Assembly: GCA_964017185.1 (NCBI GenBank)
Contig: OZ024882.1
Location: 35,636,488-35,700,487 of the forward strand
DNA from: Rugalucina vietnamica
Taxonomy: Eukaryota; Mollusca; Bivalvia; Lucinida; Lucinidae
Length of the DNA stretch: 64,000 nt
Direction: 5' to 3'
Under the pieces are notes generated by a model. It did no database searches and was not told the origin of the DNA. It worked only from the letters and a program-made list of their open reading frames with translations. The translations under genes were made by a program, and so were the position numbers. Shown piece by piece: positions 1 to 64,000 of the stretch (position 1 is the stretch's first letter; the number at the start of each line of letters is the position of its first letter).

Positions 1-370
1 GACATACCCTTCAAGCACGCACCTTAACCTGTTGCCCTTGACCTATATTTCATGGTCTATTGACTTTGCCCAATGCAGGTGCGATATCAACCTCCGCAGA
101 GTTCTTGTTTATAAAGAGAGTGGTGCCAGTATATGAGTCCAAAATCTGTCTGTCCACAAATCTATCAATCTGACAACAATTTTCACTAGAAAGTTAAGTT
201 TTCTCTGTACTTGAGATAGCTTCGAGTGTGAAACTTTGCATGGTATTTGTCCTTTACATACCATTCAAGCACATACCTTGACCCAGTGACTTTGACCATT
301 TTTTTTTTATTTTAGTGATTTTTTTCCTGATGCAGGTGCAATGTCAACCTCTCTGGTATTTTTGTTACAA
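1..370 (+). repeat. Two partial units of a 145-bp-type tandem repeat
   Basis: The segment carries two diverged, incomplete units of the repeat seen more clearly at 5185-5810. Each includes the 'cttcaagcacgcacctt' block and ends in a 'gatgcaggtgcgatatcaacc'-like block near 75-105 and 335-355. The left edge of the window cuts the array. No coding potential is seen. Confidence 0.6.
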
Positions 371-402
371 ATCTTGATTTTCTGGTTGTTGGTGTTTTCT
401 TT

Positions 403-786
403 AATTGAAGGGGTTAGTGCAAGAACATGTCTAAGTCCTTTTTTGTCAAAAATTGAGTTTTTGGTGTCACTGTGTTCTAAAATTCTGATAATATAGTTAA
501 TGATACATTTTGTTCGTATGGAATTTGTACTTTTTAATTTTTCAAAGGATGTCTTGCATTAATACATATGATAAATATTTGAATTTCTTCATTTTCTTCC
601 ATATTTTTCGACGAAATTTAGGACATTCTAGCTTTTTACTCCATTTGATACGACCAATAATTTGGTCTGTTCACATGGTTGTCTAACCTTTGTTAAAATT
701 TTATGGTTTTTTTTTTCGCGTTTTCTTTTTTTCTTGAAACTTACAAAAATGGACTGAGACACATTCTTGCACTAACTCCTTCAATT
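403..786. repeat. Short inverted-repeat element
   Basis: Arms at 403-438 and 751-786 are reverse complements with about four mismatches over 36 bases; the shared core is GTGCAAGAA / TTCTTGCAC. The 310 bp between the arms is AT-rich and has no open frame. A small non-autonomous DNA element is the simplest reading. No target duplication was identified. Confidence 0.55.
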
Positions 787-900
787 TGCAATTGAATGGT
801 GATCTTTAAAGCTTGTAAGAAGTCTTTATTAGGGTAAAAGAATACACAGGATTTTAGAAGCTGTGTTGTGAATTTAGTGTAGAAAATCATGCCAGTGTAA

Positions 901-2074
901 TTAAGGATGTTCGCTGCCAATGAAAAAGTATTCAAACTTTTTTTCTAACCACTCTTTTTTGATTCCAAATTACAACACAAGACATTTGAAAACAAAATAA
1001 GTATAGGGTAGTGTGCATTTTTTCGAGCTACAGGCCTGTGAATGAGTCCTCTGAACATTTTGTTTTAAATTCGGAAAAAATAATTTAATTTTCAATTCTT
1101 TGAAACATACCTGTATTGAACAAAAATACACCTAGAATGCTTTCAAAATTCATAATATTTACGTAATGCAGTTTATTTTGGACCAAACGCAATGAAAAAT
1201 TGCAACTTGAAGTGGATGATAAAATTTTACGAGTCGTTTTCCAACCCTACCCCCATACTTGAAAAGCCGGAAAAAAATCAATATTTTGAAATGTGAAAAA
1301 GCCATATTTGTAGATTCAAACTTTTTCTTGTATTTTCACACAAGATAGAACTTAGTAATATTGTTCGAATAAAAGAAAGAAATATATAGGGTAGTGTGCA
1401 TATAAGAGAGAACCAACAACTTGAAAATCGCCATTTTAAGCCTTTTTTCGTCTGTTTTGTTTCTTAAAGCCCATTTCATAAAACCACCCAAAATTTTAAA
1501 ACTAGCAAACCAAAGACAGAAAGGCCGACTTAGAAGACCATATACACATATACTGCTGCTAAAACAAACATCGAACTCGTGCAATTAATTTGAAGATGTG
1601 TAATATTCAAGTTTAATCTACCCTACCCCCTAAATTTTACTGACAACTAAAATTTTCTGGGCTGATAGAAACACGTGTCAATATTGAACTGGGGTTTGGA
1701 ACATTAGAAATTCAAACATCAAATTTCAGCACACAATAAGAAGATTAAAACACTTGCCGTTAGATGTTCTGTTAAAAGAAAAAGCGTCCTGAGATACTCG
1801 TGCAATTAATTTGAAGATGTGTAATATTCAAGTTTAATCTACCCTACCCCCTAAATTTTACTGACAACTAAAATTTTCTGAAAAGTTGCAGAAAATGGGG
1901 TGAAAAAAATGAAGTTCCTTAGATTGACAATTTTCATGGCTCATTCAATGCATATCATCAATATGTATCCAAATATAAAATATTAGAAAAATATCTGCAA
2001 CCGTTTTCGAGATATTCAACAAAAGAAAAACCGGAAGTTCCGAAATGTCAAATGTTAGCAGCGAACATCCTTAA
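901..2074. mobile_element. piggyBac-like non-autonomous element, TTAA-flanked
   Basis: The ends are inverted repeats, GGATGTTCGCTG at 905-916 and CAGCGAACATCC at 2059-2070. Each is bounded by TTAA (901-904 and 2071-2074). TTAA target duplication is the hallmark of the piggyBac superfamily. The interior has no transposase and contains an 85-bp direct duplication (1575-1660 and 1796-1880) plus a second short direct repeat (about 1007 and 1387, 'gggtagtgtgcat'). Superfamily assignment is inference from TSD and TIR only. Confidence 0.6.
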
Positions 2075-2186
2075 GTGATCAAATCTATGGTGTTAAAACA
2101 TTAAGATAATCATGTTCATGAAGATCCTCATTAGATGTTGCTAGTGGTGCAGAGAGCTAATAGAATATTATGCTTATGGTGCTAAA

Positions 2187-2400
2187 ATGAACCACGACTC
2201 AAGAAAAACTGTCTTCCGGGTTTCTGACCAGGTCTGACACAAAACCAGCATGTACAGCCTCAGAAGAAAGTTAGAATCTAGAAATTTTGGTAGAGGTAGA
2301 GGAGGAATTGTACTATCCTAGTAGTGAAAACTGCACAGCTGATCTGCGTCGTTGTTTTCGCATAGGCAAAAATCTGGTTTTCTCATGACTCGGGTCAAAT
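2187..2400. mobile_element. F1 inverted-repeat element, diverged copy
   Basis: Recognised by the F1 blocks 'gaccaggtctgacacaaa', 'agctgatctgcg' and 'ttgttttcgcataggcaa' in order. The outer ends (caagaaaaactg / ggttttctcatgactcgg) are eroded relative to the best copy at 17583-17820. Confidence 0.7.
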
Positions 2401-2604
2401 GTACCTTGGTTGATTACTTTCATAATGTAAAGTTACAGGAAATTGTGCTGCATATGGTCAGATAAGAATGTTTTTGTCTTTGATAAAAAGCTTATGAAAT
2501 ATGGGTAGCATAGTGTTACAATGGTGGAGCATGAGACTAGATTGAGATGTCTACTGTCTGTACATCATGTTTCAGAAACTGCCAAAATCACACTTTTCTG
2601 AAAA

Positions 2605-2790
2605 ATGTCCAGAAAATTATCACCACTGGTGACTGGTGTGGGTTCGAGCCCCGCTCTGGCCACATGTGAGACAAGCCAAGTTCTGCTTGCGGGTGTGTCA
2701 GGTGGTTTTTCTCGGGGTGAAGCTGATCTGCGGCTTTGTTCTCGCCTATGCAAATTGTTGGTTTTCTCATGCACAGGCTCATATAAATGG
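2605..2790 (+). mobile_element. Chimera of S1 SINE head and F1 3' half
   Basis: The first part (to about 2717) matches the S1 SINE from the B-box region (GGTTCGAGCCC) through 'ggtggtttttctcgggg'. It then switches without a gap to the last 70 bp of F1 ('gaagctgatctgcgg' to 'cacaggctcat'). The junction could be an F1 insertion followed by deletion, or a template switch. Confidence 0.6.
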
Positions 2791-3620
2791 TCCGGGTCAC
2801 ATGACCAAGATGGCTGCCATGGCTATAAATAGCAAAAACCTTTAAAAATCTTCTTCTCCAGAACCAGAAGGCCTATGATTTTGAAACTTGGCATCAGGCA
2901 TTAGGGAATTAGGGAGAGAAGCTCTACAAAGTTTATATAAATCATGATCCTGGGATGACCTTGTCAACATAGGTGGCCCATGCATTTGAAGGGGAAATTT
3001 TTCAAAATGTCATTTGAAGAGAAAAACATTAAAGAAATGGGCAAATGGACTGAAGAATTATGATTCTAAAATACAAATGGACCCAAGGGGCTGGTCTGCC
3101 TCCACCCTGGGGCAATATAAATGAATATCACCATAATATTCAAAGATCTTCTTCCCTGAAACCGCTTGCACCCTGGGGCAAGATACATCTATATGACCAT
3201 AATATTCATACATCTTATTCTCTGAAACTGCTTGGCCAATCAAAGCCAAATTTGATATGAAGCATCTATAGGAAGGGGAAACCAATGTGTACATAAATAA
3301 TCCAGGTCACATGACCAGGATGACTGCCATGTCCATATATGGTAAAAACCCTTCTAAAATCTTTTTCTCTGGAACAGGTGAACCAATTTCAATAAAACTA
3401 GGCATGTAGCATTGTGGACTAGAGTACTATATGCGTACATAAAATTATGACCCTGTGATGACCTTGACATATTTTATGACAAGGTCAATATAGGTCGTCC
3501 ATGACCATAATAGTCAAACAGGTTTATTTTTATTTAACCATAATATCAAACAGGTTTATTTTTATTTAAATTTATTGGTATATTTCCCAGATCTCAGGTG
3601 AGCGTTTACAGGACCATTGG
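2791..3620. repeat. Dispersed non-coding repeat D with two internal units
   Basis: Related blocks recur about 510 bp apart ('catgaccaagatggctgcc' at 2801 and 'catgaccaggatgactgcc' at 3309, each followed by 'aaaacc' and 'tctccagaacc'-like text). The 3440-3620 portion is found in reverse complement at 6235-6520, and related text recurs at 60930-61140. No frame persists. Class unknown. Confidence 0.55.
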
Positions 3621-3699
3621 TCCTCTAGTGTCATATTTAATCATTATGTTCTATAAGTACAAAAACAAGCCCATATAATATACAGATTTTTCTTAAGTT

Positions 3700-3739
3700 G
3701 TAAAAATAGAAAATTTCAGTATAAAATGTTCGACATTTT

Positions 3740-3775
<36 letters not shown>

Positions 3776-3925
3776 TTTGCTCAAAACATAGATTCTGGGT
3801 ACTCGTTAGAACCCACAATCTATGTTTTGGATCAAAAATAAGAAAAATAGGTATACCCCTGTAAACCCCAGTTTTGCTATATAAAAGTGGGGTTTGAGGG
3901 GGTATACATTTCATGGACATGTTTT
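3700..3925 (-). mobile_element. F2 inverted-repeat element
   Basis: Contains the F2 blocks 'gatcaaaaataagaaaaata', 'cctgtaaaccccagttttgc' and the central 'acccacaatctatgttttgg'. The left arm is replaced by a run of about 33 T (3741-3773), so half of the central palindrome is lost. Confidence 0.65.
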
Positions 3926-4049
3926 ACTAATGTGAGAGATATGGGACCTATGGTCCTCAGTTATCATCTGTGATCATGATGTATTCCTTTTGAGCCGGGT
4001 TATGAGAGAACAAACCCTCACAGGTTCTGGTAAGAGGTTCCTCTTAAAC

Positions 4050-4268
4050 CAGGGCCCGAGGTTAAAAAACTTTTTCATGCTCAGCTCAGCTGAGTCTAAA
4101 ATTTATCCTGCTGGCATTTTAACATTTATGAGCAGGATAAATTACTAGTTTTGAGTTTTGAACCAGAATTTTCCACAATTTTTGACTATTTTAACGTTAA
4201 TTTATGAGCAGTTGGAATTTCATGCTCAGCTGAGCTGAGCTTGAAAAATGTTTTATAACCTCGGGGCC
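4050..4268. mobile_element. Small TIR element with GCTCAGCTGAGC ends
   Basis: Terminal inverted repeats of about 42 bp. Left: GGCCCGAGGTTA, then 'catgctcagctcagctgag' (4051-4094). Right: 'ctcagctgagctgagcttg', then TAACCTCGGGGCC (4218-4267). Inside is a second inverted pair around 'tttatgagcaggataaatta'. Typical MITE size (about 220 bp). No target duplication could be fixed. Confidence 0.6.
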
Positions 4269-4667
4269 AGAGTGCACTGCTATTCTGACTGGCTAAAAAT
4301 CAGTCTATTAGTATTCTATTGAACAAAAAAAGTTTATTCTTACTTGTTACTTGTCAGTAAGAGTTATGCCTCTGGGATAAGGTTTAATTCATGTTATGTG
4401 GTTAATAAGTAACACATTCAAGAAAATTTGTACAGCAGAAGTTTACTAAAAAATTGACTTCATGTCATTTTACGTCATTTTATCCATAATATACCATTCA
4501 TTTGCCCACATTTTTATGTGCAATTAAATTCACCCAACACATCTATTGAAGACATCTTTTTTTGGTGGAAACAGGTATCGGCCAAAGGTTTCACAATTTG
4601 TTTCTTAAGACACTTGACGTGAGAGGCTACGTTATTCTGACGCTTACTCGCTTCTATTGCTGAGAAA

Positions 4668-4908
4668 TGAGCCGTGTGGTGGGAGAACCAACAATGTGGT
4701 TTTCGAACATGTCCGACACAAACAGGGCTGTACAATCACAGAAGGTGGCTAGAGGCTTGAAATTTTGGATTTAGAAAGAAGAGGAAGTGTACTATTTGTG
4801 TAGCGAAAACAAAGGCGCTGATCAGCTTCCCGGTTACCGCTTAGCTGGTCTGCATCTTTGTTTTCGCCTATGCAGATTGCTGGTTTTCTCACGAGCTGGC
4901 TCAAATGT
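4668..4908. mobile_element. F1 inverted-repeat element, full length
   Basis: Both ends are present (gagccgtgtggtgggagaa / tttctcacgagctggctca) with the internal hairpin 'ctgatcagcttcccgg'. It is followed by an extra partial end, 'ttctcatgacttagctcatc', at about 4920, which suggests a second, mostly deleted copy or a terminal duplication. Confidence 0.75.
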
Positions 4909-5021
4909 TTAAAGCAAGTTTTCTCATGACTTAGCTCATCTACCAAATAAAACAAGTATGAGATAAATATCTGTTCTTTTTTTTTTCTTAAAATACCTTT
5001 GACAGGTGAGTGTATGGACCC

Positions 5022-5178
5022 CGGCCCAATAGGACCTTTGAGGAATAGATGGGCTGCTTGTGCCGCGGCCTTTAGATAACTTCTGACTGACCCAATGATT
5101 ACTGGTTAACCACTCAGAAGGTCTCAGCCTGCCCAGGAAAAGTGGTTGCAGTTAAACCAGCCATAGATATAGGCCTTT
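5022..5178 (+). repeat. F4 SINE-like repeat, 5' fragment
   Basis: Matches the first half of the intact F4 copy at 53058-53351 ('gaggaatagatgggctgc', 'cttctgactgacc', 'gcctgcccaggaaaagtgg'). Its second half is missing and the 145-bp repeat array follows. Confidence 0.6.
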
Positions 5179-5184
5179 TTATCG

Positions 5185-5810
5185 CACCTGCTTATACCTG
5201 CTTATAGCAGGTGCGATATAGGTGTCTAAATTTCCATCCGTTCGTTTGTCCATCTGTCCATCTGTCCATCCATCCGTCAACATTTACGTCGAAAGTTGGT
5301 TTTCACTACATCAGTGATAGCTGTGAGTGTGAAACCTTACATAGTAATTGTCATTGACTTACCCTTCAAACACGCACCTTGACCCGGGGTCCTTGACCTA
5401 TATTTCATGGTCCACTGACTTTGTTAATTTTTACGTCAGAGTTAGTTTTTCTGCACCTAAGGTAGCTGCAAATTTGAAACCTTGCATAGTAATTGTCCTT
5501 GACATACCCTTCAAGCACGCACCTTGACAAGCTGACCTTTACCTACATTTCACAGTCCATTGACTTTGTTAATTTTACGTCGAAGTTTGGTTTTTTCTGC
5601 ACCTGTGATAGCTGCGAGTGTGAAATCTTGCATAGTAAATGTCCTTCATATACCCTTTCAGAACACACCTTAACGTATTGCCCTTGACCTCTATTTCTCG
5701 TTTTTAGTTATTCTGCCCGATGCAGGCGCGATATCTACCTCCGCGGCATTCTTATTATTTATGCTGCCTGATGCATGTGCGATATTGACCTCTGTGGCGT
5801 TCTTGTTGAA
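5185..5810 (+). repeat. 145-bp tandem repeat array
   Basis: The block 'ttacgtcgaaagttgg' recurs at about 5287, 5433 and 5578, giving a period of 145-146 bp with 15-20% divergence. Each unit contains 'cttgcatagtaattgtcctt' and 'cttcaagcacgcacctt'. The array is capped on the right by two copies of 'gatgcaggcgcgatat' (5720, 5768). The same organisation is seen truncated at 1-370, so this is a dispersed element with an internal tandem array. Confidence 0.7.
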
Positions 5811-5879
5811 TTAATTACTTGTGTATACTTGAATTAATTACGCGTGTATATTTTCTAGTGCATGTTAGGTCTCATGATG

Positions 5880-5968
5880 TTGGGTAGAAATCTCATACAA
5901 GGAATCAATGTCCCGACATGACCATAGCTGTTGACTGGGATGTAAAGCATCAAATCAAATAAACATTC
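5880..5968 (+). repeat. F4 3' end
   Basis: Contains the F4 tail blocks 'aatgtcccgacatgacc' and 'gactgggatgtaaagcatca', then 'aaataaa'. It is 5'-truncated. Confidence 0.6.
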
Positions 5969-6033
5969 CTCGCAAAGTCTTCTGTTTCTTTTTACACCTG
6001 CATTTTTATTGCCCATTTGTTCTTACATGTCAG

Positions 6034-6228
6034 ATGGAGGCATGGTGACTAAGTGGTAGAGTGAAGGACCCCGCAGCAATACCTGTGTAGTGTAGTGTCC
6101 TTAAGCAAGATGCTTCAAAATCCCCACAGTACCAGATAGACCCAGGAAGGGTTGGCTCCATCCCCATATGACTGAAAAATTTTGACTGGGACTTTAAAGT
6201 GATAAACCAAAAATAAAAAATAAAAATA
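6034..6228 (+). mobile_element. S2 tRNA-derived SINE, old copy
   Basis: Diverged copy of the SINE at 15542-15735. A box-like 'gtgactaagtggtagagtg', then 'gtgtccttaagcaaga', 'cccaggaagggttggctcc' and the tail 'gactgggactttaaag'. It ends in an A-rich (AAAAAT)n run. The B box is no longer recognisable. Confidence 0.65.
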
Positions 6229-6234
6229 ATTTTA

Positions 6235-6520
6235 TTTGTCAGATTTTATAGAGAAAAGGACCAATGGTCCTGTAATCGCTCACCTGAGATCTGAGCTAGA
6301 CATATTTACCAATAAACTTGTTTGACTATAAAGTATATACCCCCAGGATAGGGCCAGAATAACCCCTGGGTTTAATTTCTTTTCAAATTCATAAATATTG
6401 TTTCCACTTGCCCATTTCCTGAAGCTTTTCCCTTCAGTGTCATTTTTAACAGTTTTCTGCATACATGTATGTGACCTATGTTGACCTAGCCATAAAATCT
6501 GTCAAGGTCATCACAGGATC
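6235..6520 (-). repeat. Repeat D, minus-strand copy
   Basis: Reverse complement of part of 3440-3620 ('tctgagctagacatatttac', 'gtcaaggtcatcacagg'). It stops abruptly at the end of the foldback element beginning at 6522, so the foldback may have inserted into it. Confidence 0.5.
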
Positions 6521-6521
6521 A

Positions 6522-7102
6522 TACGGAAGAGCATTAGTTCCAAGTGGATTCGTTTTTGCAAGTTGTTCATCTTGTAATAACAGAATAACAATCTGTTTTT
6601 ACAGATTGGAAACTTGAAATTTCAGATTGACAACTTGTAAAAAAACAAATTCACAACTTGTTAAAACAGATTGACAACTTGAAATAACAAATTAACAATC
6701 TGTTTTTACAGATTGGGAATTTGAAATTTCAAATTTACAACTTGTAAAAACAAATTCACATCTTGTTAAAACAGATTGACAACTTGAAATTAACAATCTG
6801 TTTTTACAGATTGGGAACTTGAAATTTCAAATTGACAACTTGTAAAAACAAATTCACATTTTGTTAAAACAGATTGGCAACTTGAAATAACAAATTATTA
6901 ATTTGTTATTTCAAGTTGTCAATCTGTTTTAACAAGTTGTGAATTTGTTTTTACAAGTTGTCAATTTGTTTTAACAAGTTGTCAATTTGAAATTTCAAGT
7001 TTCCAATCTGTAAAAACAGATTGTTATTCTGTTATTACAAGATGAACAACTTGCAAAAACGAAACTTAAATCGAATCCACTTGGCACTAATGCTCTTCCG
7101 TA
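6522..7102. mobile_element. Foldback element built from AACTTG/AGATTG words
   Basis: Outer ends are TACGGAAGAGCATTAG (6522) and its complement CTAATGCTCTTCCGTA (to 7102), followed inward by 'ccaagtggattcg' on both sides. The arms are made of reiterated words such as ACAACTTG, AACAGATTG, AACAAATT and GAAATTTCA. The left arm (6522-about 6897) holds three units of roughly 110 bp. The right arm is the reverse complement of about 1.5 units. The centre is 'aaattattaattt' near 6897. No coding potential. The short shared outer ends and variable inner words resemble foldback-type elements. Confidence 0.75.
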
Positions 7103-7149
7103 GTTTGGAGCAGACCGAGGACTAGGCAACCTCATTCCAGAATATTTGA

Positions 7150-7428
7150 GGTGACCATTACGAAAACATGCCCATGCAATATTTAGAGATTTTTAAATTT
7201 GTAAAAAAAATGAGAATTTTCGGTAGAAATTGTTTGATATTTTTTCTTATTTTTGTTCAAAACATATATTGTGGGTACACGTTAGAACCGCCTCGGCAAG
7301 GCGGTTCTAACGAGTACCCACAATCAATTTTTTGGATCAAAAATAAGAAAAATAGGTATACCCCTGCAAACCCCAGTTTTACTATATAAGTGGGGTTCAA
7401 ACTTTACATAGACATGGTTTCCCGATGG
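7150..7428. mobile_element. F2 inverted-repeat element with intact central palindrome
   Basis: Begins CATTACGAAAACATGCCC and has the central palindrome with AACCGCCTCGG / CAAGGCGGTT and GTGGGTAC on both sides (7270-7325). The right end (catagacatggtttcccg) is diverged from the left. Confidence 0.75.
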
Positions 7429-7489
7429 ATTTGCAAGTGTTACAATCATCGTTTTGCCCTCTGTGTGTCAACACGAAGGGTCCCCGCCC

Positions 7490-7674
7490 ACTGGGGCCTA
7501 AAGAATGTACCTCCAGGTGAAGCTTCTACGCTACTGACTGACCATCTGTTTAAGTGGTATTGAAACCGCTCTGGTTTTAGCCTGTACACGAAAAGTGATT
7601 CAAGTTGACAAGACGAACCATCCATACGTATAAGCCTTTGTGGCTTGGGTGGTTATAATCTAAGTACTTGTTGG
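7490..7674 (+). repeat. F4 repeat, left part of a split copy
   Basis: Aligns with 53058-53247 ('ggggcctaaagaa', 'actgactgaccatctg', 'aaccatccatacgtata', 'aagcctttgtggctt') and stops at CTTGTTGG (7667-7674). The continuation lies at 10245, on the other side of the 2.57-kb insertion. Confidence 0.75.
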
Positions 7675-8435
7675 CGGGTTAGACGATTTACTGAAATCAC
7701 CGAAATCACCACGAAATCACTGAAATCACCTCAGAAATCACTTATATAAACATTATTTTGCTATTTAATGGTTTATATAATAGAGAAATATAGTATTTGA
7801 AGCTTTTATATTAGCATTTGATCAAGTAAATATGTTTTAGATGATAAAGAATAAAAAAGACATTGGAAGATTTCCGTGGTGATTTCGGTTAATCGTCGGT
7901 CTCCCAAAATATACTGAAATCACTTTGGAAGCATAGGTATATTTGAAGTGTATTACTTTGATTTAGGCATTACAATACACCCATTCTAAATGTTCAAAAC
8001 TAAATGTATTAGTCCGTTGATTGTAATATAAGAATATATATATAAATGTGAAGAAGTCCGCGGTGATTTCGGTTAGTCGTCGTAAAAACCGAAATCACCA
8101 GATAGTGACCCTGAGTAATGACCAGTGCAGCGTTACCAGCAGTCAATGTGCAACAAAAGAAAATTTCCATGACCAATATTTTTCTATATCACGGTACAAT
8201 AACTATTTCCTAGTCAATGCTCATTCATTTTTAATTTGATTGTTTGTTGTTCAGATTCAATGGAATGTAAAGGAGAGTAATCAGTCACATTAATCACATT
8301 AAACTTTTATTGACTTTATTTCAACTAAAACTACATATACATGTACAACCGATTTTCGTCGCGAATAAACATATGTTACAGTGTCAGACTATACAAAGGT
8401 ATTTCAGATGCAGAGGTCATTTCAACATACTATAT

Positions 8436-8515
8436 AGCGAACCACAAAGACGCCGATCAGACAGGTTACGCCTTTGTTGTTCGCTTATGCCAAACATATG
8501 TTTTGCCGTGACGAT
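8436..8515. mobile_element. F1 fragment
   Basis: Only the core is left ('tatagcgaaccacaaagacg', 'gatcag', 'cgcctttgttgttcgcttat'). It lies inside the 7675-10244 insertion. Bases 8516-9060 hold nothing recognisable. Confidence 0.45.
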
Positions 8516-9079
8516 AATCTCGTATATAATCGCATATTGCATATTCAAATATCAAACAGATTTAAAAGAAACAAAACCATACTTTTTGAAACATATGTAA
8601 AATAAGAGATTTATAAATAAAACATTCTATATAAAATTTTGGAGGGAAAATTTTAAGACTAACAAAGAATTAAATATAAAGGGCAAAAAATAAAAATATC
8701 ATAAACACATGTATATCACCTTTGACTATTTTAACAAAGTACATGCACTCAGTGTAAAAAGCGTACTTGGAAAATCGTGCGTCACATGGTTTAGAGCACA
8801 TTGTGCATATGTACTCGTCCATCGTGAATGATGTCCGAGTGAAGATGCGAAGAGGCTGAAAACGTGGGGTTATATATGCTCGGAACTTCATGTCCCTTAA
8901 TTACTCGTGACAAACAAATGCAGCATTTCGTTTTAAGGACAAGATTATAAATCCAATCACACCTTTAATTAACTTATTATTTAAAAGATTAAAGAAGTAC
9001 AAATGTCTTTGAAGATGCGTATCCTTTGAAGTGATTAGCAGGAATTAGCGTCCAGGTGCCTGGCCACTCTGCATTATCG

Positions 9080-9121
9080 TTTTTTTTTTTGTTTTTTTTT
9101 TTTTTGTTTTTTTTTTTTTTT
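9080..9121. repeat. Poly-T tract
   Basis: About 42 bp of T interrupted by two G; possibly the tail of an old minus-strand retroposon, though no SINE or LINE body adjoins it. Confidence 0.8.
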
Positions 9122-9327
9122 CATATTTAAGTCTTCTTCAATAAAAATATGCTTATATGCCATGTATGTATTGAGGTTTTACAAACCGATGAGCAATGTA
9201 ATAAGCAAAATTCGGCAAAAAATCATACTGAAAATTGTCATGTGTATAGCCGAAAAAAGCATGCAGGTTTTCGTAATGTTATTTCTGTACAGTACAGTTC
9301 TGTCTGCACAGTACAGTACATAACAGT

Positions 9328-9351
9328 TCCGTCCGTCCGTCCGTCCGTCCG

Positions 9352-9383
<32 letters not shown>
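9328..9383. repeat. (GTCC)n-(TTTC)n microsatellite
   Basis: Six GTCC-type units pass directly into about eight TTTC units. A second, imperfect C/T-rich run follows at 9460-9508. Confidence 0.9.
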
Positions 9384-9792
9384 AAATATTCACATTTGTA
9401 TTCTGTGCCGCAAAGAAACATCATATGTTATTGTAATTTTATTTCTGTACAGTTATTTCCTTCTCCTTCCTCTTCTTTCTTTCTTTTTTCTTTCTTTTCT
9501 TTCTTTCTCAGTTAATTATTCAACTTAGTATTCAGTAAAATTAACGGTTTTGCTAATCAAAGTCAATTAAACAGTTGAAAGAAACTAATCAGCGATCCGA
9601 CAAAGAGAAAATTCAACTACTATTTTCAATTGTGATTTAAGTTTATCGTCAGAATCTCCGTGATGCGGTCGAGCGGTACCGATGTAACCATTTTTTTTTT
9701 AGGATTCGCACGAAGAACAGCTTAATCTTTCTAACATTTCAATAATGAAAGCCAAAGATTTTGCATTGTTAAATAGAACATATTATTTAGGA

Positions 9793-9963
9793 GCAGAGGC
9801 GGATCCAGGATTTCTGAAAGGGGGGTTCAAATCCACAAAGGGGGGTTCGTTTCCAACAATTTACCTGATTTTTCATAAATTTTCCCATGAAATTGAAAGA
9901 ATTAACTTCCAGAGGGGGGTTCAAGCGAACCCCCCGAACCCCCTCTAAATCCGCCACTGAGGA
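9793..9963. mobile_element. Small MITE with GCGGAT ends
   Basis: Ends 'gaggcggatccaggattt' (9796) and 'aaatccgccactgagg' (to 9961) are imperfect inverted repeats. The interior has G-runs on the left (aaggggggttc, twice) and the complement on the right (gaaccccccgaacccc). A related left end occurs at about 61235. Confidence 0.55.
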
Positions 9964-10252
9964 GACAGCTTAGTTGTTTGTTTGGTATTCCGGTTTATCG
10001 TCAATATTTAATTTCTGTTAGATGGTGATTTCGGTTAATCACCTGTGTAATGTAGCCGGTAGACATAGTTTTGATCGTGTCAGAGCAATTTTTTTTTCAA
10101 ATATCATTTTAATATCTTTTATTTTGCCCTTTATAACAATAACACAAGCCCTTAAACTTAATTTTGAGAGTGATTTCAGTGATTTCTGGGGTGATTTCGG
10201 TGATTTCGTAGTGATTTCGGTGATTTCGGTTAATCGTCTCACCGCTTGTTGG

Positions 10253-10350
10253 CTGTCATGACGCCCTAATTTTGGTTAAAAGTCCCATAAAATGGAGGCA
10301 ACATCCTGACATGACCTAAGCTGCCGACTGGGACGTTAAGCATCAATTTA
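10253..10350 (+). repeat. F4 repeat, right part of the split copy
   Basis: Continues the alignment to 53248-53351: 'tgtcatgacgcc', 'aagtcccataaaatggaggc', 'gactgggacgttaagcatca'. It completes the copy begun at 7490. Confidence 0.75.
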
Positions 10351-10514
10351 TGTGTTAACACACCAATAAATAATACTGCTACACCGCCTATTTTTTTGTG
10401 TCACAAAATTTATCACTTTTTTAGTATAAAACATCATTTCACAAGTCTCCGTGAGTACAAGAACTAAGTAGAGAATTGTCTGCAGAAGCTGAATGGTGCC
10501 AAAAATGTTTATCT

Positions 10515-10650
10515 TTGTCAATTTATTGTTGGTACACGTTATAACGAGTACCCACAATCTATGTTTCAGAGCTAAAATATCTTTTTAATCGGTTTACCCC
10601 TCTATACCCTAGATTTACTGCATAAAGTGGGGTTTAAGGGGACATTTCAC
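10515..10650. mobile_element. F2 fragment
   Basis: Keeps half of the centre ('gttggtacacgttataacg', 'gtacccacaatctatgtt') and the 'agtggggtttaaggggaca' arm. It lies just downstream of the sulfotransferase stop codon and could supply part of that transcript's 3' UTR. Confidence 0.6.
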
Positions 10651-10777
10651 GGACGTATCCTGATGGAGATTGGAAACGCTCGAAATTTCCCGTGGTCACT
10701 TTGAGGTGGATTGCTGACCAGCCCTCGCAAAGTCCAATGTAACTGTATAAGCTTCGAAACTGTACATAATGTTTCAT

Positions 10778-12049
10778 TCAGTAATTCCAAGAAAAGTTTC
10801 GACCTATAGTTATAAATAGTTCCTCATTAAATGGTTTATAATACTGTTGCAGCCTCTTTCTGGTTACTTCAGACATTTGTGGATGTGGCACACCTTTTCT
10901 ATCAGGCATACAATTTACATCATCATTCTCCTTTAGACAGTAAAATCTTTTATCTGTACTGTATACAAAATGTTTCTCTGTTATAAAAGGTTGTAATCCT
11001 AGAAAGGTTTCAATATTTTGTAATTCCTCCACAGGATTTTTCACAAAATTATCACCGTCTATGACATGTATTTTATCTAATCCGTATATAGCTATCCATG
11101 GTTTCAGCCTTTCTACAAAACGTGACCATGAAAACAATTCCGACGTTTCAACGCTATATTGGTTATTGTTATTCATAATGGCAGCAACTGTGTCGTCAAA
11201 ATTGGATTGATTATTTTCCTTGCTTCTCATAACGTTCATCAGAAAATGTGACATCGTCCTTTCCACAGGTTCTTTTACGATAGCTAGTAGTTTAGTATTC
11301 GGTATGACCTCAAAGGCTTTCCCTGCCGTACCATTATTTGCTAGCTTATTCAGTCTAAACTGTCCTCGAGGCGTGCATTCTTTATTTTTCGTATACTCTT
11401 GTACACTTATTGTGGATTCTTCATTGAATTGTTTATAATTTTCTTCGCGCGTTTTAAAAACTTGCGGATGAATTCCAAGAAAATGATTCAGTGTTACTGT
11501 CCCGCATTTCTCGAATCCTATTGTCAAAATATCTGGCAGTTTTTTGCAGCCTAGCAGTCTTTCGTACATTATATCGACGCCTTCAATGTCCGCCATGGTC
11601 GTCACTATTTCGTGTTTATCATCTGTGACTGTCCTTGAAGATTTCGTATAAGAGATGTGTTTATTGGCATTCTTATCACCAGCTTTGTCTGCTCCTCTGT
11701 TCTCCTTATCATATCCGACAGTCTGAATATCTTCCAACGTGTAATTATTACGTCCTGCTATATGTTTAATATGAGCGATTTTTTTTAAATGATTGACATT
11801 TTCATCACCGTTTTCAGATATTGTTTCTGTAGTCACTTCAAAATGTTGAATAGTTTTTTCTTTTTCATAGGCGGATGCAGAATCTGATACTGTTTTGGTC
11901 GTTTCACCGGAAGAATTTCCTGGTTCTGATTCTAGAACAGTCCAACTGGCATACGTATATGTTCCAAATGTGTAATATACAATTATAAACATCACTGAGA
12001 AAGAGGTTAGAAATACAAACAATAAACGAAACACCCGTACAGTATCCAT
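10778..12049 (-). CDS. Heparan-sulfate 3-O-sulfotransferase-like type II membrane sulfotransferase
   Basis: A 423-residue intronless frame starting at the ATG at 12049. Residues 8-29 are a single hydrophobic segment after a short basic tail, the Golgi type II topology of carbohydrate sulfotransferases. Residues 35-165 are a polar stem. The sulfotransferase domain follows. The 5'-phosphosulfate loop is TIGFEKCGTVTL (176-187), the 3'-phosphate motif is IVKEPVERTMSHF (257-269), two cysteines (371, 380) bracket a loop, KGVPHP (385-390) matches the PAPS-binding KGxPHP of the 3-O-sulfotransferase/NDST group, and the end YKPFNEELF...GRNFSW is typical of that group. Family members transfer sulfate from PAPS to glycosaminoglycan. 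The usual HFFD segment after the P-loop is not conserved (TREENYKQFNE, 200-210), so acceptor specificity is uncertain. Single-exon, lineage-expanded sulfotransferases are common in molluscs. No clear promoter is seen. Confidence 0.9.
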   Translation of the reverse strand: MDTVRVFRLLFVFLTSFSVMFIIVYYTFGTYTYASWTVLESEPGNSSGETTKTVSDSASAYEKEKTIQHFEVTTETISENGDENVNHLKKIAHIKHIAGRNNYTLEDIQTVGYDKENRGADKAGDKNANKHISYTKSSRTVTDDKHEIVTTMADIEGVDIMYERLLGCKKLPDILTIGFEKCGTVTLNHFLGIHPQVFKTREENYKQFNEESTISVQEYTKNKECTPRGQFRLNKLANNGTAGKAFEVIPNTKLLAIVKEPVERTMSHFLMNVMRSKENNQSNFDDTVAAIMNNNNQYSVETSELFSWSRFVERLKPWIAIYGLDKIHVIDGDNFVKNPVEELQNIETFLGLQPFITEKHFVYSTDKRFYCLKENDDVNCMPDRKGVPHPQMSEVTRKRLQQYYKPFNEELFITIGRNFSWNY

Positions 12050-12287
12050 GTAGAACTGTGTCGATTATATATTAATTTAGAAAATATATCTAAAGAAATT
12101 AAAAAAAAAAACATGAACTAATCTTCAGATTAAACTTTCCTCATACTAAAACATGTTTTATGTCATGTTTATATTGCATTATCTGGTCTACCATACCGCA
12201 CTGTAAAGAAAATCGGATTTTAATCATTTTAATGGGAAATATTTTTATAGTTTGTTTTGTTAAGCATTATATACTGGACAATAATAT
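12050..12287. other. Upstream of sulfotransferase, no recognisable element
   Basis: AT-rich DNA with no clear TATA box or splice acceptor positioned for the minus-strand gene. It ends at an F2 element only about 240 bp from the start codon. Confidence 0.4.
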
Positions 12288-12738
12288 GAGGAAAACATGT
12301 CCGTGCAATGAATACCCCATTAAATCCCACTCTTACTCGGTAACCGCGAAGCTGATCAGCGCCTTTGTTTTCGCTACACGGATAGCACAATTCCTCTACT
12401 TTCTAAATCCAAAATTTCTAGCCTCTAACCATCTTCTGTGAGTGTACAGACCGGTTTGTGTCGGACCTGGTCGGAACTCCAAATTGTTGGTTTTCTCACG
12501 CACAGGCTCATATAATAAAATTGGGGTGTACAGGGGTATACCTAGTTTTCATTTTTGGTCCAAAACATAGATTGTGGGTACTCGCTATAACCGCCTCAGC
12601 GAGGTGTTTCTAACGTGTACCCACGATCAATGTTTTGAGAAAAAATAAGAAAAACAACAAAATATTTCTGATAAAATTTTCCATTCAGTTTAAAAAATCT
12701 CTGTATGTGCATGGGCAAGTTTTCGTATTAAAAGAATA
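12288..12738. mobile_element. F2 element interrupted by an F1 copy
   Basis: The F2 end 'aaaacatgtccgtgcaatga' (12292) is separated from the rest of F2 ('ggggtgtacaggggtatacc' at 12524, the central palindrome at 12567-12635, the end 'gtgcatgggcaagttttcg' at 12707) by an F1 copy at 12330-12515. F1 therefore inserted into an existing F2, which gives relative ages. Confidence 0.75.
12330..12515. mobile_element. F1 inverted-repeat element nested in F2
   Basis: Covers 'cggtaaccgcgaagctgatc' through 'tgttggttttctcacgcaca' and 'ggctcat'. One arm of the hairpin and the first terminus are missing. Confidence 0.75.
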
Positions 12739-12819
12739 AAATTTAACTAATTCCCGCGCATCAAAGGGTAAAACCGATGATAACAATTGCAGATATATAC
12801 ACTATGTGCAGAGAAATAG

Positions 12820-13956
12820 AGCAGTTCGGCTGAGTCACATTCAGGGTTGCTATTTGTGTTGCCCTTGAGGCCAAAAATAAACATCTTTGCATTTTCATTT
12901 TTCATGGTTTATAATCAGGTTTATATTACAGTGATAATTCTTTTGGTTCTCGCGTGTTTTCAAATTTCACCATAGTGGGTAATGGGAATAGGCCAGTACA
13001 GGCGCTTCAACACAGTGTTTTGGGCTGCTTAAATGAGATCATATGCAGCCTAGATAAGCCATTGTTCCATGCTGCAGTTAATTTGATACAATTAAACATG
13101 TGTGGTTGCATATGAAAATTTCGAGAAAACATTGACTGCAACTAACATTTAATTTCTAAGGTGCCTCTTTAAATGGGGCTACAGACTCTACAGACCATGC
13201 AAAAAAATATATTTGACCATATCAGCAGTCTTATACAATTTCTTGACAAGACCTTCAGACATGTTTTTACTAGTCCTCAGTCTGAAAAACAATGAGGCCA
13301 TTTTATCCTTGTTAATAGGAACCTGGCTTTAAACTTCAATTTTGAAAATAGGGGCTACGGACTCTACATAAAAATGATGATTTTTAAAGAAACAAGTGCT
13401 CTTCACTGTGAGGATAAATTCAACTTCCATTTATTCTAAACTTTCTTTTGCCTTCACAATGAAAGACTGGATACCAAAAAAACATGTTTTAATCATGGGT
13501 ATATATTTTTTGACCTGCCAAATAAAGACAACAAGAAAAATTGAAAAACATAACAAAAGTACAGTTTCACTTATTACGCCATATCTTTGTTATTTTTTGT
13601 CCAAACTGACCTCTGTAAAAAGTATATTACATGGTGCATATTTGCCTTTAATATTACATGAATATTGGACTTGACGTATTGTTGAACATAACAGCAAACC
13701 AGCTTAGAAAACAACCAAAATAAAAGTGCAACATCAAAACATGTCAAAAATGGTGAATTTTTGACATATATACCCTTGCTATAGCAAAATGTTGCATAAA
13801 ATATCTTATTGTTATATATCGCCAGAAAGCTTATTGCCTATGTGTTATGGTAAAATGAAAATATTTATTCTCGGATTACACCCCATTGAATTCTACGTGC
13901 ATAACATGACATAGCTGGTAAAAGCAACCCTGATGGTGACTCAGCCGAGTTGTACA
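12820..13956. mobile_element. 1.14-kb element with 35-bp terminal inverted repeats
   Basis: The ends 'cggctgagtcacattcaggg' and 'ttgct' (12833-12857) are mirrored by 'agcaaccctgatggtgactc' and 'agccg' (13924-13948). The 1.1 kb between has scattered short ORFs (the longest plus-strand one about 92 codons at 13396) with no family resemblance. Probably a non-autonomous DNA transposon. Confidence 0.55.
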
Positions 13957-14261
13957 CTGAACTAAATAAGCGCATTTGGTCACTGGTATAAACAAGGAAC
14001 ATCTTGGTAAAAACCAAAACATGAAAAACTTTGAAAAAATAATAAACGCGAAAATCGGGTTTTAAATTGTCGATAGTTAATGCTTTGCCGCCATATTTAA
14101 GGCATGAAGAATATGCCTACCTATGGAACGCCAAACTTGCGGCTGTCTGATGATAAGGAATAAAAACATTTGATTCCTTTTGGGTACTTTTTGCTGAACA
14201 TTTACATGGGAGTTAGCATGACTAAATAGCCATCATAATAATCGATGACAACTTTCTACGA
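13957..14261. other. No recognisable feature
   Basis: AT-rich DNA without open frames, repeats shared with the rest of the window, or RNA motifs that could be identified by eye. Confidence 0.4.
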
Positions 14262-14960
14262 AGGGCGTTCAAAAAGTTCGCGGAAAAGTGCCATCATATT
14301 CTTATTTTGTAAATCAGATGAATTAAACTATTACAGTACTCAGTATACAGCAAATTTTGCTGCTCTGGCATGAATACAATGTTAACAGTGGTTGCTATGG
14401 AAACCGTACATCACGATTACCGGCCCACTTTTGTTAATTTTTGCAAAAAGTCTATGTTAAATGATGACATTGCATTTGACAGTTAACCGTGCTTTTTTCA
14501 CCTAACTTAGTATGAGCAAAAGTCAGTATGTTTGCGGTAAGCACATGGCGTCATATAAGTCTGTGACGTCATTTGGGCGTCAAGCGGCCATATCGTTTAG
14601 TGGGTATGCCTAAAATGCGGAGGGAACAACGGTATTCGATAAATTGTGCGTTTGGAACGGACTATAAAAGAAAGAAACACTGCTAAGTGCAGAAAGCGCA
14701 TATGGCAACAAGAAAATTAAGAAAACGGCAATCAACATGTAGTATGCATGATTTCTACACGACCAGAAAAGCGTCCATGTCGACTACCGCAGGGTAACGT
14801 CAAATAACGTCATACTGTCGAAAATGATCGTCGTGATAGAAATGAGTAGAATTCGTGAAATTGTAGTTTCGGCACAATTCACCGCATTATACACACAGAA
14901 CTGATAATTAGACGCCCATATGCCAGGTAGATTCCAAAAATGCTTATGCTAGCCAACAAC
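14262..14960 (+). pseudogene. Decayed mariner-family transposon and transposase N-terminus
   Basis: Begins with a mariner-style terminal sequence, GGGCGTTCAAAAAGTTCGCG (14263). From about 14620, conceptual translation gives EQRYSINCAFG, the start of mariner transposases. From 14772 one frame reads RPCRLPQGNVK, ENDRRDR, SFGTIHRIIHTEL and then IPKML. This matches the helix-turn-helix region of mariner transposases in order and spacing. The frame carries several stops and needs at least one frame change between the two blocks. The catalytic domain and right terminal repeat are absent; the sequence ends near the foldback that starts at 15095. Non-functional relic. Confidence 0.65.
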
Positions 14961-15094
14961 GGCATGAATGCGTATACCATGACGTTGTTATGGCTTTGGG
15001 CCGGTTTTACTGTTGTTACCTTAGAAACGCACGTGATTTAATGCCTAATTGTTATCCGATTTAATTCAAATTTTGTGCATATGTTAACAATATG

Positions 15095-16320
15095 TTTATG
15101 TACAGCTCCTTTTCATAAGTTTAGTACATAGCGATTTGTTTCATAAGTATTAGCATAGCAGTACCAAATTTGAATCTTGGCAAAATTTTTATTGAGTGTT
15201 TGCAGATTTGAACGGATTTCGCTATGTTTAACCTTATACATAGAACTATTCACTGATTGTAACATTTTAGATTTTGATCGATCAATTTATAAATAGTAAC
15301 ACATTAAAATGACAGGCAAAATATCATAACTTCTGGGATACAAATATCAACTTTAACATTGATTTCATACACTTTAAGAAATATTTAACCAAAAACAGAT
15401 TATATTGTTACATTGGCATATCACCCAGAGGACTACACCTAACATAATATTTGATCTACCCTTGGTATATTCAAGTTTATTGAAGCTTGAAATATTGTAC
15501 CCTACTAGCCGTGGAACACCATAGTATACAATCAGTCAACGCGGTGGCGTAGTGGTAGAGCGTCGGACTCCGAATCTTGAGGTCCTGGGTTCGAACTCCA
15601 CAAGCGTCACCGTGTTGTGTCCTTGAGCAAGGCACATCTACTCCCTACAGTACTGGTTAAACCCAGGAAGCGTTGGCTCCGTCCCGACATGACTGAAAAA
15701 TTGTTGACTGGGACGTAAAGCCTCAACACAAACAAACAATCAGTCAACGTTTGATACGTAATAACACGTACAATCGTTTGTATTTACACATTACACTGGT
15801 CAAACAGTTGCATGGGTAAATATTTAATCCCAAGGACGGCGCTCGAAAAGGTGCTGTGATACAAAATGGCGAAAAGACAGTCCAAACAAGGTACGGCTGT
15901 CTCGTAGGATGCAAGATTTCAAGCTTCGATAACCTCAACTGAACACAGGGTAGACCAAATATTATGTAAGGTGTAGTCTACTGGACGCTCTGTTATTTCA
16001 TTGAAATAATAAATTTGTAGTTCAAACTTTCCTGTAGTGTGAGAAATCAATGTGAACATTGACATATGTGTCACAGAAGTTATGTTATTTCGTTTATCGT
16101 ATTTTATGTGCCATTATCTATTTAAAAATCGATCAAAATCTGAAGTGTTACAATCAGTGAATATTTCTATGTATTAGAATTGGCATAGCGAAATCCGTTC
16201 AAATCTGCAAACATTCAATAAAATTTTGCCAAGCTTCAAGTACAGGCACTGCTATGCCAATACTTATGAAACAAATCGCTATGTACTAAACTTTTGAAAC
16301 GGAGCTGTACACAATGCATA
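15095..16320. mobile_element. 1.2-kb foldback element with arms of about 415 bp
   Basis: 15095-15512 is the imperfect reverse complement of 15903-16320. Anchors include 'gtacagctcc' / 'ggagctgtac' at the tips, 'ttgcagatttgaacggattt' and 'cgctatg', 'gattgtaac', and 'aatatttgatctaccc' near the inner ends. The loop of about 390 bp contains a younger SINE. No transposase. Arm divergence (roughly 15-20%) indicates an old insertion. Confidence 0.75.
15528..15749 (+). mobile_element. S2 tRNA-derived SINE with 14-bp target duplication
   Basis: The body at 15542-15735 is flanked by ACAATCAGTCAACG (15528-15541 and 15736-15749). The head reads like a tRNA: A box TGGCGTAGTGGTAGAGCG, B box GGTTCGAACTCC. 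After it come 'gtgtccttgagcaaggcac', 'cccaggaagcgttggctcc' and the tail 'gactgggacgtaaagcctca', then (ACAA)n. The intact TSD and polymerase III boxes mean a relatively recent LINE-mobilised insertion. Confidence 0.9.
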
Positions 16321-16643
16321 GAGATCGTGAATTTCCCTTGAAAACTAACAATTTGGCAGCACTTTTCCTCGGACTTTTTCAATCCCCCTCGTATTTTTAT
16401 AATTGGATTCACGCACGTGTACATGCACTATGTCGTTTACTTCCACATTTTTTTAATATGTAGTGTGGCTAAAATGCTCTAAACAAAAAGATACTGCAGT
16501 TTAGGCTTCAACTTCTCTCTGAAACAGTTTATTCAATCGATAGCCATCAACATTTTCCCATGTATACAAGTGATCACACTGGAAGTAAACTAAGACTCCG
16601 TATAGCGAACTAATTAATAAACTGTTACGTATACGACATTATG

Positions 16644-16712
16644 CAATTGTTGCCCTTGAGTGAGGGTGAACAAATCGTCATGTCACCCTCACTCAAAGGA
16701 AACAATTGTTTT
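16644..16712. repeat. Palindrome around CCTTGAGTGAGGGTGA
   Basis: 'caattgttgcccttgagtga' and 'gggtga' is mirrored by 'tcaccctcactcaaagg' and 'aacaattg', forming a 69-bp hairpin with a 15-bp loop. It resembles a tiny MITE. 16321-16640 shows nothing else. Confidence 0.6.
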
Positions 16713-16756
16713 ATTATACCGAACCACTTTCAAAACAAATACGCGACATGCCACAC

Positions 16757-16976
16757 GACAAACGCATGTGACTACAAGTACAACTGCACATTTAGGCGAA
16801 TATGACGTCAGAGGGTAATATGATCATGAGACATGACAGAATAGCACCCTCCACGTGCACTGTAAACAAACGCATGTGACTACAAGTGCAGCTGCACGTT
16901 TAAATGCAGATATGACGTCAGAGGGTAATATGATCATGCGACATGACAGAATAGCACCCTCCACGTGACATGCTCT
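16757..16976 (+). repeat. 108-bp direct duplication with CRE and E-box motifs
   Basis: Two copies (from about 16761 and 16869) with few differences. Each contains TATGACGTCAGAGGG, 'taatatgatcatg' and CCTCCACGTG. TGACGTCA is the canonical cAMP-response element and CACGTG an E-box. Whether they regulate anything is unknown; no promoter or gene is adjacent. Confidence 0.7.
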
Positions 16977-17031
16977 GGACCAATCAAAATCCACACTCAG
17001 CCAATGAATATTAATGAGGTATAATAATACA

Positions 17032-17292
17032 TTATGAAAACTTGCCCATGCAATAAACATATATTTTTTGAGCTTTAAAAATTGAAAATTTTCAGCTGAA
17101 AATTTTTGATATTTTTCTTATTTTTGCTCAAAACATAGATTGTGGGTACACGTTAGGTTCTAACGAGTACCCACAATCTATGTTTTGGAGCAAAAATAAG
17201 AAAAATAGGTTTACCCCTGCATACCCCAGTTTTGCTATATAAAAGTGGGGTTCAAGGGGATATACATTACACGGACATGTTTTCGTAATGAA
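17032..17292. mobile_element. F2 inverted-repeat element, best copy
   Basis: F2 is about 260 bp. Its ends are CATTATGAAAACTTGCCCATG and CACGGACATGTTTTCGTAATG, imperfect TIRs. The centre is a near-perfect palindrome: 'catagattgtgggtac', a short GTTCTAAC-type loop, 'gtacccacaatctatg' (17136-17184). Around this are 'gcaaaaataagaaaaat', 'accccagttttgctatata' and 'agtggggttcaa'. There is no coding sequence, so it must be moved in trans. Confidence 0.8.
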
Positions 17293-17499
17293 AAAAATGG
17301 CGGATTTTGTTGGGAGCGAATCGGTTCGTAAGATTTGTTTATTCATTATGAGCTTCTCTTTTTTGTTTATCCACACAAAATATACGTTACGGACCAATAA
17401 ACGTATTATGTTTTTAGATTAGATGTATACTTTCTATAGGTAACGCCGCATTTAATTCTAATGCTAAAACGCAACTTTGAAGGGTAATTGGAAAACAAG

Positions 17500-17526
17500 T
17501 TTTTTTTTTTTTTTTTTTTTTTTTTT
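17500..17526. repeat. Poly-T tract
   Basis: A run of 27 T just before the F1 copy; 17293-17499 holds nothing recognisable. Confidence 0.85.
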
Positions 17527-17582
17527 GTAGGTTATCGTGAGGGAATGCCTATTTTGTGGCTCAAATTCGACAATTAATGATT

Positions 17583-17820
17583 TGAGCCTGTGCATGACAA
17601 AACCAACAATTTGGGTTTCCGACCAGGTCCAACACAAACCAGCCTGTACAGTCACAGAAGAAACCCAGAATCTTGAAAATTTGGGAATAAGTAGAGGAGG
17701 AAATGTACTATCCGTGTAGCGAAAACAAAGACGCTGATCAGCTTCGCGGTTACCGCGAAGCTGATCTGCGTCTTTGTTTTCGCCCATGCAAATTGTTGGT
17801 TTTCTCACGCACAGGCTCAT
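17583..17820. mobile_element. F1 inverted-repeat element, best copy
   Basis: F1 is about 240 bp. The TIRs of about 30 bp (GAGCCTGTGCATGACAAAAC, then CAACAATTTG / CAAATTGTTGG, then TTTTCTCACGCACAGGCTC) enclose the blocks 'ccgaccaggtccaacacaaa', 'ccagcctgtacagtcacaga', 'gtactatccgtgtagcgaaa'. A strong internal hairpin is formed by 'gctgatcagcttcgcgg' / 'ccgcgaagctgatctgc'. Sixteen copies or pieces occur in the window. No coding capacity: a MITE. Confidence 0.85.
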
Positions 17821-17922
17821 TTGGTTTCTTATTGCGAATATAGGCATTCAGATGATTTAAGACGATATCAACCAAATTTTTTTGTAAAGTGTCATTTGAC
17901 AGTAAAGTTATCCATATTTTTT

Positions 17923-18147
17923 CATTACACCGTATTCGACACCTAAATCAACACAACGAAGAACCAACTAAAACTTTTTAAATTCGGTTAAATAATATCA
18001 TTAAGACTATTTATGTTGTATTTCAAGTGATGTTGACGTTGTTACGTTGACGTTCTCTTTCATCTACCTATTTGTGTAATCCAAAAAATTTCACTTTTAT
18101 CTCAGAGTTGCTGATGACCTATCCTAGTAACGTGAGCCTGCTGGTTG
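17923..18147. repeat. Left terminal inverted repeat of the 4.6-kb element
   Basis: Starts near 'cattacaccgtattcgac'. An (ATA)n-rich stretch at about 18150-18200 begins immediately inside it and is absent from the right side. Confidence 0.75.
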
Positions 18148-18290
18148 CAATGATAATAACAATAATAATAATAATAGTAATAATAACAACAATAATAAAA
18201 CATTTCATGTCCTAGTTATGTCACTTTTTAGCCTTTAACTCATGCGCATTTTTTTGTGTTTCTTTATAATTTATTTACATTTTTCTAAAA

Positions 18291-18454
18291 CCTCTTTAGA
18301 TGAACCATTAGATGTTCATCTGTGTTCATACTTCCATGAACAACATTGTGTCACGCGACTTGGCGTAATCCAAACTTGACGTCAAAAACACGAATCTCGC
18401 CAATCTGATTGGACGTTGTAAACGTCGACGCCGTTCCACTGTTTGAACACACTG
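18291..18454. repeat. Internal unit of the 4.6-kb element, split by the LINE
   Basis: The same text ('aacctctttagatgaacc', 'attagatgttcatctgtg', 'gtcacgcgac', 'gccaatctgattggacg') reappears uninterrupted at 21258-21425. There it continues as 'cactgtgcgtagattctctg'. Here it stops at 'cacactgt', and 'gtagattctctgtttgctgg' resumes at 20761 after the LINE. Confidence 0.75.
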
Positions 18455-18455
18455 T

Positions 18456-20510
18456 TTAGATACACTTGTCAAAAAGTTGGAAAAAGATCATACATTTACT
18501 GAACTTGATTATAGAATTACTGAAGAAGAAATTAAAGTTGCAATTTCAAGTCTTAAAGCAAACAAAGCTGTAGGGTTAGATAGAATTTCAAATGAAATGA
18601 TTAAAGCTGGTAGTACATTTATGATACCATACATTAATAAGATTTTTAACTTGATATTTTCAACAGGGCATTATCCAAAACAGTGGGCTTCTGCTTACAT
18701 AAAACCACTTCTTAAGAAAGGCGATCCTAAATTACCTGAAAATTACAGGGGAATAGCTATCAACCCTAGCATTGCAAAATTATTTAACATCATATTAAAT
18801 AAAAGAATTGATAAATTTCTTACAGATAGAGATTGCATTGATTCATGTCAAATTGGATTTAGTAAGAATGCTAGAACATCTGATCATATGTTTGTTTTAA
18901 AATGTCTTATTGATAAATATGCGTCGTCTAATGGAAGCAAATTGTATTCATGTTTTATTGATTTTAAAAAGGCTTTCGACACGGTAATACATCCAGGTAT
19001 CAGATACAAACTGCTCCAGCTAGGCATAGGAGGTTGCTTTTATAAAATAATTGATAACATGTATTTGAATAGTACCCTATGCATCAAAGTTGGGGATGAA
19101 ACAACTGATTTCTTTAAATCAAGTGTTGGTGTACGACAGGGCGATGTATTGAGCCCTAATTTATTTAAGATTTTTGTTAACGATATTCCTAAATATTTAT
19201 CAGGCAGCATTGATGTTGTTGAACTAAACGGAAAAAATATTGATTGCCTTCTATATGCTGATGATTTTATTTTGTTTTCAAGTAGTTCTATCGGATTACA
19301 GCAAAGACTCAATTCCTTATCAAAATTTTGTAAGGACTGGTGCCTCGATGTAAATGTTGAAAAAACTAAAATTCTCATATTTAACAAGACAGGTAGGCTT
19401 TGTAATGAATCATTTGATTTTGATAATGCTCAATTAGAATGTGTTCAACATTACCGTTATTTAGGAGTATATTTCTCTGCTAGTGGAGTATTCAGTTACG
19501 GAATTGACGATATATATCAAAAAGCGTCTAAAGCATCATTTAAAATAACGAAATCGACTGCTTCAGCTGACCCGAGTATACAAACAAGCATTAATTTATA
19601 TGATCATCTGATAAAGCCAATAGTTTTGTATGCTTCAGAAATATGGGGAATTTTCAAGACAAATACAGCACGGTGTAAGAAAAATGACGATTTTTTGTTG
19701 GAAAGCATATATGCTGAAAACATTGCTGATAAGTCCCATATAAGATTTTTAAAATACATATTAGGGGTCAATAAAAATGCTTCCAATTTAGCTGTTTTGT
19801 CAGAAACAGGAAGATATCCGCTGTATATTTCAATTGTTTTATCTATAGTCAAATATTTACATGGACTAGAAAATGGTAATTCAGAATTGCTGCATCATGC
19901 ATATGTTGTTTCAAAAACACTTCATTTTCAGGGCGTTCAAACATGGTACTCATCAGCAATGTTCATACTAAAGGAAATGCAGCTTGATATATCTTGCCTC
20001 AGAAATATGACTCTATACCAGATAACTGAAGTTGTTAAACGCCGACTAATAAAAACCTTTTTAGCCAGCTGGGACAAGAAAAGAACCGAGGCCTTTATTT
20101 CAGGAAAATTAGATACATATTTTGGCATCAAAAAGGCCTTTGAAAGGGAACCATATTTATGTATGAGTAAATTTTCTTTGCGTAAGGCTCTTTGTAAACT
20201 TAGGATAAGTGCACATCAGTTAATGATTGAATTAGGCAGGTACAAGAAAAATAAATTACAGAGAGATGAAAGAATATGCAAAAAATGTGACACTGGTAAT
20301 GTTGAAGATGAGTTTCACTTCCTTTTTGAATGTTCAAATTACAACATTGAAAGACGTGATTTTTTCACTACAATTAACTCAAAAAACATTTTATTTGCAT
20401 CTATGACGAGTAAACAAAAATTTGAATGGTTATTTATTCAAGAAAATATCAACGTATTGGAAGATTTTGCATTATTCATAAACAACTGTTTTCAGAAACG
20501 ATCTGCATAG
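18456..20510 (+). CDS. Reverse transcriptase of a non-LTR retrotransposon, 5'-truncated
   Basis: A single open frame of about 680 codons with no start of its own; the first in-frame ATG-like reading begins around LEKDHTF at 18477. Numbering from 18477, the RT core is complete: LPENYRGIAI (86-95), IDFKKAFDTV with both aspartates (161-170), VRQGDVLSPN (219-228), and the catalytic box LLYADDF (258-264). Toward the C-terminus, ICKKCDTGN...DEFHFLFEC forms the CX2C...H...C knuckle found after the RT in jockey/CR1-type ORF2 proteins. The N-terminal APE endonuclease is missing. The frame is free of stops, so insertion is recent, but the copy cannot mobilise itself. Clade (CR1, jockey or relative) is not resolved by eye. 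Confidence 0.88.
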   Translation, partial: LDTLVKKLEKDHTFTELDYRITEEEIKVAISSLKANKAVGLDRISNEMIKAGSTFMIPYINKIFNLIFSTGHYPKQWASAYIKPLLKKGDPKLPENYRGIAINPSIAKLFNIILNKRIDKFLTDRDCIDSCQIGFSKNARTSDHMFVLKCLIDKYASSNGSKLYSCFIDFKKAFDTVIHPGIRYKLLQLGIGGCFYKIIDNMYLNSTLCIKVGDETTDFFKSSVGVRQGDVLSPNLFKIFVNDIPKYLSGSIDVVELNGKNIDCLLYADDFILFSSSSIGLQQRLNSLSKFCKDWCLDVNVEKTKILIFNKTGRLCNESFDFDNAQLECVQHYRYLGVYFSASGVFSYGIDDIYQKASKASFKITKSTASADPSIQTSINLYDHLIKPIVLYASEIWGIFKTNTARCKKNDDFLLESIYAENIADKSHIRFLKYILGVNKNASNLAVLSETGRYPLYISIVLSIVKYLHGLENGNSELLHHAYVVSKTLHFQGVQTWYSSAMFILKEMQLDISCLRNMTLYQITEVVKRRLIKTFLASWDKKRTEAFISGKLDTYFGIKKAFEREPYLCMSKFSLRKALCKLRISAHQLMIELGRYKKNKLQRDERICKKCDTGNVEDEFHFLFECSNYNIERRDFFTTINSKNILFASMTSKQKFEWLFIQENINVLEDFALFINNCFQKRSA

Positions 20511-20683
20511 TTTATAAAAGAAAGTTAAGCTTATCTTGTATTGTGGTAGCCCATGTACATTCCATTTAAAATGTATATTTGTATTTTTGTATAATTATGT
20601 TCATGTTTTTCAATCATTTAATCCATGTGTTGTATATTGAATACTGTGATTTGTATGCCCGCAAGGGCCCTTGATTGGAATAA

Positions 20684-20760
20684 ATTCTATTCTATTCTAT
20701 TCTATTCTATTCTATTCTATTCTATTCTATTCTATTCTATTCTATTCTATTCTATTCTAT
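20684..20760. repeat. (TTCTA)n microsatellite at LINE 3' end
   Basis: About 15 perfect pentamers, in phase with 'ggaataaattctattcta' of the LINE 3' UTR, so generated with or after insertion. Confidence 0.95.
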
Positions 20761-21860
20761 GTAGATTCTCTGTTTGCTGGTAAATGTGACCGCCTTGGCG
20801 ATTTTTCAACAAGCGATAGAGAGAAATGAATGTAAATATAAGCAATGAGTTAAATTTTTCTGTTGTTCATGGAGCTATGAACCGCAGTGGGTCGCTAGCA
20901 AAGCTTACATGAACCCCTTCGGGTTTCATTCATTTTGCACGCGACCCACTGCGGTTCATAGCTCCATGAACACCAGAAAAATAAAAATCATTTCTTAAAT
21001 ATTTACAGTTTCGATGCAAATCCTTAATGGCTCTATAGAATTGATATGTCATTCATTCTTCCATGAATACATCATGTCACGCGACGTCACATGATCAGGT
21101 TATACGTCAAAAAACCATGGCTCTCGCCAATGTGATTCGACGATGTTGACGTCCGCTGTTTGAAGACACCCTGTGTGTAAACTTTCTATTTGCTTGTAAA
21201 TGTGTTCGCCTCGGACATTTTCAACAAGCGACATAAAGAAATATTTACATTTTTCTAAAACCTCCTTAGATGAACCATTAGATGTTCATCTGTGTTCATA
21301 CTTCCATGAACACATTGTGTCACGCGACGTGACGTAATCCAAACTTGACGTCAAAAACATGAAACTCGCCAATCTGATTGGACGTTGTTTACGTCGACGC
21401 CGTTCCGCTGTTTGAACACACACTGTGCGTAGATTCTCTGTTTCCTGGTAAATGTGACCGCCTTGGTGATTTTTCAACAAGCGATAGAGAGAAATGAATG
21501 TAAATATAAGCAATGAGTTTAATTTTTCTGTTGTTCATGGAGCTATGAACCGCAGTGGGTCGCTAGCAAAGCTTACATGAACCCCTTCGGGGTTCATTCA
21601 CTTTGCACGCGACCCACTGCGGTTCATAGCTCCATGAACACCAGAAAAATGAAATTCATTTCTTAAATGAATGTTAATATATGTAATGAGTTAAATTTTT
21701 CTGATGGCAATGCTTACATGAACCCTACATGAACCCTTTCGGGGTTCATTTACTTCAGGTAGGGTTCATGTAAGCTTTAACGTCAACAAGCGAAAGAAAG
21801 AAATGCATGTAAATATAAATAATGAGTTCAACGTTTCTGATGTTCAGAAACGTTCAGAAA
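20761..21860. repeat. Tandem units with paired hairpins inside the 4.6-kb element
   Basis: Blocks 'gtaaatgtgaccgccttgg', 'caacaagcgatagagagaaa' and 'aatgtaaatataagcaatga' occur at about 20770 and 21440, with a diverged version at 21190. Each full unit carries a hairpin of 30-bp perfect arms around 'gcttacatgaaccccttcgg' (20872-20978 and 21533-21640; arm core 'ctatgaaccgcagtgggtcg' / complement). A third, degraded hairpin lies at 21710-21775. Confidence 0.7.
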
Positions 21861-21882
21861 TGTTCAGCCGCAAGCTTACATG

Positions 21883-22215
21883 TACGGAAGAGTATTAGGG
21901 CCAGGTAATTTGTTTTTTAATTTTGAAATTTCGACTTAGTAACCCGAAATTTCGACTTACTATCTCGAAATTTCGTCTTAGTAACTCGAAATTTCGACTT
22001 AGTAACTCGAAATTTCGACTTATTATCTCGGAATTTCGACTTAATAACTCGAAATTTCGACTTACTATCTCGAAATTTCGACTTATTATCTCAAAATTTC
22101 GAGTTACTAAGTCAAAATTTCGAGTTATTAAGTCGAAATTTCGAGATAATAAGTCGAAAGTTCGAGATAGTAAATCGAAATTTCGAGTTACTAAGTCGAA
22201 ATTTCAAAATTAAAA
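21883..22215. mobile_element. Foldback built from GAAATTTCGACTTAGTAAC words
   Basis: From 21925 a 21-bp unit (AACTCGAAATTTCGACTTAGT and variants with TATCTC) repeats about seven times. At about 22095 it switches to its reverse complement for another five to six units and ends 'gaaatttcaaaattaaaaa', the mirror of the start. The left side is preceded by TACGGAAGAGTATTAG, the outer end of the foldback at 6522. The matching right end is missing. A 96-codon ORF through it (KFRLSNS repeats) is only the repeat read in frame. Confidence 0.7.
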
Positions 22216-22340
22216 AAAGGTTCATTTAAGGGGTTCATTTACTTTGCACGAGCCAAAACAAAAACCCGAAGGGGCTCATGTAAGGTGCATGTAAGCGTTG
22301 CTAAACATTATTATTGCTTTCACAACTTTTACAGGATAAT

Positions 22341-22552
22341 CAACCAGCAGGTCCATGTAACTAGGACAGGCCATCAGCAACTCTGAGTTAAAAGTGAATT
22401 TTTAGATTACACAAATCGGTAGATGAAAGAGAACGTCAACGTAACTTGAAATGCAACATAAATCGTCTTAACGAGATTATTTTACCGAATATAAAAAAAA
22501 GTTTTAGTTGGTTCTTCGTTGTGTTGATTTAGGTGTCGAATACGTTGTAATG
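22341..22552. repeat. Right terminal inverted repeat of the 4.6-kb element
   Basis: Reverse complement of 17923-18147; it ends near 'ggtgtcgaatacgttgtaat'. An F1 copy begins only about 13 bp outside it. Confidence 0.75.
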
Positions 22553-22565
22553 CAACAACTGTTAA

Positions 22566-22795
22566 ATGAGCCGCATCGTGAGAAAACCGGATTTTTGCCT
22601 ATGCGAAAACAAAGGCGCAGATCAGCTTCGCAGTAACTGCGAAGCTGATCAGCGCCTTTGTTTTCGCTACTCGGATAGTACAATTCCTCTTCTACTCATA
22701 GCCAAAATTTCAAGTATCTAGCCTGCTCCTGTGACTGTACAGACCGATTTGTGTCGCACCTGGTCGGAAACCCCGAAGACCGGTTTTCTAGAAAT
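22566..22795. mobile_element. F1 inverted-repeat element
   Basis: Ends 'gagccgcatcgtgagaaaac' and 'gaccggttttcta'; the internal hairpin is perfect ('gctgatcagcgccttt' against 'aaaggcgcagatcagc'). Confidence 0.75.
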
Positions 22796-23174
22796 CAATG
22801 CAAACTGTAGATTTTATATGATAAGCTGGTTGGGAGATGAAGCATGAAGTTTTAGGTTCGAAGTCGTTTATTCCTTAAGAACGATCAGATTTAACATTTT
22901 ATTCCTGTTTTGCTTTCAAAAATTGAGTTTTGCGGAAGCAAAAGGGCAAACTTGTATTCAGTAAAAGTGTTTTTTTTTTTCACATATGGCATATTGTATC
23001 CTCCGTAGCACAAAGACAAAGTGTTGTTAATTTCCATAAATTGGTCTGTAGCTAGGTTAAGGTATGAAATATATGTGATAAAAATTTCAGTATAGCCAGA
23101 AAAAAGGAAAATAGATTTTTTCAAACTTTCCCTAAGTGCTAAAAGTGTTCCCTAACTTATTTCCATGTGTATAT
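22796..23174. other. No recognisable feature
   Basis: AT-rich; a minus-strand ORF of 77 codons (22891-23124) shows no family signature and is not considered a gene. Confidence 0.4.
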
Positions 23175-23332
23175 ATCAGCTCTAGCAGTGAATTGTTGAG
23201 TAATAATTCACTGTTTGTCGGTCAGTTGTAAAGCAGATCAAATCACGAGCGCGTAGCGCGATTGATTTATCTGCTTACAACCGCCCGCCAAACAGTGAAT
23301 TATTACTCAACAATTCACTCACTAGAGCTGAT
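23175..23332. repeat. 157-bp hairpin element
   Basis: 'atcagctctag' and 'gaattgttgagtaataattc' (from 23175) are mirrored by 'gaattattactcaacaattc' and 'ctagagctgat' (to 23332), with a loop including 'gagcgcgtagcgcg'. A compact foldback MITE. Confidence 0.65.
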
Positions 23333-23338
23333 CTTTTT

Positions 23339-23638
23339 CCATTCTAACACACAATCATGGACGAAAAAAAGCCTTCCGTTGCTACCATTTCGACGCCATT
23401 GCATTAAAGAAGTCCCGCCAAAAATTAGACTGTTTCACTAACGTCTACATGTACTTGTCACGTCTTCTGAGCAAAAATGACGTTACGCCCCTCTGTCGCC
23501 GTAACTGACGTCACATTTGCATTTGAAATTAACGTCATAGCTCCCGCGCTTACAAAGTGTGAAATTGTTTTGTAATATAACACGTTTTCAAATCATTGGC
23601 TATGTAGGCGCGGTGTGCCCGGGGCGGTGTGTTAGAAT
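23339..23638. mobile_element. 300-bp MITE with CATTCTAACACAC ends
   Basis: 13-bp perfect terminal inverted repeats CATTCTAACACAC (23339) and GTGTGTTAGAATG (to 23638). The interior is GC-richer than its surroundings with several TGACGTCA-like words (about 23478, 23505). It adjoins the hairpin at 23175-23332. Superfamily unknown. Confidence 0.6.
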
Positions 23639-24544
23639 GTGACGGAAACAACGAACAAGAAAATTATAGCATGTTCTTAGTAACATGCTATACGGAGGGG
23701 TTCATAGAAATTTGGAAGTTTAAAATAATTTGAGATTGTGATAGAAGTCTACACTGACAAGAAGAATGATTCCTTTAGTAACGTACAGTGCATTTTGATA
23801 CCAAATAGAACAGATACTGTGTTATACCGTGAATGGTTTCATCACCACGTCTGAAAAATTGTCGACTTGACCTTTAAAACTTAAAAGAAACAAACAAACA
23901 TATGTAAACTTCCATCAGCAAAGGAAGTTTTATTCAAAATTTCAAACATAAATTCTTGCTGTCTGATTGACCCAAAGTTGTTTAGCGTGATTGATGTCTA
24001 ACCTGATTGGATTCTCTGAGTCCCCAAACAAAGATTTAAAATACATGATGAAAGTTTGATTTTGCTAGAGCCAATCAGAATAATACTAAATATCACAGAA
24101 TCAAGCAATAATGGAAGGACAATGTGAATCCAGTATGGTTCGAATTTTATAAAGCTGTGCTATAAATATAACTTAAATCTAAGGTTGTGTGACATAAGCC
24201 AAAATCTGCTGGCATGTGACCCAAATGGTATAATCTTAAAAGTGAGGTTAAACTGAAACCCCATAAATCTGCATCCATGAGGCTTGGTAGGGTAGTGTGA
24301 TCCAGACTTTGCCTTAGCTGTTTGTTTTGTAAATAACACTGGCACAATAACTCGGACATTCACCTAGATACACTCTATTTTCCGTGACAAAATGTGAAAT
24401 AATACATGTCTGTTGACGTTTTCTGTGAACATACTTTCAAAACTTAAAAAAGCCACATAGTTGAAAGAGAAAAGAAATGAATCAAAAGTTTCCGTTCCCC
24501 AAAATTTTTCCTAAAATCTGATATATCTTTTGTGAACTTTTGCG
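23639..24544. other. No recognisable feature
   Basis: AT-rich sequence. Two overlapping minus-strand ORFs of about 70 codons near 24150-24360 have no recognisable domain. Confidence 0.4.
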
Positions 24545-24871
24545 CTATAGCAATTTAGATATTTTGTCATCACTTGAAATTACAAACGGTTGCATTTTAA
24601 GAGTTCGATCATCAATATCAATACATTTTGTGTGGCGTCGTGCGATGAAGCATAAATCCGTACTGTAAGAAATCCGGTTGCATGACGGATACATGTATGC
24701 AGGGTGCAATAATTCTTCGGGTACGGTTTTCTTGCGTTCTAAGTAAATCACAATATCGTTGTGTACATAAAATTCTTCACATGCTACTATGTGGTGACCC
24801 ATGATTATCTTTGAGCTTTGATATATATTATATATGTCCGTTCCGGACAGTATCGGTTCGTTTCGGTCCAA
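24545..24871 (-). other. Unidentified 108-codon open frame
   Basis: The longest unexplained frame in this part of the window. It opens at a TTG (24871), so if real it would be an exon piece rather than a complete gene. The composition is protein-like (HNDIVIYLERKKTVPEELL near residues 38-56), but no domain is identified with confidence. It has no shared repeat text with the rest of the window. Could equally be a chance frame. Confidence 0.2.
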
Positions 24872-25580
24872 TCCGGTAATTCGTGATACCGCATGTCAAT
24901 CATCTATGTACAGCGGACGTGAAAGAGAACACTGTATTGGAAACAACATAATTTCATATGGATCGTTTTCCGATAAAAACCGATAAATAGGTCAACGAGA
25001 GAGTTCTTCCAAATCTTATAATTTAAAAACCATTTGAAACTAAGCAACCCCTAGATCTATAATATCATTAAACAATACATCACCGGTTTAATTTTATCAG
25101 AAGCATCGTATGTACTGATCTTCAAGGTTAGCGTGAAGAAAATAGATTTATTTACCGAAGTGAAAGTGACAAAAATGGCCGACAAAACAAACACTAGCCT
25201 AGTCTAGCCTCGAAGTGCATGAGGCCTGCAATATCGTGCATAGAAACAGAAATGAAAAGCACCTTCATAAACCCCTAAAGAGCCTTATTACGTCAAATAA
25301 TTGACAGAATACTGAAAACATATGGAGAGGTCAATACTACGGCTAATGGCTTCCCTCCAGAAAAATGTTAGTTATCTACATCACAACACCGTATTGGAAA
25401 CATAAGGGCTCATCAGCACAAAGAATAGAAGATAGCAATCTTAAAGGTGTACTTGAAGCCCTCAGGGAACAGATTAATTGTAAATTCCATCTTTTTGACA
25501 CATGCACCCTGGGTCCGGCACTGCTTACATGTACCACGGCGTTGTCCCCAGTAAAACGGTAATCAGCCTCCCGGTAAAAG
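24872..25580. other. No recognisable feature
   Basis: Nothing beyond short ORFs on both strands around 25365-25624 that mirror one another. Confidence 0.4.
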
Positions 25581-25582
25581 TA

Positions 25583-25680
25583 ATTTGAACCAACAATCTG
25601 CATAGGCGTAAACACTAGGCGCATATCAGCTTTGCATCAGCGCTTTTGTTTTTGCTACACGGATAGTACAATTTCATCCA
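25583..25680. mobile_element. F1 fragment
   Basis: 'gaaccaacaatctgcatagg', 'catatcagctttg', 'gctacacggatagtacaatt' in order; truncated on the right by a T-run. Confidence 0.55.
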
Positions 25681-25799
25681 AAATTTTTTTTTGGTCTGGT
25701 GAGAAGGACCATTTTTAAGGGATCTGGAATGAATTGCCATTCAGAGTGCTGGGGAGCAAGTTAAAAAAAACTTTTTATGTATGCAGCAGGGAGTAGGGC

Positions 25800-26070
25800 T
25801 ATTACTGTCTGAACACCATCTTTCAGAAACCACATTTTTCAAACTCTCACTTTTCTGAAAGATTACCATGCAAGATACCTATTCAAAATAATTTTTGGGC
25901 ATAATTATTTTATTAGTGAACCGATTTTCAAAATTTTGTGGCACTTTTTACGACTTTTGGTTTGCAAAAAGATGACAGGGTCATTTTTTTCTTGTGGTGT
26001 TTCAGAAAAGTGAGATTTTGAAAAATGTGGTTTCTGAAAGATGGTGTTCAGACAGTAGGCAAAACACTTC
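25800..26070. repeat. Inverted repeat with near-perfect 54-bp arms
   Basis: Left arm 25809-25862 ('gtctgaacaccatctttcag', 'aaaccacatttttcaaa') and right arm 26002-26054, its reverse complement, with an AT-rich loop of about 140 bp. High arm identity suggests a young insertion. 'ggagcagggagca'-like text flanks both sides (25742-25800 and 26100-26118). Confidence 0.75.
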
Positions 26071-26118
26071 AGGGAGTTATGGAGAAGGGTCATTTTTCTT
26101 TCAGGGAGCAGGGAGCAA

Positions 26119-26120
26119 AA

Positions 26121-26153
<33 letters not shown>
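26119..26153. repeat. (AC)n microsatellite
   Basis: About 17 AC dinucleotides without interruption. Confidence 0.95.
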
Positions 26154-26156
<3 letters not shown>

Positions 26157-26176
26157 TAGATCCTCTTTACATCTAG

Positions 26177-26400
26177 AAAACATGTCCACGTCCCACTGAA
26201 CTCAATTTTATACAGTAAAACTGGGGCGTATAGGGGTAAACATTAGTTCCTATTTTTGATCCTTGTGGGAACTCGTTAGAACCGCCTTCTATGTTTTGAG
26301 TATATATAATTGAAAAATATCAAGATGTTATTATTATTATTTTTTATAATTACATTTCTAAAATTTGCTGTATTGCACGGACACATTTTATAAAGCATGC
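26177..26400. mobile_element. F2 element, eroded copy
   Basis: 'acatgtccacgtcccac', 'actggggcgtataggggtaa', 'tgggaactcgttagaaccgc' and 'gcacggacacattttataa' are in F2 order; half of the central palindrome is deleted. Confidence 0.6.
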
Positions 26401-26428
26401 ATTTTATGTTGACTGGTTCCATGTCCAT

Positions 26429-26641
26429 ATATGTACCGCATCATGAGAAAACATAAAATGTCATTTCTGAACTGGTCCAACACAAACCGAGCTGTAAAAA
26501 CTCAGAAGATGGCTAGAGGCTGGAACTTTTTGATGTAGAAAGTAAATGAATTGCACTTTCTGTACAGCGAAACAAAAGGCGCTGATCAGCATCGCAGTTG
26601 CTGTGTCATTGCTTTCACAGTTTTCTCATGATGCGGCTCAT
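26429..26641. mobile_element. F1 inverted-repeat element
   Basis: 'gtaccgcatcatgagaaaac' opens and 'gttttctcatgatgcggctc' closes it; the TIRs match each other better than the family consensus. Confidence 0.75.
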
Positions 26642-26884
26642 ATGTATACTTTATACTGAATTGATTTCCAAATATAATGTTGGGTTAAAGACGCTTTTAA
26701 GTGAGGGCCTTTCGGAACCTGAATTACAAATTTAAGAAACTTAAAGGAATAAATGATTTTTCTTTTCAGTTCAGAAAAATCATAACACGTTACAGACGTA
26801 TAGGTTATAACTTGAATGTTATGCGACAGTCTGCATGCTTAGTTTTTAACCCAATCATGGTTGATAACTATGCTGCCTTCTTTA

Positions 26885-27555
26885 ATTGCACGCCGGTGGG
26901 TCGGGCGTCAGACTCTATGATGGCCCCGACTTAAAGCTATTCATTTTAGTCGGTTGGGGCCGGAGCTTCTTGTCTGTTGCTTGGCCCACCGGGGTCCAAC
27001 TGGTGTTTTTCTTTTGCTCCGGAGTTAGTAGGTTATTCGGCGCCCAGGGATCTCTATCGTCGGGCAGCTTACTCAATCTGTGAGTCCTGGTTTTTGATTC
27101 ATCAGGATGTTTATAATGATTTATTTGTTTGTTCTTGATGATTCATTGACTAGTTAGAGATTCACCACGAGGACCGAAGAACTAAGTAAACGTTATGAAC
27201 CACTGCAGAAGCTGAGGGTGAAGTTAGGTACCTGTAAAACTGGTTTAAGCCCGCCAGTAACTTTGTGTTCCTGATCGTTCCAAGTCGATACTTCTGTGGT
27301 GGTTCTTTTTGTTTTATGTCTTGGTGTTTAAAATTTTTGTGCTGTTAGCGCCTTATGTATGTTTTCATATTTTAGTTAAGTTAAGGTAACTGAGTGGCCA
27401 CCTTTTGGGAAAATAGCTGCTCATTCGGCTTACGATATGTTTCATGGTATAAGTACCTGATTGTTAGTTTGGGTTTTTTTCCCACCTCGGTTTTTGGAGT
27501 GGGAATCTTTTTCTGATTGCGCCTTTTCCTGATCTTTGCCTACTTGTACCTTTTT
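26885..27555 (+). repeat. Unclassified dispersed repeat R5 with GC-rich leader
   Basis: 27131-27555 is nearly duplicated at 49678-50100 ('gaccgaagaactaa', 'cgttatgaaccact', 'cccgccagtaactttg', 'gatcgttccaagtcgatact', 'gctgctcattcggcttacg'). Here it has an extra GC-rich leader (26885-27090; 'cgccggtgggtcgggcg', 'ggcccaccggggtcc'). No reading frame is conserved between the two copies, and no TIR or tRNA boxes are visible. Confidence 0.6.
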
Positions 27556-27583
27556 AAGTGAGATCTACTCAGTCGCGGCATGT

Positions 27584-27785
27584 AAAAACATATCTCCGGG
27601 GCTCCGACCAGGTCCGATGCATACCGGCTTGTGCACTAATGGGCACAGAAGAAGGTAACACTTCCAAAAAATACACAATTTGAAATTTGCCAGCCTTTCT
27701 TTCTCTGTCTGTGTACACAGACCAGTATGTCGAGCCTCATCAGGGAAACTACGTCATTACAGTTTGTTCGTGACGCGGCTCATTT
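27584..27785. mobile_element. F1 element, diverged
   Basis: 'ctccgaccaggtccgatgc' and 'gtgacgcggctcatttt' retained; the central hairpin is lost. It lies about 30 bp outside the left tip of the giant foldback. Confidence 0.55.
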
Positions 27786-27816
27786 TAAGCAAATTTTCAG
27801 TAATTTTTCGTAGGTC

Positions 27817-28056
27817 AAAAAAGTTAGCAGCTTGGCAGCATGGCAGGACGAAATTAGTAAATTAGCAGGATGGCCGTACGGCTGGTTAAGTAAGTTAGCA
27901 GCATGGCAGTATGGCCGAAGGAAATGTCAATTAACCAGTGTGGTCGTACAAAAGACAAAAACGTAACATTAATAAAATAATTAAAATGCTCACAAATAAT
28001 AAAAAAAAAATATATCTTATTTGCAAAATTCGTCCTGTTCGCAGGATGAATATCCG
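27817..28056. repeat. Left outer flank of the giant foldback
   Basis: Reverse complement of 45148-45425 at roughly 85-90%. Its outer half is itself reiterated ('agttagcagcttggcagc', 'agttagcagcatggcagt'), a shorter 40-bp-scale repeat related in wording to the satellite monomer. Confidence 0.75.
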
Positions 28057-31000
28057 GACAGATGGGATTTCTGGAGAACCGTTCAATGTAGGAAAACGCT
28101 TTATATCTCTAAATGCATGCGCTGGTAGGGCTAACTGTCGAGCTGTATGGATTTTCATCGTCTTGGCGGAACGGTATCGGCATAAGGCAAATTTCGTCCT
28201 GCTAGCAGCATGAAAATGACCAGCAGCATGGGATTTCTGGAGAACCGTTCAATGTAGGAAAACGCTTTATATCTCTAAATGCACGCGCTGGTAGGGCTAA
28301 CTGTCGAGTAGTATAGCAGTATGGATTTTCAAAGTCTTGGCGGAACGGTGTCGGCAAAAGGCAAATTTCATCCTGCTAGCAGCACGAAAATGACCAGCAG
28401 CATGGGATTTCTGGAAAACCGTTCAATGTAGGAAAACGCTTTATATCTCTAAATGCATGCGCTGGTAGGGCTAACTGTCGAGTAGTATAGCAGTATGGAT
28501 TTTCATCGTCTTGGCGGAACGGTATCGGCAAAAGGCAAATTTCGTCCTGCTAGCAGCATGAAAATGACCAGCAGCATGGGATTTCTGGAGAACCGTCCAA
28601 TGTAGGAAAACGCTTTATATCTCTAAATACATGCGCTGGTAGGGCTAACTGTCGAGTAGTATAGCAGTATGGATTTTCAAAGTCTTGGCGGAACGGTGTC
28701 GGCAAAAGGCAAATTTCATCCTGCTAGCAGCACGAAAATGACCAGCAGCATGGGATTTCTGGAGAACCGTTCAATGTAGGAAAACGCTTTATATCTCTAA
28801 ATGCATGCGCTGGTAGGACTAACTGTCGAGTAGTATAGCAGTGTGGATTTTCATCGTCTTGGCGGAACGGTATCGGCAAAAGGCAAATTTCATCCTGCTA
28901 GCAGCATGAAAATGACCAGCAGCATGGGATTTCTGGAGAACCGTCCAATGTAGGAAAACGCTTTATATCTCTAAATACATGCGCTGGTAGGGCTAACTGT
29001 CGAGTAGTATAGCAGTATGGATTTTCAAAGTCTTGGCGGAACGGTGTCGGCAAAAGGCAAATTTCATCCTGCTAGCAGCACGAAACTGACCAGCAGCATG
29101 GGATTTCTGGAGAACCGTTCAATGTAGGAAAACGCTTTATATCTCTAAATGCATGCGCTGGTAGGGCTAACTGTCGAGTAGTATAGCAGTATGGATTTTC
29201 ATCGTCTTGGCGGAACGGTATCGGCAAAAGGCAAATTTCGTCCTGCTAGCAGCATGAAAATGACCAGCAGCATGGGATTTCTGGAGAACCGTCCAATGTA
29301 GGAAAACGCTTTATATCTCTAAAAACATGCGCTGGTAGGGCTAACTGTCGAGTAGAATAGCAGTATGGATTTTCAAAGTCTTGGCGGAACGGTGTCGGCA
29401 AAAGGCAAATTTCATCCTGCTAGCAGCACGAAAATGACCAGCAGCATGGGATTTTTGGAGAACCGTTCAATGTAGGAAAACGCTTTATATCTCTAAATGC
29501 ATGCGCTGGTAGGGCTAACTGTCGAGTAGTATAGCAGTATGGATTTTCATCGTCTTGGCGGAACGGTATCGGCAAAAGGCAAATTTCGTCCTGCTAGCAG
29601 CATGAAAATGACCAGCAGCATGGGATTTCTGGAGAACCGTCCAATGTAGGAAAACGCTTTATATCTCTAAATACATGCGCTGGTAGGGCTAACTGACGAG
29701 TAGTATAGCAGTATGGATTTTCAAAGTCTTGGCGGAACGGTGTCGGCAAAAGGCAAATTTCATCCTGCTAGCAGCACGAAAATGACCAGCAGCATGGGAT
29801 TTCTGGAGAACCGTTCAATGTAGGAAAACGCTTTATATCTCTAAATGCATGCGCTGGTAGGGCTAACTGTCGAGTTGTATAGCAGTATGGATTTTCATCG
29901 TCTTGGCGGAACGGTATTGGCAAAAGGCAAATTTCGTACTGCTAGCAGCATGAAAATGACCAGCAGCATGGGATTTCTGGAGAACCGTCCAATGTAGGAA
30001 AACGCTTTATATCTCTAAATACATGCGCTGGTAGGGCTAACTGTCGAGTAGTATAACAGTATGGATTTTCAAAGTCTTGGCGGAACGGTGTCGGCAAAAG
30101 GCAAATTTCATCCTGCTAGCAGCACGAAAATGAACAGCAGCATGGGATTTCTGGAGAACCGTTCAATGTAGGAAAACGCTTTATATCTCTAAATGTATGC
30201 GCTTGTAGGGCTAACTGTCGAGTAGTATAACAGTATTGATTTTCACCGTCTTGGCGGAACGGTGTCGGCAAAAGGCAAATTTCATCCTGCTAGCAGCACG
30301 AAAATGACCAGCAGCATGGGATTTCTGGAGAACCGTTCAATGTAGGAAAACGCTTTATATCTCTAAATGCATGCGCTGGTAGGGCTAACTGTCGAGTAGT
30401 ATAGCAGTATGGATTTTCATCGTCTTGGCGGAACGGTATCGGCAAAAGGCAAATTTCGTCCTGCTAGCAGCATGAAAATGACCAGCAGCATGGGATTTCT
30501 GGAGAACCGTCCAATGTAGGAAAACGCTTTATATCTCTAAATACATGCGCTGGTAGGGCTAACTGTCGAGTAGTATAGCAGTATGGATTTTCAAAGTCTT
30601 GGCGGAACGGTGTCGGCAAAAGGCAAATTTCATCCTGCTAGCAGCACGAAAATGACCAGCAGCATGGGATTTCTGGAGAACCGTTCAATGTAGGAAAACG
30701 CTTTATATCTATAAATGCATGCGCTGGTAGGGCTAACTGTCGAGTAGTATAGCAGTATGGATTTTCATCGTCTTGGCGGAACGGTATCGGCAAAAGGCAA
30801 ATTTCGTCCTGCTAGCAGCACGAAAATGACCAGCAGCATGGGATTTCTGGAGAACCGTTCAATGTAGGAAAACGCTTTATATCTATAAATGCATGCGCTG
30901 GTAGGGCTAACTGTCGAGTAGTATAGCAGTATGGATTTTCATCGTCTTGGCGGAACGGTATCGGCAAAAGGCAAATTTCGTCCTGCTAGCAGCATGAAAA

Positions 31001-33335
31001 TGACCAGCAGCATGGGATTTCTGGAGAACCGTCCAATGTAGGAAAACGTTTTATATCTCTAAATACATGCGCTGGTAGGGCTAACTGTCGAGTAGTATAG
31101 CAGTATGGATTTTCAAAGTCTTGGCGGAACGGTGTCGGCAAAAGGCAAATTTCATCCTGCTAGCAGCACGAAAATGACCAGCAGCATGGGATTTCTGGAG
31201 AACCGTTCAATGTAGGAAAACGCTTTATATCTCTAAATGCATGCGCTGGTAGGGCTAACTGTCGAGTAGTATAGCAGTGTGGATTTTCATCGTCTTGGCG
31301 GAACGGTATCGGCAAAAGGCAAATTTCGTCCTGCTAGCAGCATGAAAATGACCAGCAGCATGGGATTTCTGGAGAACCGTCCAATGTAGGAAAACGCTTT
31401 ATATCTCTAAATACATGCGCTGGTAGGGCTAACTGTCGAGTAGTATAGCAGTATGGATTTTCAAAGTCTTGGCGGAACGGTGTCGGCAAAAGGCAAATTT
31501 TATCCTGCTAGCAGCACGAAACTGACCAGCAGCATGGGATTTCTGGAGAACCGTCCAATGTAGGAAAACGCTTTATATCTCTAAATACATGCGCTGGTAG
31601 GGCTAACTGTCGAGTAGAATAGCAGTATGGATTTTCAAAGTCTTGGCGGAACGGTGTCGGCAAAAGGCAAATTTCATCCTGCTTGCAGCACGAAAATGAC
31701 CAGCAGCATGGGATTTCTGGAGAACCGTTCAATGTAGGAAAACGCTTTATATCTCTAAATGCATGCGCTGGTAGGGCTAACTGTCGAGTAGTATAGCAGT
31801 ATGGATTTTCATAGTCTTGGCGGAACGGTATCGGCAAAAGGCAAATTTCGTCCTGCTAGCAGCATGAAAATGACCAGCAGCATGGGATTTCTGGAGAACC
31901 GTCCAATGTAGGAAAACGCTTTATATCTCTAAATACATGCGCTGGTAGGGCTAACTGTCGAGTAGTATAGCAGTATGGATTTTCAAAGTCTTGGCGGAAC
32001 GGTGTCGGCAAAAGGCAAATTTCATCCTGCTAGCAGCACGAAAATGACCAGCAGCATGGGATTTCTGGAGAACCGTTCAATGTAGGAGAACGCTTTATAT
32101 CTCTAAATGCATGCGCTGGTAGGGCTAACTGTCGAGTAGTATAGCAGTATGGATTTTCATCGTCTTGGCGGAACGGTATCGGCAAAAGGCAAATTTCGTC
32201 CTGCTAGCAGCATGAAAATGACCCGCAGCATGGGATTTCTGGAGAACCGTCCAATGTAGGAAAACGCTTTATATCTCTAAATACATGCGCTGGTAGGGCT
32301 AACTATCGAGTAGTATAGCAGTATGGATTTTCAAAGTCTTGGCGGAACGGTGTCGGCAAAAGGCAAATTTCATCCTGCTAGCAGCACGAAAATGACCAGC
32401 AGCATGGGATTTCTGGAGAACCGTTCAATGTAGGAAAACGCTTTATATCTCTAAATACATGCGCTGGTAGGGCTAACTGTCGTGTAGTATAGCAGTATGG
32501 ATTTTCATCGTCTTGGCGGAACGGTATCGGCAAAAGGCAAATTTCGTCCTGCTAGCAGCATGAAAATGACCAGCAGCATGGGATTTCTGGAGAACCGTCC
32601 AATGTAGGAAAATGCTTTATATCTCTAAATACATGCGCTGGTAGGGCTAACTGTCGAGTAGTATAGCAGTATGGATTTTCAAAGTCTTGGCGGAACGGTG
32701 TCGGCAAAAGGCAAATTTCATCCTGCTAGCAGCACGAAAATGACCAGCAGCATGGGATTTCTGGAGAACCGTTCAATGTAGGAAAACGCTTTATATCTCT
32801 AAATGCATGCGGCTGGTAGGGCTAACTGTCGAGTAGTATAGCAGTATGGATTTTCATCGTCTTGGCGGAACGGTATCGGCAAAAGGCAAATTTCGTCCTG
32901 CTAGCAGCATGAAAATGACCAGCAGCATGGGATTTCTGGAGAACCGTCCAATGTAGGAAAACGCTTTATATCTCTAAATACATGCGCTGGTAGGGCTAAC
33001 TGTCGAGTAGTATAGCAGTATGGATTTTCAAAGTCTTGGCGGAACGGTGTCGGCAAAAGGCAAATTTCATCCTGCTAGCAGCACGAAAATGACCAGCAGC
33101 ATGGGATTTCTGGAGAACCGTTCAATGTAGGAAAACGGTTTATATCTCTAAATACATGCGCTGGTAGGGCTAAATGTCGAGTAGTATAGCAGTATGGATT
33201 TTCATAGTCTTGGCGGAACGGTATCGGCAAAAGGCAAATTTCGTCCTGCTGACAGCATGAAAATGACCAGCAGCATGGGATTTCTGGAGAACCGTCCAAT
33301 GTAGGAAGACGGTTTATATCTCTAAATACATAATG
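28057..33335 (-). repeat. 174-bp satellite array, left arm, about 30 monomers
   Basis: 'gggatttctgg' recurs at 28230, 28404, 28578, 28752 and so on, exactly 174 bp apart almost throughout. Two monomer types alternate: one with 'ttttcatcgtcttgg' and 'ggtatcgg', the other with 'ttttcaaagtcttgg' and 'ggtgtcgg', making a 348-bp dimer. The order breaks at about 30244 (hybrid), 30766-30940 (two of the first type) and 31462-31635 (two of the second). The inner end stops mid-monomer at 'ctctaaatacat' (33335). Strand is given relative to the right array. Confidence 0.92.
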
Positions 33336-34169
33336 TACATGCTAAACCATCCAACGCTATTTCAACGTCAGCGTCTTCCAGGACCATGACTTTGGAAATA
33401 ATGAGAATGTGTTATAAAGAGGTATATTAGATGTGAATGGAAAGCAACAATTACTCCTAATACGTCATGCATACGCCACAGCAGTGAAATACTCAATGAT
33501 TCAAATGTACTTTACCCATCTCTCCAACCCCCCCCCCCCCCTCAAAAGAGGAAAAAGAAAAGAAAAAAAAAGATACTTGAGTGGCGGGGAACACGTTCGC
33601 ATATGACACAGCCGAATATTAACTGAAACTAAACCGTGACCAGCAAGGTTTTCCGTAGAAGCGCAAATATAACTGAATATATAGTTTGGCAAATAGGTCA
33701 TTATATGGGCGGCAACTTAACAATTCATATCTGGGCGTGGTCGACTAGTCCGGCATCTGTTCAAGTAGGGAGATTTTTGAAAAGTCGAACACAGTCAGCC
33801 TAGACTGTTGTCACAAATTTACCAGATACCTGTAATATTTTGTCCAATCCTATATGAATTAGACAAATTCGTATTTCATTCTTATTTTCTAACTTTAATC
33901 TTTTAACTGTATACCTTTGGCTTAAGGTAGATCAAACCCAATAGCGAATTCATGAGGTAACGCCCATACAGTTACCAATTTGCTGAATTATACAACATGC
34001 GAATATAAATGAACATGAGTAGCATGCACTAAACATGCGACCAGTTGTGCGATATTCAACCAGGTGCTTCCTCGTATATATACTAAACAAAAGTGAAAAT
34101 GTTACACTCGTATTCTAACTTGAATTTCTGTCTCTCATTTCATTTGATTGCAACTTTAGAGGTCGTCAC
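33336..34169. other. Spacer start, no gene
   Basis: AT-rich non-repetitive DNA with a C-run (33529-33541). No open frame or match to other parts of the window was seen. Confidence 0.4.
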
Positions 34170-34836
34170 ACCTAAGCGGAAGTCCCTCAACGCAGACTTC
34201 CGTTAAGTTGCGAACTTGAGTTATGCAATATTCGTTTTAATTCGTTTGTCTGCGTTTCAATACGTTGTAGAGCGTTGGTGGTGTTCGCATGAATGCGTTT
34301 GCTTGCGTGAGCATTCGTCAGGATGAGTCTTACCTGCCAGAAAATTTTAAACAGGTGTGTTGAAAACAATTTTTCGCATATGTGCGTTTCACTTCGTTCA
34401 CCAATCGCAAGTCTTCGCAAAGCATTCGTTATCGTGCGTAATCGTGCTTAATAGCTCTGTCACACATTCACGTATCAGCGGCGTATCGCTCACGTATCTA
34501 TGAAAATGTCGATACGCCGAGGTCTGAACCGTATTTTGCTCGGGAGACGTATGTACCACGTACGTGTGACGTTCCTGCAACGTTCCCGTGGCGTATACGT
34601 GACGTATCTGTATTCGTATGGAATTTCACTTTCGTATGTACGGCGTATCAATGCGTATGTGATACGTACGTGTGACGTATGTAAGGCGTATGAAGTGTAC
34701 GCGTGACGTATCTACGGCGTATGTACTGCGTTCCATTCTTATCTGCGGCGTATCTGTTCTGTACCAATTGCTTTTTAATACCTATGAGAACAAACGGTTG
34801 TGTTCACTTTGCTCATGCAATTCGCACATTATAATT

Positions 34837-35074
34837 ATGAGCCGCCGCATGGAAAAAAAACAACAATCTGCATAGGCAAAAACAAAGGCGCCGATCAGCT
34901 TCGCATTAACTGCGGAGCTGATCAGTGCCTTTGTTTTTTCTACATGGATAGTACAATTCCTCTACTTTCTAAATCCAAAATTTCCAGCCTCTTACCATCT
35001 TCTGAGACTGTACAGGCCGGTTTGTGTCAGACCTGATCGGAACCCAAATTGTTGGTTTCTCACGCACAGGCTCA
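34837..35074. mobile_element. F1 inverted-repeat element inside a foldback
   Basis: Ends 'gagccgccgcatggaaaa' and 'tttctcacgcacaggctcat'; hairpin 'gatcagcttcgcattaactg' / 'gagctgatcag' intact. Confidence 0.75.
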
Positions 35075-35079
35075 TAAAA

Positions 35080-35340
35080 GAGGTCGAAGATGCCACCGGA
35101 GAAATCTAGATAATCTAGATTAACACCGAAAAAAACCGAGGTGGTGGTGGGGGAACATCTTCAAGCTCTCCATCCTGGTCGTAAGACCACATGAACAAAG
35201 ACGGAGGCTACACCAAGTGTAGCCATGAAAGAACCCTGCACGACACCCCGAACCGTGAGAAACATTTGATCCATGACTTCGGAAAAACGAAAACATACAT
35301 ATAGAAGCATTAAGATTCTCTTGGAACGCCACAAAATATT
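35080..35340. other. Unique GC-richer segment inside the foldback
   Basis: Unlike the CGTA-word arms around it, this segment is non-repetitive and of more even composition. The minus strand has a frame reading MDQMFLTVRGVVQGSFMATL and onward, broken by a stop near 35160. It might be a captured host fragment; identity is unknown. Confidence 0.25.
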
Positions 35341-36273
35341 CCTAATACTCCTAATACTCACACATACTCCACAGTAGCGAAACGAACGTAGCACATACGT
35401 AGCACATACGCCATTGATACGCGAGATACGCCACACGTACGTCGCTGATACGCCGTAGATACGAAAAGACATTCGAGGATACGCCATACATACGTCACAC
35501 ATACGTAGCAGATACGAAAGGTACGCTGTACATACGTCACGGTTACGTGGCATTTTAACCGCTACGTACGTGTGGCGTATCAGGAGTATGAGCTACGTAT
35601 CTACGACGTACCTGCCACGTTGCTTTCGTATGTACCACGTATGTGTGACGTATGTACGGCGTATCGGGCCTGCTACGTACGTGCTACGAATTTTTAAGTG
35701 CACATAAAAAAAACGTAGCACCTCGGCGTATGAGGAGTATGAGCTACGTATCGAAGAGTATGAGCTACGTATGCCCACGTATCTACGACGTACGTGTGAC
35801 GTACCTTTCGTATCTCGATACGCCGTAGATACGTGAGTCGATACGCGAATGTGTGACAGCCCCTATAAGGATTCACAACTAACTGTAAAATTGCATCATG
35901 CTATTAGGCTAATTTGCATATCAACTGAAGAGTTGCGCTTCAATGACGATTGCTTGCGCTCTTCAATGCACTGTACCGCTTACAAGCGCATTGTTGCGAA
36001 TCGAATCCGACGCATGAATGCGAAGTATTACGTTTAGTCAACGAACGCATACGGAGGGAAACTTTGACAAACAGATCCATGCGAAACGTAGCGTTGCACA
36101 TATATCGTAGCGTTGCGCAGAAGCCGTAGTCTTCGGGTTCGAAACATGTCTGTGCCAATTTAGTAGGTCTATATCTTTATTTCTCTACTTTAATATATAT
36201 ATATAACAATGGTTTAGTAGGACGTAAATTTCAATATTAACAAAATACTAAAACCCGGAATCGTATATGTATC

Positions 36274-37470
36274 AAGAATTTATCGTTTATAGCGGGTGCA
36301 ATTTAGATTCCTTATTAATTCCTTTAAAACGTAATATCTCTAAAGATTTTGTGGTTATGGCGTAAGGTGTAGTTTTATTTTCCAGCTATATTATTTTATT
36401 TAATATATTTTTTCTTAAATTCAACATCCATCCCAAGTTTTTCAAATGTGTATGAAAAATATATATTTCTAACTTCAAGGGTAGTTCCCCCCGAATTGGT
36501 CTTTTTTCATAATTCCCGGAATGTTAACTGATACCGGAATATAAGTTGCATTTATTTTATACTTTACAGTGAAACCCAATGTATATCAAAACTTGATAAA
36601 ATTGGTATTTTCATTGATATGAAATTTCACTGATATCAAATCTCACTGATATCAAAAGTCACTAGTGACTGATATCAGCCTATATCGTCACTGTAATGAC
36701 GTCAGATTTTTTGGATTACTTCTGACGTTTCCATTTACTTGACGTCATTAAATGTGTCTCACTTCAGAAATTCAAACGCCTATAGCGCCGTTATTTATGA
36801 ACGAAAACATAAAGTGTGGATATTCATTTTCTTAGTTAGAACATAAGGAACAATGTGGTACCAAAATTATTCGTGTTTTCAAAAAAATTTTGTTTTTGCA
36901 TTTTCAGCTATACTATGTAAAGTATAAAATAAATACAGATACAGAACAAACGTTATGTTTACGTCTTACGCTAAATACTCTGCCGTATAAGCACAATACG
37001 TAAACAATGGTAAAGGTGTTTCACGTTTACTTGAGTGCGTTAATTTAAAACTGAATTCTTGCGAGTTGTGCAGGTATATACTACTCAAAAGAATCCAGCA
37101 ATTATCGCTTCCCAAACTAAGATCTATCACATAGAATGAACATGTATTCTTTAAACAAAATACCTTTCCGTAATCTAAAATAAATGCAATACTTATATTG
37201 CGGTATCAGACGAACGTTCCGGGATTTATGAACAAAAAGACTATTTCAAGGGGAACTACTGCCGTAGAAATTAAAAAATACATCTTTTTCACATACATTT
37301 GAATAACCTGAGATGGATGGTGCGTTTAAGAAAGAAATATATCAAATAAAATAATATAGCTTGAAAAAACAACTACATCCTACGACATAACCACAAAACT
37401 TTGGAGATATTACGTTTAAAATAAATTAATGAGGAATCTGATTCGCACCCGCTATATTCCATAAATTCTT
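36274..37470. mobile_element. 1.2-kb foldback with 300-bp arms
   Basis: 36274-36567 is the imperfect inverse of 37171-37470 ('aagaattta' ... 'tatagcgggtgc', 'aacgtaatatctc', 'ttgtggttatg', 'agctatattattttatttaa'). The inner part is AT-rich and contains a cluster of ACTGATATCA words (about 36625-36690). No coding sequence. Confidence 0.7.
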
Positions 37471-37489
37471 TATACATTTACTTATTATT

Positions 37490-37640
37490 TTATTTATGTA
37501 TAGCACATTGATTCGTACATATCTAAAACGTCAAACGTCAGATACAGCTTTAGTATACAACATTAAAGTAAAAGAACATGGATTCGTACAGATCTAAAAC
37601 GCAAAATGTCAGATAAAGCCTTAAACTGTTGCAACAGCAT
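37490..37640 (+). repeat. Direct duplication of about 65-70 bp
   Basis: 'gattcgtacatatctaaaac' with 'gtcagataca' at about 37510, and 'gattcgtacagatctaaaac' with 'gtcagataaa' at about 37578. The stretch to 37935 holds nothing else. Confidence 0.5.
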
Positions 37641-37935
37641 GGAGAATGTCTTGCAAAGGCTAAAATTAACTACGCCATCAAAAAGAATATGCCATAAAAT
37701 CTAAAAAGTATTAACCGTGTCAGAACAACACATACCAACAGACAAGAAAATAAAAAGGTAGATCAGCATAGGTAACAGAAGAAAAAACTGCCTCCACATT
37801 TTTATTACTTAGAAAGTTCAATCCCTCCCTGTGTCTCAAGCTAAATGAGTCTTACCGAAGAACAGCTTATTTAGAGTCTGACCTGGACGCATATCCTGTA
37901 CGAGTCCCGTCGTGGTACGGTTCATATATATCCCA

Positions 37936-38330
37936 TCAAGCATTCAAAGATGGTTGTAAAATTCTAATGAAAAGCTTTTCTTTTTCCTCCAACATACTGC
38001 CATTTGCATTTGAAACACTGTAAATGGGGAAGATATTGCAGAACAAGAGTAAAAATGTTAACATTTAAAACCCTCAAGTTTGCATCATTTGTTTGTTGTC
38101 TATGCACTGTCATTCTTTGTTTGACCATGTTTGTAGTTTTCCCGATGTAGAATTCGCCACAGTTTTTACACGTGGGAGTGTAGACTACAAACTCAGTTTT
38201 ACAGTTCATGTTTGATTTGACTTCGAAGTGACGAAAGTTTTTTCTTTCCATTGTATTAAATCTGGACATGTTTTACACCTCTTATCACTACATTTCGACA
38301 TCCTACCTTCCAATATAAACGGCAAGAGAC
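37936..38330 (-). pseudogene. Penelope-like element, GIY-YIG endonuclease fragment
   Basis: Read on the minus strand, three frames each cover part of a typical C-terminus of a Penelope-like retroelement. These are KCSDKRCKTCPDL (about 38310-38270), then CKTEFVVYTPTCKNCGEFYIGKT and VKQRMTVHRQQTND (38210-38080), which are the zinc-binding and GIY-YIG nuclease region. After another shift comes MLEEKEKLFIRILQPSLNA, ending at the stop at 37936. At least two frameshifts make it non-functional. The upstream reverse transcriptase is absent; sequence past 38330 runs into the right satellite array (38375). Confidence 0.75.
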
Positions 38331-38374
38331 AACCCAAGAATCAACGTATCCTAACGTCTTCTAAATTTCACTCC

Positions 38375-41300
38375 AATATATTGGAAGGACGAAATTTGCC
38401 TTTTGCCGATACCGTTCCGCCAAGACTATGAAAATCCATACTGCTATACTACTCGACAGTTAGCCCTACCAGCGCATATATTTAGAGATATAAACCGCTT
38501 TCCTACATTGAAAGATTCTCCAGAAATCCCATGCTGCTGGTCATTTTCGTGCTGCTAGCAGGATGAAATTTGCCTTTTGCCGACACCGTTCCGCCAAGAC
38601 TTTGAAAATCCATACTGCTATACTACTCGACAGTTAGCCCTACCAGCGCATGTATTTAGAGATATAAACCGTTTTCCTACATTGGACGGTTCTCAAGAAA
38701 TCCCATGCTGCTGGTCATGTTCATGCTGCTAGCAGGACGAAATTTGCCTTTTGCAGATACCGTTCTGCCAAGACGATGAAAATCCATACTGCTATACTAC
38801 TCGACAGTGAGCCCTACCAGCGCATGCATTTAGAGATATAAAGCGTTTTCCTACATTGAACGGTTCTCCAGAAATCCCATGCTGCTGGTCATTTTCGTGC
38901 TGCTAGCAGGATGAAATTTGCCTTTTGCCGACACCGTTCCGCCAAGACTTTGAAAATCCATACTGCTATACTACTCGACAGTTAGCCCTACCAGCGCATG
39001 TATTTAGAGATATAAACCGTTTTCCTACATTGGACGGTTCTCCAGACATAGAGGAAAACGGTCATTTTCATGCTGCTAGCTGGACGAAATTTGCCTTTTG
39101 CCGATACCGTTCCGCCAAGACGATGAAAATCCATACTGCTATACTACTCGACAGATAGCCCTACCAGCGCATGCATTTAGAGATATAAAGCGTTTTCCTA
39201 CATTGAACGGTTCTCCAGAAATCCCATGCTGCTGGTCATTTTCATGCTGCTAGCAGGACGAAATTTGCCTTTTGCCGATACCGTTCCGCCAAGACTTTGA
39301 AAATCCATACTGCTATACTACTCGACAGTTAGCCCTACCAGCGCATGTATTTAGAGATTTAAAGCGTTTTCCTACATTGAACGGTTCTCCATAAATCCCA
39401 TGCTGCTGGTCATTTTCGTGCTGCTAGCAGGATGAAATTTGCCTTTTGCCGACACCGTTCCGCCAAGACTTTGAAAATCCATACTGCTATACTACTCGAC
39501 AGTTAGCCCTACCAGCGCATGTATTTAGAGATATAAACCGTTTTCCTACATTGGACGGTTCTCCAGAAATCCCATGCTGCTGGTCATGTTCATGCTGCTA
39601 GCAGGACGAAATTTGCCTTTTGCAGATACCGTTCTGCCAAGACGATGAAAATCCATACTGCTATACTACTCGACAGTGAGCCCTACCAGCGCATGCATTT
39701 AGAGATATAAAGCGTTTTCCTACATTGAACGGTTCCCCAGAAATCCCATGCTGCTGGTCATTTTCGTGCTGCTAGCAGGATGAAATTTGCCTTTTGCCGA
39801 CACCGTTCCGCCAAGACTTTGAAAATCCATACTGCTATACTACTCGACAGTTAGCCCTACCAGCGCATGTATTTAGAGATATAAACCGTTTTCCTACATT
39901 GGACGGTTCTCCAGACATAGAGGAAAACGGTCATTTTCATGCTGCTAGCTGGACGAAATTTGCCTTTTGCCGATACCGTTCCGCCAAGACGATGAAAATC
40001 CATACTGCTATACTACTCGACAGATAGCCCTACCAGCGCATGCATTTAGAGATATAAAGCGTTTTCCTACATTGAACGGTTCTCCAGAAATCCCATGCTG
40101 CTGGTCATTTTCATGCTGCTAGCAGGACGAAATTTGCCTTTTGCCGATACCGTTCCGCCAAGACTTTGAAAATCCATACTGCTATACTACTCGACAGTTA
40201 GCCCTACCAGCGCATGCATTTAGAGATTTAAAGCGTTTTCCTACATTGAACGGTTCTCCATAAATCCCATGCTGCTGGTCATTTTCGTGCTGCTAGCAGG
40301 ATGAAATTTGCCTTTTGCCGACACCGTTCCGCCAAGACTTTGAAAATCCATACTGCTATACTACTCGACAGTTAGCCCTACCAGCGCATGTATTTAGAGA
40401 TATAAACCGTTTTCCTACATTGGACGGTTCTCCAGAAATCCCATGCTGCTGGTCATGTTCATGCTGCTAGCAGGACGAAATTTGCCTTTTGCAGATACCG
40501 TTCTGCCAAGACGATGAAAATCCATACTGCTATACTACTCGACAGTGAGCCCTACCAGCGCATGCATTTAGAGATATAAAGCGTTTTCCTACATTGAACG
40601 GTTCCCCAGAAATCCCATGCTGCTGGTCATTTTCGTGCTGCTAGCAGGATGAAATTTGCCTTTTGCCGACACCGTTCCGCCAAGACTTTGAAAATCCATA
40701 CTGCTATACTACTCGACAGTTAGCCCTACCAGCGCATGTATTTAGAGATATAAACCGTTTTCCTACATTGGACGGTTCTCCAGACATAGAGGAAAACGGT
40801 CATTTTCATGCTGCTAGCTGGACGAAATTTGCCTTTTGCCGATACCGTTCCGCCAAGACGATGAAAATCCATACTGCTATACTACTCGACAGATAGCCCT
40901 ACCAGCGCATGCATTTAGAGATATAAAGCGTTTTCCTACATTGAACGGTTCTCCAGAAATCCCATGCTGCTGGTCATTTTCATGCTGCTAGCAGGACGAA
41001 ATTTGCCTTTTGCCGATACCGTTCCGCCAAGACTTTGAAAATCCATACTGCTATACTACTCGACAGTTAGCCCTACCAGCGCATGCATTTAGAGATTTAA
41101 AGCGTTTTCCTACATTGAACGGTTCTCCATAAATCCCATGCTGCTGGTCATTTTCGTGCTGCTAGCAGGATGAAATTTGCCTTTTGCCGACACCGTTCCG
41201 CCAAGACTTTGAAAATCCATACTGCTATACTACTCGACAGTTAGCCCTACCAGCGCATGTATTTAGAGATATAAACCGTTTTCCTACATTGGACGGTTCT

Positions 41301-44300
41301 CCAGAAATCCCATGCTGCTGGTCATTTTCATGCTGCTAGCAGGACGAAATTTGCCTTTTGCCGATACCGTTCCGCCAAGACTTTGAAAATCCATACTGCT
41401 ATACTACTCGACAGTTAGCCCTACCAGCGCATGCATTTAGAGATATAAAGCGTTTTCCTGCATTGAACGGTTCTCCAGAAATCCCATGCTGCTGGTCATT
41501 TTCGTGCTGCTAGCAGGATGAAATTTGACTTTTGCCGACACCGTTCCGCCAAGACTTTGAAACTCCATACTGCTATACTACTCGACAGTTAGCCCTACCA
41601 GCGCATATATTTAGAGATATAAACCGTTTTCCTACATTGGACGGTTCTCCAGAAATCCCATGCTGCTGGTCATTTTCATGCTGCTAGCAGGACGAAATTT
41701 GCCTTTTGCCGATACCGTTCCGCCAAGACGATGAAAATCCATACTGCTATACTACTCGACAGTGAGCCCTACCAGCGCATGCATTTAGAGATATAAAGCG
41801 TTTTCCTACATTGAACGGTTCTCCAGAAATCCCATGCTGCTGGTCATTTTTGTGCTGCTAGCAGGATGAAATTTGACTTTTGCCGACACTGTTCCGCCAA
41901 GACTTTGAAAATCCATACTGCTATACTACTCGACAGTTAGCCCTACCAGCGCATGTATTTAGAGATATAAACCGTTTTCCTACATTGGACGGTTCTCCAG
42001 ACATCGAGGAAAACGGTCATTTTCATGCTGCTAGCAGGACGAAATTTGCCTTTTGCCGATACCGTTCCGCCAAGACGATGAAAATCCATACTGCTATACT
42101 ACTCGACAGTTAGCCCTACCAGCGCATGTATTTAGAGATATAAACAGTTTTCCTACATTTGACGGTTCTCCAGAAATCCCATGCTGCTGGTCATTTTCAT
42201 GCTGCTAGCAGGACGAAATTTGCATTTTGCCGATACCGTTCCGCCAAGACTTTGAAAATCCATACTGCTATACTACTCGACAGTTAGCCCTACCAGCGCA
42301 TGCATTTAGAGATACAAAGCGTTTTCCTACATTGAACGGTTCTCCAGAAATCCCATGCTGCTGGTCATTTTCGTGCTGCTAGCAGGATGAAATTTGCCTT
42401 TTGCCGACACCGTTCCGCCAAGACTTTGAAAATCCATACTGCTATACTACTCGACAGTTAGCCCTACCAGCGCATGTATTTAGAGATATAAAACGTTTTC
42501 CTACATTGGACGGTTCTCCAGAAATCCCATGCTGCTGGTCATTTTCATGCTGCTAGCAGGACGAAATTTGCCTTTTGCCGATACCGTTCCGCCAAGACGA
42601 TGAAAATCCATACTGCTATTCTACTCGACAGTGAGCCCTACCAGCGCATGCATTTAGAGATATAAAGCGTTTTCCTACATTGAACGGTTCTCCAGAAATC
42701 CCATGCTCCTCGTCATTTTCGTGCTGCTAGCAGGATGAAATTTGCCTTTTGTCGACACCGTTCCGCCAAGACTTTGAAAATCCATACTGCTATACTACTC
42801 GACAGTTAGCCCTACCAGCGCATGTATTTAGAGATATAAACCGTTTTCCTACATTGGACGGTTCTCCAGAAATCCCATGCTGCTGGTCATTTTCATGCTG
42901 CTAGCAGGACGAAATTTGCCTTTTGCCGATACCGTTCCGCCAAGACGATGAAAATCCATACTGCTATACTACTCGACAGTTAGCCCTACCAGCGCATGCA
43001 TTTAGAGATATAAAGCGTTTTCCTACATTGAACGGTTCTCCAGAAATCCCATGCTGCTGGTCATTTTCGTGCTGCTAGCAGGATGAAATTTGCCTTTTGC
43101 CGACACCGTTCCGCCAAGACGATGAAAATCCATACTGCTATACTACTCGACAGTTAGCCCTACCAGCGCATGCATTTAGAGATATACATGTAAAGCGTTT
43201 TCCTACATTGAACGGTTCTCCAGAAATCCCATGCTGCTGGTCATTTTCATGCTGCTAGCAGGATGAAATTTGCCTTTTGCCGACACCGTTCCGCCAAGAC
43301 GATGAAAATCCATACTGCTATACTACTCGACAGTTAGCCCTACCAGCGCATGCATTTAGAGATATAAACCGTTTTCCTACATTGGACGGTTCTCCAGAAA
43401 TCCCATGCTGCTTGTCATTTTCATGCTGCTAGCAGGACGAAATTTGCCTTTTGCCGATACCGTTCCGCCAAGACTATGAAAATCCATACTGCTATACTAC
43501 TCGACAGTTAGCCCTACCAGCGCATGCATTTAGAGATATAAAGCGTTTTCCTACATTGAACGGTTCTCTAGAAATCCCATGCTGCTGGTCATTTTCGTGC
43601 TGCTAGCAGGATGAAATTTGCCTTTTGCCGACACCGTTCCGCCAAGACTTTGAAAATCCATACTGCTATACTACTCGACAGTTAGCCCTACCAGCGCATG
43701 TATTTAGAGATATAAACCGTTTTCCTACATTGGACGGTTCTCCAGAAATCCCATGCTGCTGGTCATTTTCATGCTGCTAGCAGGACGAAATTTGCCTTTT
43801 GCCGATACCGTTCCGCCAAGACGATGAAAATCCATACTGCTATACTACTCGACAGTTAGCCCTACCAGCGCATGCATTTAGAGATATAAAGCGTTTTCCT
43901 ACATTGAACGGTTCTCCAGAAATCCCATGCTGCTGGTCATTTTCGTGCTGCTAGCAGGATGAAATTTGCCTTTTGCCGACACCGTTCCGCCAAGACGATG
44001 AAAATCCATACTGCTATACTACTCGACAGTTAGCCCTACCAGCGCATGCATTTAGAGATATACATGTAAAGCGTTTTCCTACATTGAACGGTTCTCCAGA
44101 AATCCCATGCTGCTGGTCATTTTCATGCTGCTAGCAGGATGAAATTTGCCTTTTGCCGACACCGTTCCGCCAAGACGATGAAAATCCATACTGCTATACC
44201 ACTCGACAGTTAGCCCTACCAGCGCATGCATTTAGAGATATAAACCGTTTTCCTACATTGGACGGTTCTCCAGAAATCCCATGCTGCTGGTCATTTTCAT

Positions 44301-45147
44301 GCTGCTAGCAGGACGAAATTTGACTTTTGCCGATACCGTTCCGCCAAGACTATGAAAATCCATACTGCTATACTACTCGACAGTTAGCCCTACCAGCGCA
44401 TGCATTTAGAGATATAAAGCGTTTTCCTACATTGAACGGTTCTCTAGAAATCCCATGCTGCTGGTCATTTTCGTGCTGCTAGCAGGATGAAATTTGCCTT
44501 TTGCCGACACCGTTCCGCCAAGACTTTGAAAATCCATACTGCTATACTACTCGACAGTTAGCCCTACCAGCGCATGTATTTAGAGATATAAACCGTTTTC
44601 CTACATTGGACGGTTCTCCAGAAATCCCATGCTGCTGGTCATTTTCATGCTGCTAGCAGGACGAAATTTGCCTTTTGCCGATACCGTTCCGCCAAGACGA
44701 TGAAAATCCATACTGCTATACTACTCGACAGTTAGCCCTACCAGCGCATGCATTTAGAGATATAAAGCGTTTTCCTACATTGGACGGTTCTCCAGAAATC
44801 CCATGCTGCTGGTCATTTTCGTGCTGCTAGCAGGATGAAATTTGCCTTTTGCCGACACCGTTCCGCCAAGACTTTGAAAATACATACTGCTATACCACTC
44901 GACAGTTAGCCCTACCAGCGCATGTATTTAGAGATATAAACCGTTTTCCTACATTGGACGGTTCTCCAGAAATCCCATGCTGCTGGTCATTTTCATGCTG
45001 CTAGCAGGACGAAATTTGCCTTTTGCCGATACCGTTCCGCCAAGACTTTGAATATCCATACTGCTATACTACTCGACAGTTAGCCCTACCAGCGCATGTA
45101 TTTAGAGATATAAACCGTTTTCCTACATTGAAAGATTCTCCAGAAAT
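38375..45147 (+). repeat. 174-bp satellite array, right arm, about 39 monomers
   Basis: Mirror orientation of the left array, starting mid-monomer at 'ggacgaaatttgcc' and ending 'ccagaaatcccat'. Besides the two-type alternation, private variants recur at 869-bp spacing (five monomers less one base). 'ttgcagataccgttctgcc' appears at 38751, 39620, 40489 and 'gacatagaggaaaacgg' near 39045, 39914, 40783. A second five-monomer block carrying a 6-bp insertion ('gatatacatgtaaagcg' at 43181 and 44057) is duplicated at 876 bp. Confidence 0.92.
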
Positions 45148-45425
45148 CCCATCTTTCCGGATATTCATCCTGCGAAGAGGACGAATTTTGCAAATTAGAT
45201 ATATTTTTTTTATTTTGTGAGCATTTTAGTTATTTTAATGTTACGTTTTTGTCTTTTGTACGACCACACTGGTTAAATGATATTTCATTCAGCCATACTG
45301 CCATGCTGCTAACTTTCTAATTTCGTCCTGCCGTGCTGCCAAGCTGCTAACTTTACCGAATTCATTCTGCCATGCTGCTATGCTGCTAACTTTACCAAAT
45401 TCATTCTGCCATGCTGCTAACTTTT
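45148..45425. repeat. Right outer flank of the giant foldback
   Basis: Longer than the left flank by about 40 bp because the tip repeat ('atgctgctaactttaccaaa' and 'ttcattctgcc') is present in one or two extra copies. Confidence 0.75.
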
Positions 45426-45477
45426 CGGCGCCATTTTTCGTGGCACGCACGATTCGTGCTTCAAACCTAAGCAATAG

Positions 45478-45547
45478 TATATAAGGCTAGGGCTGCACGA
45501 TACTTGTTACTTGTGGTTCCTACAGAGAAGTTCGAACTGTGTCCAGG
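45478..45547 (+). promoter_or_regulatory. Candidate TATA promoter and non-coding first exon
   Basis: TATATAAG (45478-45485) lies about 30 bp upstream of a plausible start region. About 40 bp further on is a consensus splice donor, CAG|GTGAGT (donor GT at 45547). No ATG lies between. If real, the exon is 5' UTR. The next plus-strand acceptor with coding sequence is the SRCR signal exon at 54923. The link is inference; an alternative is chance in AT-rich DNA. Confidence 0.35.
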
Positions 45548-45575
45548 TGAGTGAATTTATAATTCTTTTCATTCC

Positions 45576-45577
<2 letters not shown>

Positions 45578-45632
<55 letters not shown>
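45578..45632. repeat. Poly-T tract, 55 bp
   Basis: Uninterrupted T run inside the putative intron after the TATA promoter; long enough to be polymorphic. Confidence 0.95.
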
Positions 45633-45634
<2 letters not shown>

Positions 45635-45734
45635 TTGAAATTTTATAATGACCTTATTTCACAGCTAAGACTCGTGCCAGATTCATACTGGTCAGTCTTT
45701 GGGACCGTGATAACATTACGAAAAGGTGACCATG

Positions 45735-46125
45735 CAATATTCATGGTTTTCTGAAACTGTAAAAATTGAAAATTTTCATTAGTTGACTATTGATAGTTTT
45801 AAGTATAGTTCGTGTCCCGCTCTGGCCACATGTGAGACAAGCCAAGTCCTGCTTGCAGGTGTGTGAGGTGGTTTTTCTCGGGGTTCTCCCGTTTTCGCCC
45901 CACCTACTGATTGGCTCGTCTCATATCAGCTGAAATAATCTTGAAAGGGACGTTAAACTGAATGAAAAAAATATTTTTTTTTTCAAAAACATTGATTGTG
46001 GGTACACACAAGTTAGAACCACCTCACTGAGGCGGTTCTAACGAGTACCGACAATTTATGTTTTGGAACAAAAATAAGAATAGCATACCCCAGCAAACTT
46101 CCATTTACGCTATATAAATGAGGTG
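45735..46125. mobile_element. F2 element containing an S1 SINE
   Basis: F2 text ('gaccatgcaatattcatgg', then the centre with 'ccacctcactgaggcggttc' at about 46018, then 'aaaaataagaata') is split by S1 sequence at 45810-45968. Confidence 0.65.
45810..45968 (+). mobile_element. S1 SINE, 5'-truncated, nested in F2
   Basis: Starts at the B-box-derived 'cgtgtcccgctctggccac' and runs through 'gcttgcaggtgtgtgaggtg' and 'tcttgaaagggacgttaaac' to an A-rich tail. Confidence 0.75.
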
Positions 46126-47457
46126 TTAAGGTCATTGTTCTAAACACTGGCATATTTTGGCTGCTTCGAACATGTTCGGCCAGTTTTGACCATCTGATTG
46201 GAGAGAAAACAAGAATGTATTTTGCCAAAAGTTTGTCCGACTCTATTATGAATAGTTATTCTTTATTGCCAAACATCACAATTTTAATCATGCAAAGCAC
46301 CAGTATGGCGTTACAAGGGATATGAAAAGTGACCAAAACAAGCATTTTCGATAAACTTACCACCGTGAATAGCTTAGGTAATCCTTTTGCACGCGAATGG
46401 CAGATTTTTTCTGCACATCACATTCCGACTGCATTAAACAAGATATTTAACTATCCAAAAACACATTTGTTTTGAGAAAATTAGTTATGGTTCATGTAGA
46501 GCAATGTACGCGGAAAATGTAGTATATAATTTTCCTTGTGTACGTTTTAATATTACACAACAGTTTTGAGAAAGTCCTGAACACGGGGTGCAATATACTC
46601 TTCCTCAAAAGTCCTGTCACCCTATTAGTTTTCATTTATTGAATAAATGAAAATGCATTGTGTTCCATTTTTGTCTATTGAAATATACATGACAAAGTCC
46701 AGTATGCCAAATGTCCCTTTCATGCAGTTCACGTTTGTTGCGTATGTGCAGTTTTTTTTTTTATAGTTACAAGGGTGCGAATGGGTGGGGATCGGGGGTG
46801 GAGGTCAGTCCATGTTAGTTGCATCCTTCGGATACAACTGAAGTCTAGAACATCCGTGGTGTGGTAAAGCTATCTGCTATGTCATCCCGAACTTATCTCG
46901 TATTTCAAGGTAGGCCCAGAAGCAAACAATCGATTTTAACTAATGCTCAGGTAAATTTACGGAGACTTTCCGATGATATCCGATATTGGCCGGCGATATT
47001 CGATTATCATCCGGCTAATCTGTCCAGGTAATGTCAGGCCTGGGGACAGTTGTCTTATCGATATAAATCAATTGTTGATCCCTTAGCTGTCTTGGTTGGG
47101 TGGTTCTAGGTCGCCGATTTCATAAACCGAGTTAAAATTAAATAATGTGCAATGTCCGTGGGTGTGAAGTTTCGTTTTTCATCGGACCAAAATCTTATTG
47201 CCTGTTTTGACAACATTGATGATAGAAATATTCAATTATGGCGCACAGCGAAATGCTTACATATCTGTACATAAAGCTAACAAGCTAACAAAAATATGCC
47301 TTTTTTTTCTTTTATGAAGGAAGGAAGGAAGGAAGGAAGGAAGGAATTACCGTTTTCACGAAAACTGTGAATGTTGATGCACGTGTATCTTTTTGAAAAA
47401 TATGCACTTTCAAAATAAAATCATTCGTTTTTATTTAGGGACTTTACCTGCGCCTAT

Positions 47458-47491
<34 letters not shown>

Positions 47492-47670
47492 TTTTTTGGG
47501 GGTTTGGGTTTTTTTTGCAAAAAACATCATTAAAATTTCAATTACACTATTGAAAAAGTTATCTTATCTTTGAGCACAAGTCTAATTTTCTATTTCTTTC
47601 GAACATTATCATAATCTGCACTATCTTGCTATTTACGATACCCCTATCTGTGAACCCATTCCTTGAGAAA

Positions 47671-47719
<49 letters not shown>

Positions 47720-48176
47720 CATATTATGTTAATTCGTTTATCATTATTATTATAATTACTATTGTTGTTATTTTTACTTTCCGATCCGATCCAATCCGAT
47801 ACTGATTTTGATCGAACAGTACACTTTATGGGGAAATGTCTTAGCTATCACAGGCACGCGTCAGTATTTCGCTGAAGGGCTTGAAAGGCAAGCGTTATAA
47901 AAACATATTATAAAGTTTTGACACCTCTCTAAATGACCCGATAAAGTGAGCCGCGTCGCGCGCAAACCTGCCTTTGGTGTTTCCAAATTTTGACAAATTC
48001 GACATGAATAAAGACAAAAGATAAGTTCATTGCTGAAAAAGCATTTCCCCATTTCTGAAAAAATGTACGTTTACAATGTACATTTAGAGCGAAAACACAT
48101 TTTGATAGTTACCGCTCAGATCATATATAGGCATTAGTTCTGATATACCAAACAATGATTTTCTCAATACTGGTAT
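46126..48176. other. Gene-free stretch with simple repeats
   Basis: Contains (GGAA)n at 47321-47345, a poly-T run at 47460-47490 and a poly-A run at 47672-47719. No coding frame, tRNA-like boxes or inverted repeats of note. It would lie within the first intron if the TATA promoter belongs to the SRCR gene. Confidence 0.5.
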
Positions 48177-48413
48177 GAGCCTTCGCGTGAGAAAACCAAC
48201 AGTCTGGTTTTCCGACCAGGACCGACACAAACCGGTTAATAACATAACAGAAGCAAGCTAGAAGCTTGAAATTTCTGATTTAACGGAAAGAGAGGTCAAC
48301 CTATCTGTGTCGCGAAAACAATGGCGATGAGAGCTGTGCACTTATTGCACTGCGTATCTGCACCTTTGTTTCGGCATATTAAGAATGTACGTTTTCTCAC
48401 GCATTGGCTTAAA
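48177..48413. mobile_element. F1 inverted-repeat element
   Basis: Ends 'gagccttcgcgtgagaaaac' and 'gttttctcacgcattggctt'; the internal 'gatcagcttcgc' hairpin is scrambled to 'gatgagagctgtgcactt'. Confidence 0.7.
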
Positions 48414-49490
48414 GTGCATATTTTATTCTATTATCAGTCTGTTTTTGAGACGTTAAAATTGTATTTTCGCAATTACTGCAATGCAGACCTGCGTCATTGT
48501 TAAATCGCACTACATGATATTTGAATTCGTTGCATACACCGTTGTGCGAATTTACAATTAGATTTGCTTTAAGTATTTCATTAAACAAATATGATTATGA
48601 TGAAATAGCAATACGAAAATATTTAATGACCAATTATGATAAGATTATCATAAGAATAGAAATAATCTTTCTATGCGCATGCAAATATAACAGAGATATA
48701 AGATAATAATGAAAATGTATTTTTCCAAAATTTGTCATATTTTCTAAATACACCAGGACCTATTTATTAATTTACATATAAATATCAACATGTATTACAA
48801 TATTCTGTCTTTTACAAGTGTGTCATTTCCATATACAGTACATGTATGAGCGATAATCTTCGCCCGCGGCATTATTACCTGGAAGCTACATCGGGTCTTA
48901 TCGGAGCATCTTACGGAGATGCACGGAAATTCAAGACAGAAAAAAGATATTTATATTATTTTGCTGAATACTCAAACAGACCAATTTTTCGTTGTGCTGC
49001 AAAAACAAAAGTTGCACCAGTTGAATATATACTCTTTCTTCTAAACTAGACCGTTTGTGACGTATAATAGTTTTTAATTATTATGTCCTAAACTTGCCGT
49101 TGAAGTCATGTACCATGACAATTTTTACCACTTTTTACGGAAATTTCACTATATATTTAATTATTTTGCGCACTACTAGGTTACCTAACCCAAACAGACC
49201 ATCTTATAATAGTGCTACTACAAAAATTTAAAAACCATGTCAAAGATAAAGAATTGTTCTTTCTAATGCCGTTCGTGATGCAAAAATATATTAAAAATTA
49301 AGAAAGTTATGAAAAGGTAAAAAATTATTTCCTATATGCCGTATACAATAAATTAACCAATACCTGTAGACTTGCTAGTACGACTTTTGTCCCCCTTGAA
49401 TAAGTGGTTGGGAAATCGATCTAGGGCTTCTCCGGCATATTCATTCCAGATGAAATTTCAAATATGCCCTGTCTCAGTTTGAATTCGTTC
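48414..49490. other. No confident feature; one small ATG-started ORF
   Basis: A 67-codon plus-strand ORF with a true ATG (48846-49049) begins in GC-richer sequence than its surroundings. It has no recognisable domain or flanking splice signals I would rely on. Confidence 0.3.
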
Positions 49491-49493
49491 GAA

Positions 49494-49665
49494 TTGATGC
49501 TTTACATCCCAGTCAACAGCTAAGGTCATGTCGGGACGTTGCCTCCACTTTATGGGGCTCTTGCCCAAAATGAAGACGTCCCAGTCAACAGCTAAGGTCA
49601 TGTTGGGACATTGCCTCCATTTTATGGGACTCTTGCCCAAAATGAAGATGTCATGAGTCTTTGAC
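49494..49665 (-). repeat. F4 3' end, tandemly duplicated
   Basis: 'tcccagtcaacagctaaggt' and 'catgtcggga' occur twice 79-80 bp apart, i.e. two copies of the last part of F4 in minus orientation. Confidence 0.7.
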
Positions 49666-49677
49666 ATCCAACATATG

Positions 49678-50100
49678 CTTCTTGATGATTCATTTACTAG
49701 TTAGAGATGATTCACCACTAGGACCGAAGAACTAACTAAATGTTATGAACCACTACAGAAGCTGAGGGTGAGGTTACGGCCGTGTAAAATCGATTTAAAC
49801 CCGCCAGTAACTTTGTATTACTGATCGTTCCAAGTCGATACTTCTGTGGTGGTTCTTTTTGTTTTATGTCTTGTTGTTTAAAATATTTTTGTGCTGTTGG
49901 CGCCTTATGTATGTTTGCATATTTTTAGTTAAGGTAACTGAGTGGCCACCTATTGGGAAAATAGCTGCTCATTCGGCTTACGAAATGTTTTCATGGTATA
50001 AGTGCCTGATTGTTAGTTTGGTTTTTTCCCACCTTGGTTTTTGGAGTGGGAGTCTTTTTCTGATTGCGCCTTTTCCTGATCTTTGCCTACTTGTACTTTT
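49678..50100 (+). repeat. Dispersed repeat R5, second copy
   Basis: About 90% identical to 27131-27555 but lacking the GC-rich leader; preceded instead by the duplicated F4 tail. Confidence 0.7.
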
Positions 50101-50140
50101 CAAATATAACCAGACAAAGCCAAAAGGGGTTATAATATAT

Positions 50141-50380
50141 GAGCCTTGATGCGAGAAAACCGGTCTTCACAGTTTCCTACCAGGTCCGACATAAACGGAT
50201 CTGTGCAGTCTCAGAAAATGGTCAAAAGCTTGAAATTTCGGATTTAGGAAGAAGAGAAATTTTACTATCCGAGTGGTGAAACCAAAGGCGCTGATCAGCT
50301 TCGCAGTTACTGCGAATCTGATCTGCGCCTTTGTTTTTCGCATATGCAAAATTCCGGTTTTCTCACGATGCGGCTCATAT
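50141..50380. mobile_element. F1 inverted-repeat element
   Basis: Full length: 'gagccttgatgcgagaaaac' to 'gttttctcacgatgcggctc', with the hairpin 'gatcagcttcgcagttactg' / 'cgaatctgatc'. Confidence 0.8.
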
Positions 50381-50384
50381 TATA

Positions 50385-50535
50385 ATGTGCGGATGGTTAG
50401 ACTCGGAACCTCTTTTCCTGGGCAGGCTCAGACCCGAGCGGTTAAGCAGTAATCAGCATCTTACAGGCTTTCACTTGAGGCATAATCAGCCCATCTATTT
50501 CCTTCTGGGGCCCCAATGGGTAGGGGCCCCTGTTT
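50385..50535 (-). repeat. F4 5' part
   Basis: Minus-strand match to the first half of 53058-53351 ('ttttcctgggcaggctcag', 'cagcccatctatttcc'). Confidence 0.6.
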
Positions 50536-50707
50536 CAGTATGACTTGCGATGTAAGTAGGGCATAAAACGCTGACACTACAACAAGAATATGATTCAGTG
50601 GTCTAAGTTTCAGATTTTTCTTAAATAGTTGCTATTCGTCTTACTGCTGATATATATTACAAAGTAAGTGATTTGTGACTTCACTGCAATGCTACACTGC
50701 TAAACTG

Positions 50708-50795
50708 CTGACAGCCCCACAAGCGTTGGCTCCGCCCCGACATGACTAAAAAATTGTTGACTGGAATGTGAAGCCTCCATACAAACAACCAAATT
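50708..50795 (+). mobile_element. S2 SINE 3' fragment
   Basis: 'aagcgttggctccgccccg', 'acatgactaaaaaattgttg', 'gactggaatgtgaagcctc'; head missing. Confidence 0.65.
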
Positions 50796-51727
50796 AACTG
50801 CTGACAGCCTACGGACATTTTTCCCAAATCGTGCTTGCTCATTGTGTAATGGTTAGAGTGTCGTAGGTTAGATCCAGAGCCGCATCATAAATAAGACCGT
50901 TTAAATGGTATCAGTGGCTACTTTGCTTGGCGCTCAGCATTATAAGGCAAGCACTGGATTCTCTTCTTTCAAAATATAGCATTACTTACATCTCGAAAAT
51001 ATATGAAAATGACTGAAAAAAAAATAAATAAAAAAGTCTGATACTGATCACTGTCTATATTCACTGGAGGACCATATGGGAGATTGTCAATTGTGCTAAA
51101 TTTGTTGTCCTCCTAAAATATAAAATTTATTTATTTATTTATTTATTTATTTATTATTATTATTATTTTTATTACAACACTTAAGGTTACCCATACCAAC
51201 AGCAAAGCAAAAAAAATATATATATTATATATATATGAAAAAAAAAATGACCACTGAAACTTGTCTATCTTGTACCCCCTTATAGGATAGTCCTTGGACA
51301 AAGTCGGTCAAGCAAAACATTGGTCAACCTGGTACAATATCGACATACATGTACATGTATACATAGCTCTGGGCCTATTGAACTGTTTCCAGAGTGGTAT
51401 TGATCCAAGGGTTCTTCAGCCTTTCCGGTTAAAATTTAAAATGAGCTAGTTTATCCGCATGACCTTAGCTACAGTATTAAGTGGGACGTAAAAACATTAC
51501 AAACAAGCCATTGAAGCAAAATTTAACTGTTTTGCCTAGACATGTTATTTGCAACCTTGGGTCTAATGCATATACACATTGTAAATACTGACTCATAGGA
51601 TGGTTGTGTCAAGTCATTATTTTTTTTTCACTTTCTTTTGTGTTTTGGCCGTAATGTATTTCACAATAATTATTTAGTCATTGCGAGACAAAGCCATCCC
51701 TTTCTGGGTACGTAACAGGTACTTTGT
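50796..51727. other. Gene-free stretch with (ATTT)n/(ATT)n
   Basis: Microsatellite at 51123-51172; no other feature supported. Confidence 0.5.
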
Positions 51728-52003
51728 GGAGCTTGATTTTGTTTTTTTTTTTTTTTTTTCAATTTTGCATCCCTTTCAAGCTTCTTTACTCATATCAAGA
51801 CAAATCAATCGGTAGGTGTGGCGAAAACCGGAGTACCCGGGGAAAAACCACCTGACACACCCGCAAGCAGAACTATGCTTGTCCCACATGTGACTCATGC
51901 CCCGTGCGAGGTGCGAACCCACAGAGGTGAGATGATCGAATGATCAAGAGCACTGAAGTCAGCGACCTTAACCATTCGGCCACGGGGGCCGCCCGGAGCT
52001 TGA
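51728..52003 (-). mobile_element. S1 tRNA-derived SINE, full length, 9-bp TSD
   Basis: Flanked by GGAGCTTGA (51728-51736 and 51995-52003). On the minus strand it starts with a Ser/Leu tRNA-like head (GGCCCCCGTGGCCGAATGGT as A box; GGTTCGCACC-type B box). It continues through the 'ggtggtttttccccgggta' core and ends 'cttgaaagggatgc' followed by poly-A (poly-T 51744-51759 on plus). Confidence 0.85.
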
Positions 52004-53057
52004 AGTGTCTTGCTCAGGGACGCTACATGGCGGAGGCGGGTATCGGACCGAATCATGACCTCTCAATTGTTAGTCCGGTTCTCTGTCAGCAAACCAGGCT
52101 CCCCGCGTTTTGCTAGGAGAGCCGCTTTTTCTTTTGTGTTTCTTGGGTGAATAACTTTAGTAACTGTCATAAAATCAAATTTCCATTACAGTCAAGTACT
52201 TCGTTTCGCAAAATGTTCTTGTCAATGATAAATCATTGCCATCAGAAGAATAGAATTTTAATTACTGCTAAACTATACCCGACAAGATGTAGACAAAGTC
52301 ATATCCTTTACTTTGCAGGAAAGATTTTTATGACCAAATTTTTCGTTTCTTGAAGCCGTTACCTCATAGAAGCGACTATTTCAAAAGAAATTGTACATTC
52401 TTGCTATTTTTTTAGCCCCGGCAATGTGTCATCCTGCGTAAGTTTGAAGTATTGGGTTCTGGTCCAGCCTGTGTTTGCCATTAAATATAATGTAATGTCA
52501 GTGTTTACAGTTTTCTATATAATTTTATGAGATTCTTCATGTACGTAATGTACATGGTTGTTTCCATGCATAATCGATGTTTCTTTGCTCTCGGTATGTA
52601 ACAGTGTGACATCAGATGTCATAAAATTTGACATTCAAAAAGCTACTAAAGATAAAAGACTGGTGTGTGTGAACTCATTCACAGATAGTTATTGGATAAT
52701 GCAATGTTTAGAAAATTGCCAAGAGAACAAAAACTGATTATTTGTTTTGAAGGTACTGGTAATACATGTTTAACCATGTTTTTAATAAGGATTTCCGGAG
52801 TCGGGAACTTTGCGTAACCGGAAACTCGACTGTACATTGTATTTTAACATTTCACCCAAAATCAACTAATTGTATACTCTTCAATATTAAACATTAAACA
52901 CACTCAATGAACATGCATTTTTGTACTTCAGGTTTTTATCATTCACCAAATATCACATTTGTAGCGCGTTGCATTGGCGCAAAGCCATCATATGCTGTTA
53001 CAGTCTCCTCACATGGCTGATGTATTATTCAATCAAAATGACAACCAATTAGTGCAT
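52004..53057. other. No recognisable feature
   Basis: AT-rich; the 68-codon frame at 52147-52353 has no domain signature. Confidence 0.4.
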
Positions 53058-53351
53058 GGGGCCTAAAGAAATAGATGGGCTGTTTGTGCTTCCAGGCAAA
53101 GCTTACACGCTTCTGACTGACCAGCTGATTACTGGTATACCGCTCTGGTTTGAGCCTGCCCAGGAAAAGTGGTTCAAATCAAACCATCCATACATATATT
53201 AAGCCTTTGTTGCTTAGTTGGATGGTTATATTTGAAGCACTTGTTGGATGTCATGACATCCTCACTTTGGGTAAAAGTCCCATAAAATGGAGGCAATGTC
53301 CCGACATGACCTTTGCTTTTGATTGGGACGTTAAGCATGAAGTCAAATAAA
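53058..53351 (+). repeat. F4 SINE-like repeat, intact copy
   Basis: Uninterrupted reference for the copy split at 7490/10253. It runs from 'ggggcctaaagaaatagatg' to 'gggacgttaagcatgaag' and 'tcaaataaa'. The last 20 bp resemble the S2 tail, suggesting both were mobilised by the same LINE machinery. Confidence 0.75.
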
Positions 53352-53689
53352 AACGTCCTTTGCCATGTTTGCCTTCTGTGTTTGTTGATGCATATATATG
53401 GTAATGTCTGTGTCGTGGTATCCTAGGGTGTGTTTCAAACATTTTGTGACCACAAATAAATTCAAACATGTGCTTGGACATGCTTTAAGGTCAAAATGCG
53501 TTGCAATGTGACATCTGGATATTGTGTGTCGAGTCTCAAGGAATAGATAAACATAATACGGTATGTTGAGTGCAAATTTCAATTTAAAAACGCTACACAC
53601 TTTGGCTCTAATTAGATGAAATCCGGGTGTATTTCCCAAAGCGAAGACAAAGATGTCCCATACAACATCCTTAATGGGTATTTATTGCA

Positions 53690-53920
53690 CTGACTTCATC
53701 AGGAAAACCCAACTTTTATATAGAAAAACTGGGTTTTACAGGGGTGTACCTATTTTTCTTATTTTTGTTCCAAAACATAGATTGTGGGTACACATTAGAA
53801 CCGCCTCTCTAGGCGGTTCTAAATGTGTACCCGCAATCAATACTTTTCTCATGAAATTTTCAATTTTAAATGCTGAAAAAATTCTGTATAATGCCGGGGC
53901 AAGTTTTCGTAATGTGATTC
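53690..53920. mobile_element. F2 inverted-repeat element
   Basis: 'aaccgcctctctaggcggtt' forms the centre with GTGGGTAC / GTACCC on either side; right end 'gggcaagttttcgtaatg'. Confidence 0.75.
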
Positions 53921-54332
53921 GATAAAATACCAGTGCCTCTTGTAAGCGGCTAAGATAGTAATATCATTTCAAAGTGCCTCCAAATAAAGCTTGACCAAGA
54001 AAAAAAAACAAAAAAAAAAAAAAAAAAAAAAAACGCAAAGGTGTAATTTCCTCGTTAAATTCTTCATAAATCGCTCAAATTCAAAACGTCATAGAATGTC
54101 TATTTCAAATAAAATCTTTCTGAAATTCATGTTGAGCTACATGAAGATGTGTTCTATCTATACCAATATGAAGAACAGACATTTTTTCGCATCCGGAGAA
54201 CATCTCTAAGAAATGTTCTCTAAGACGTGATTACTGAATGGTACCAGATTTACAGAAATTTCGGGTACATGTTTCAATATGCAAAAACGATCCTTTTGCA
54301 TTAATATAGAAGCCAGTGAAGCTGTAAAACCT

Positions 54333-54600
54333 CATTACGAAAACAAGTCCATGCAATATACAGAGGTTTTTAAAGTTGAAAAATGAAAATTTCAGAAATT
54401 TTGATATTTTTTTTTTTTGCTCAAACATAGATTGTGGGTACATCTTAGAACCGCCTCGGCGAAGCGGTTCTAACGAGTAGCCACAATCTATGTTTTGGAG
54501 CAAAAATAAGAAAAATATGTATACCCCTGCAAACCCCATTTTCACTATGCAAGTGTGGTTTAAAGGGGTATACATTTCACGGAAATGTTTTCCTGGTGTT
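54333..54600. mobile_element. F2 inverted-repeat element
   Basis: 'cattacgaaaacaagtccat' to 'cacggaaatgttttcctgg'; centre 'aaccgcctcggcgaagcggt'. It lies 320 bp upstream of the SRCR signal exon. A poly-A run (53999-54033) lies between the two adjacent F2 copies. Confidence 0.75.
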
Positions 54601-54941
54601 AAGAACTCATGTTTGAACAAAATGAGGTAAAGAGGTGTTTGGGGTCCCTGGTGTGTACTCAAAATGTTTCATATATCCAAAGTAAATAACCCAAAAGGCC
54701 GAAAGACGGTGCAATTTTATGCGATATTAACATGTGACACCCATCTGATTGATGGTCAATTTTTGAAGCAGTTTTGGCCCCTTGTTTCAATAGTGAAGGC
54801 AATGCTTGGACGAAAAGTAGTAAAAATGAAATGATCATATGATCTTTATGAAAAATTGCGTATCTTATTTTGTATTATATAATAATTTATCACACATACA
54901 CAAGACCATATTTTTCTTTCAGAAAAGTCTTCATCTCAAAT

Positions 54942-55014
54942 ATGGCCGGTGCTGTACAGCCTGCGATTGTGTTCTTGGCGTTGATGTTTTATGTAAATCT
55001 CGACCGACAATCTG
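54942..55014 (+). CDS. SRCR-domain gene, signal-peptide exon (partial)
   Basis: An ATG at 54942 opens MAGAVQPAIVFLALMFYVNL, a short N-region and hydrophobic core typical of a secretory signal, then DRQS and a donor G|GTAAGG at 55014/55015, leaving phase 1. A pyrimidine-rich acceptor (tatttttctttcag) ends at 54922, so the exon probably spans 54923-55014 with 19 bp of 5' UTR, implying an upstream non-coding exon. The leftover G joins the AT that starts the exon at 63746 to make GAT (Asp), giving QSDAINVRLV. That seamless join is the main evidence that the two exons belong to one gene. Protein: secreted or membrane scavenger-receptor cysteine-rich family; such genes are abundant in bivalves and many serve in innate recognition. 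Confidence 0.7.
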
Positions 55015-55030
55015 GTAAGGACATTTATTT

Positions 55031-55252
55031 GAGCCGCTGCATGAGTAAACCAAACCAACAATATGCTCTCCGAACAGGTCAGACACAGAGCAGTATCAGT
55101 AAGATAGATGGCTAGGGCCTGGAAATTTTGTATTTAGAAAAAATATGAATTGTGCTATCCATGAAGGGAAAAACAAAAGTTTTGATCAGCTTCGTAGTTG
55201 CTGCCTTTGTTTTCGCATATATGCAAAACATTTCTCATGACGCGGCTCATTT
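55031..55252. mobile_element. F1 element, diverged
   Basis: 'gagccgctgcatgagtaaac' to 'tttctcatgacgcggctc', only about 15 bp downstream of the splice donor; the central hairpin is partly deleted. Confidence 0.65.
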
Positions 55253-55539
55253 ATTTTATGCACAACTCAGTTTGCAAAATTTCATACAAAAATGTCCCCA
55301 AAGTTAGTAAATATTTACATTAAACATGACAATAATATTTCCACCATCCATAGATTTCTATTAAAACAAAAACAACTAAATCGTTTTATCGCCAGAACTA
55401 TTTTTGTATGTACATGTATACACATGGAAATAAGTTGGGGAACACCTGTGAAAATGTGACTACCAACTTTAGACTGTATATTACTTTAAAAACTTACGAA
55501 GATGTCTTTTACAATTGGAACCGCTGCATGGGAAAGCAA

Positions 55540-55552
55540 ATCTGCAAATGCG

Positions 55553-55585
<33 letters not shown>

Positions 55586-55910
55586 CGGTAACCCGACCGA
55601 CCCTGTCAAACACTCCCCGACTCTAATATTTTTTTCCTGTTTTCCGAAAATAAAAACTCGAAAATCGAAAAAAAGATCGTGTTTTTCAAGTACCGGACCG
55701 GCAAAAGAATACCGTAGAATATCACAGTTAGCGTACCGTCGATTATACGATCAATACATGCGCATGTGCAGTACTGATAAAATCTTACTTAACTACTTAC
55801 TGTTGTCGACGTCGTAATCAGGCATTTCTGCCTCTTCCTGACGCATTTTCCTCTCAGCAAAATGGCGGCCTCCAGTGGCAATAGCCAACAAATTCTCAAA
55901 ATTTTGCATT
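55540..55910. other. Poly-A run and unclassified repeat
   Basis: Poly-A (55553-55580) followed by 'gtttccggtaacccgaccga'. A 'ttaccggaaaca' inverse occurs at 57500-57515 next to a T-run, hinting at a further dispersed element with these ends. Confidence 0.35.
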
Positions 55911-56546
55911 TTGCACATTCAGCAAGGACTGTTCACTGGCATGTCTAATCTGAAAATGATAGCAAAGGACAAATGAGTTGAAATGACAATATATTTATTT
56001 TATTTATAACATATACTATATTTGTGAGCAGTAAAATATTGCCAATTGCAGAATCACTATGTACGCTTACAGGCACAAGTTCAGATTCACAATGCAAAGA
56101 TTGAGTGCTTTGATACAGTAATGCATTATCACCTGTACCTTAAGTGTTTGCTGAAGTAACATGTGGAAGCTTCATCCAAATAAAAAATGTTGAATTGAAG
56201 TTTTAACTAAAGTCCGATTCGCATGCGCCAAAAATACACACGTGTAAATATACTCCGGTGTGCAAATTTTACTCTGGGTAAGTAAATGGCGCATGCGAAC
56301 GCAAATACACACTGGAGTATATTTACATATGGGTAAATTTACTCCTGGGTCTGACCAGATGCAAATTTTATTTTTACAAATACACACGTGTAAATTTACT
56401 ATTATGTGCCATGCGAACGCAAAGTAAAATTTACCCATGAGTATTTTTATTTCAAGTCAATAGTCTGCTTTTTGATAACGAATTTTCACATTTTTTGTTC
56501 CTAACTGACAGTTGCTGAAACTGTGGACATTGTTGCTAAATATAGG

Positions 56547-56686
56547 GATCAACCATGGTTTTCAGTGTTCAAACATTCGATGGATCACGAGCAAGGCGTT
56601 TGAACACAAGGCCGCAGGCCGCGTGTTCAAACACCTTCCGAGTGATCCAGCGAATGTTTGAACACTGAAACAAACCATGGTTGATC
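56547..56686. repeat. 140-bp hairpin, TGTTTGAACAC-rich
   Basis: 'gatcaaccatggttttcagt' and 'gttcaaacattcg' mirrored by 'cgaatgtttgaacactgaaa' and 'ccatggttgatc'. The word GTTCAAAC/GTTTGAAC continues to recur to about 56940. Confidence 0.7.
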
Positions 56687-57527
56687 GCTATTCTTGCATT
56701 TTCACTCTAATCCACTTAAAATCGCTTGAAAATAACATTAACAACGTAAAAACGCACCAAAAACCGCGGAGCTTCTTCAACGTCGGCCATTTTGTTTCTA
56801 TGAAATATATGACGTCACGTCACTTTGACCAATGACGTCGGCCAAAACCCATGTTCAAACGGCACGTGAATTTCATGATTTGAACATGGGTTTTGCGGTT
56901 TGAACACGGCTTTCGACCAATCGAAAACGGCTTCAAACAGCTATGCGCATAGATATCTATGCAAGAATAAGAGTTTATTGCCATTCATAACATTTTAGAT
57001 CATATATGGAGTGTAAACAGCCACACTATTTCTTCATCATTCTTGGTTAGGATTCTTGGGGCATTTTAACAGTAATTCCTTGTAAAAGGATGAAAAAAGG
57101 GAACTGTATAACTGCTAAGGTTATGCCTGACCATTACATGATTCCCCTCTACTGCCAAAGTCTACATGAACACCTTGAAGCAGCCTCTTCTTGTTTTGCA
57201 AATACAGAAAACTTAAATGAACAGGTTTTAATCCAGAAATGATAAATTTACCTACAAAAATACTCCTGGCGATAAAACCCATGCGAACGCAATTTAAATT
57301 TACTCTCAGGTTGATTTGCACACCGGAGTATAAATACACACGGGAGTATATTTACACGCGTGTATTTTTTGCGCATGCGAATTGTACTTAAGAAGCTGTG
57401 CATGTGCACTGGAGGAGAAAACAGTATATCTATGTTCAGGTATTTTACATGGTAAGGCTTCCCTTAAAAAAATCCCTACCTATCGACCCATTTTTTCTGG
57501 CATGTTACCGGAAACATTCTTTTTTTT

Positions 57528-57717
57528 TTGCCTCAGCTGTGCAGTAATTGCACAGCTGATCAGGGCCTTTGTTTTCGCTACACGGATAGCGCAATCCTTC
57601 CACTTCTAAAGTCCAAAGTTTCAAGCTTCTAGCCATCCCCTGTGCATGTACAGGCCGGTTTGTGTCGTACCTGGTCGGAAACCCAAATTGTTTGTTTTCT
57701 CATGCGAAGGTTCATTT
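57528..57717. mobile_element. F1 element, left end missing
   Basis: Covers 'tcagctgtgcagtaattgca' through 'gttttctcatgcgaaggttc'; the first terminus is replaced by a T-run. Confidence 0.7.
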
Positions 57718-58487
57718 GTCAGTTTTATTCCTGTTAAAATGCCCCAAGATGAAGTATTACTGTAAATGCACTCCATATGATCTAAATGTGTTGAATGACA
57801 ATAAAGTCTTATTTAGCAACAATTTCTAGTTTCAGCAATTGTTATACAATCAGTTAAAAGGTGAAAATTCATTATCTAAAACAAATATTGAGTAAAAATA
57901 AAAAAAACTCAATGGGTTTCTTTTGCGTTCGCATGGTAACATCAACACGAATTTAAAAATTAAATATGCATCTGGTCAGATCTAGGAGTTAATTTACTCA
58001 TCGGCAAATTCACTACGGTGTGTATTTGCGTTCGCATGCAGTTTTTGCTTACCCCGAGAAAAATTTACACGCATGAGAGAATTTACACGCGTGTATTTTT
58101 GCGTATGCGAATTGGACTATAGTCTCAAACTGTCTGAAGCGTCGAACAATATAGTAATCTGTCGTGGACCGGAACACATTTCAGACAAATTGTCTTTACT
58201 TGCCTGTGGGGTACGGGAGGACTTCTTCCTCGCAGCCTCCGTCATCAAGAGAAACCGCTCAACAAACTCAGTATTGTTGCTGACAGGCCGAAAAACATCA
58301 GGACTCAGCCATCCACATTAACAACAATCAGATTATTTTACAAGCGAGCCAAAGTTGTTAAACTTTAGTTCAGCCTCAACCGCGTGTTACATAAATCCTA
58401 GTTAATGCCCATGACTGATAAAACAAGCATATTCAATCAGGGAATTTGTCCCCGCCTTGATTCTTCTGTAAAGGTTTAAAGGAATCA

Positions 58488-58730
58488 ACATAAAATTACG
58501 ATGTGGGTTCGCGCCTCGCACGGGGCACGAATTCATATGTGAGACAAGCCATGTTCTGCTTGCGGGTGTGTAAGGTGGTTTTTCCCCGGGTACTCCGGTT
58601 TTCGCCCCACCTACCGATTGATTCGTCTCGATATGAGTGAAAAAGCTTGAAAGGGACGTAAAACTGAATCCAAAAAAAAAAAAAAAACAAGAAAAAAAAA
58701 AACAAAAAAAAAAAAAAAACATAAAATTAC
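58488..58730 (+). mobile_element. S1 SINE, 5'-truncated, 12-bp TSD
   Basis: ACATAAAATTAC flanks it (58488-58499 and 58719-58730). The body starts at the B box ('gatgtgggttcgcgcctc') and contains 'cggttttcgccccacctacc'. It ends 'cttgaaagggacgtaaaact', then an interrupted poly-A of about 45 bp. A clear target-primed insertion. Confidence 0.88.
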
Positions 58731-58939
58731 AGGAGTTGCGAGCACAAGGTACCCACTAAACCTTCAATTTATTAGTGTAAATACCCGAAGTTCGAATTGC
58801 GAAAAAAATATAGTCCGATTTCACGCAGTGAGCCGTAAATGTACTTTTAAGGTTTAGTCCATTTATTATCTAAGGTAAATCATCTTCCTTGTAATTTCTT
58901 TATAATGTATTATAATAGCACTTTTCCATTACAAGTCTA

Positions 58940-59008
58940 CATGGCCGTGATCGTTCGGCTCCTGCCTAGGAACCCGAATGTTGCAGGTTCGAATCCCAGC
59001 GTTGCCTC
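58940..59008 (+). other. tRNA-like sequence (SINE head or tRNA relic)
   Basis: 'tggccgtgatcgttcggctc' resembles an A-box region and 'gcaggttcgaatcccagcg' a B box about 45 bp later. A T-rich run follows. A complete cloverleaf could not be drawn, so it is not called a tRNA gene. Confidence 0.35.
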
Positions 59009-59105
59009 TTATTTATTTATTTTTTTTTATTATAAATTAGTTCTGTATATTATTATTTTATAAATTATACAACTCACAACAAGGCCCATTAATTTTATTG
59101 CCAGG

Positions 59106-59315
59106 CTAAACCTTCACTTTACTAGTAGAAACAGAAACATGGCCAACGAAACGAGGCATGTAGTCTATATCAGCAGCCGAGGGTTGAACTGCGTGCGTCA
59201 CGTCCTTGGTATTGATCGGCAGTACTGGCAAATCGACATTGCCGTCGACAGGAGCCAGTTGTCCTTTACCTAAGAAAGACCGACTCCGAGGCCGAATCCA
59301 GTGATTCAGCCACTG
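59106..59315 (-). CDS. Possible isolated terminal exon, unknown protein
   Basis: On the minus strand an acceptor-like 'ccctttgcag' precedes WLNHWIRPRSRSFLGKGQLA, and the frame stays open for about 70 codons to a stop after SVSTSKVKV. GC content is clearly higher than the surroundings. No domain is recognised. It would lie within the SRCR intron on the opposite strand, so it could be a nested gene's last exon, a processed fragment or chance. Confidence 0.25.
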   Translation of the reverse strand, partial: QWLNHWIRPRSRSFLGKGQLAPVDGNVDLPVLPINTKDVTHAVQPSAADIDYMPRFVGHVSVSTSKVKV

Positions 59316-59727
59316 CAAAGGGCCACTTAGTTTCGCTGATTTGTATCTTAAGTTTAAAGTTTAAAGTTTATTCAAAAAACATGAAAGCCCCAGAGGAGCA
59401 TAATACAATGAAAGTAACTATGAAGAATAGAAACAAAATTAACAAAGTTATCAAAGTAATATATGATCATATATGTACATGTACCTCTGGCTCAAGCTGC
59501 ATGATAGGGCCATAGTTAATACATGTATGCATATTAAACGTCCAAAATGTAACGCCCATTCTAACGAAATAAAATTAATAAAATATTGTAAGATGAATAA
59601 AATATAAAAAATTAAATAAATAAAGCAATTTTAATATAATCCAAAATAAAATAATTTTTAATAAACATCGAAAGCAAAAATGTGTTTAAAAGAATGGCTT
59701 TCTTCGACCAAAAAGAAAATTTAGATA

Positions 59728-59797
59728 AATGGGATTCGAAACCGGGAACTTCGTCTTTGTAATCCAGTATCACCATGATCCACTACGCCACTGCTGC
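59728..59797 (-). other. tRNA-like sequence, minus strand
   Basis: Read on the minus strand: 'gcagcagtggcgtagtggat' (A box) and 'cccggtttcgaatccc' (B-box-like) about 40 bp apart. The T-arm has an extra base, so a functional tRNA is unlikely. Confidence 0.35.
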
Positions 59798-60124
59798 ATA
59801 TATCTGATGGCAGATTAATAGATCTTTTATCGATACGCTGTTACCAAGGTAGGTAACTACTTTCGTAAAACCGAACTTTTAACGCGCTTTACCGATTACA
59901 GTGGACTCGTCCTGGAGGTCATTGCTCAGGGGTCAAAATCGGACTATAATAGAAATTAATCTGATGATTTTTTTCAAACCACATGCACATCTTCAGCATA
60001 TACTCAAGATATCTGTAAAGTTTCAAAAGATATTGATTAAAATAAAGTCATTGTAGTACTCGTGTCATTTTTCATGCTGTATTCGCGAATGAAATACCTT
60101 GTTTTGTAGATCGACTGATTGGTT

Positions 60125-60360
60125 GATTTGTGGCTTAGCATCCCAGTCAACAGCTATGGTCATATCAGGACGTTGCCTTAATTTTCTTGTAGGACTTTTA
60201 CCCAACATTACGATGTCATAACACCCGAAATGCGCTTGTCAATATAACCATGCAAGTAAACACCAGGGCTTATATGAAAGGATGGTTTGACTGTAACCAC
60301 TTTTCGTGGGCACGCTCAGACATTCTGAGCGGTTAATCAGTAAATGAATAAGCTTTGCAT
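60125..60360 (-). repeat. F4 repeat, minus strand
   Basis: 'cccagtcaacagctatggtc', 'ggacttttacccaacatta', 'tcgtgggcacgctcagac' and 'gagcggttaatcagtaa' are in reverse F4 order. It is near full length with the 5' end degraded. 59798-60124 shows nothing. Confidence 0.65.
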
Positions 60361-60639
60361 GTAGGCTCAAGCAGCCTTACGGGTAGTTTGTTTTGTATTG
60401 CACGATCCTTTGCGTATAGTATAAGCCAGCGCAAACCGCATTGTGTTACCATATTCCATGCGAGACCGTCATAGAGCACGGCAAGAAATCAGTAATGCCC
60501 GTTTACAACAACCGTGAAAGCAATAAGTGTTCTATCAACGAGACAGCAGATTGTACGGACTGCATACGGATTGACGTCCCATCCTTGATGTTAGGACGGC
60601 TCGTTTTTAACCTGAACACATTGTCTTTATGAAAAATAC

Positions 60640-60890
60640 CTATGCAAAAGTCCGGACTGACCTTTGGAAAAGGTCCGAATTGACCAATGAGAAAGGTCCG
60701 AATTGGCCAATGGAAAAGATCCTAATTGACCAATGGAAAAGGTCAGAATTGACCAAAGAATTTTTCTTTTTGCGATCCGAATTGACCAGTGAGCGAAGTC
60801 CGAATTCTCCAGTGGTCGAGATCCGAATTGACTAGGGGCAAACTTTTTAGGTTCCGAATTGACTAGAGGCGAATTAGCCAAGGCCCGAAT
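60640..60890 (+). repeat. Minisatellite, GGTCCGAATTGACCAATG unit
   Basis: About nine imperfect units of roughly 25-28 bp with a GAATTGAC core and GGAAAA or GAGAAA spacer. It resembles the word-type foldbacks, but no inverted half was found. Confidence 0.7.
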
Positions 60891-60929
60891 CGTCCATAAT
60901 ACAATAAAGAGTCGGCCACAGCCTGTGGC

Positions 60930-61140
60930 AAAACTGTCCTTCGTGAAATGGGCAAATGGACAAAAGATTAATGCTTGTAAAACAAATTGGCTGTCCATCC
61001 CCCGGAGCTATATATAAGTCAAAGTCAAAATACATGAAACCTTCATGGCAAGTGGGAACAAAAGTGCATATAAAACTTCAAGCTCATATGACCAAGATGG
61101 CCGCTGTGCCATATGAGCTAACAAGTTGGCTTCCTTCAAA
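60930..61140 (+). repeat. Repeat D copy
   Basis: 'gaaatgggcaaatggac' and 'catatgaccaagatggccgc' match 3035-3055 and 2800-2818. Confidence 0.5.
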
Positions 61141-61234
61141 AAAGGAATCCAATGCGTAGGGCTGGCAAAAATTTGAAGTTGCCCAAAGGCAATAATTTTA
61201 CCTGATAGCTAATAAGAAGCCAATATATTCAGGG

Positions 61235-61740
61235 CCGGATCCAGGATCCAGAGGGTCTGTCAACGGGGGGGGGGGGGGACACCCACCACCCAAGATTTTT
61301 TTTTTTTTCTTCTTAAAAGTACGAGCGAGCCATGCGAGCGAGAAAATTTTGCGAGGAAAGAAATAGTTTTCATCCTTTCAGATGCATTTTTAGAGATAAT
61401 TTTACAAAATAACACCTGCTAATTGAGTCACTTAAAACTGGCCGAGATTTGTGTCAAAAGGACACAGATGTATCTGCTTGACTTTCATTGAAGAGGGAGA
61501 AAATTTTGCGAAATTGTGTTTCATGCATCTAGAGGCCATTTCAGAGACAATTTTAGAAAGCAAAACTGGCACATTTCATGAAACTTTGGGGTTTAATAAC
61601 TTTGGAAAGAGCACAGATTTATTACTTTGTGGATTGTTGAACGAGCGAGCCATGCGAGCGAAGAAAATTTTGTGAAAAATAAAAGGTTCATGCTTTCAGA
61701 GGGCATTCATTCTAGAGAGAATTTTACAAAATAAACCCTG
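61235..61740 (+). repeat. G-run and three units of a 150-bp tandem repeat
   Basis: A GCGGAT-MITE-like left end ('ggccggatccaggatcc') leads to a G-run (61265-61279) and a T-run. From 61321, 61492 and 61639, units share 'agaaaattttgcga', 'catgctttcagagg'-type and 'gacaattttacaaaa'-type blocks, with ACGAGCGAGCCATGCGAGCG opening the first and third. Confidence 0.55.
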
Positions 61741-61795
61741 TTTTAAGTTCAGAAAACATGTAAATGCAACAAACTCATTATCTGCATATATTTCT

Positions 61796-62510
61796 AATAA
61801 ACCCATATTTTATGTGAATTGGACTTTTCTGCTTATAAGCCAACAGGTGTGCTCCCTTGTCGTTGAACGACTGATAAACCCAATTTTCATATGAATTGGA
61901 CTTTTCTGCTTTTAAGACTGTGTGCCCCCTTGTCCTTTAATTATAATATTTAACCCAATTTTATATGAATTGGACTTTTCTGCTTTTAGGCATGTGTGCC
62001 CCCTTGTACTTTAATAACAACGACCCCATTTTTATATCGAATTGGACATTTCTGCTTATAAGCCTACAGGCGTGTCCCTTGTCCTTTAATAAAAATAAAC
62101 CCAAGTTTTATATCGAATTGAACTTTTCTGCTTATAAGCCTGTGTTCCCCCTTGTCCTTTAATAATGATAAACCCAAGTTTTATATCGAATTTGACTTTT
62201 CTGCTTATATAAGCCTGTGTGCCCCCTTGTCCTTTAATAACAATAAACCCAATTTTTATATGAATTGGACGTTTCTGCTTTTAAGCCTGTGTGCCCCCTA
62301 GTCCTTTAATAATAATAATAATTTGCCCAAGTTTTATATCGAATTGGAATTTTCTGCTTAGAAGCATGTGTGCCCCCTTGTCCTTGAATAATAATAAACC
62401 CAATTTTATATGAATTACTTTTCTGCTTGTAAGCATGTGTGCCCCCTTATTGTTTGATAATTATAACGATAAACCCAATTTTTACATGAATTGGACTTTT
62501 CTGTATTGTG
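61796..62510 (+). repeat. 75-80-bp minisatellite, about ten units
   Basis: Unit: 'aataaacccaattttatatg', 'aattggacttttctgctta', 'taagcctgtgtgccccctt', 'gtcctttaataat'. Unit length varies by a few bases, so no frame is maintained. Bases 62511-63037 hold nothing further. Confidence 0.85.
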
Positions 62511-63037
62511 TCCAAAATTATGAGTACGCGGCAGTGTACATGTAGATAGGATGCTAACATTTTGACCTGATGAAAAATGTGTGCCCACATCCATTCAGAC
62601 GGATTCATCAATAATCATGATCACCTAGTATTTTATAGATGTGACTTGAGCAGAGATCTGAATTAAGTGGAAGCTAACCTGATCAAAGGTGTGAATATCT
62701 GTTTTCATAACAGACTTACACCCATTAAACTCACCATGTCCCCCAAACATTGTTAATACATGTACTTCTTTTCTAAGTTCTTGATTGCCTTCCAATATTC
62801 TTTCGAAACTATGAAAAGAATCATATAGATGTGTTCCCATATCTTGGGTAAGATCTTCATCGGTGAAAGGTTAACAATTGAAGTGTGATAAGTCCTTCAC
62901 ATATAGATCTAGGCAGGTACAAGTCAATTGTTTCGTATTCTCTTGCTAATAAGCAAGTACCTCAGAACCCGTCTAATTGAAAGCGTCCAGCGATAAAAGC
63001 GTCTTTAGACATGGAAGAGCAATTAAATCCATAGGAA

Positions 63038-63284
63038 AGATTCCAAATTTTTTACGTCCCTTTCAAGATTATTTCAGCTCACATGAGACGGGCCAATCAG
63101 TAGGTGGGCGAAAACGGGAGAATCCCGAGAAACCACCTGGCACACCCGCAAGCAGAACTTGGCTTGTCTCACATGTGTCCATAGCGGGGCTCGAACCCAC
63201 ACCAGACACAGCGGTGAGATGATCGAGTGATAAAGAAGCAGCGCTCTTAACCGCTCGGCCACGGGGGCCGCAGATTCCAATTTG
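63038..63284 (-). mobile_element. S1 SINE, full length, 13-bp TSD
   Basis: Flanked by AGATTCCAAATTT (63038) and AGATTCCAATTTG (63272). Minus-strand head GCGGCCCCCGTGGCCGAGCG with GGTTAAGAGCGC (A box) and GGTTCGAGCCCCG (B box); it ends 'cttgaaagggacgtaaa'. The tRNA-like half is the best preserved in the window. Confidence 0.88.
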
Positions 63285-63745
63285 GTACATTTATTTACCT
63301 GCGTAGGGCCTGACCCTATGATGACCTTTACTTGAAGCAAAGTTAGTCATTTGCGCGGAAAAATCGTAAATGTTGAATCATGTGGAAAACTTACAGGCAA
63401 TAGGCAAAAAGACAAAATATTTGTTAATGAAAAAAAAGACCTGAGGATTGCATGCCTCAGTCCCGGGGCTGTATACATGGATTACACATGTATGACCATA
63501 ATTGTCTAATATCTTGTGATACTACCTAGCTTATTGAGACGGGGCAACGAAGTGTATTTAAATTTAAAGATTTAAGGTCACATGACCAATAACTTACCTC
63601 GTTTTACAGGCTTCACTCATTCAAAGATTTATTGCCTTAATTGAAGAACGTTTGCAGAATTAATCTGAATATGCATTTGTATTTTCATTTGTTTTAAAAC
63701 CTGACAAGCCTTCCGTTTGAAAAGAGAACGTTATTTTATTTTTAG

Positions 63746-63899
63746 ATGCGATCAACGTCCGTTTAGTTAACGGTACATCCGCTTACGATGGTCGACTTGA
63801 AGTTCAGTGGGATGCGTCAACCGCATGGGGCGAAGTTTGTATTAAAAACTTCCACGTAAATGATGCTACCGTTGTTTGCACGCAGTTGGGATTTTCCAA
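63746..63899 (+). CDS. SRCR-domain gene, first half of an SRCR domain (partial)
   Basis: After a TTTTTAG acceptor, the phase-1 frame reads DAINVRLVNGTSAYDGRLEV, then QWDASTAWGEVCIKNFHVND and ATVVCTQLGFS, and meets the donor AA|GTAAGT at 63899/63900. This is the N-terminal half of a scavenger receptor cysteine-rich domain (VRLV-G, GR-EV, WG-VC, ATVVC-QLGF), with the first two conserved cysteines. The remaining cysteines lie beyond the window. The family WGTVCDD is here WGEVCIK. Start position is good to one base. The gene continues right; its size and whether it is membrane-anchored cannot be told. Confidence 0.85.
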
Positions 63900-63947
63900 G
63901 TAAGTATCGCTATTGTTGAAAATAAAAATAAAAAAGGAATTTTATTT

Positions 63948-64000
63948 GAGCCTTCCTATGAGAAAGCCAACAATTTCGGTTTTCAACCAGGTCTGACACA
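63948..64000. mobile_element. F1 element cut by the window edge
   Basis: 'gagccttcctatgagaaagc' and 'caaccaggtctgacaca'; only the first end is visible, in the SRCR intron 2. Confidence 0.65.

Follow-up and report, generated by a model that had tools for sequence, protein, structure and literature searches.

Most of the foldback transposons described in the literature consulted measure a few kb or less. FB is a foldback with tandem-repeat arms, in which the arm repeats are short, and it generates a 9-bp target duplication. The target duplication of Galileo, a Drosophila element of the P superfamily, is 7 bp long, and Helentrons, including the HINE elements, are not known to generate one.

According to the portions of its description used here, Tetris, a foldback of Drosophila virilis and Drosophila americana, consists of a flanking domain, tandem repeats of about 220 bp and a non-coding, variable middle region; it is flanked by 8-10-bp duplications, and a 37-bp stretch is common to its flanking domain and its repeat (PMC4079207). 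The same source reports that Tetris repeats are also found in long, satellite-like arrays of up to 66 copies, that its inverted repeats are at most 1,735 bp long, and that three structurally complete copies were found; its authors suggested that arrays of larger size may have interfered with its transposition (PMC4079207). The excerpted account of Tm1 from Meloidogyne (Mutator/Foldback, Phantom subclass) describes elements flanked by 9-bp duplications, with asymmetric tips of 7 bp that lie beyond the inverted repeat, a variable number of tandem motifs, and arms that are unequal within an element (PMC3169594). The arms of the Tm1 elements, which are short and mostly non-autonomous, are built from a 14-bp motif present 1-9 times; a MULE transposase is encoded by a Tm1-A copy (PMC3169594). 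In oysters and mussels, the Cg_HINE and pearl Helentrons are dispersed mobile elements that carry satellite-like arrays with monomers of 140-180 bp; as far as the consulted text describes them, the left and right flanks of Cg_HINE are structurally different and its arrays have one orientation (PMC7492417).

Among the papers listed by the literature searches, whose coverage was partial, we found neither such an element in bivalves nor any giant satellite-armed foldback. A paper search gave no match to monomer or flank words, words taken from the monomer, the flanks or the tips had no exact counterpart in viral contigs, and prokaryote genome contigs gave no match to a monomer word.

Results

The element studied here lies in a window of 64,000 nucleotides (the whole stretch of DNA analysed), which corresponds to C14:35636488-35700487 of the assembly of the host itself (1.09 Gb, 47 contigs); this assembly was also the genome searched. 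The first-pass annotation had described a foldback of two opposed arrays of a 174-bp monomer, about 5.3 and 6.8 kb long, around a 5-kb spacer, and self-alignment and TRF both agree with this description. Comparison of the window with itself produced an alignment in inverted orientation, 5,538 bp long and 94.6% identical, between positions 27820-33331 and 45393-39867. The limits proposed for the element, 27817 and 45425, have to be moved outwards. The 9-mer ATTTTTCGT is present at 27803-27811 and, in identical form, at 45433-45441, on both sides exactly 11 bp beyond the first GTTAGCAGC. Because these identical 9-mers lie just outside, the bounds of the element are set at 27812 and 45432, giving a length of 17,621 bp, and the same tips in other copies support these ends. 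When 20,000 pairs of positions were drawn at random from the window, 0.07% of them shared a 9-mer at a symmetric offset of at most 25 bp, and 0.49% shared one at any place in 35 x 35 bp. The tips are asymmetric, AGGTCAA on the left and GGCGCCG on the right, and on both sides AAAAGTTAGCAGC comes next. The left tip starts at the same base in the 21 loci at which the left end was compared, and the sequence outside it looks unrelated.

The left flanking domain (27812-28061, plus strand) starts with the asymmetric 7-bp tip, which is followed by GTTAGCAGCWTGGCAG subterminal repeats and by about 130 bp up to the array. According to TRF, the left arm (28062-33331, plus strand) contains 30.3 copies of the 174-bp monomer over about 5.3 kb, and the right arm (38386-45152, minus strand) contains 38.8 inverted copies over about 6.8 kb; monomer types A and B alternate in both. 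Read inward, the right flanking domain (45153-45432, minus strand) has the GGCGCCG tip and then 38-39-bp subterminal repeats, one more than on the left. The outer flanks (27820-28061 and 45153-45393) are inverted relative to each other and 85.5% identical; they are not unique, as the first-pass annotation had called them, since they recur genome-wide. The two arms are no mirror copies: they differ in monomer variants, and 5-monomer higher-order repeats are present only in the right one, which argues against a recent one-off inversion as well as against a read-foldback artefact. A variant of the B monomer was present in 0 of 15 cases in the left arm and in 13 of 16 in the right arm; it was rejected as a left/right marker because it is present in the left arms of other copies.

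The arms enclose a spacer of 5,054 bp (33332-38385), which is considered part of the element because it is also present in a C11 copy, in the same direction, and in another C14 copy, where it is inverted. Nested in it are a degenerate palindromic repeat region rich in ACGTATC (34457-35857), which contains a dispersed repeat at about 34856-35079, and an inverted-repeat element (36263-37481) whose arms of about 300 bp are 82% identical. The spacer also contains a fragment of a GIY-YIG endonuclease domain (37964-38269, minus strand; Pfam PF01541, E 5.3e-06), for which we infer a Penelope-like origin. This domain was the only one above the cut-off in a Pfam search of the spacer that covered 10 of its 24 frames of at least 65 aa. 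GIY-YIG-like frames were also seen by eye in loci L009 and L011.

In the genome, the left flank has at least 43 matches (with 40 of 72 candidates scored). Allowing up to two mismatches, the left tip AGGTCAAAAAAGTTAGCAGC has 35 matches, 27 of them exact, and the right tip GGCGCCGAAAAGTTAGCAGC has 40, 31 of them exact; the backwards-read controls gave two and none, respectively. Single occurrence of the flanks, which the first-pass annotation had named as pointing to an assembly artefact or a one-off inversion, is therefore not what is seen in the genome. A total of 32 left and 34 right ends entered the pairing analysis: six of the 40 right-type matches, belonging to a GGCGACG subtype, were excluded, as were the four left matches with two mismatches. 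A left end that lacks one A was included; L037, a left flank with a changed tip, was left out. Inspection by eye placed three of the four two-mismatch left matches in another repeat.

Pairing resulted in 29 mirrored pairs less than 100 kb apart, in agreement with the mirrored elements elsewhere that the first-pass annotation had named, together with an empty allele in another individual, as a sign of mobility. The pairs span 570-63,434 bp with a median of 22,176 bp, these lengths being assembly distances across mostly unread interiors, one of which holds a stretch of N; 26 of the 29 are at least 13.5 kb and two are below 2 kb, and together the intervals total 730,025 bp. Perfect 9-bp duplications flank 25 of the pairs, a length within the 8-10-bp range of structural foldbacks; one pair, on C9, has an 8-bp duplication and three have none. 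Identical 9-mers were found at 0 of 812 wrong pairings. Three left and five right ends were unpaired. Behind two GGCGACG-type ends there are about two to three monomers, followed by unrelated sequence. An RT-like frame was noticed by eye behind one end of this type.

In the loci retrieved, the shortest arm measures 1.2 kb and the longest exceeds 9 kb, four arms extending past the retrieved stretch; one right arm was read as array over 8.5 kb, and would measure about 16.7 kb if the intervening 8 kb to the flank is also array. The middle region varies: copies have the same spacer, the spacer inverted, no spacer, or other interiors. At C11:1220593-1235553, the spacer of the window lies in unchanged direction between arms that measure 7.9 and 1.4 kb (blocks 94.6-97.4% identical). 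At C14:5412298-5426777, where the arms measure 6.1 and 3.0 kb, it is inverted and has gaps (blocks 89-95%). In the copy at C4:9343152-9349818, which has no spacer, arms of 3.3 and 2.9 kb abut. Each of these three copies has its own perfect 9-bp duplication. The two inner array junctions of the window are unlike each other and both recur in other copies, the left one in L013, L015 and L018, and the right one in L009 and L024, there behind a left-type flank. Two copies are small, one of 1,654 bp with 7 monomers and one of 570 bp with about one, and both have perfect duplications. The structure is that of a foldback, with long terminal inverted repeats containing internal tandem repeats; the ends are constant and the scars intact, while some copies have an interior that is inverted or of other sequence, or lack one.

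Six further ends were analysed for flanking repeats within 600 bp. One is a remnant of 23 bp of the left end between two exact ATCTATATA 9-bp repeats, another consists of 92 bp of the right end between two exact ATAAAATTT 9-bp repeats, and a third, of 47 bp, has a flanking repeat with one mismatch. At another single end a one-mismatch repeat lies 274 bp away, likely by chance, and the two remaining ends have no repeat.

For the comparison of flanks between copies, the ends of six loci (remnants and subtypes) were dropped and three subtype ends were counted apart. The mean identity is 97.2% among left flanks (29 copies, lowest 93.9%) and 96.5% among right flanks (11 copies, lowest 87.0%), whereas left and right flanks across copies are only 86% identical. 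The two ends therefore form two separate lineages that travel together, and these sequence comparisons indicate that they are not mirror copies of each other made site by site. Monomers of the same type are almost as similar between arms of different copies (95.4-95.8% identity) as they are within one arm (96.1-96.2%). When arrays were anchored at their inner or outer junctions, the resulting register generally fitted no better than shifted ones; long matches between arrays, with identities of at least 98%, were out of register, and the order of the array differs even among copies with the same spacer junction. Shared array maps were dropped as proof that long arrays move, since the registers are not conserved.

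Flanks and monomers share sequence words. Firstly, a stretch of the left flank (28023-28053, plus strand) is common to the monomer, with 26 of 31 bases identical, and local alignment of flank and monomer scored 37 on the left and 32 on the right, against maxima of 24 and 27, respectively, in 300 shuffles. Secondly, with at most one mismatch, TAGCAGCATGG occurs 67 and 93 times in the two arrays, 4 and 5 times in the two flanks, and nowhere else in the window. A third word, AATTTCGTCCTGC, occurs in the terminal repeats and the monomers as a short reverse-orientation match, and its alignment score did not exceed the highest among 300 shuffles.

The genome contains at least 59 MULE-domain matches (all 123 first-look candidates were scored), 55 of which are without an internal stop; none of the 59 lies inside the 29 intervals. 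Inspection by eye of the interiors that were read revealed no transposase, and the frames in them look repeat-derived or like GIY-YIG fragments.

Discussion

We consider it very probable that the element is a foldback DNA transposon that is not autonomous; its movement would most likely depend on a Mutator-like (MULE/Phantom-type) transposase acting in trans. The 29 mirrored end pairs, 25 of which have perfect 9-bp duplications, support the proposal of the first-pass annotation that it might be a giant non-autonomous transposon. The traits of the Phantom/FB branch of Mutator that are present are the 9-bp target duplication and Tm1-like asymmetric tips outside the inverted repeat; with no transposase found in the interiors read, the probable superfamily assignment is based on the length of the duplication and on the tips. 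The P superfamily, to which Galileo belongs, does not fit, as the duplication is 9 bp and not 7 bp in 25 of 29 pairs. In its construction the element resembles the Mutator-type foldbacks, and it most likely operates as they do.

How would such an element work? A transposase supplied in trans may recognise the tips together with the GTTAGCAGC and TAGCAGCATGG repeats in the subterminal repeats and monomers. Because TAGCAGCATGG is present in both arrays and both flanks and nowhere else in the window, the monomer repeats are extra candidate sites for the transposase. A 9-bp staggered cut would then lead to insertion of the whole foldback. Unequal exchange could expand and contract the arrays, which fits the unconserved register, recombination between the arms could flip the spacer, and failed or imprecise excision might leave the short single-end remnants. 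A further reading, slightly less likely than not, is that the kilobase satellite arrays on each side are working transposon parts: the monomers would carry recognition sequence, elements of 13-58 kb would be cut and pasted whole, and the satellite would in this way be spread and kept alike genome-wide, contrary to the notion that long arrays stop transposition. Arms and spacer are common to different sites as one unit, and exchange between inserted copies could in principle also account for this. The size distribution favours long mobile forms; growth after insertion would also be compatible with arrays this fluid.

The main alternative, possible but in our judgement unlikely, is the model proposed for Tetris, in which a small foldback with few monomers moves, the satellite arms grow after insertion, and the giant copies are dead. 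It agrees with the perfect duplications of the 1.65-kb copy (7 monomers) and the 0.57-kb copy (about one), with the different array order even between copies that share a spacer junction, and with the suggestion, in the parts of that work cited above, that larger arrays may disrupt transposition. However, the observed sizes, with 26 of 29 pairs at 13.5 kb or more and only two below 2 kb, are the reverse of what it leads one to expect unless growth is fast, and it has to account for a spacer that lies between both arms and is common to copies at different sites.

The monomer length and the layout of flank and array resemble Cg_HINE (PMC7492417), and two Helentron-type (HINE/pearl) elements placed head to head in opposite orientation might therefore be envisaged. 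We regard this as highly improbable: the unit within the 9-bp duplication holds both arms, 25 of the 29 pairs have such perfect duplications, and the outer ends are mirrored while the inner junctions, unlike each other, recur in other copies. In the available description of Cg_HINE, moreover, the flanks differ between left and right and the arrays keep one orientation (PMC7492417). Mirrored arms and flanks together with 9-bp duplications led us to reject Helentron/HINE membership. An assembly or read-foldback artefact is just as improbable. Long satellite arrays in inverted orientation are difficult to assemble and the array lengths may be wrong, but the arms of the window differ in length, variants and higher-order repeats, the ends and duplications recur at many loci, and the copies of the spacer at other loci diverge by 3-11%. 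Finally, the inverted arrays, and a spacer inverted in one other copy, might evoke a satellite locus that underwent a single inversion, or a segmental palindrome of recombinational origin, but with 29 pairs dispersed through the genome, 25 of them flanked by a 9-bp duplication of their own, either origin is barely conceivable; both had been put forward in the first-pass annotation, the palindrome as one that traps other elements, and they survive only as secondary processes, as shown by the inverted spacer of one copy and by the other elements that sit in the spacer.

What is new here is the size of the arms and of the elements: most members of this foldback family measure 13-58 kb, their arms can exceed 9 kb, and clean 9-bp scars flank 25 of the 29 paired sites. 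On the transposon reading, satellite DNA can travel as the arms of the element, and the family makes it testable whether such DNA is dispersed by cut-and-paste. In the sections of the Tetris paper on which we draw, satellites born in foldbacks were suggested to end foldback mobility (PMC4079207). The family also allows two further questions to be asked, namely how a transposase copes when each arm offers dozens of possible internal sites, and by what means inverted repeats of this size persist through replication and recombination. In addition, the arms can flip cargo and offer inversion breakpoints.

Among the systems with which the family can be compared through partial published descriptions, Cg_HINE has no mirrored arms, unlike the paired mirrored ends with 9-bp duplications found here. 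Galileo also has long, internally repetitive inverted repeats, in which several transposase-binding sites have been reported, a likeness by description only. By eye, the left tip matches the end of Drosophila melanogaster FB4 at 10 of the first 12 bases and at 13 of 20; the FB4 ends as quoted are exact inverted copies of each other, whereas the two tips here differ (PMC9682801). Like Tm1, the family has asymmetric 7-bp tips, 9-bp duplications, variable tandem repeats and unequal arms; by eye, the left tip AGGTCAA is alike to Tm1 A1 (CGGTTAA) at 5 of 7 positions and the right tip to A2 at only 3 of 7. Unlike Tm1, the repeat unit is far larger (174 bp versus 14 bp) and no transposase was found. 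Tetris, compared by description only, is nearest in design: the domain plan is the same, and the overlap between flank and repeat is 37 bp there and 31 bp here. On the other hand, the present family differs from Tetris in the length of its arms (1.2 kb up to over 9 kb), its 29 end pairs spanning up to 63 kb, and its asymmetric tips.

Other repeats and coding frames in the window

The window contains a second foldback of 2,569 bp, located at positions 7676-10244, whose arms are tandem repeats of the GAAATCACC type and whose tips are GGGTTAG and CGGTGAG, then ACGATT at either end. This foldback is flanked by a perfect 9-bp duplication, CTTGTTGGC, of which no other occurrence was found on either strand of the window. 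Palindromic insertions are abundant in the region: additional inverted-repeat elements are present at 15096-16314, 34457-35857 and 36263-37481. Furthermore, immediately beyond the giant element there are copies of a dispersed repeat (27132-27553 and 49679-50100), which share 91% identity over 428 aligned bp. As for coding capacity, a 677-aa open frame with a reverse-transcriptase domain (18477-20510, + strand) and a 423-aa sulfotransferase-like frame (10778-12049, - strand) were identified.

Variant ends and interiors of other copies

Elsewhere in the host assembly, the right ends at loci L038-L041, L078 and L079 constitute a subtype with the tip GGCGACG. Two ends of this subtype were read further inward, and both show about two to three monomers followed by unrelated sequence; L038 and L039 also have outside sequence in common. 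Inspection by eye of the interiors of five other copies (L011, L019, L021, L024 and L082) revealed repeats that, once translated, seem to be related to the 174-bp monomer. Perhaps these repeats represent a second, older foldback family that is nested in the giant-element family.

The left end at locus L010 (C11:23825573) is unpaired, and on its outer side, at a distance of 5.9 kb, there is a MULE-domain match (C11:23831480-23831782) that sits within a 715-aa open frame. This proximity may be due to chance. Within the window, the Rfam model SECIS_1 matches positions 26909-26976 (+ strand) with 39.2 bits (cut-off 35). The frame adjoining this match is, by eye, similar to a frame inside L010, and therefore the match may be part of a dispersed repeat and not of a selenoprotein gene.
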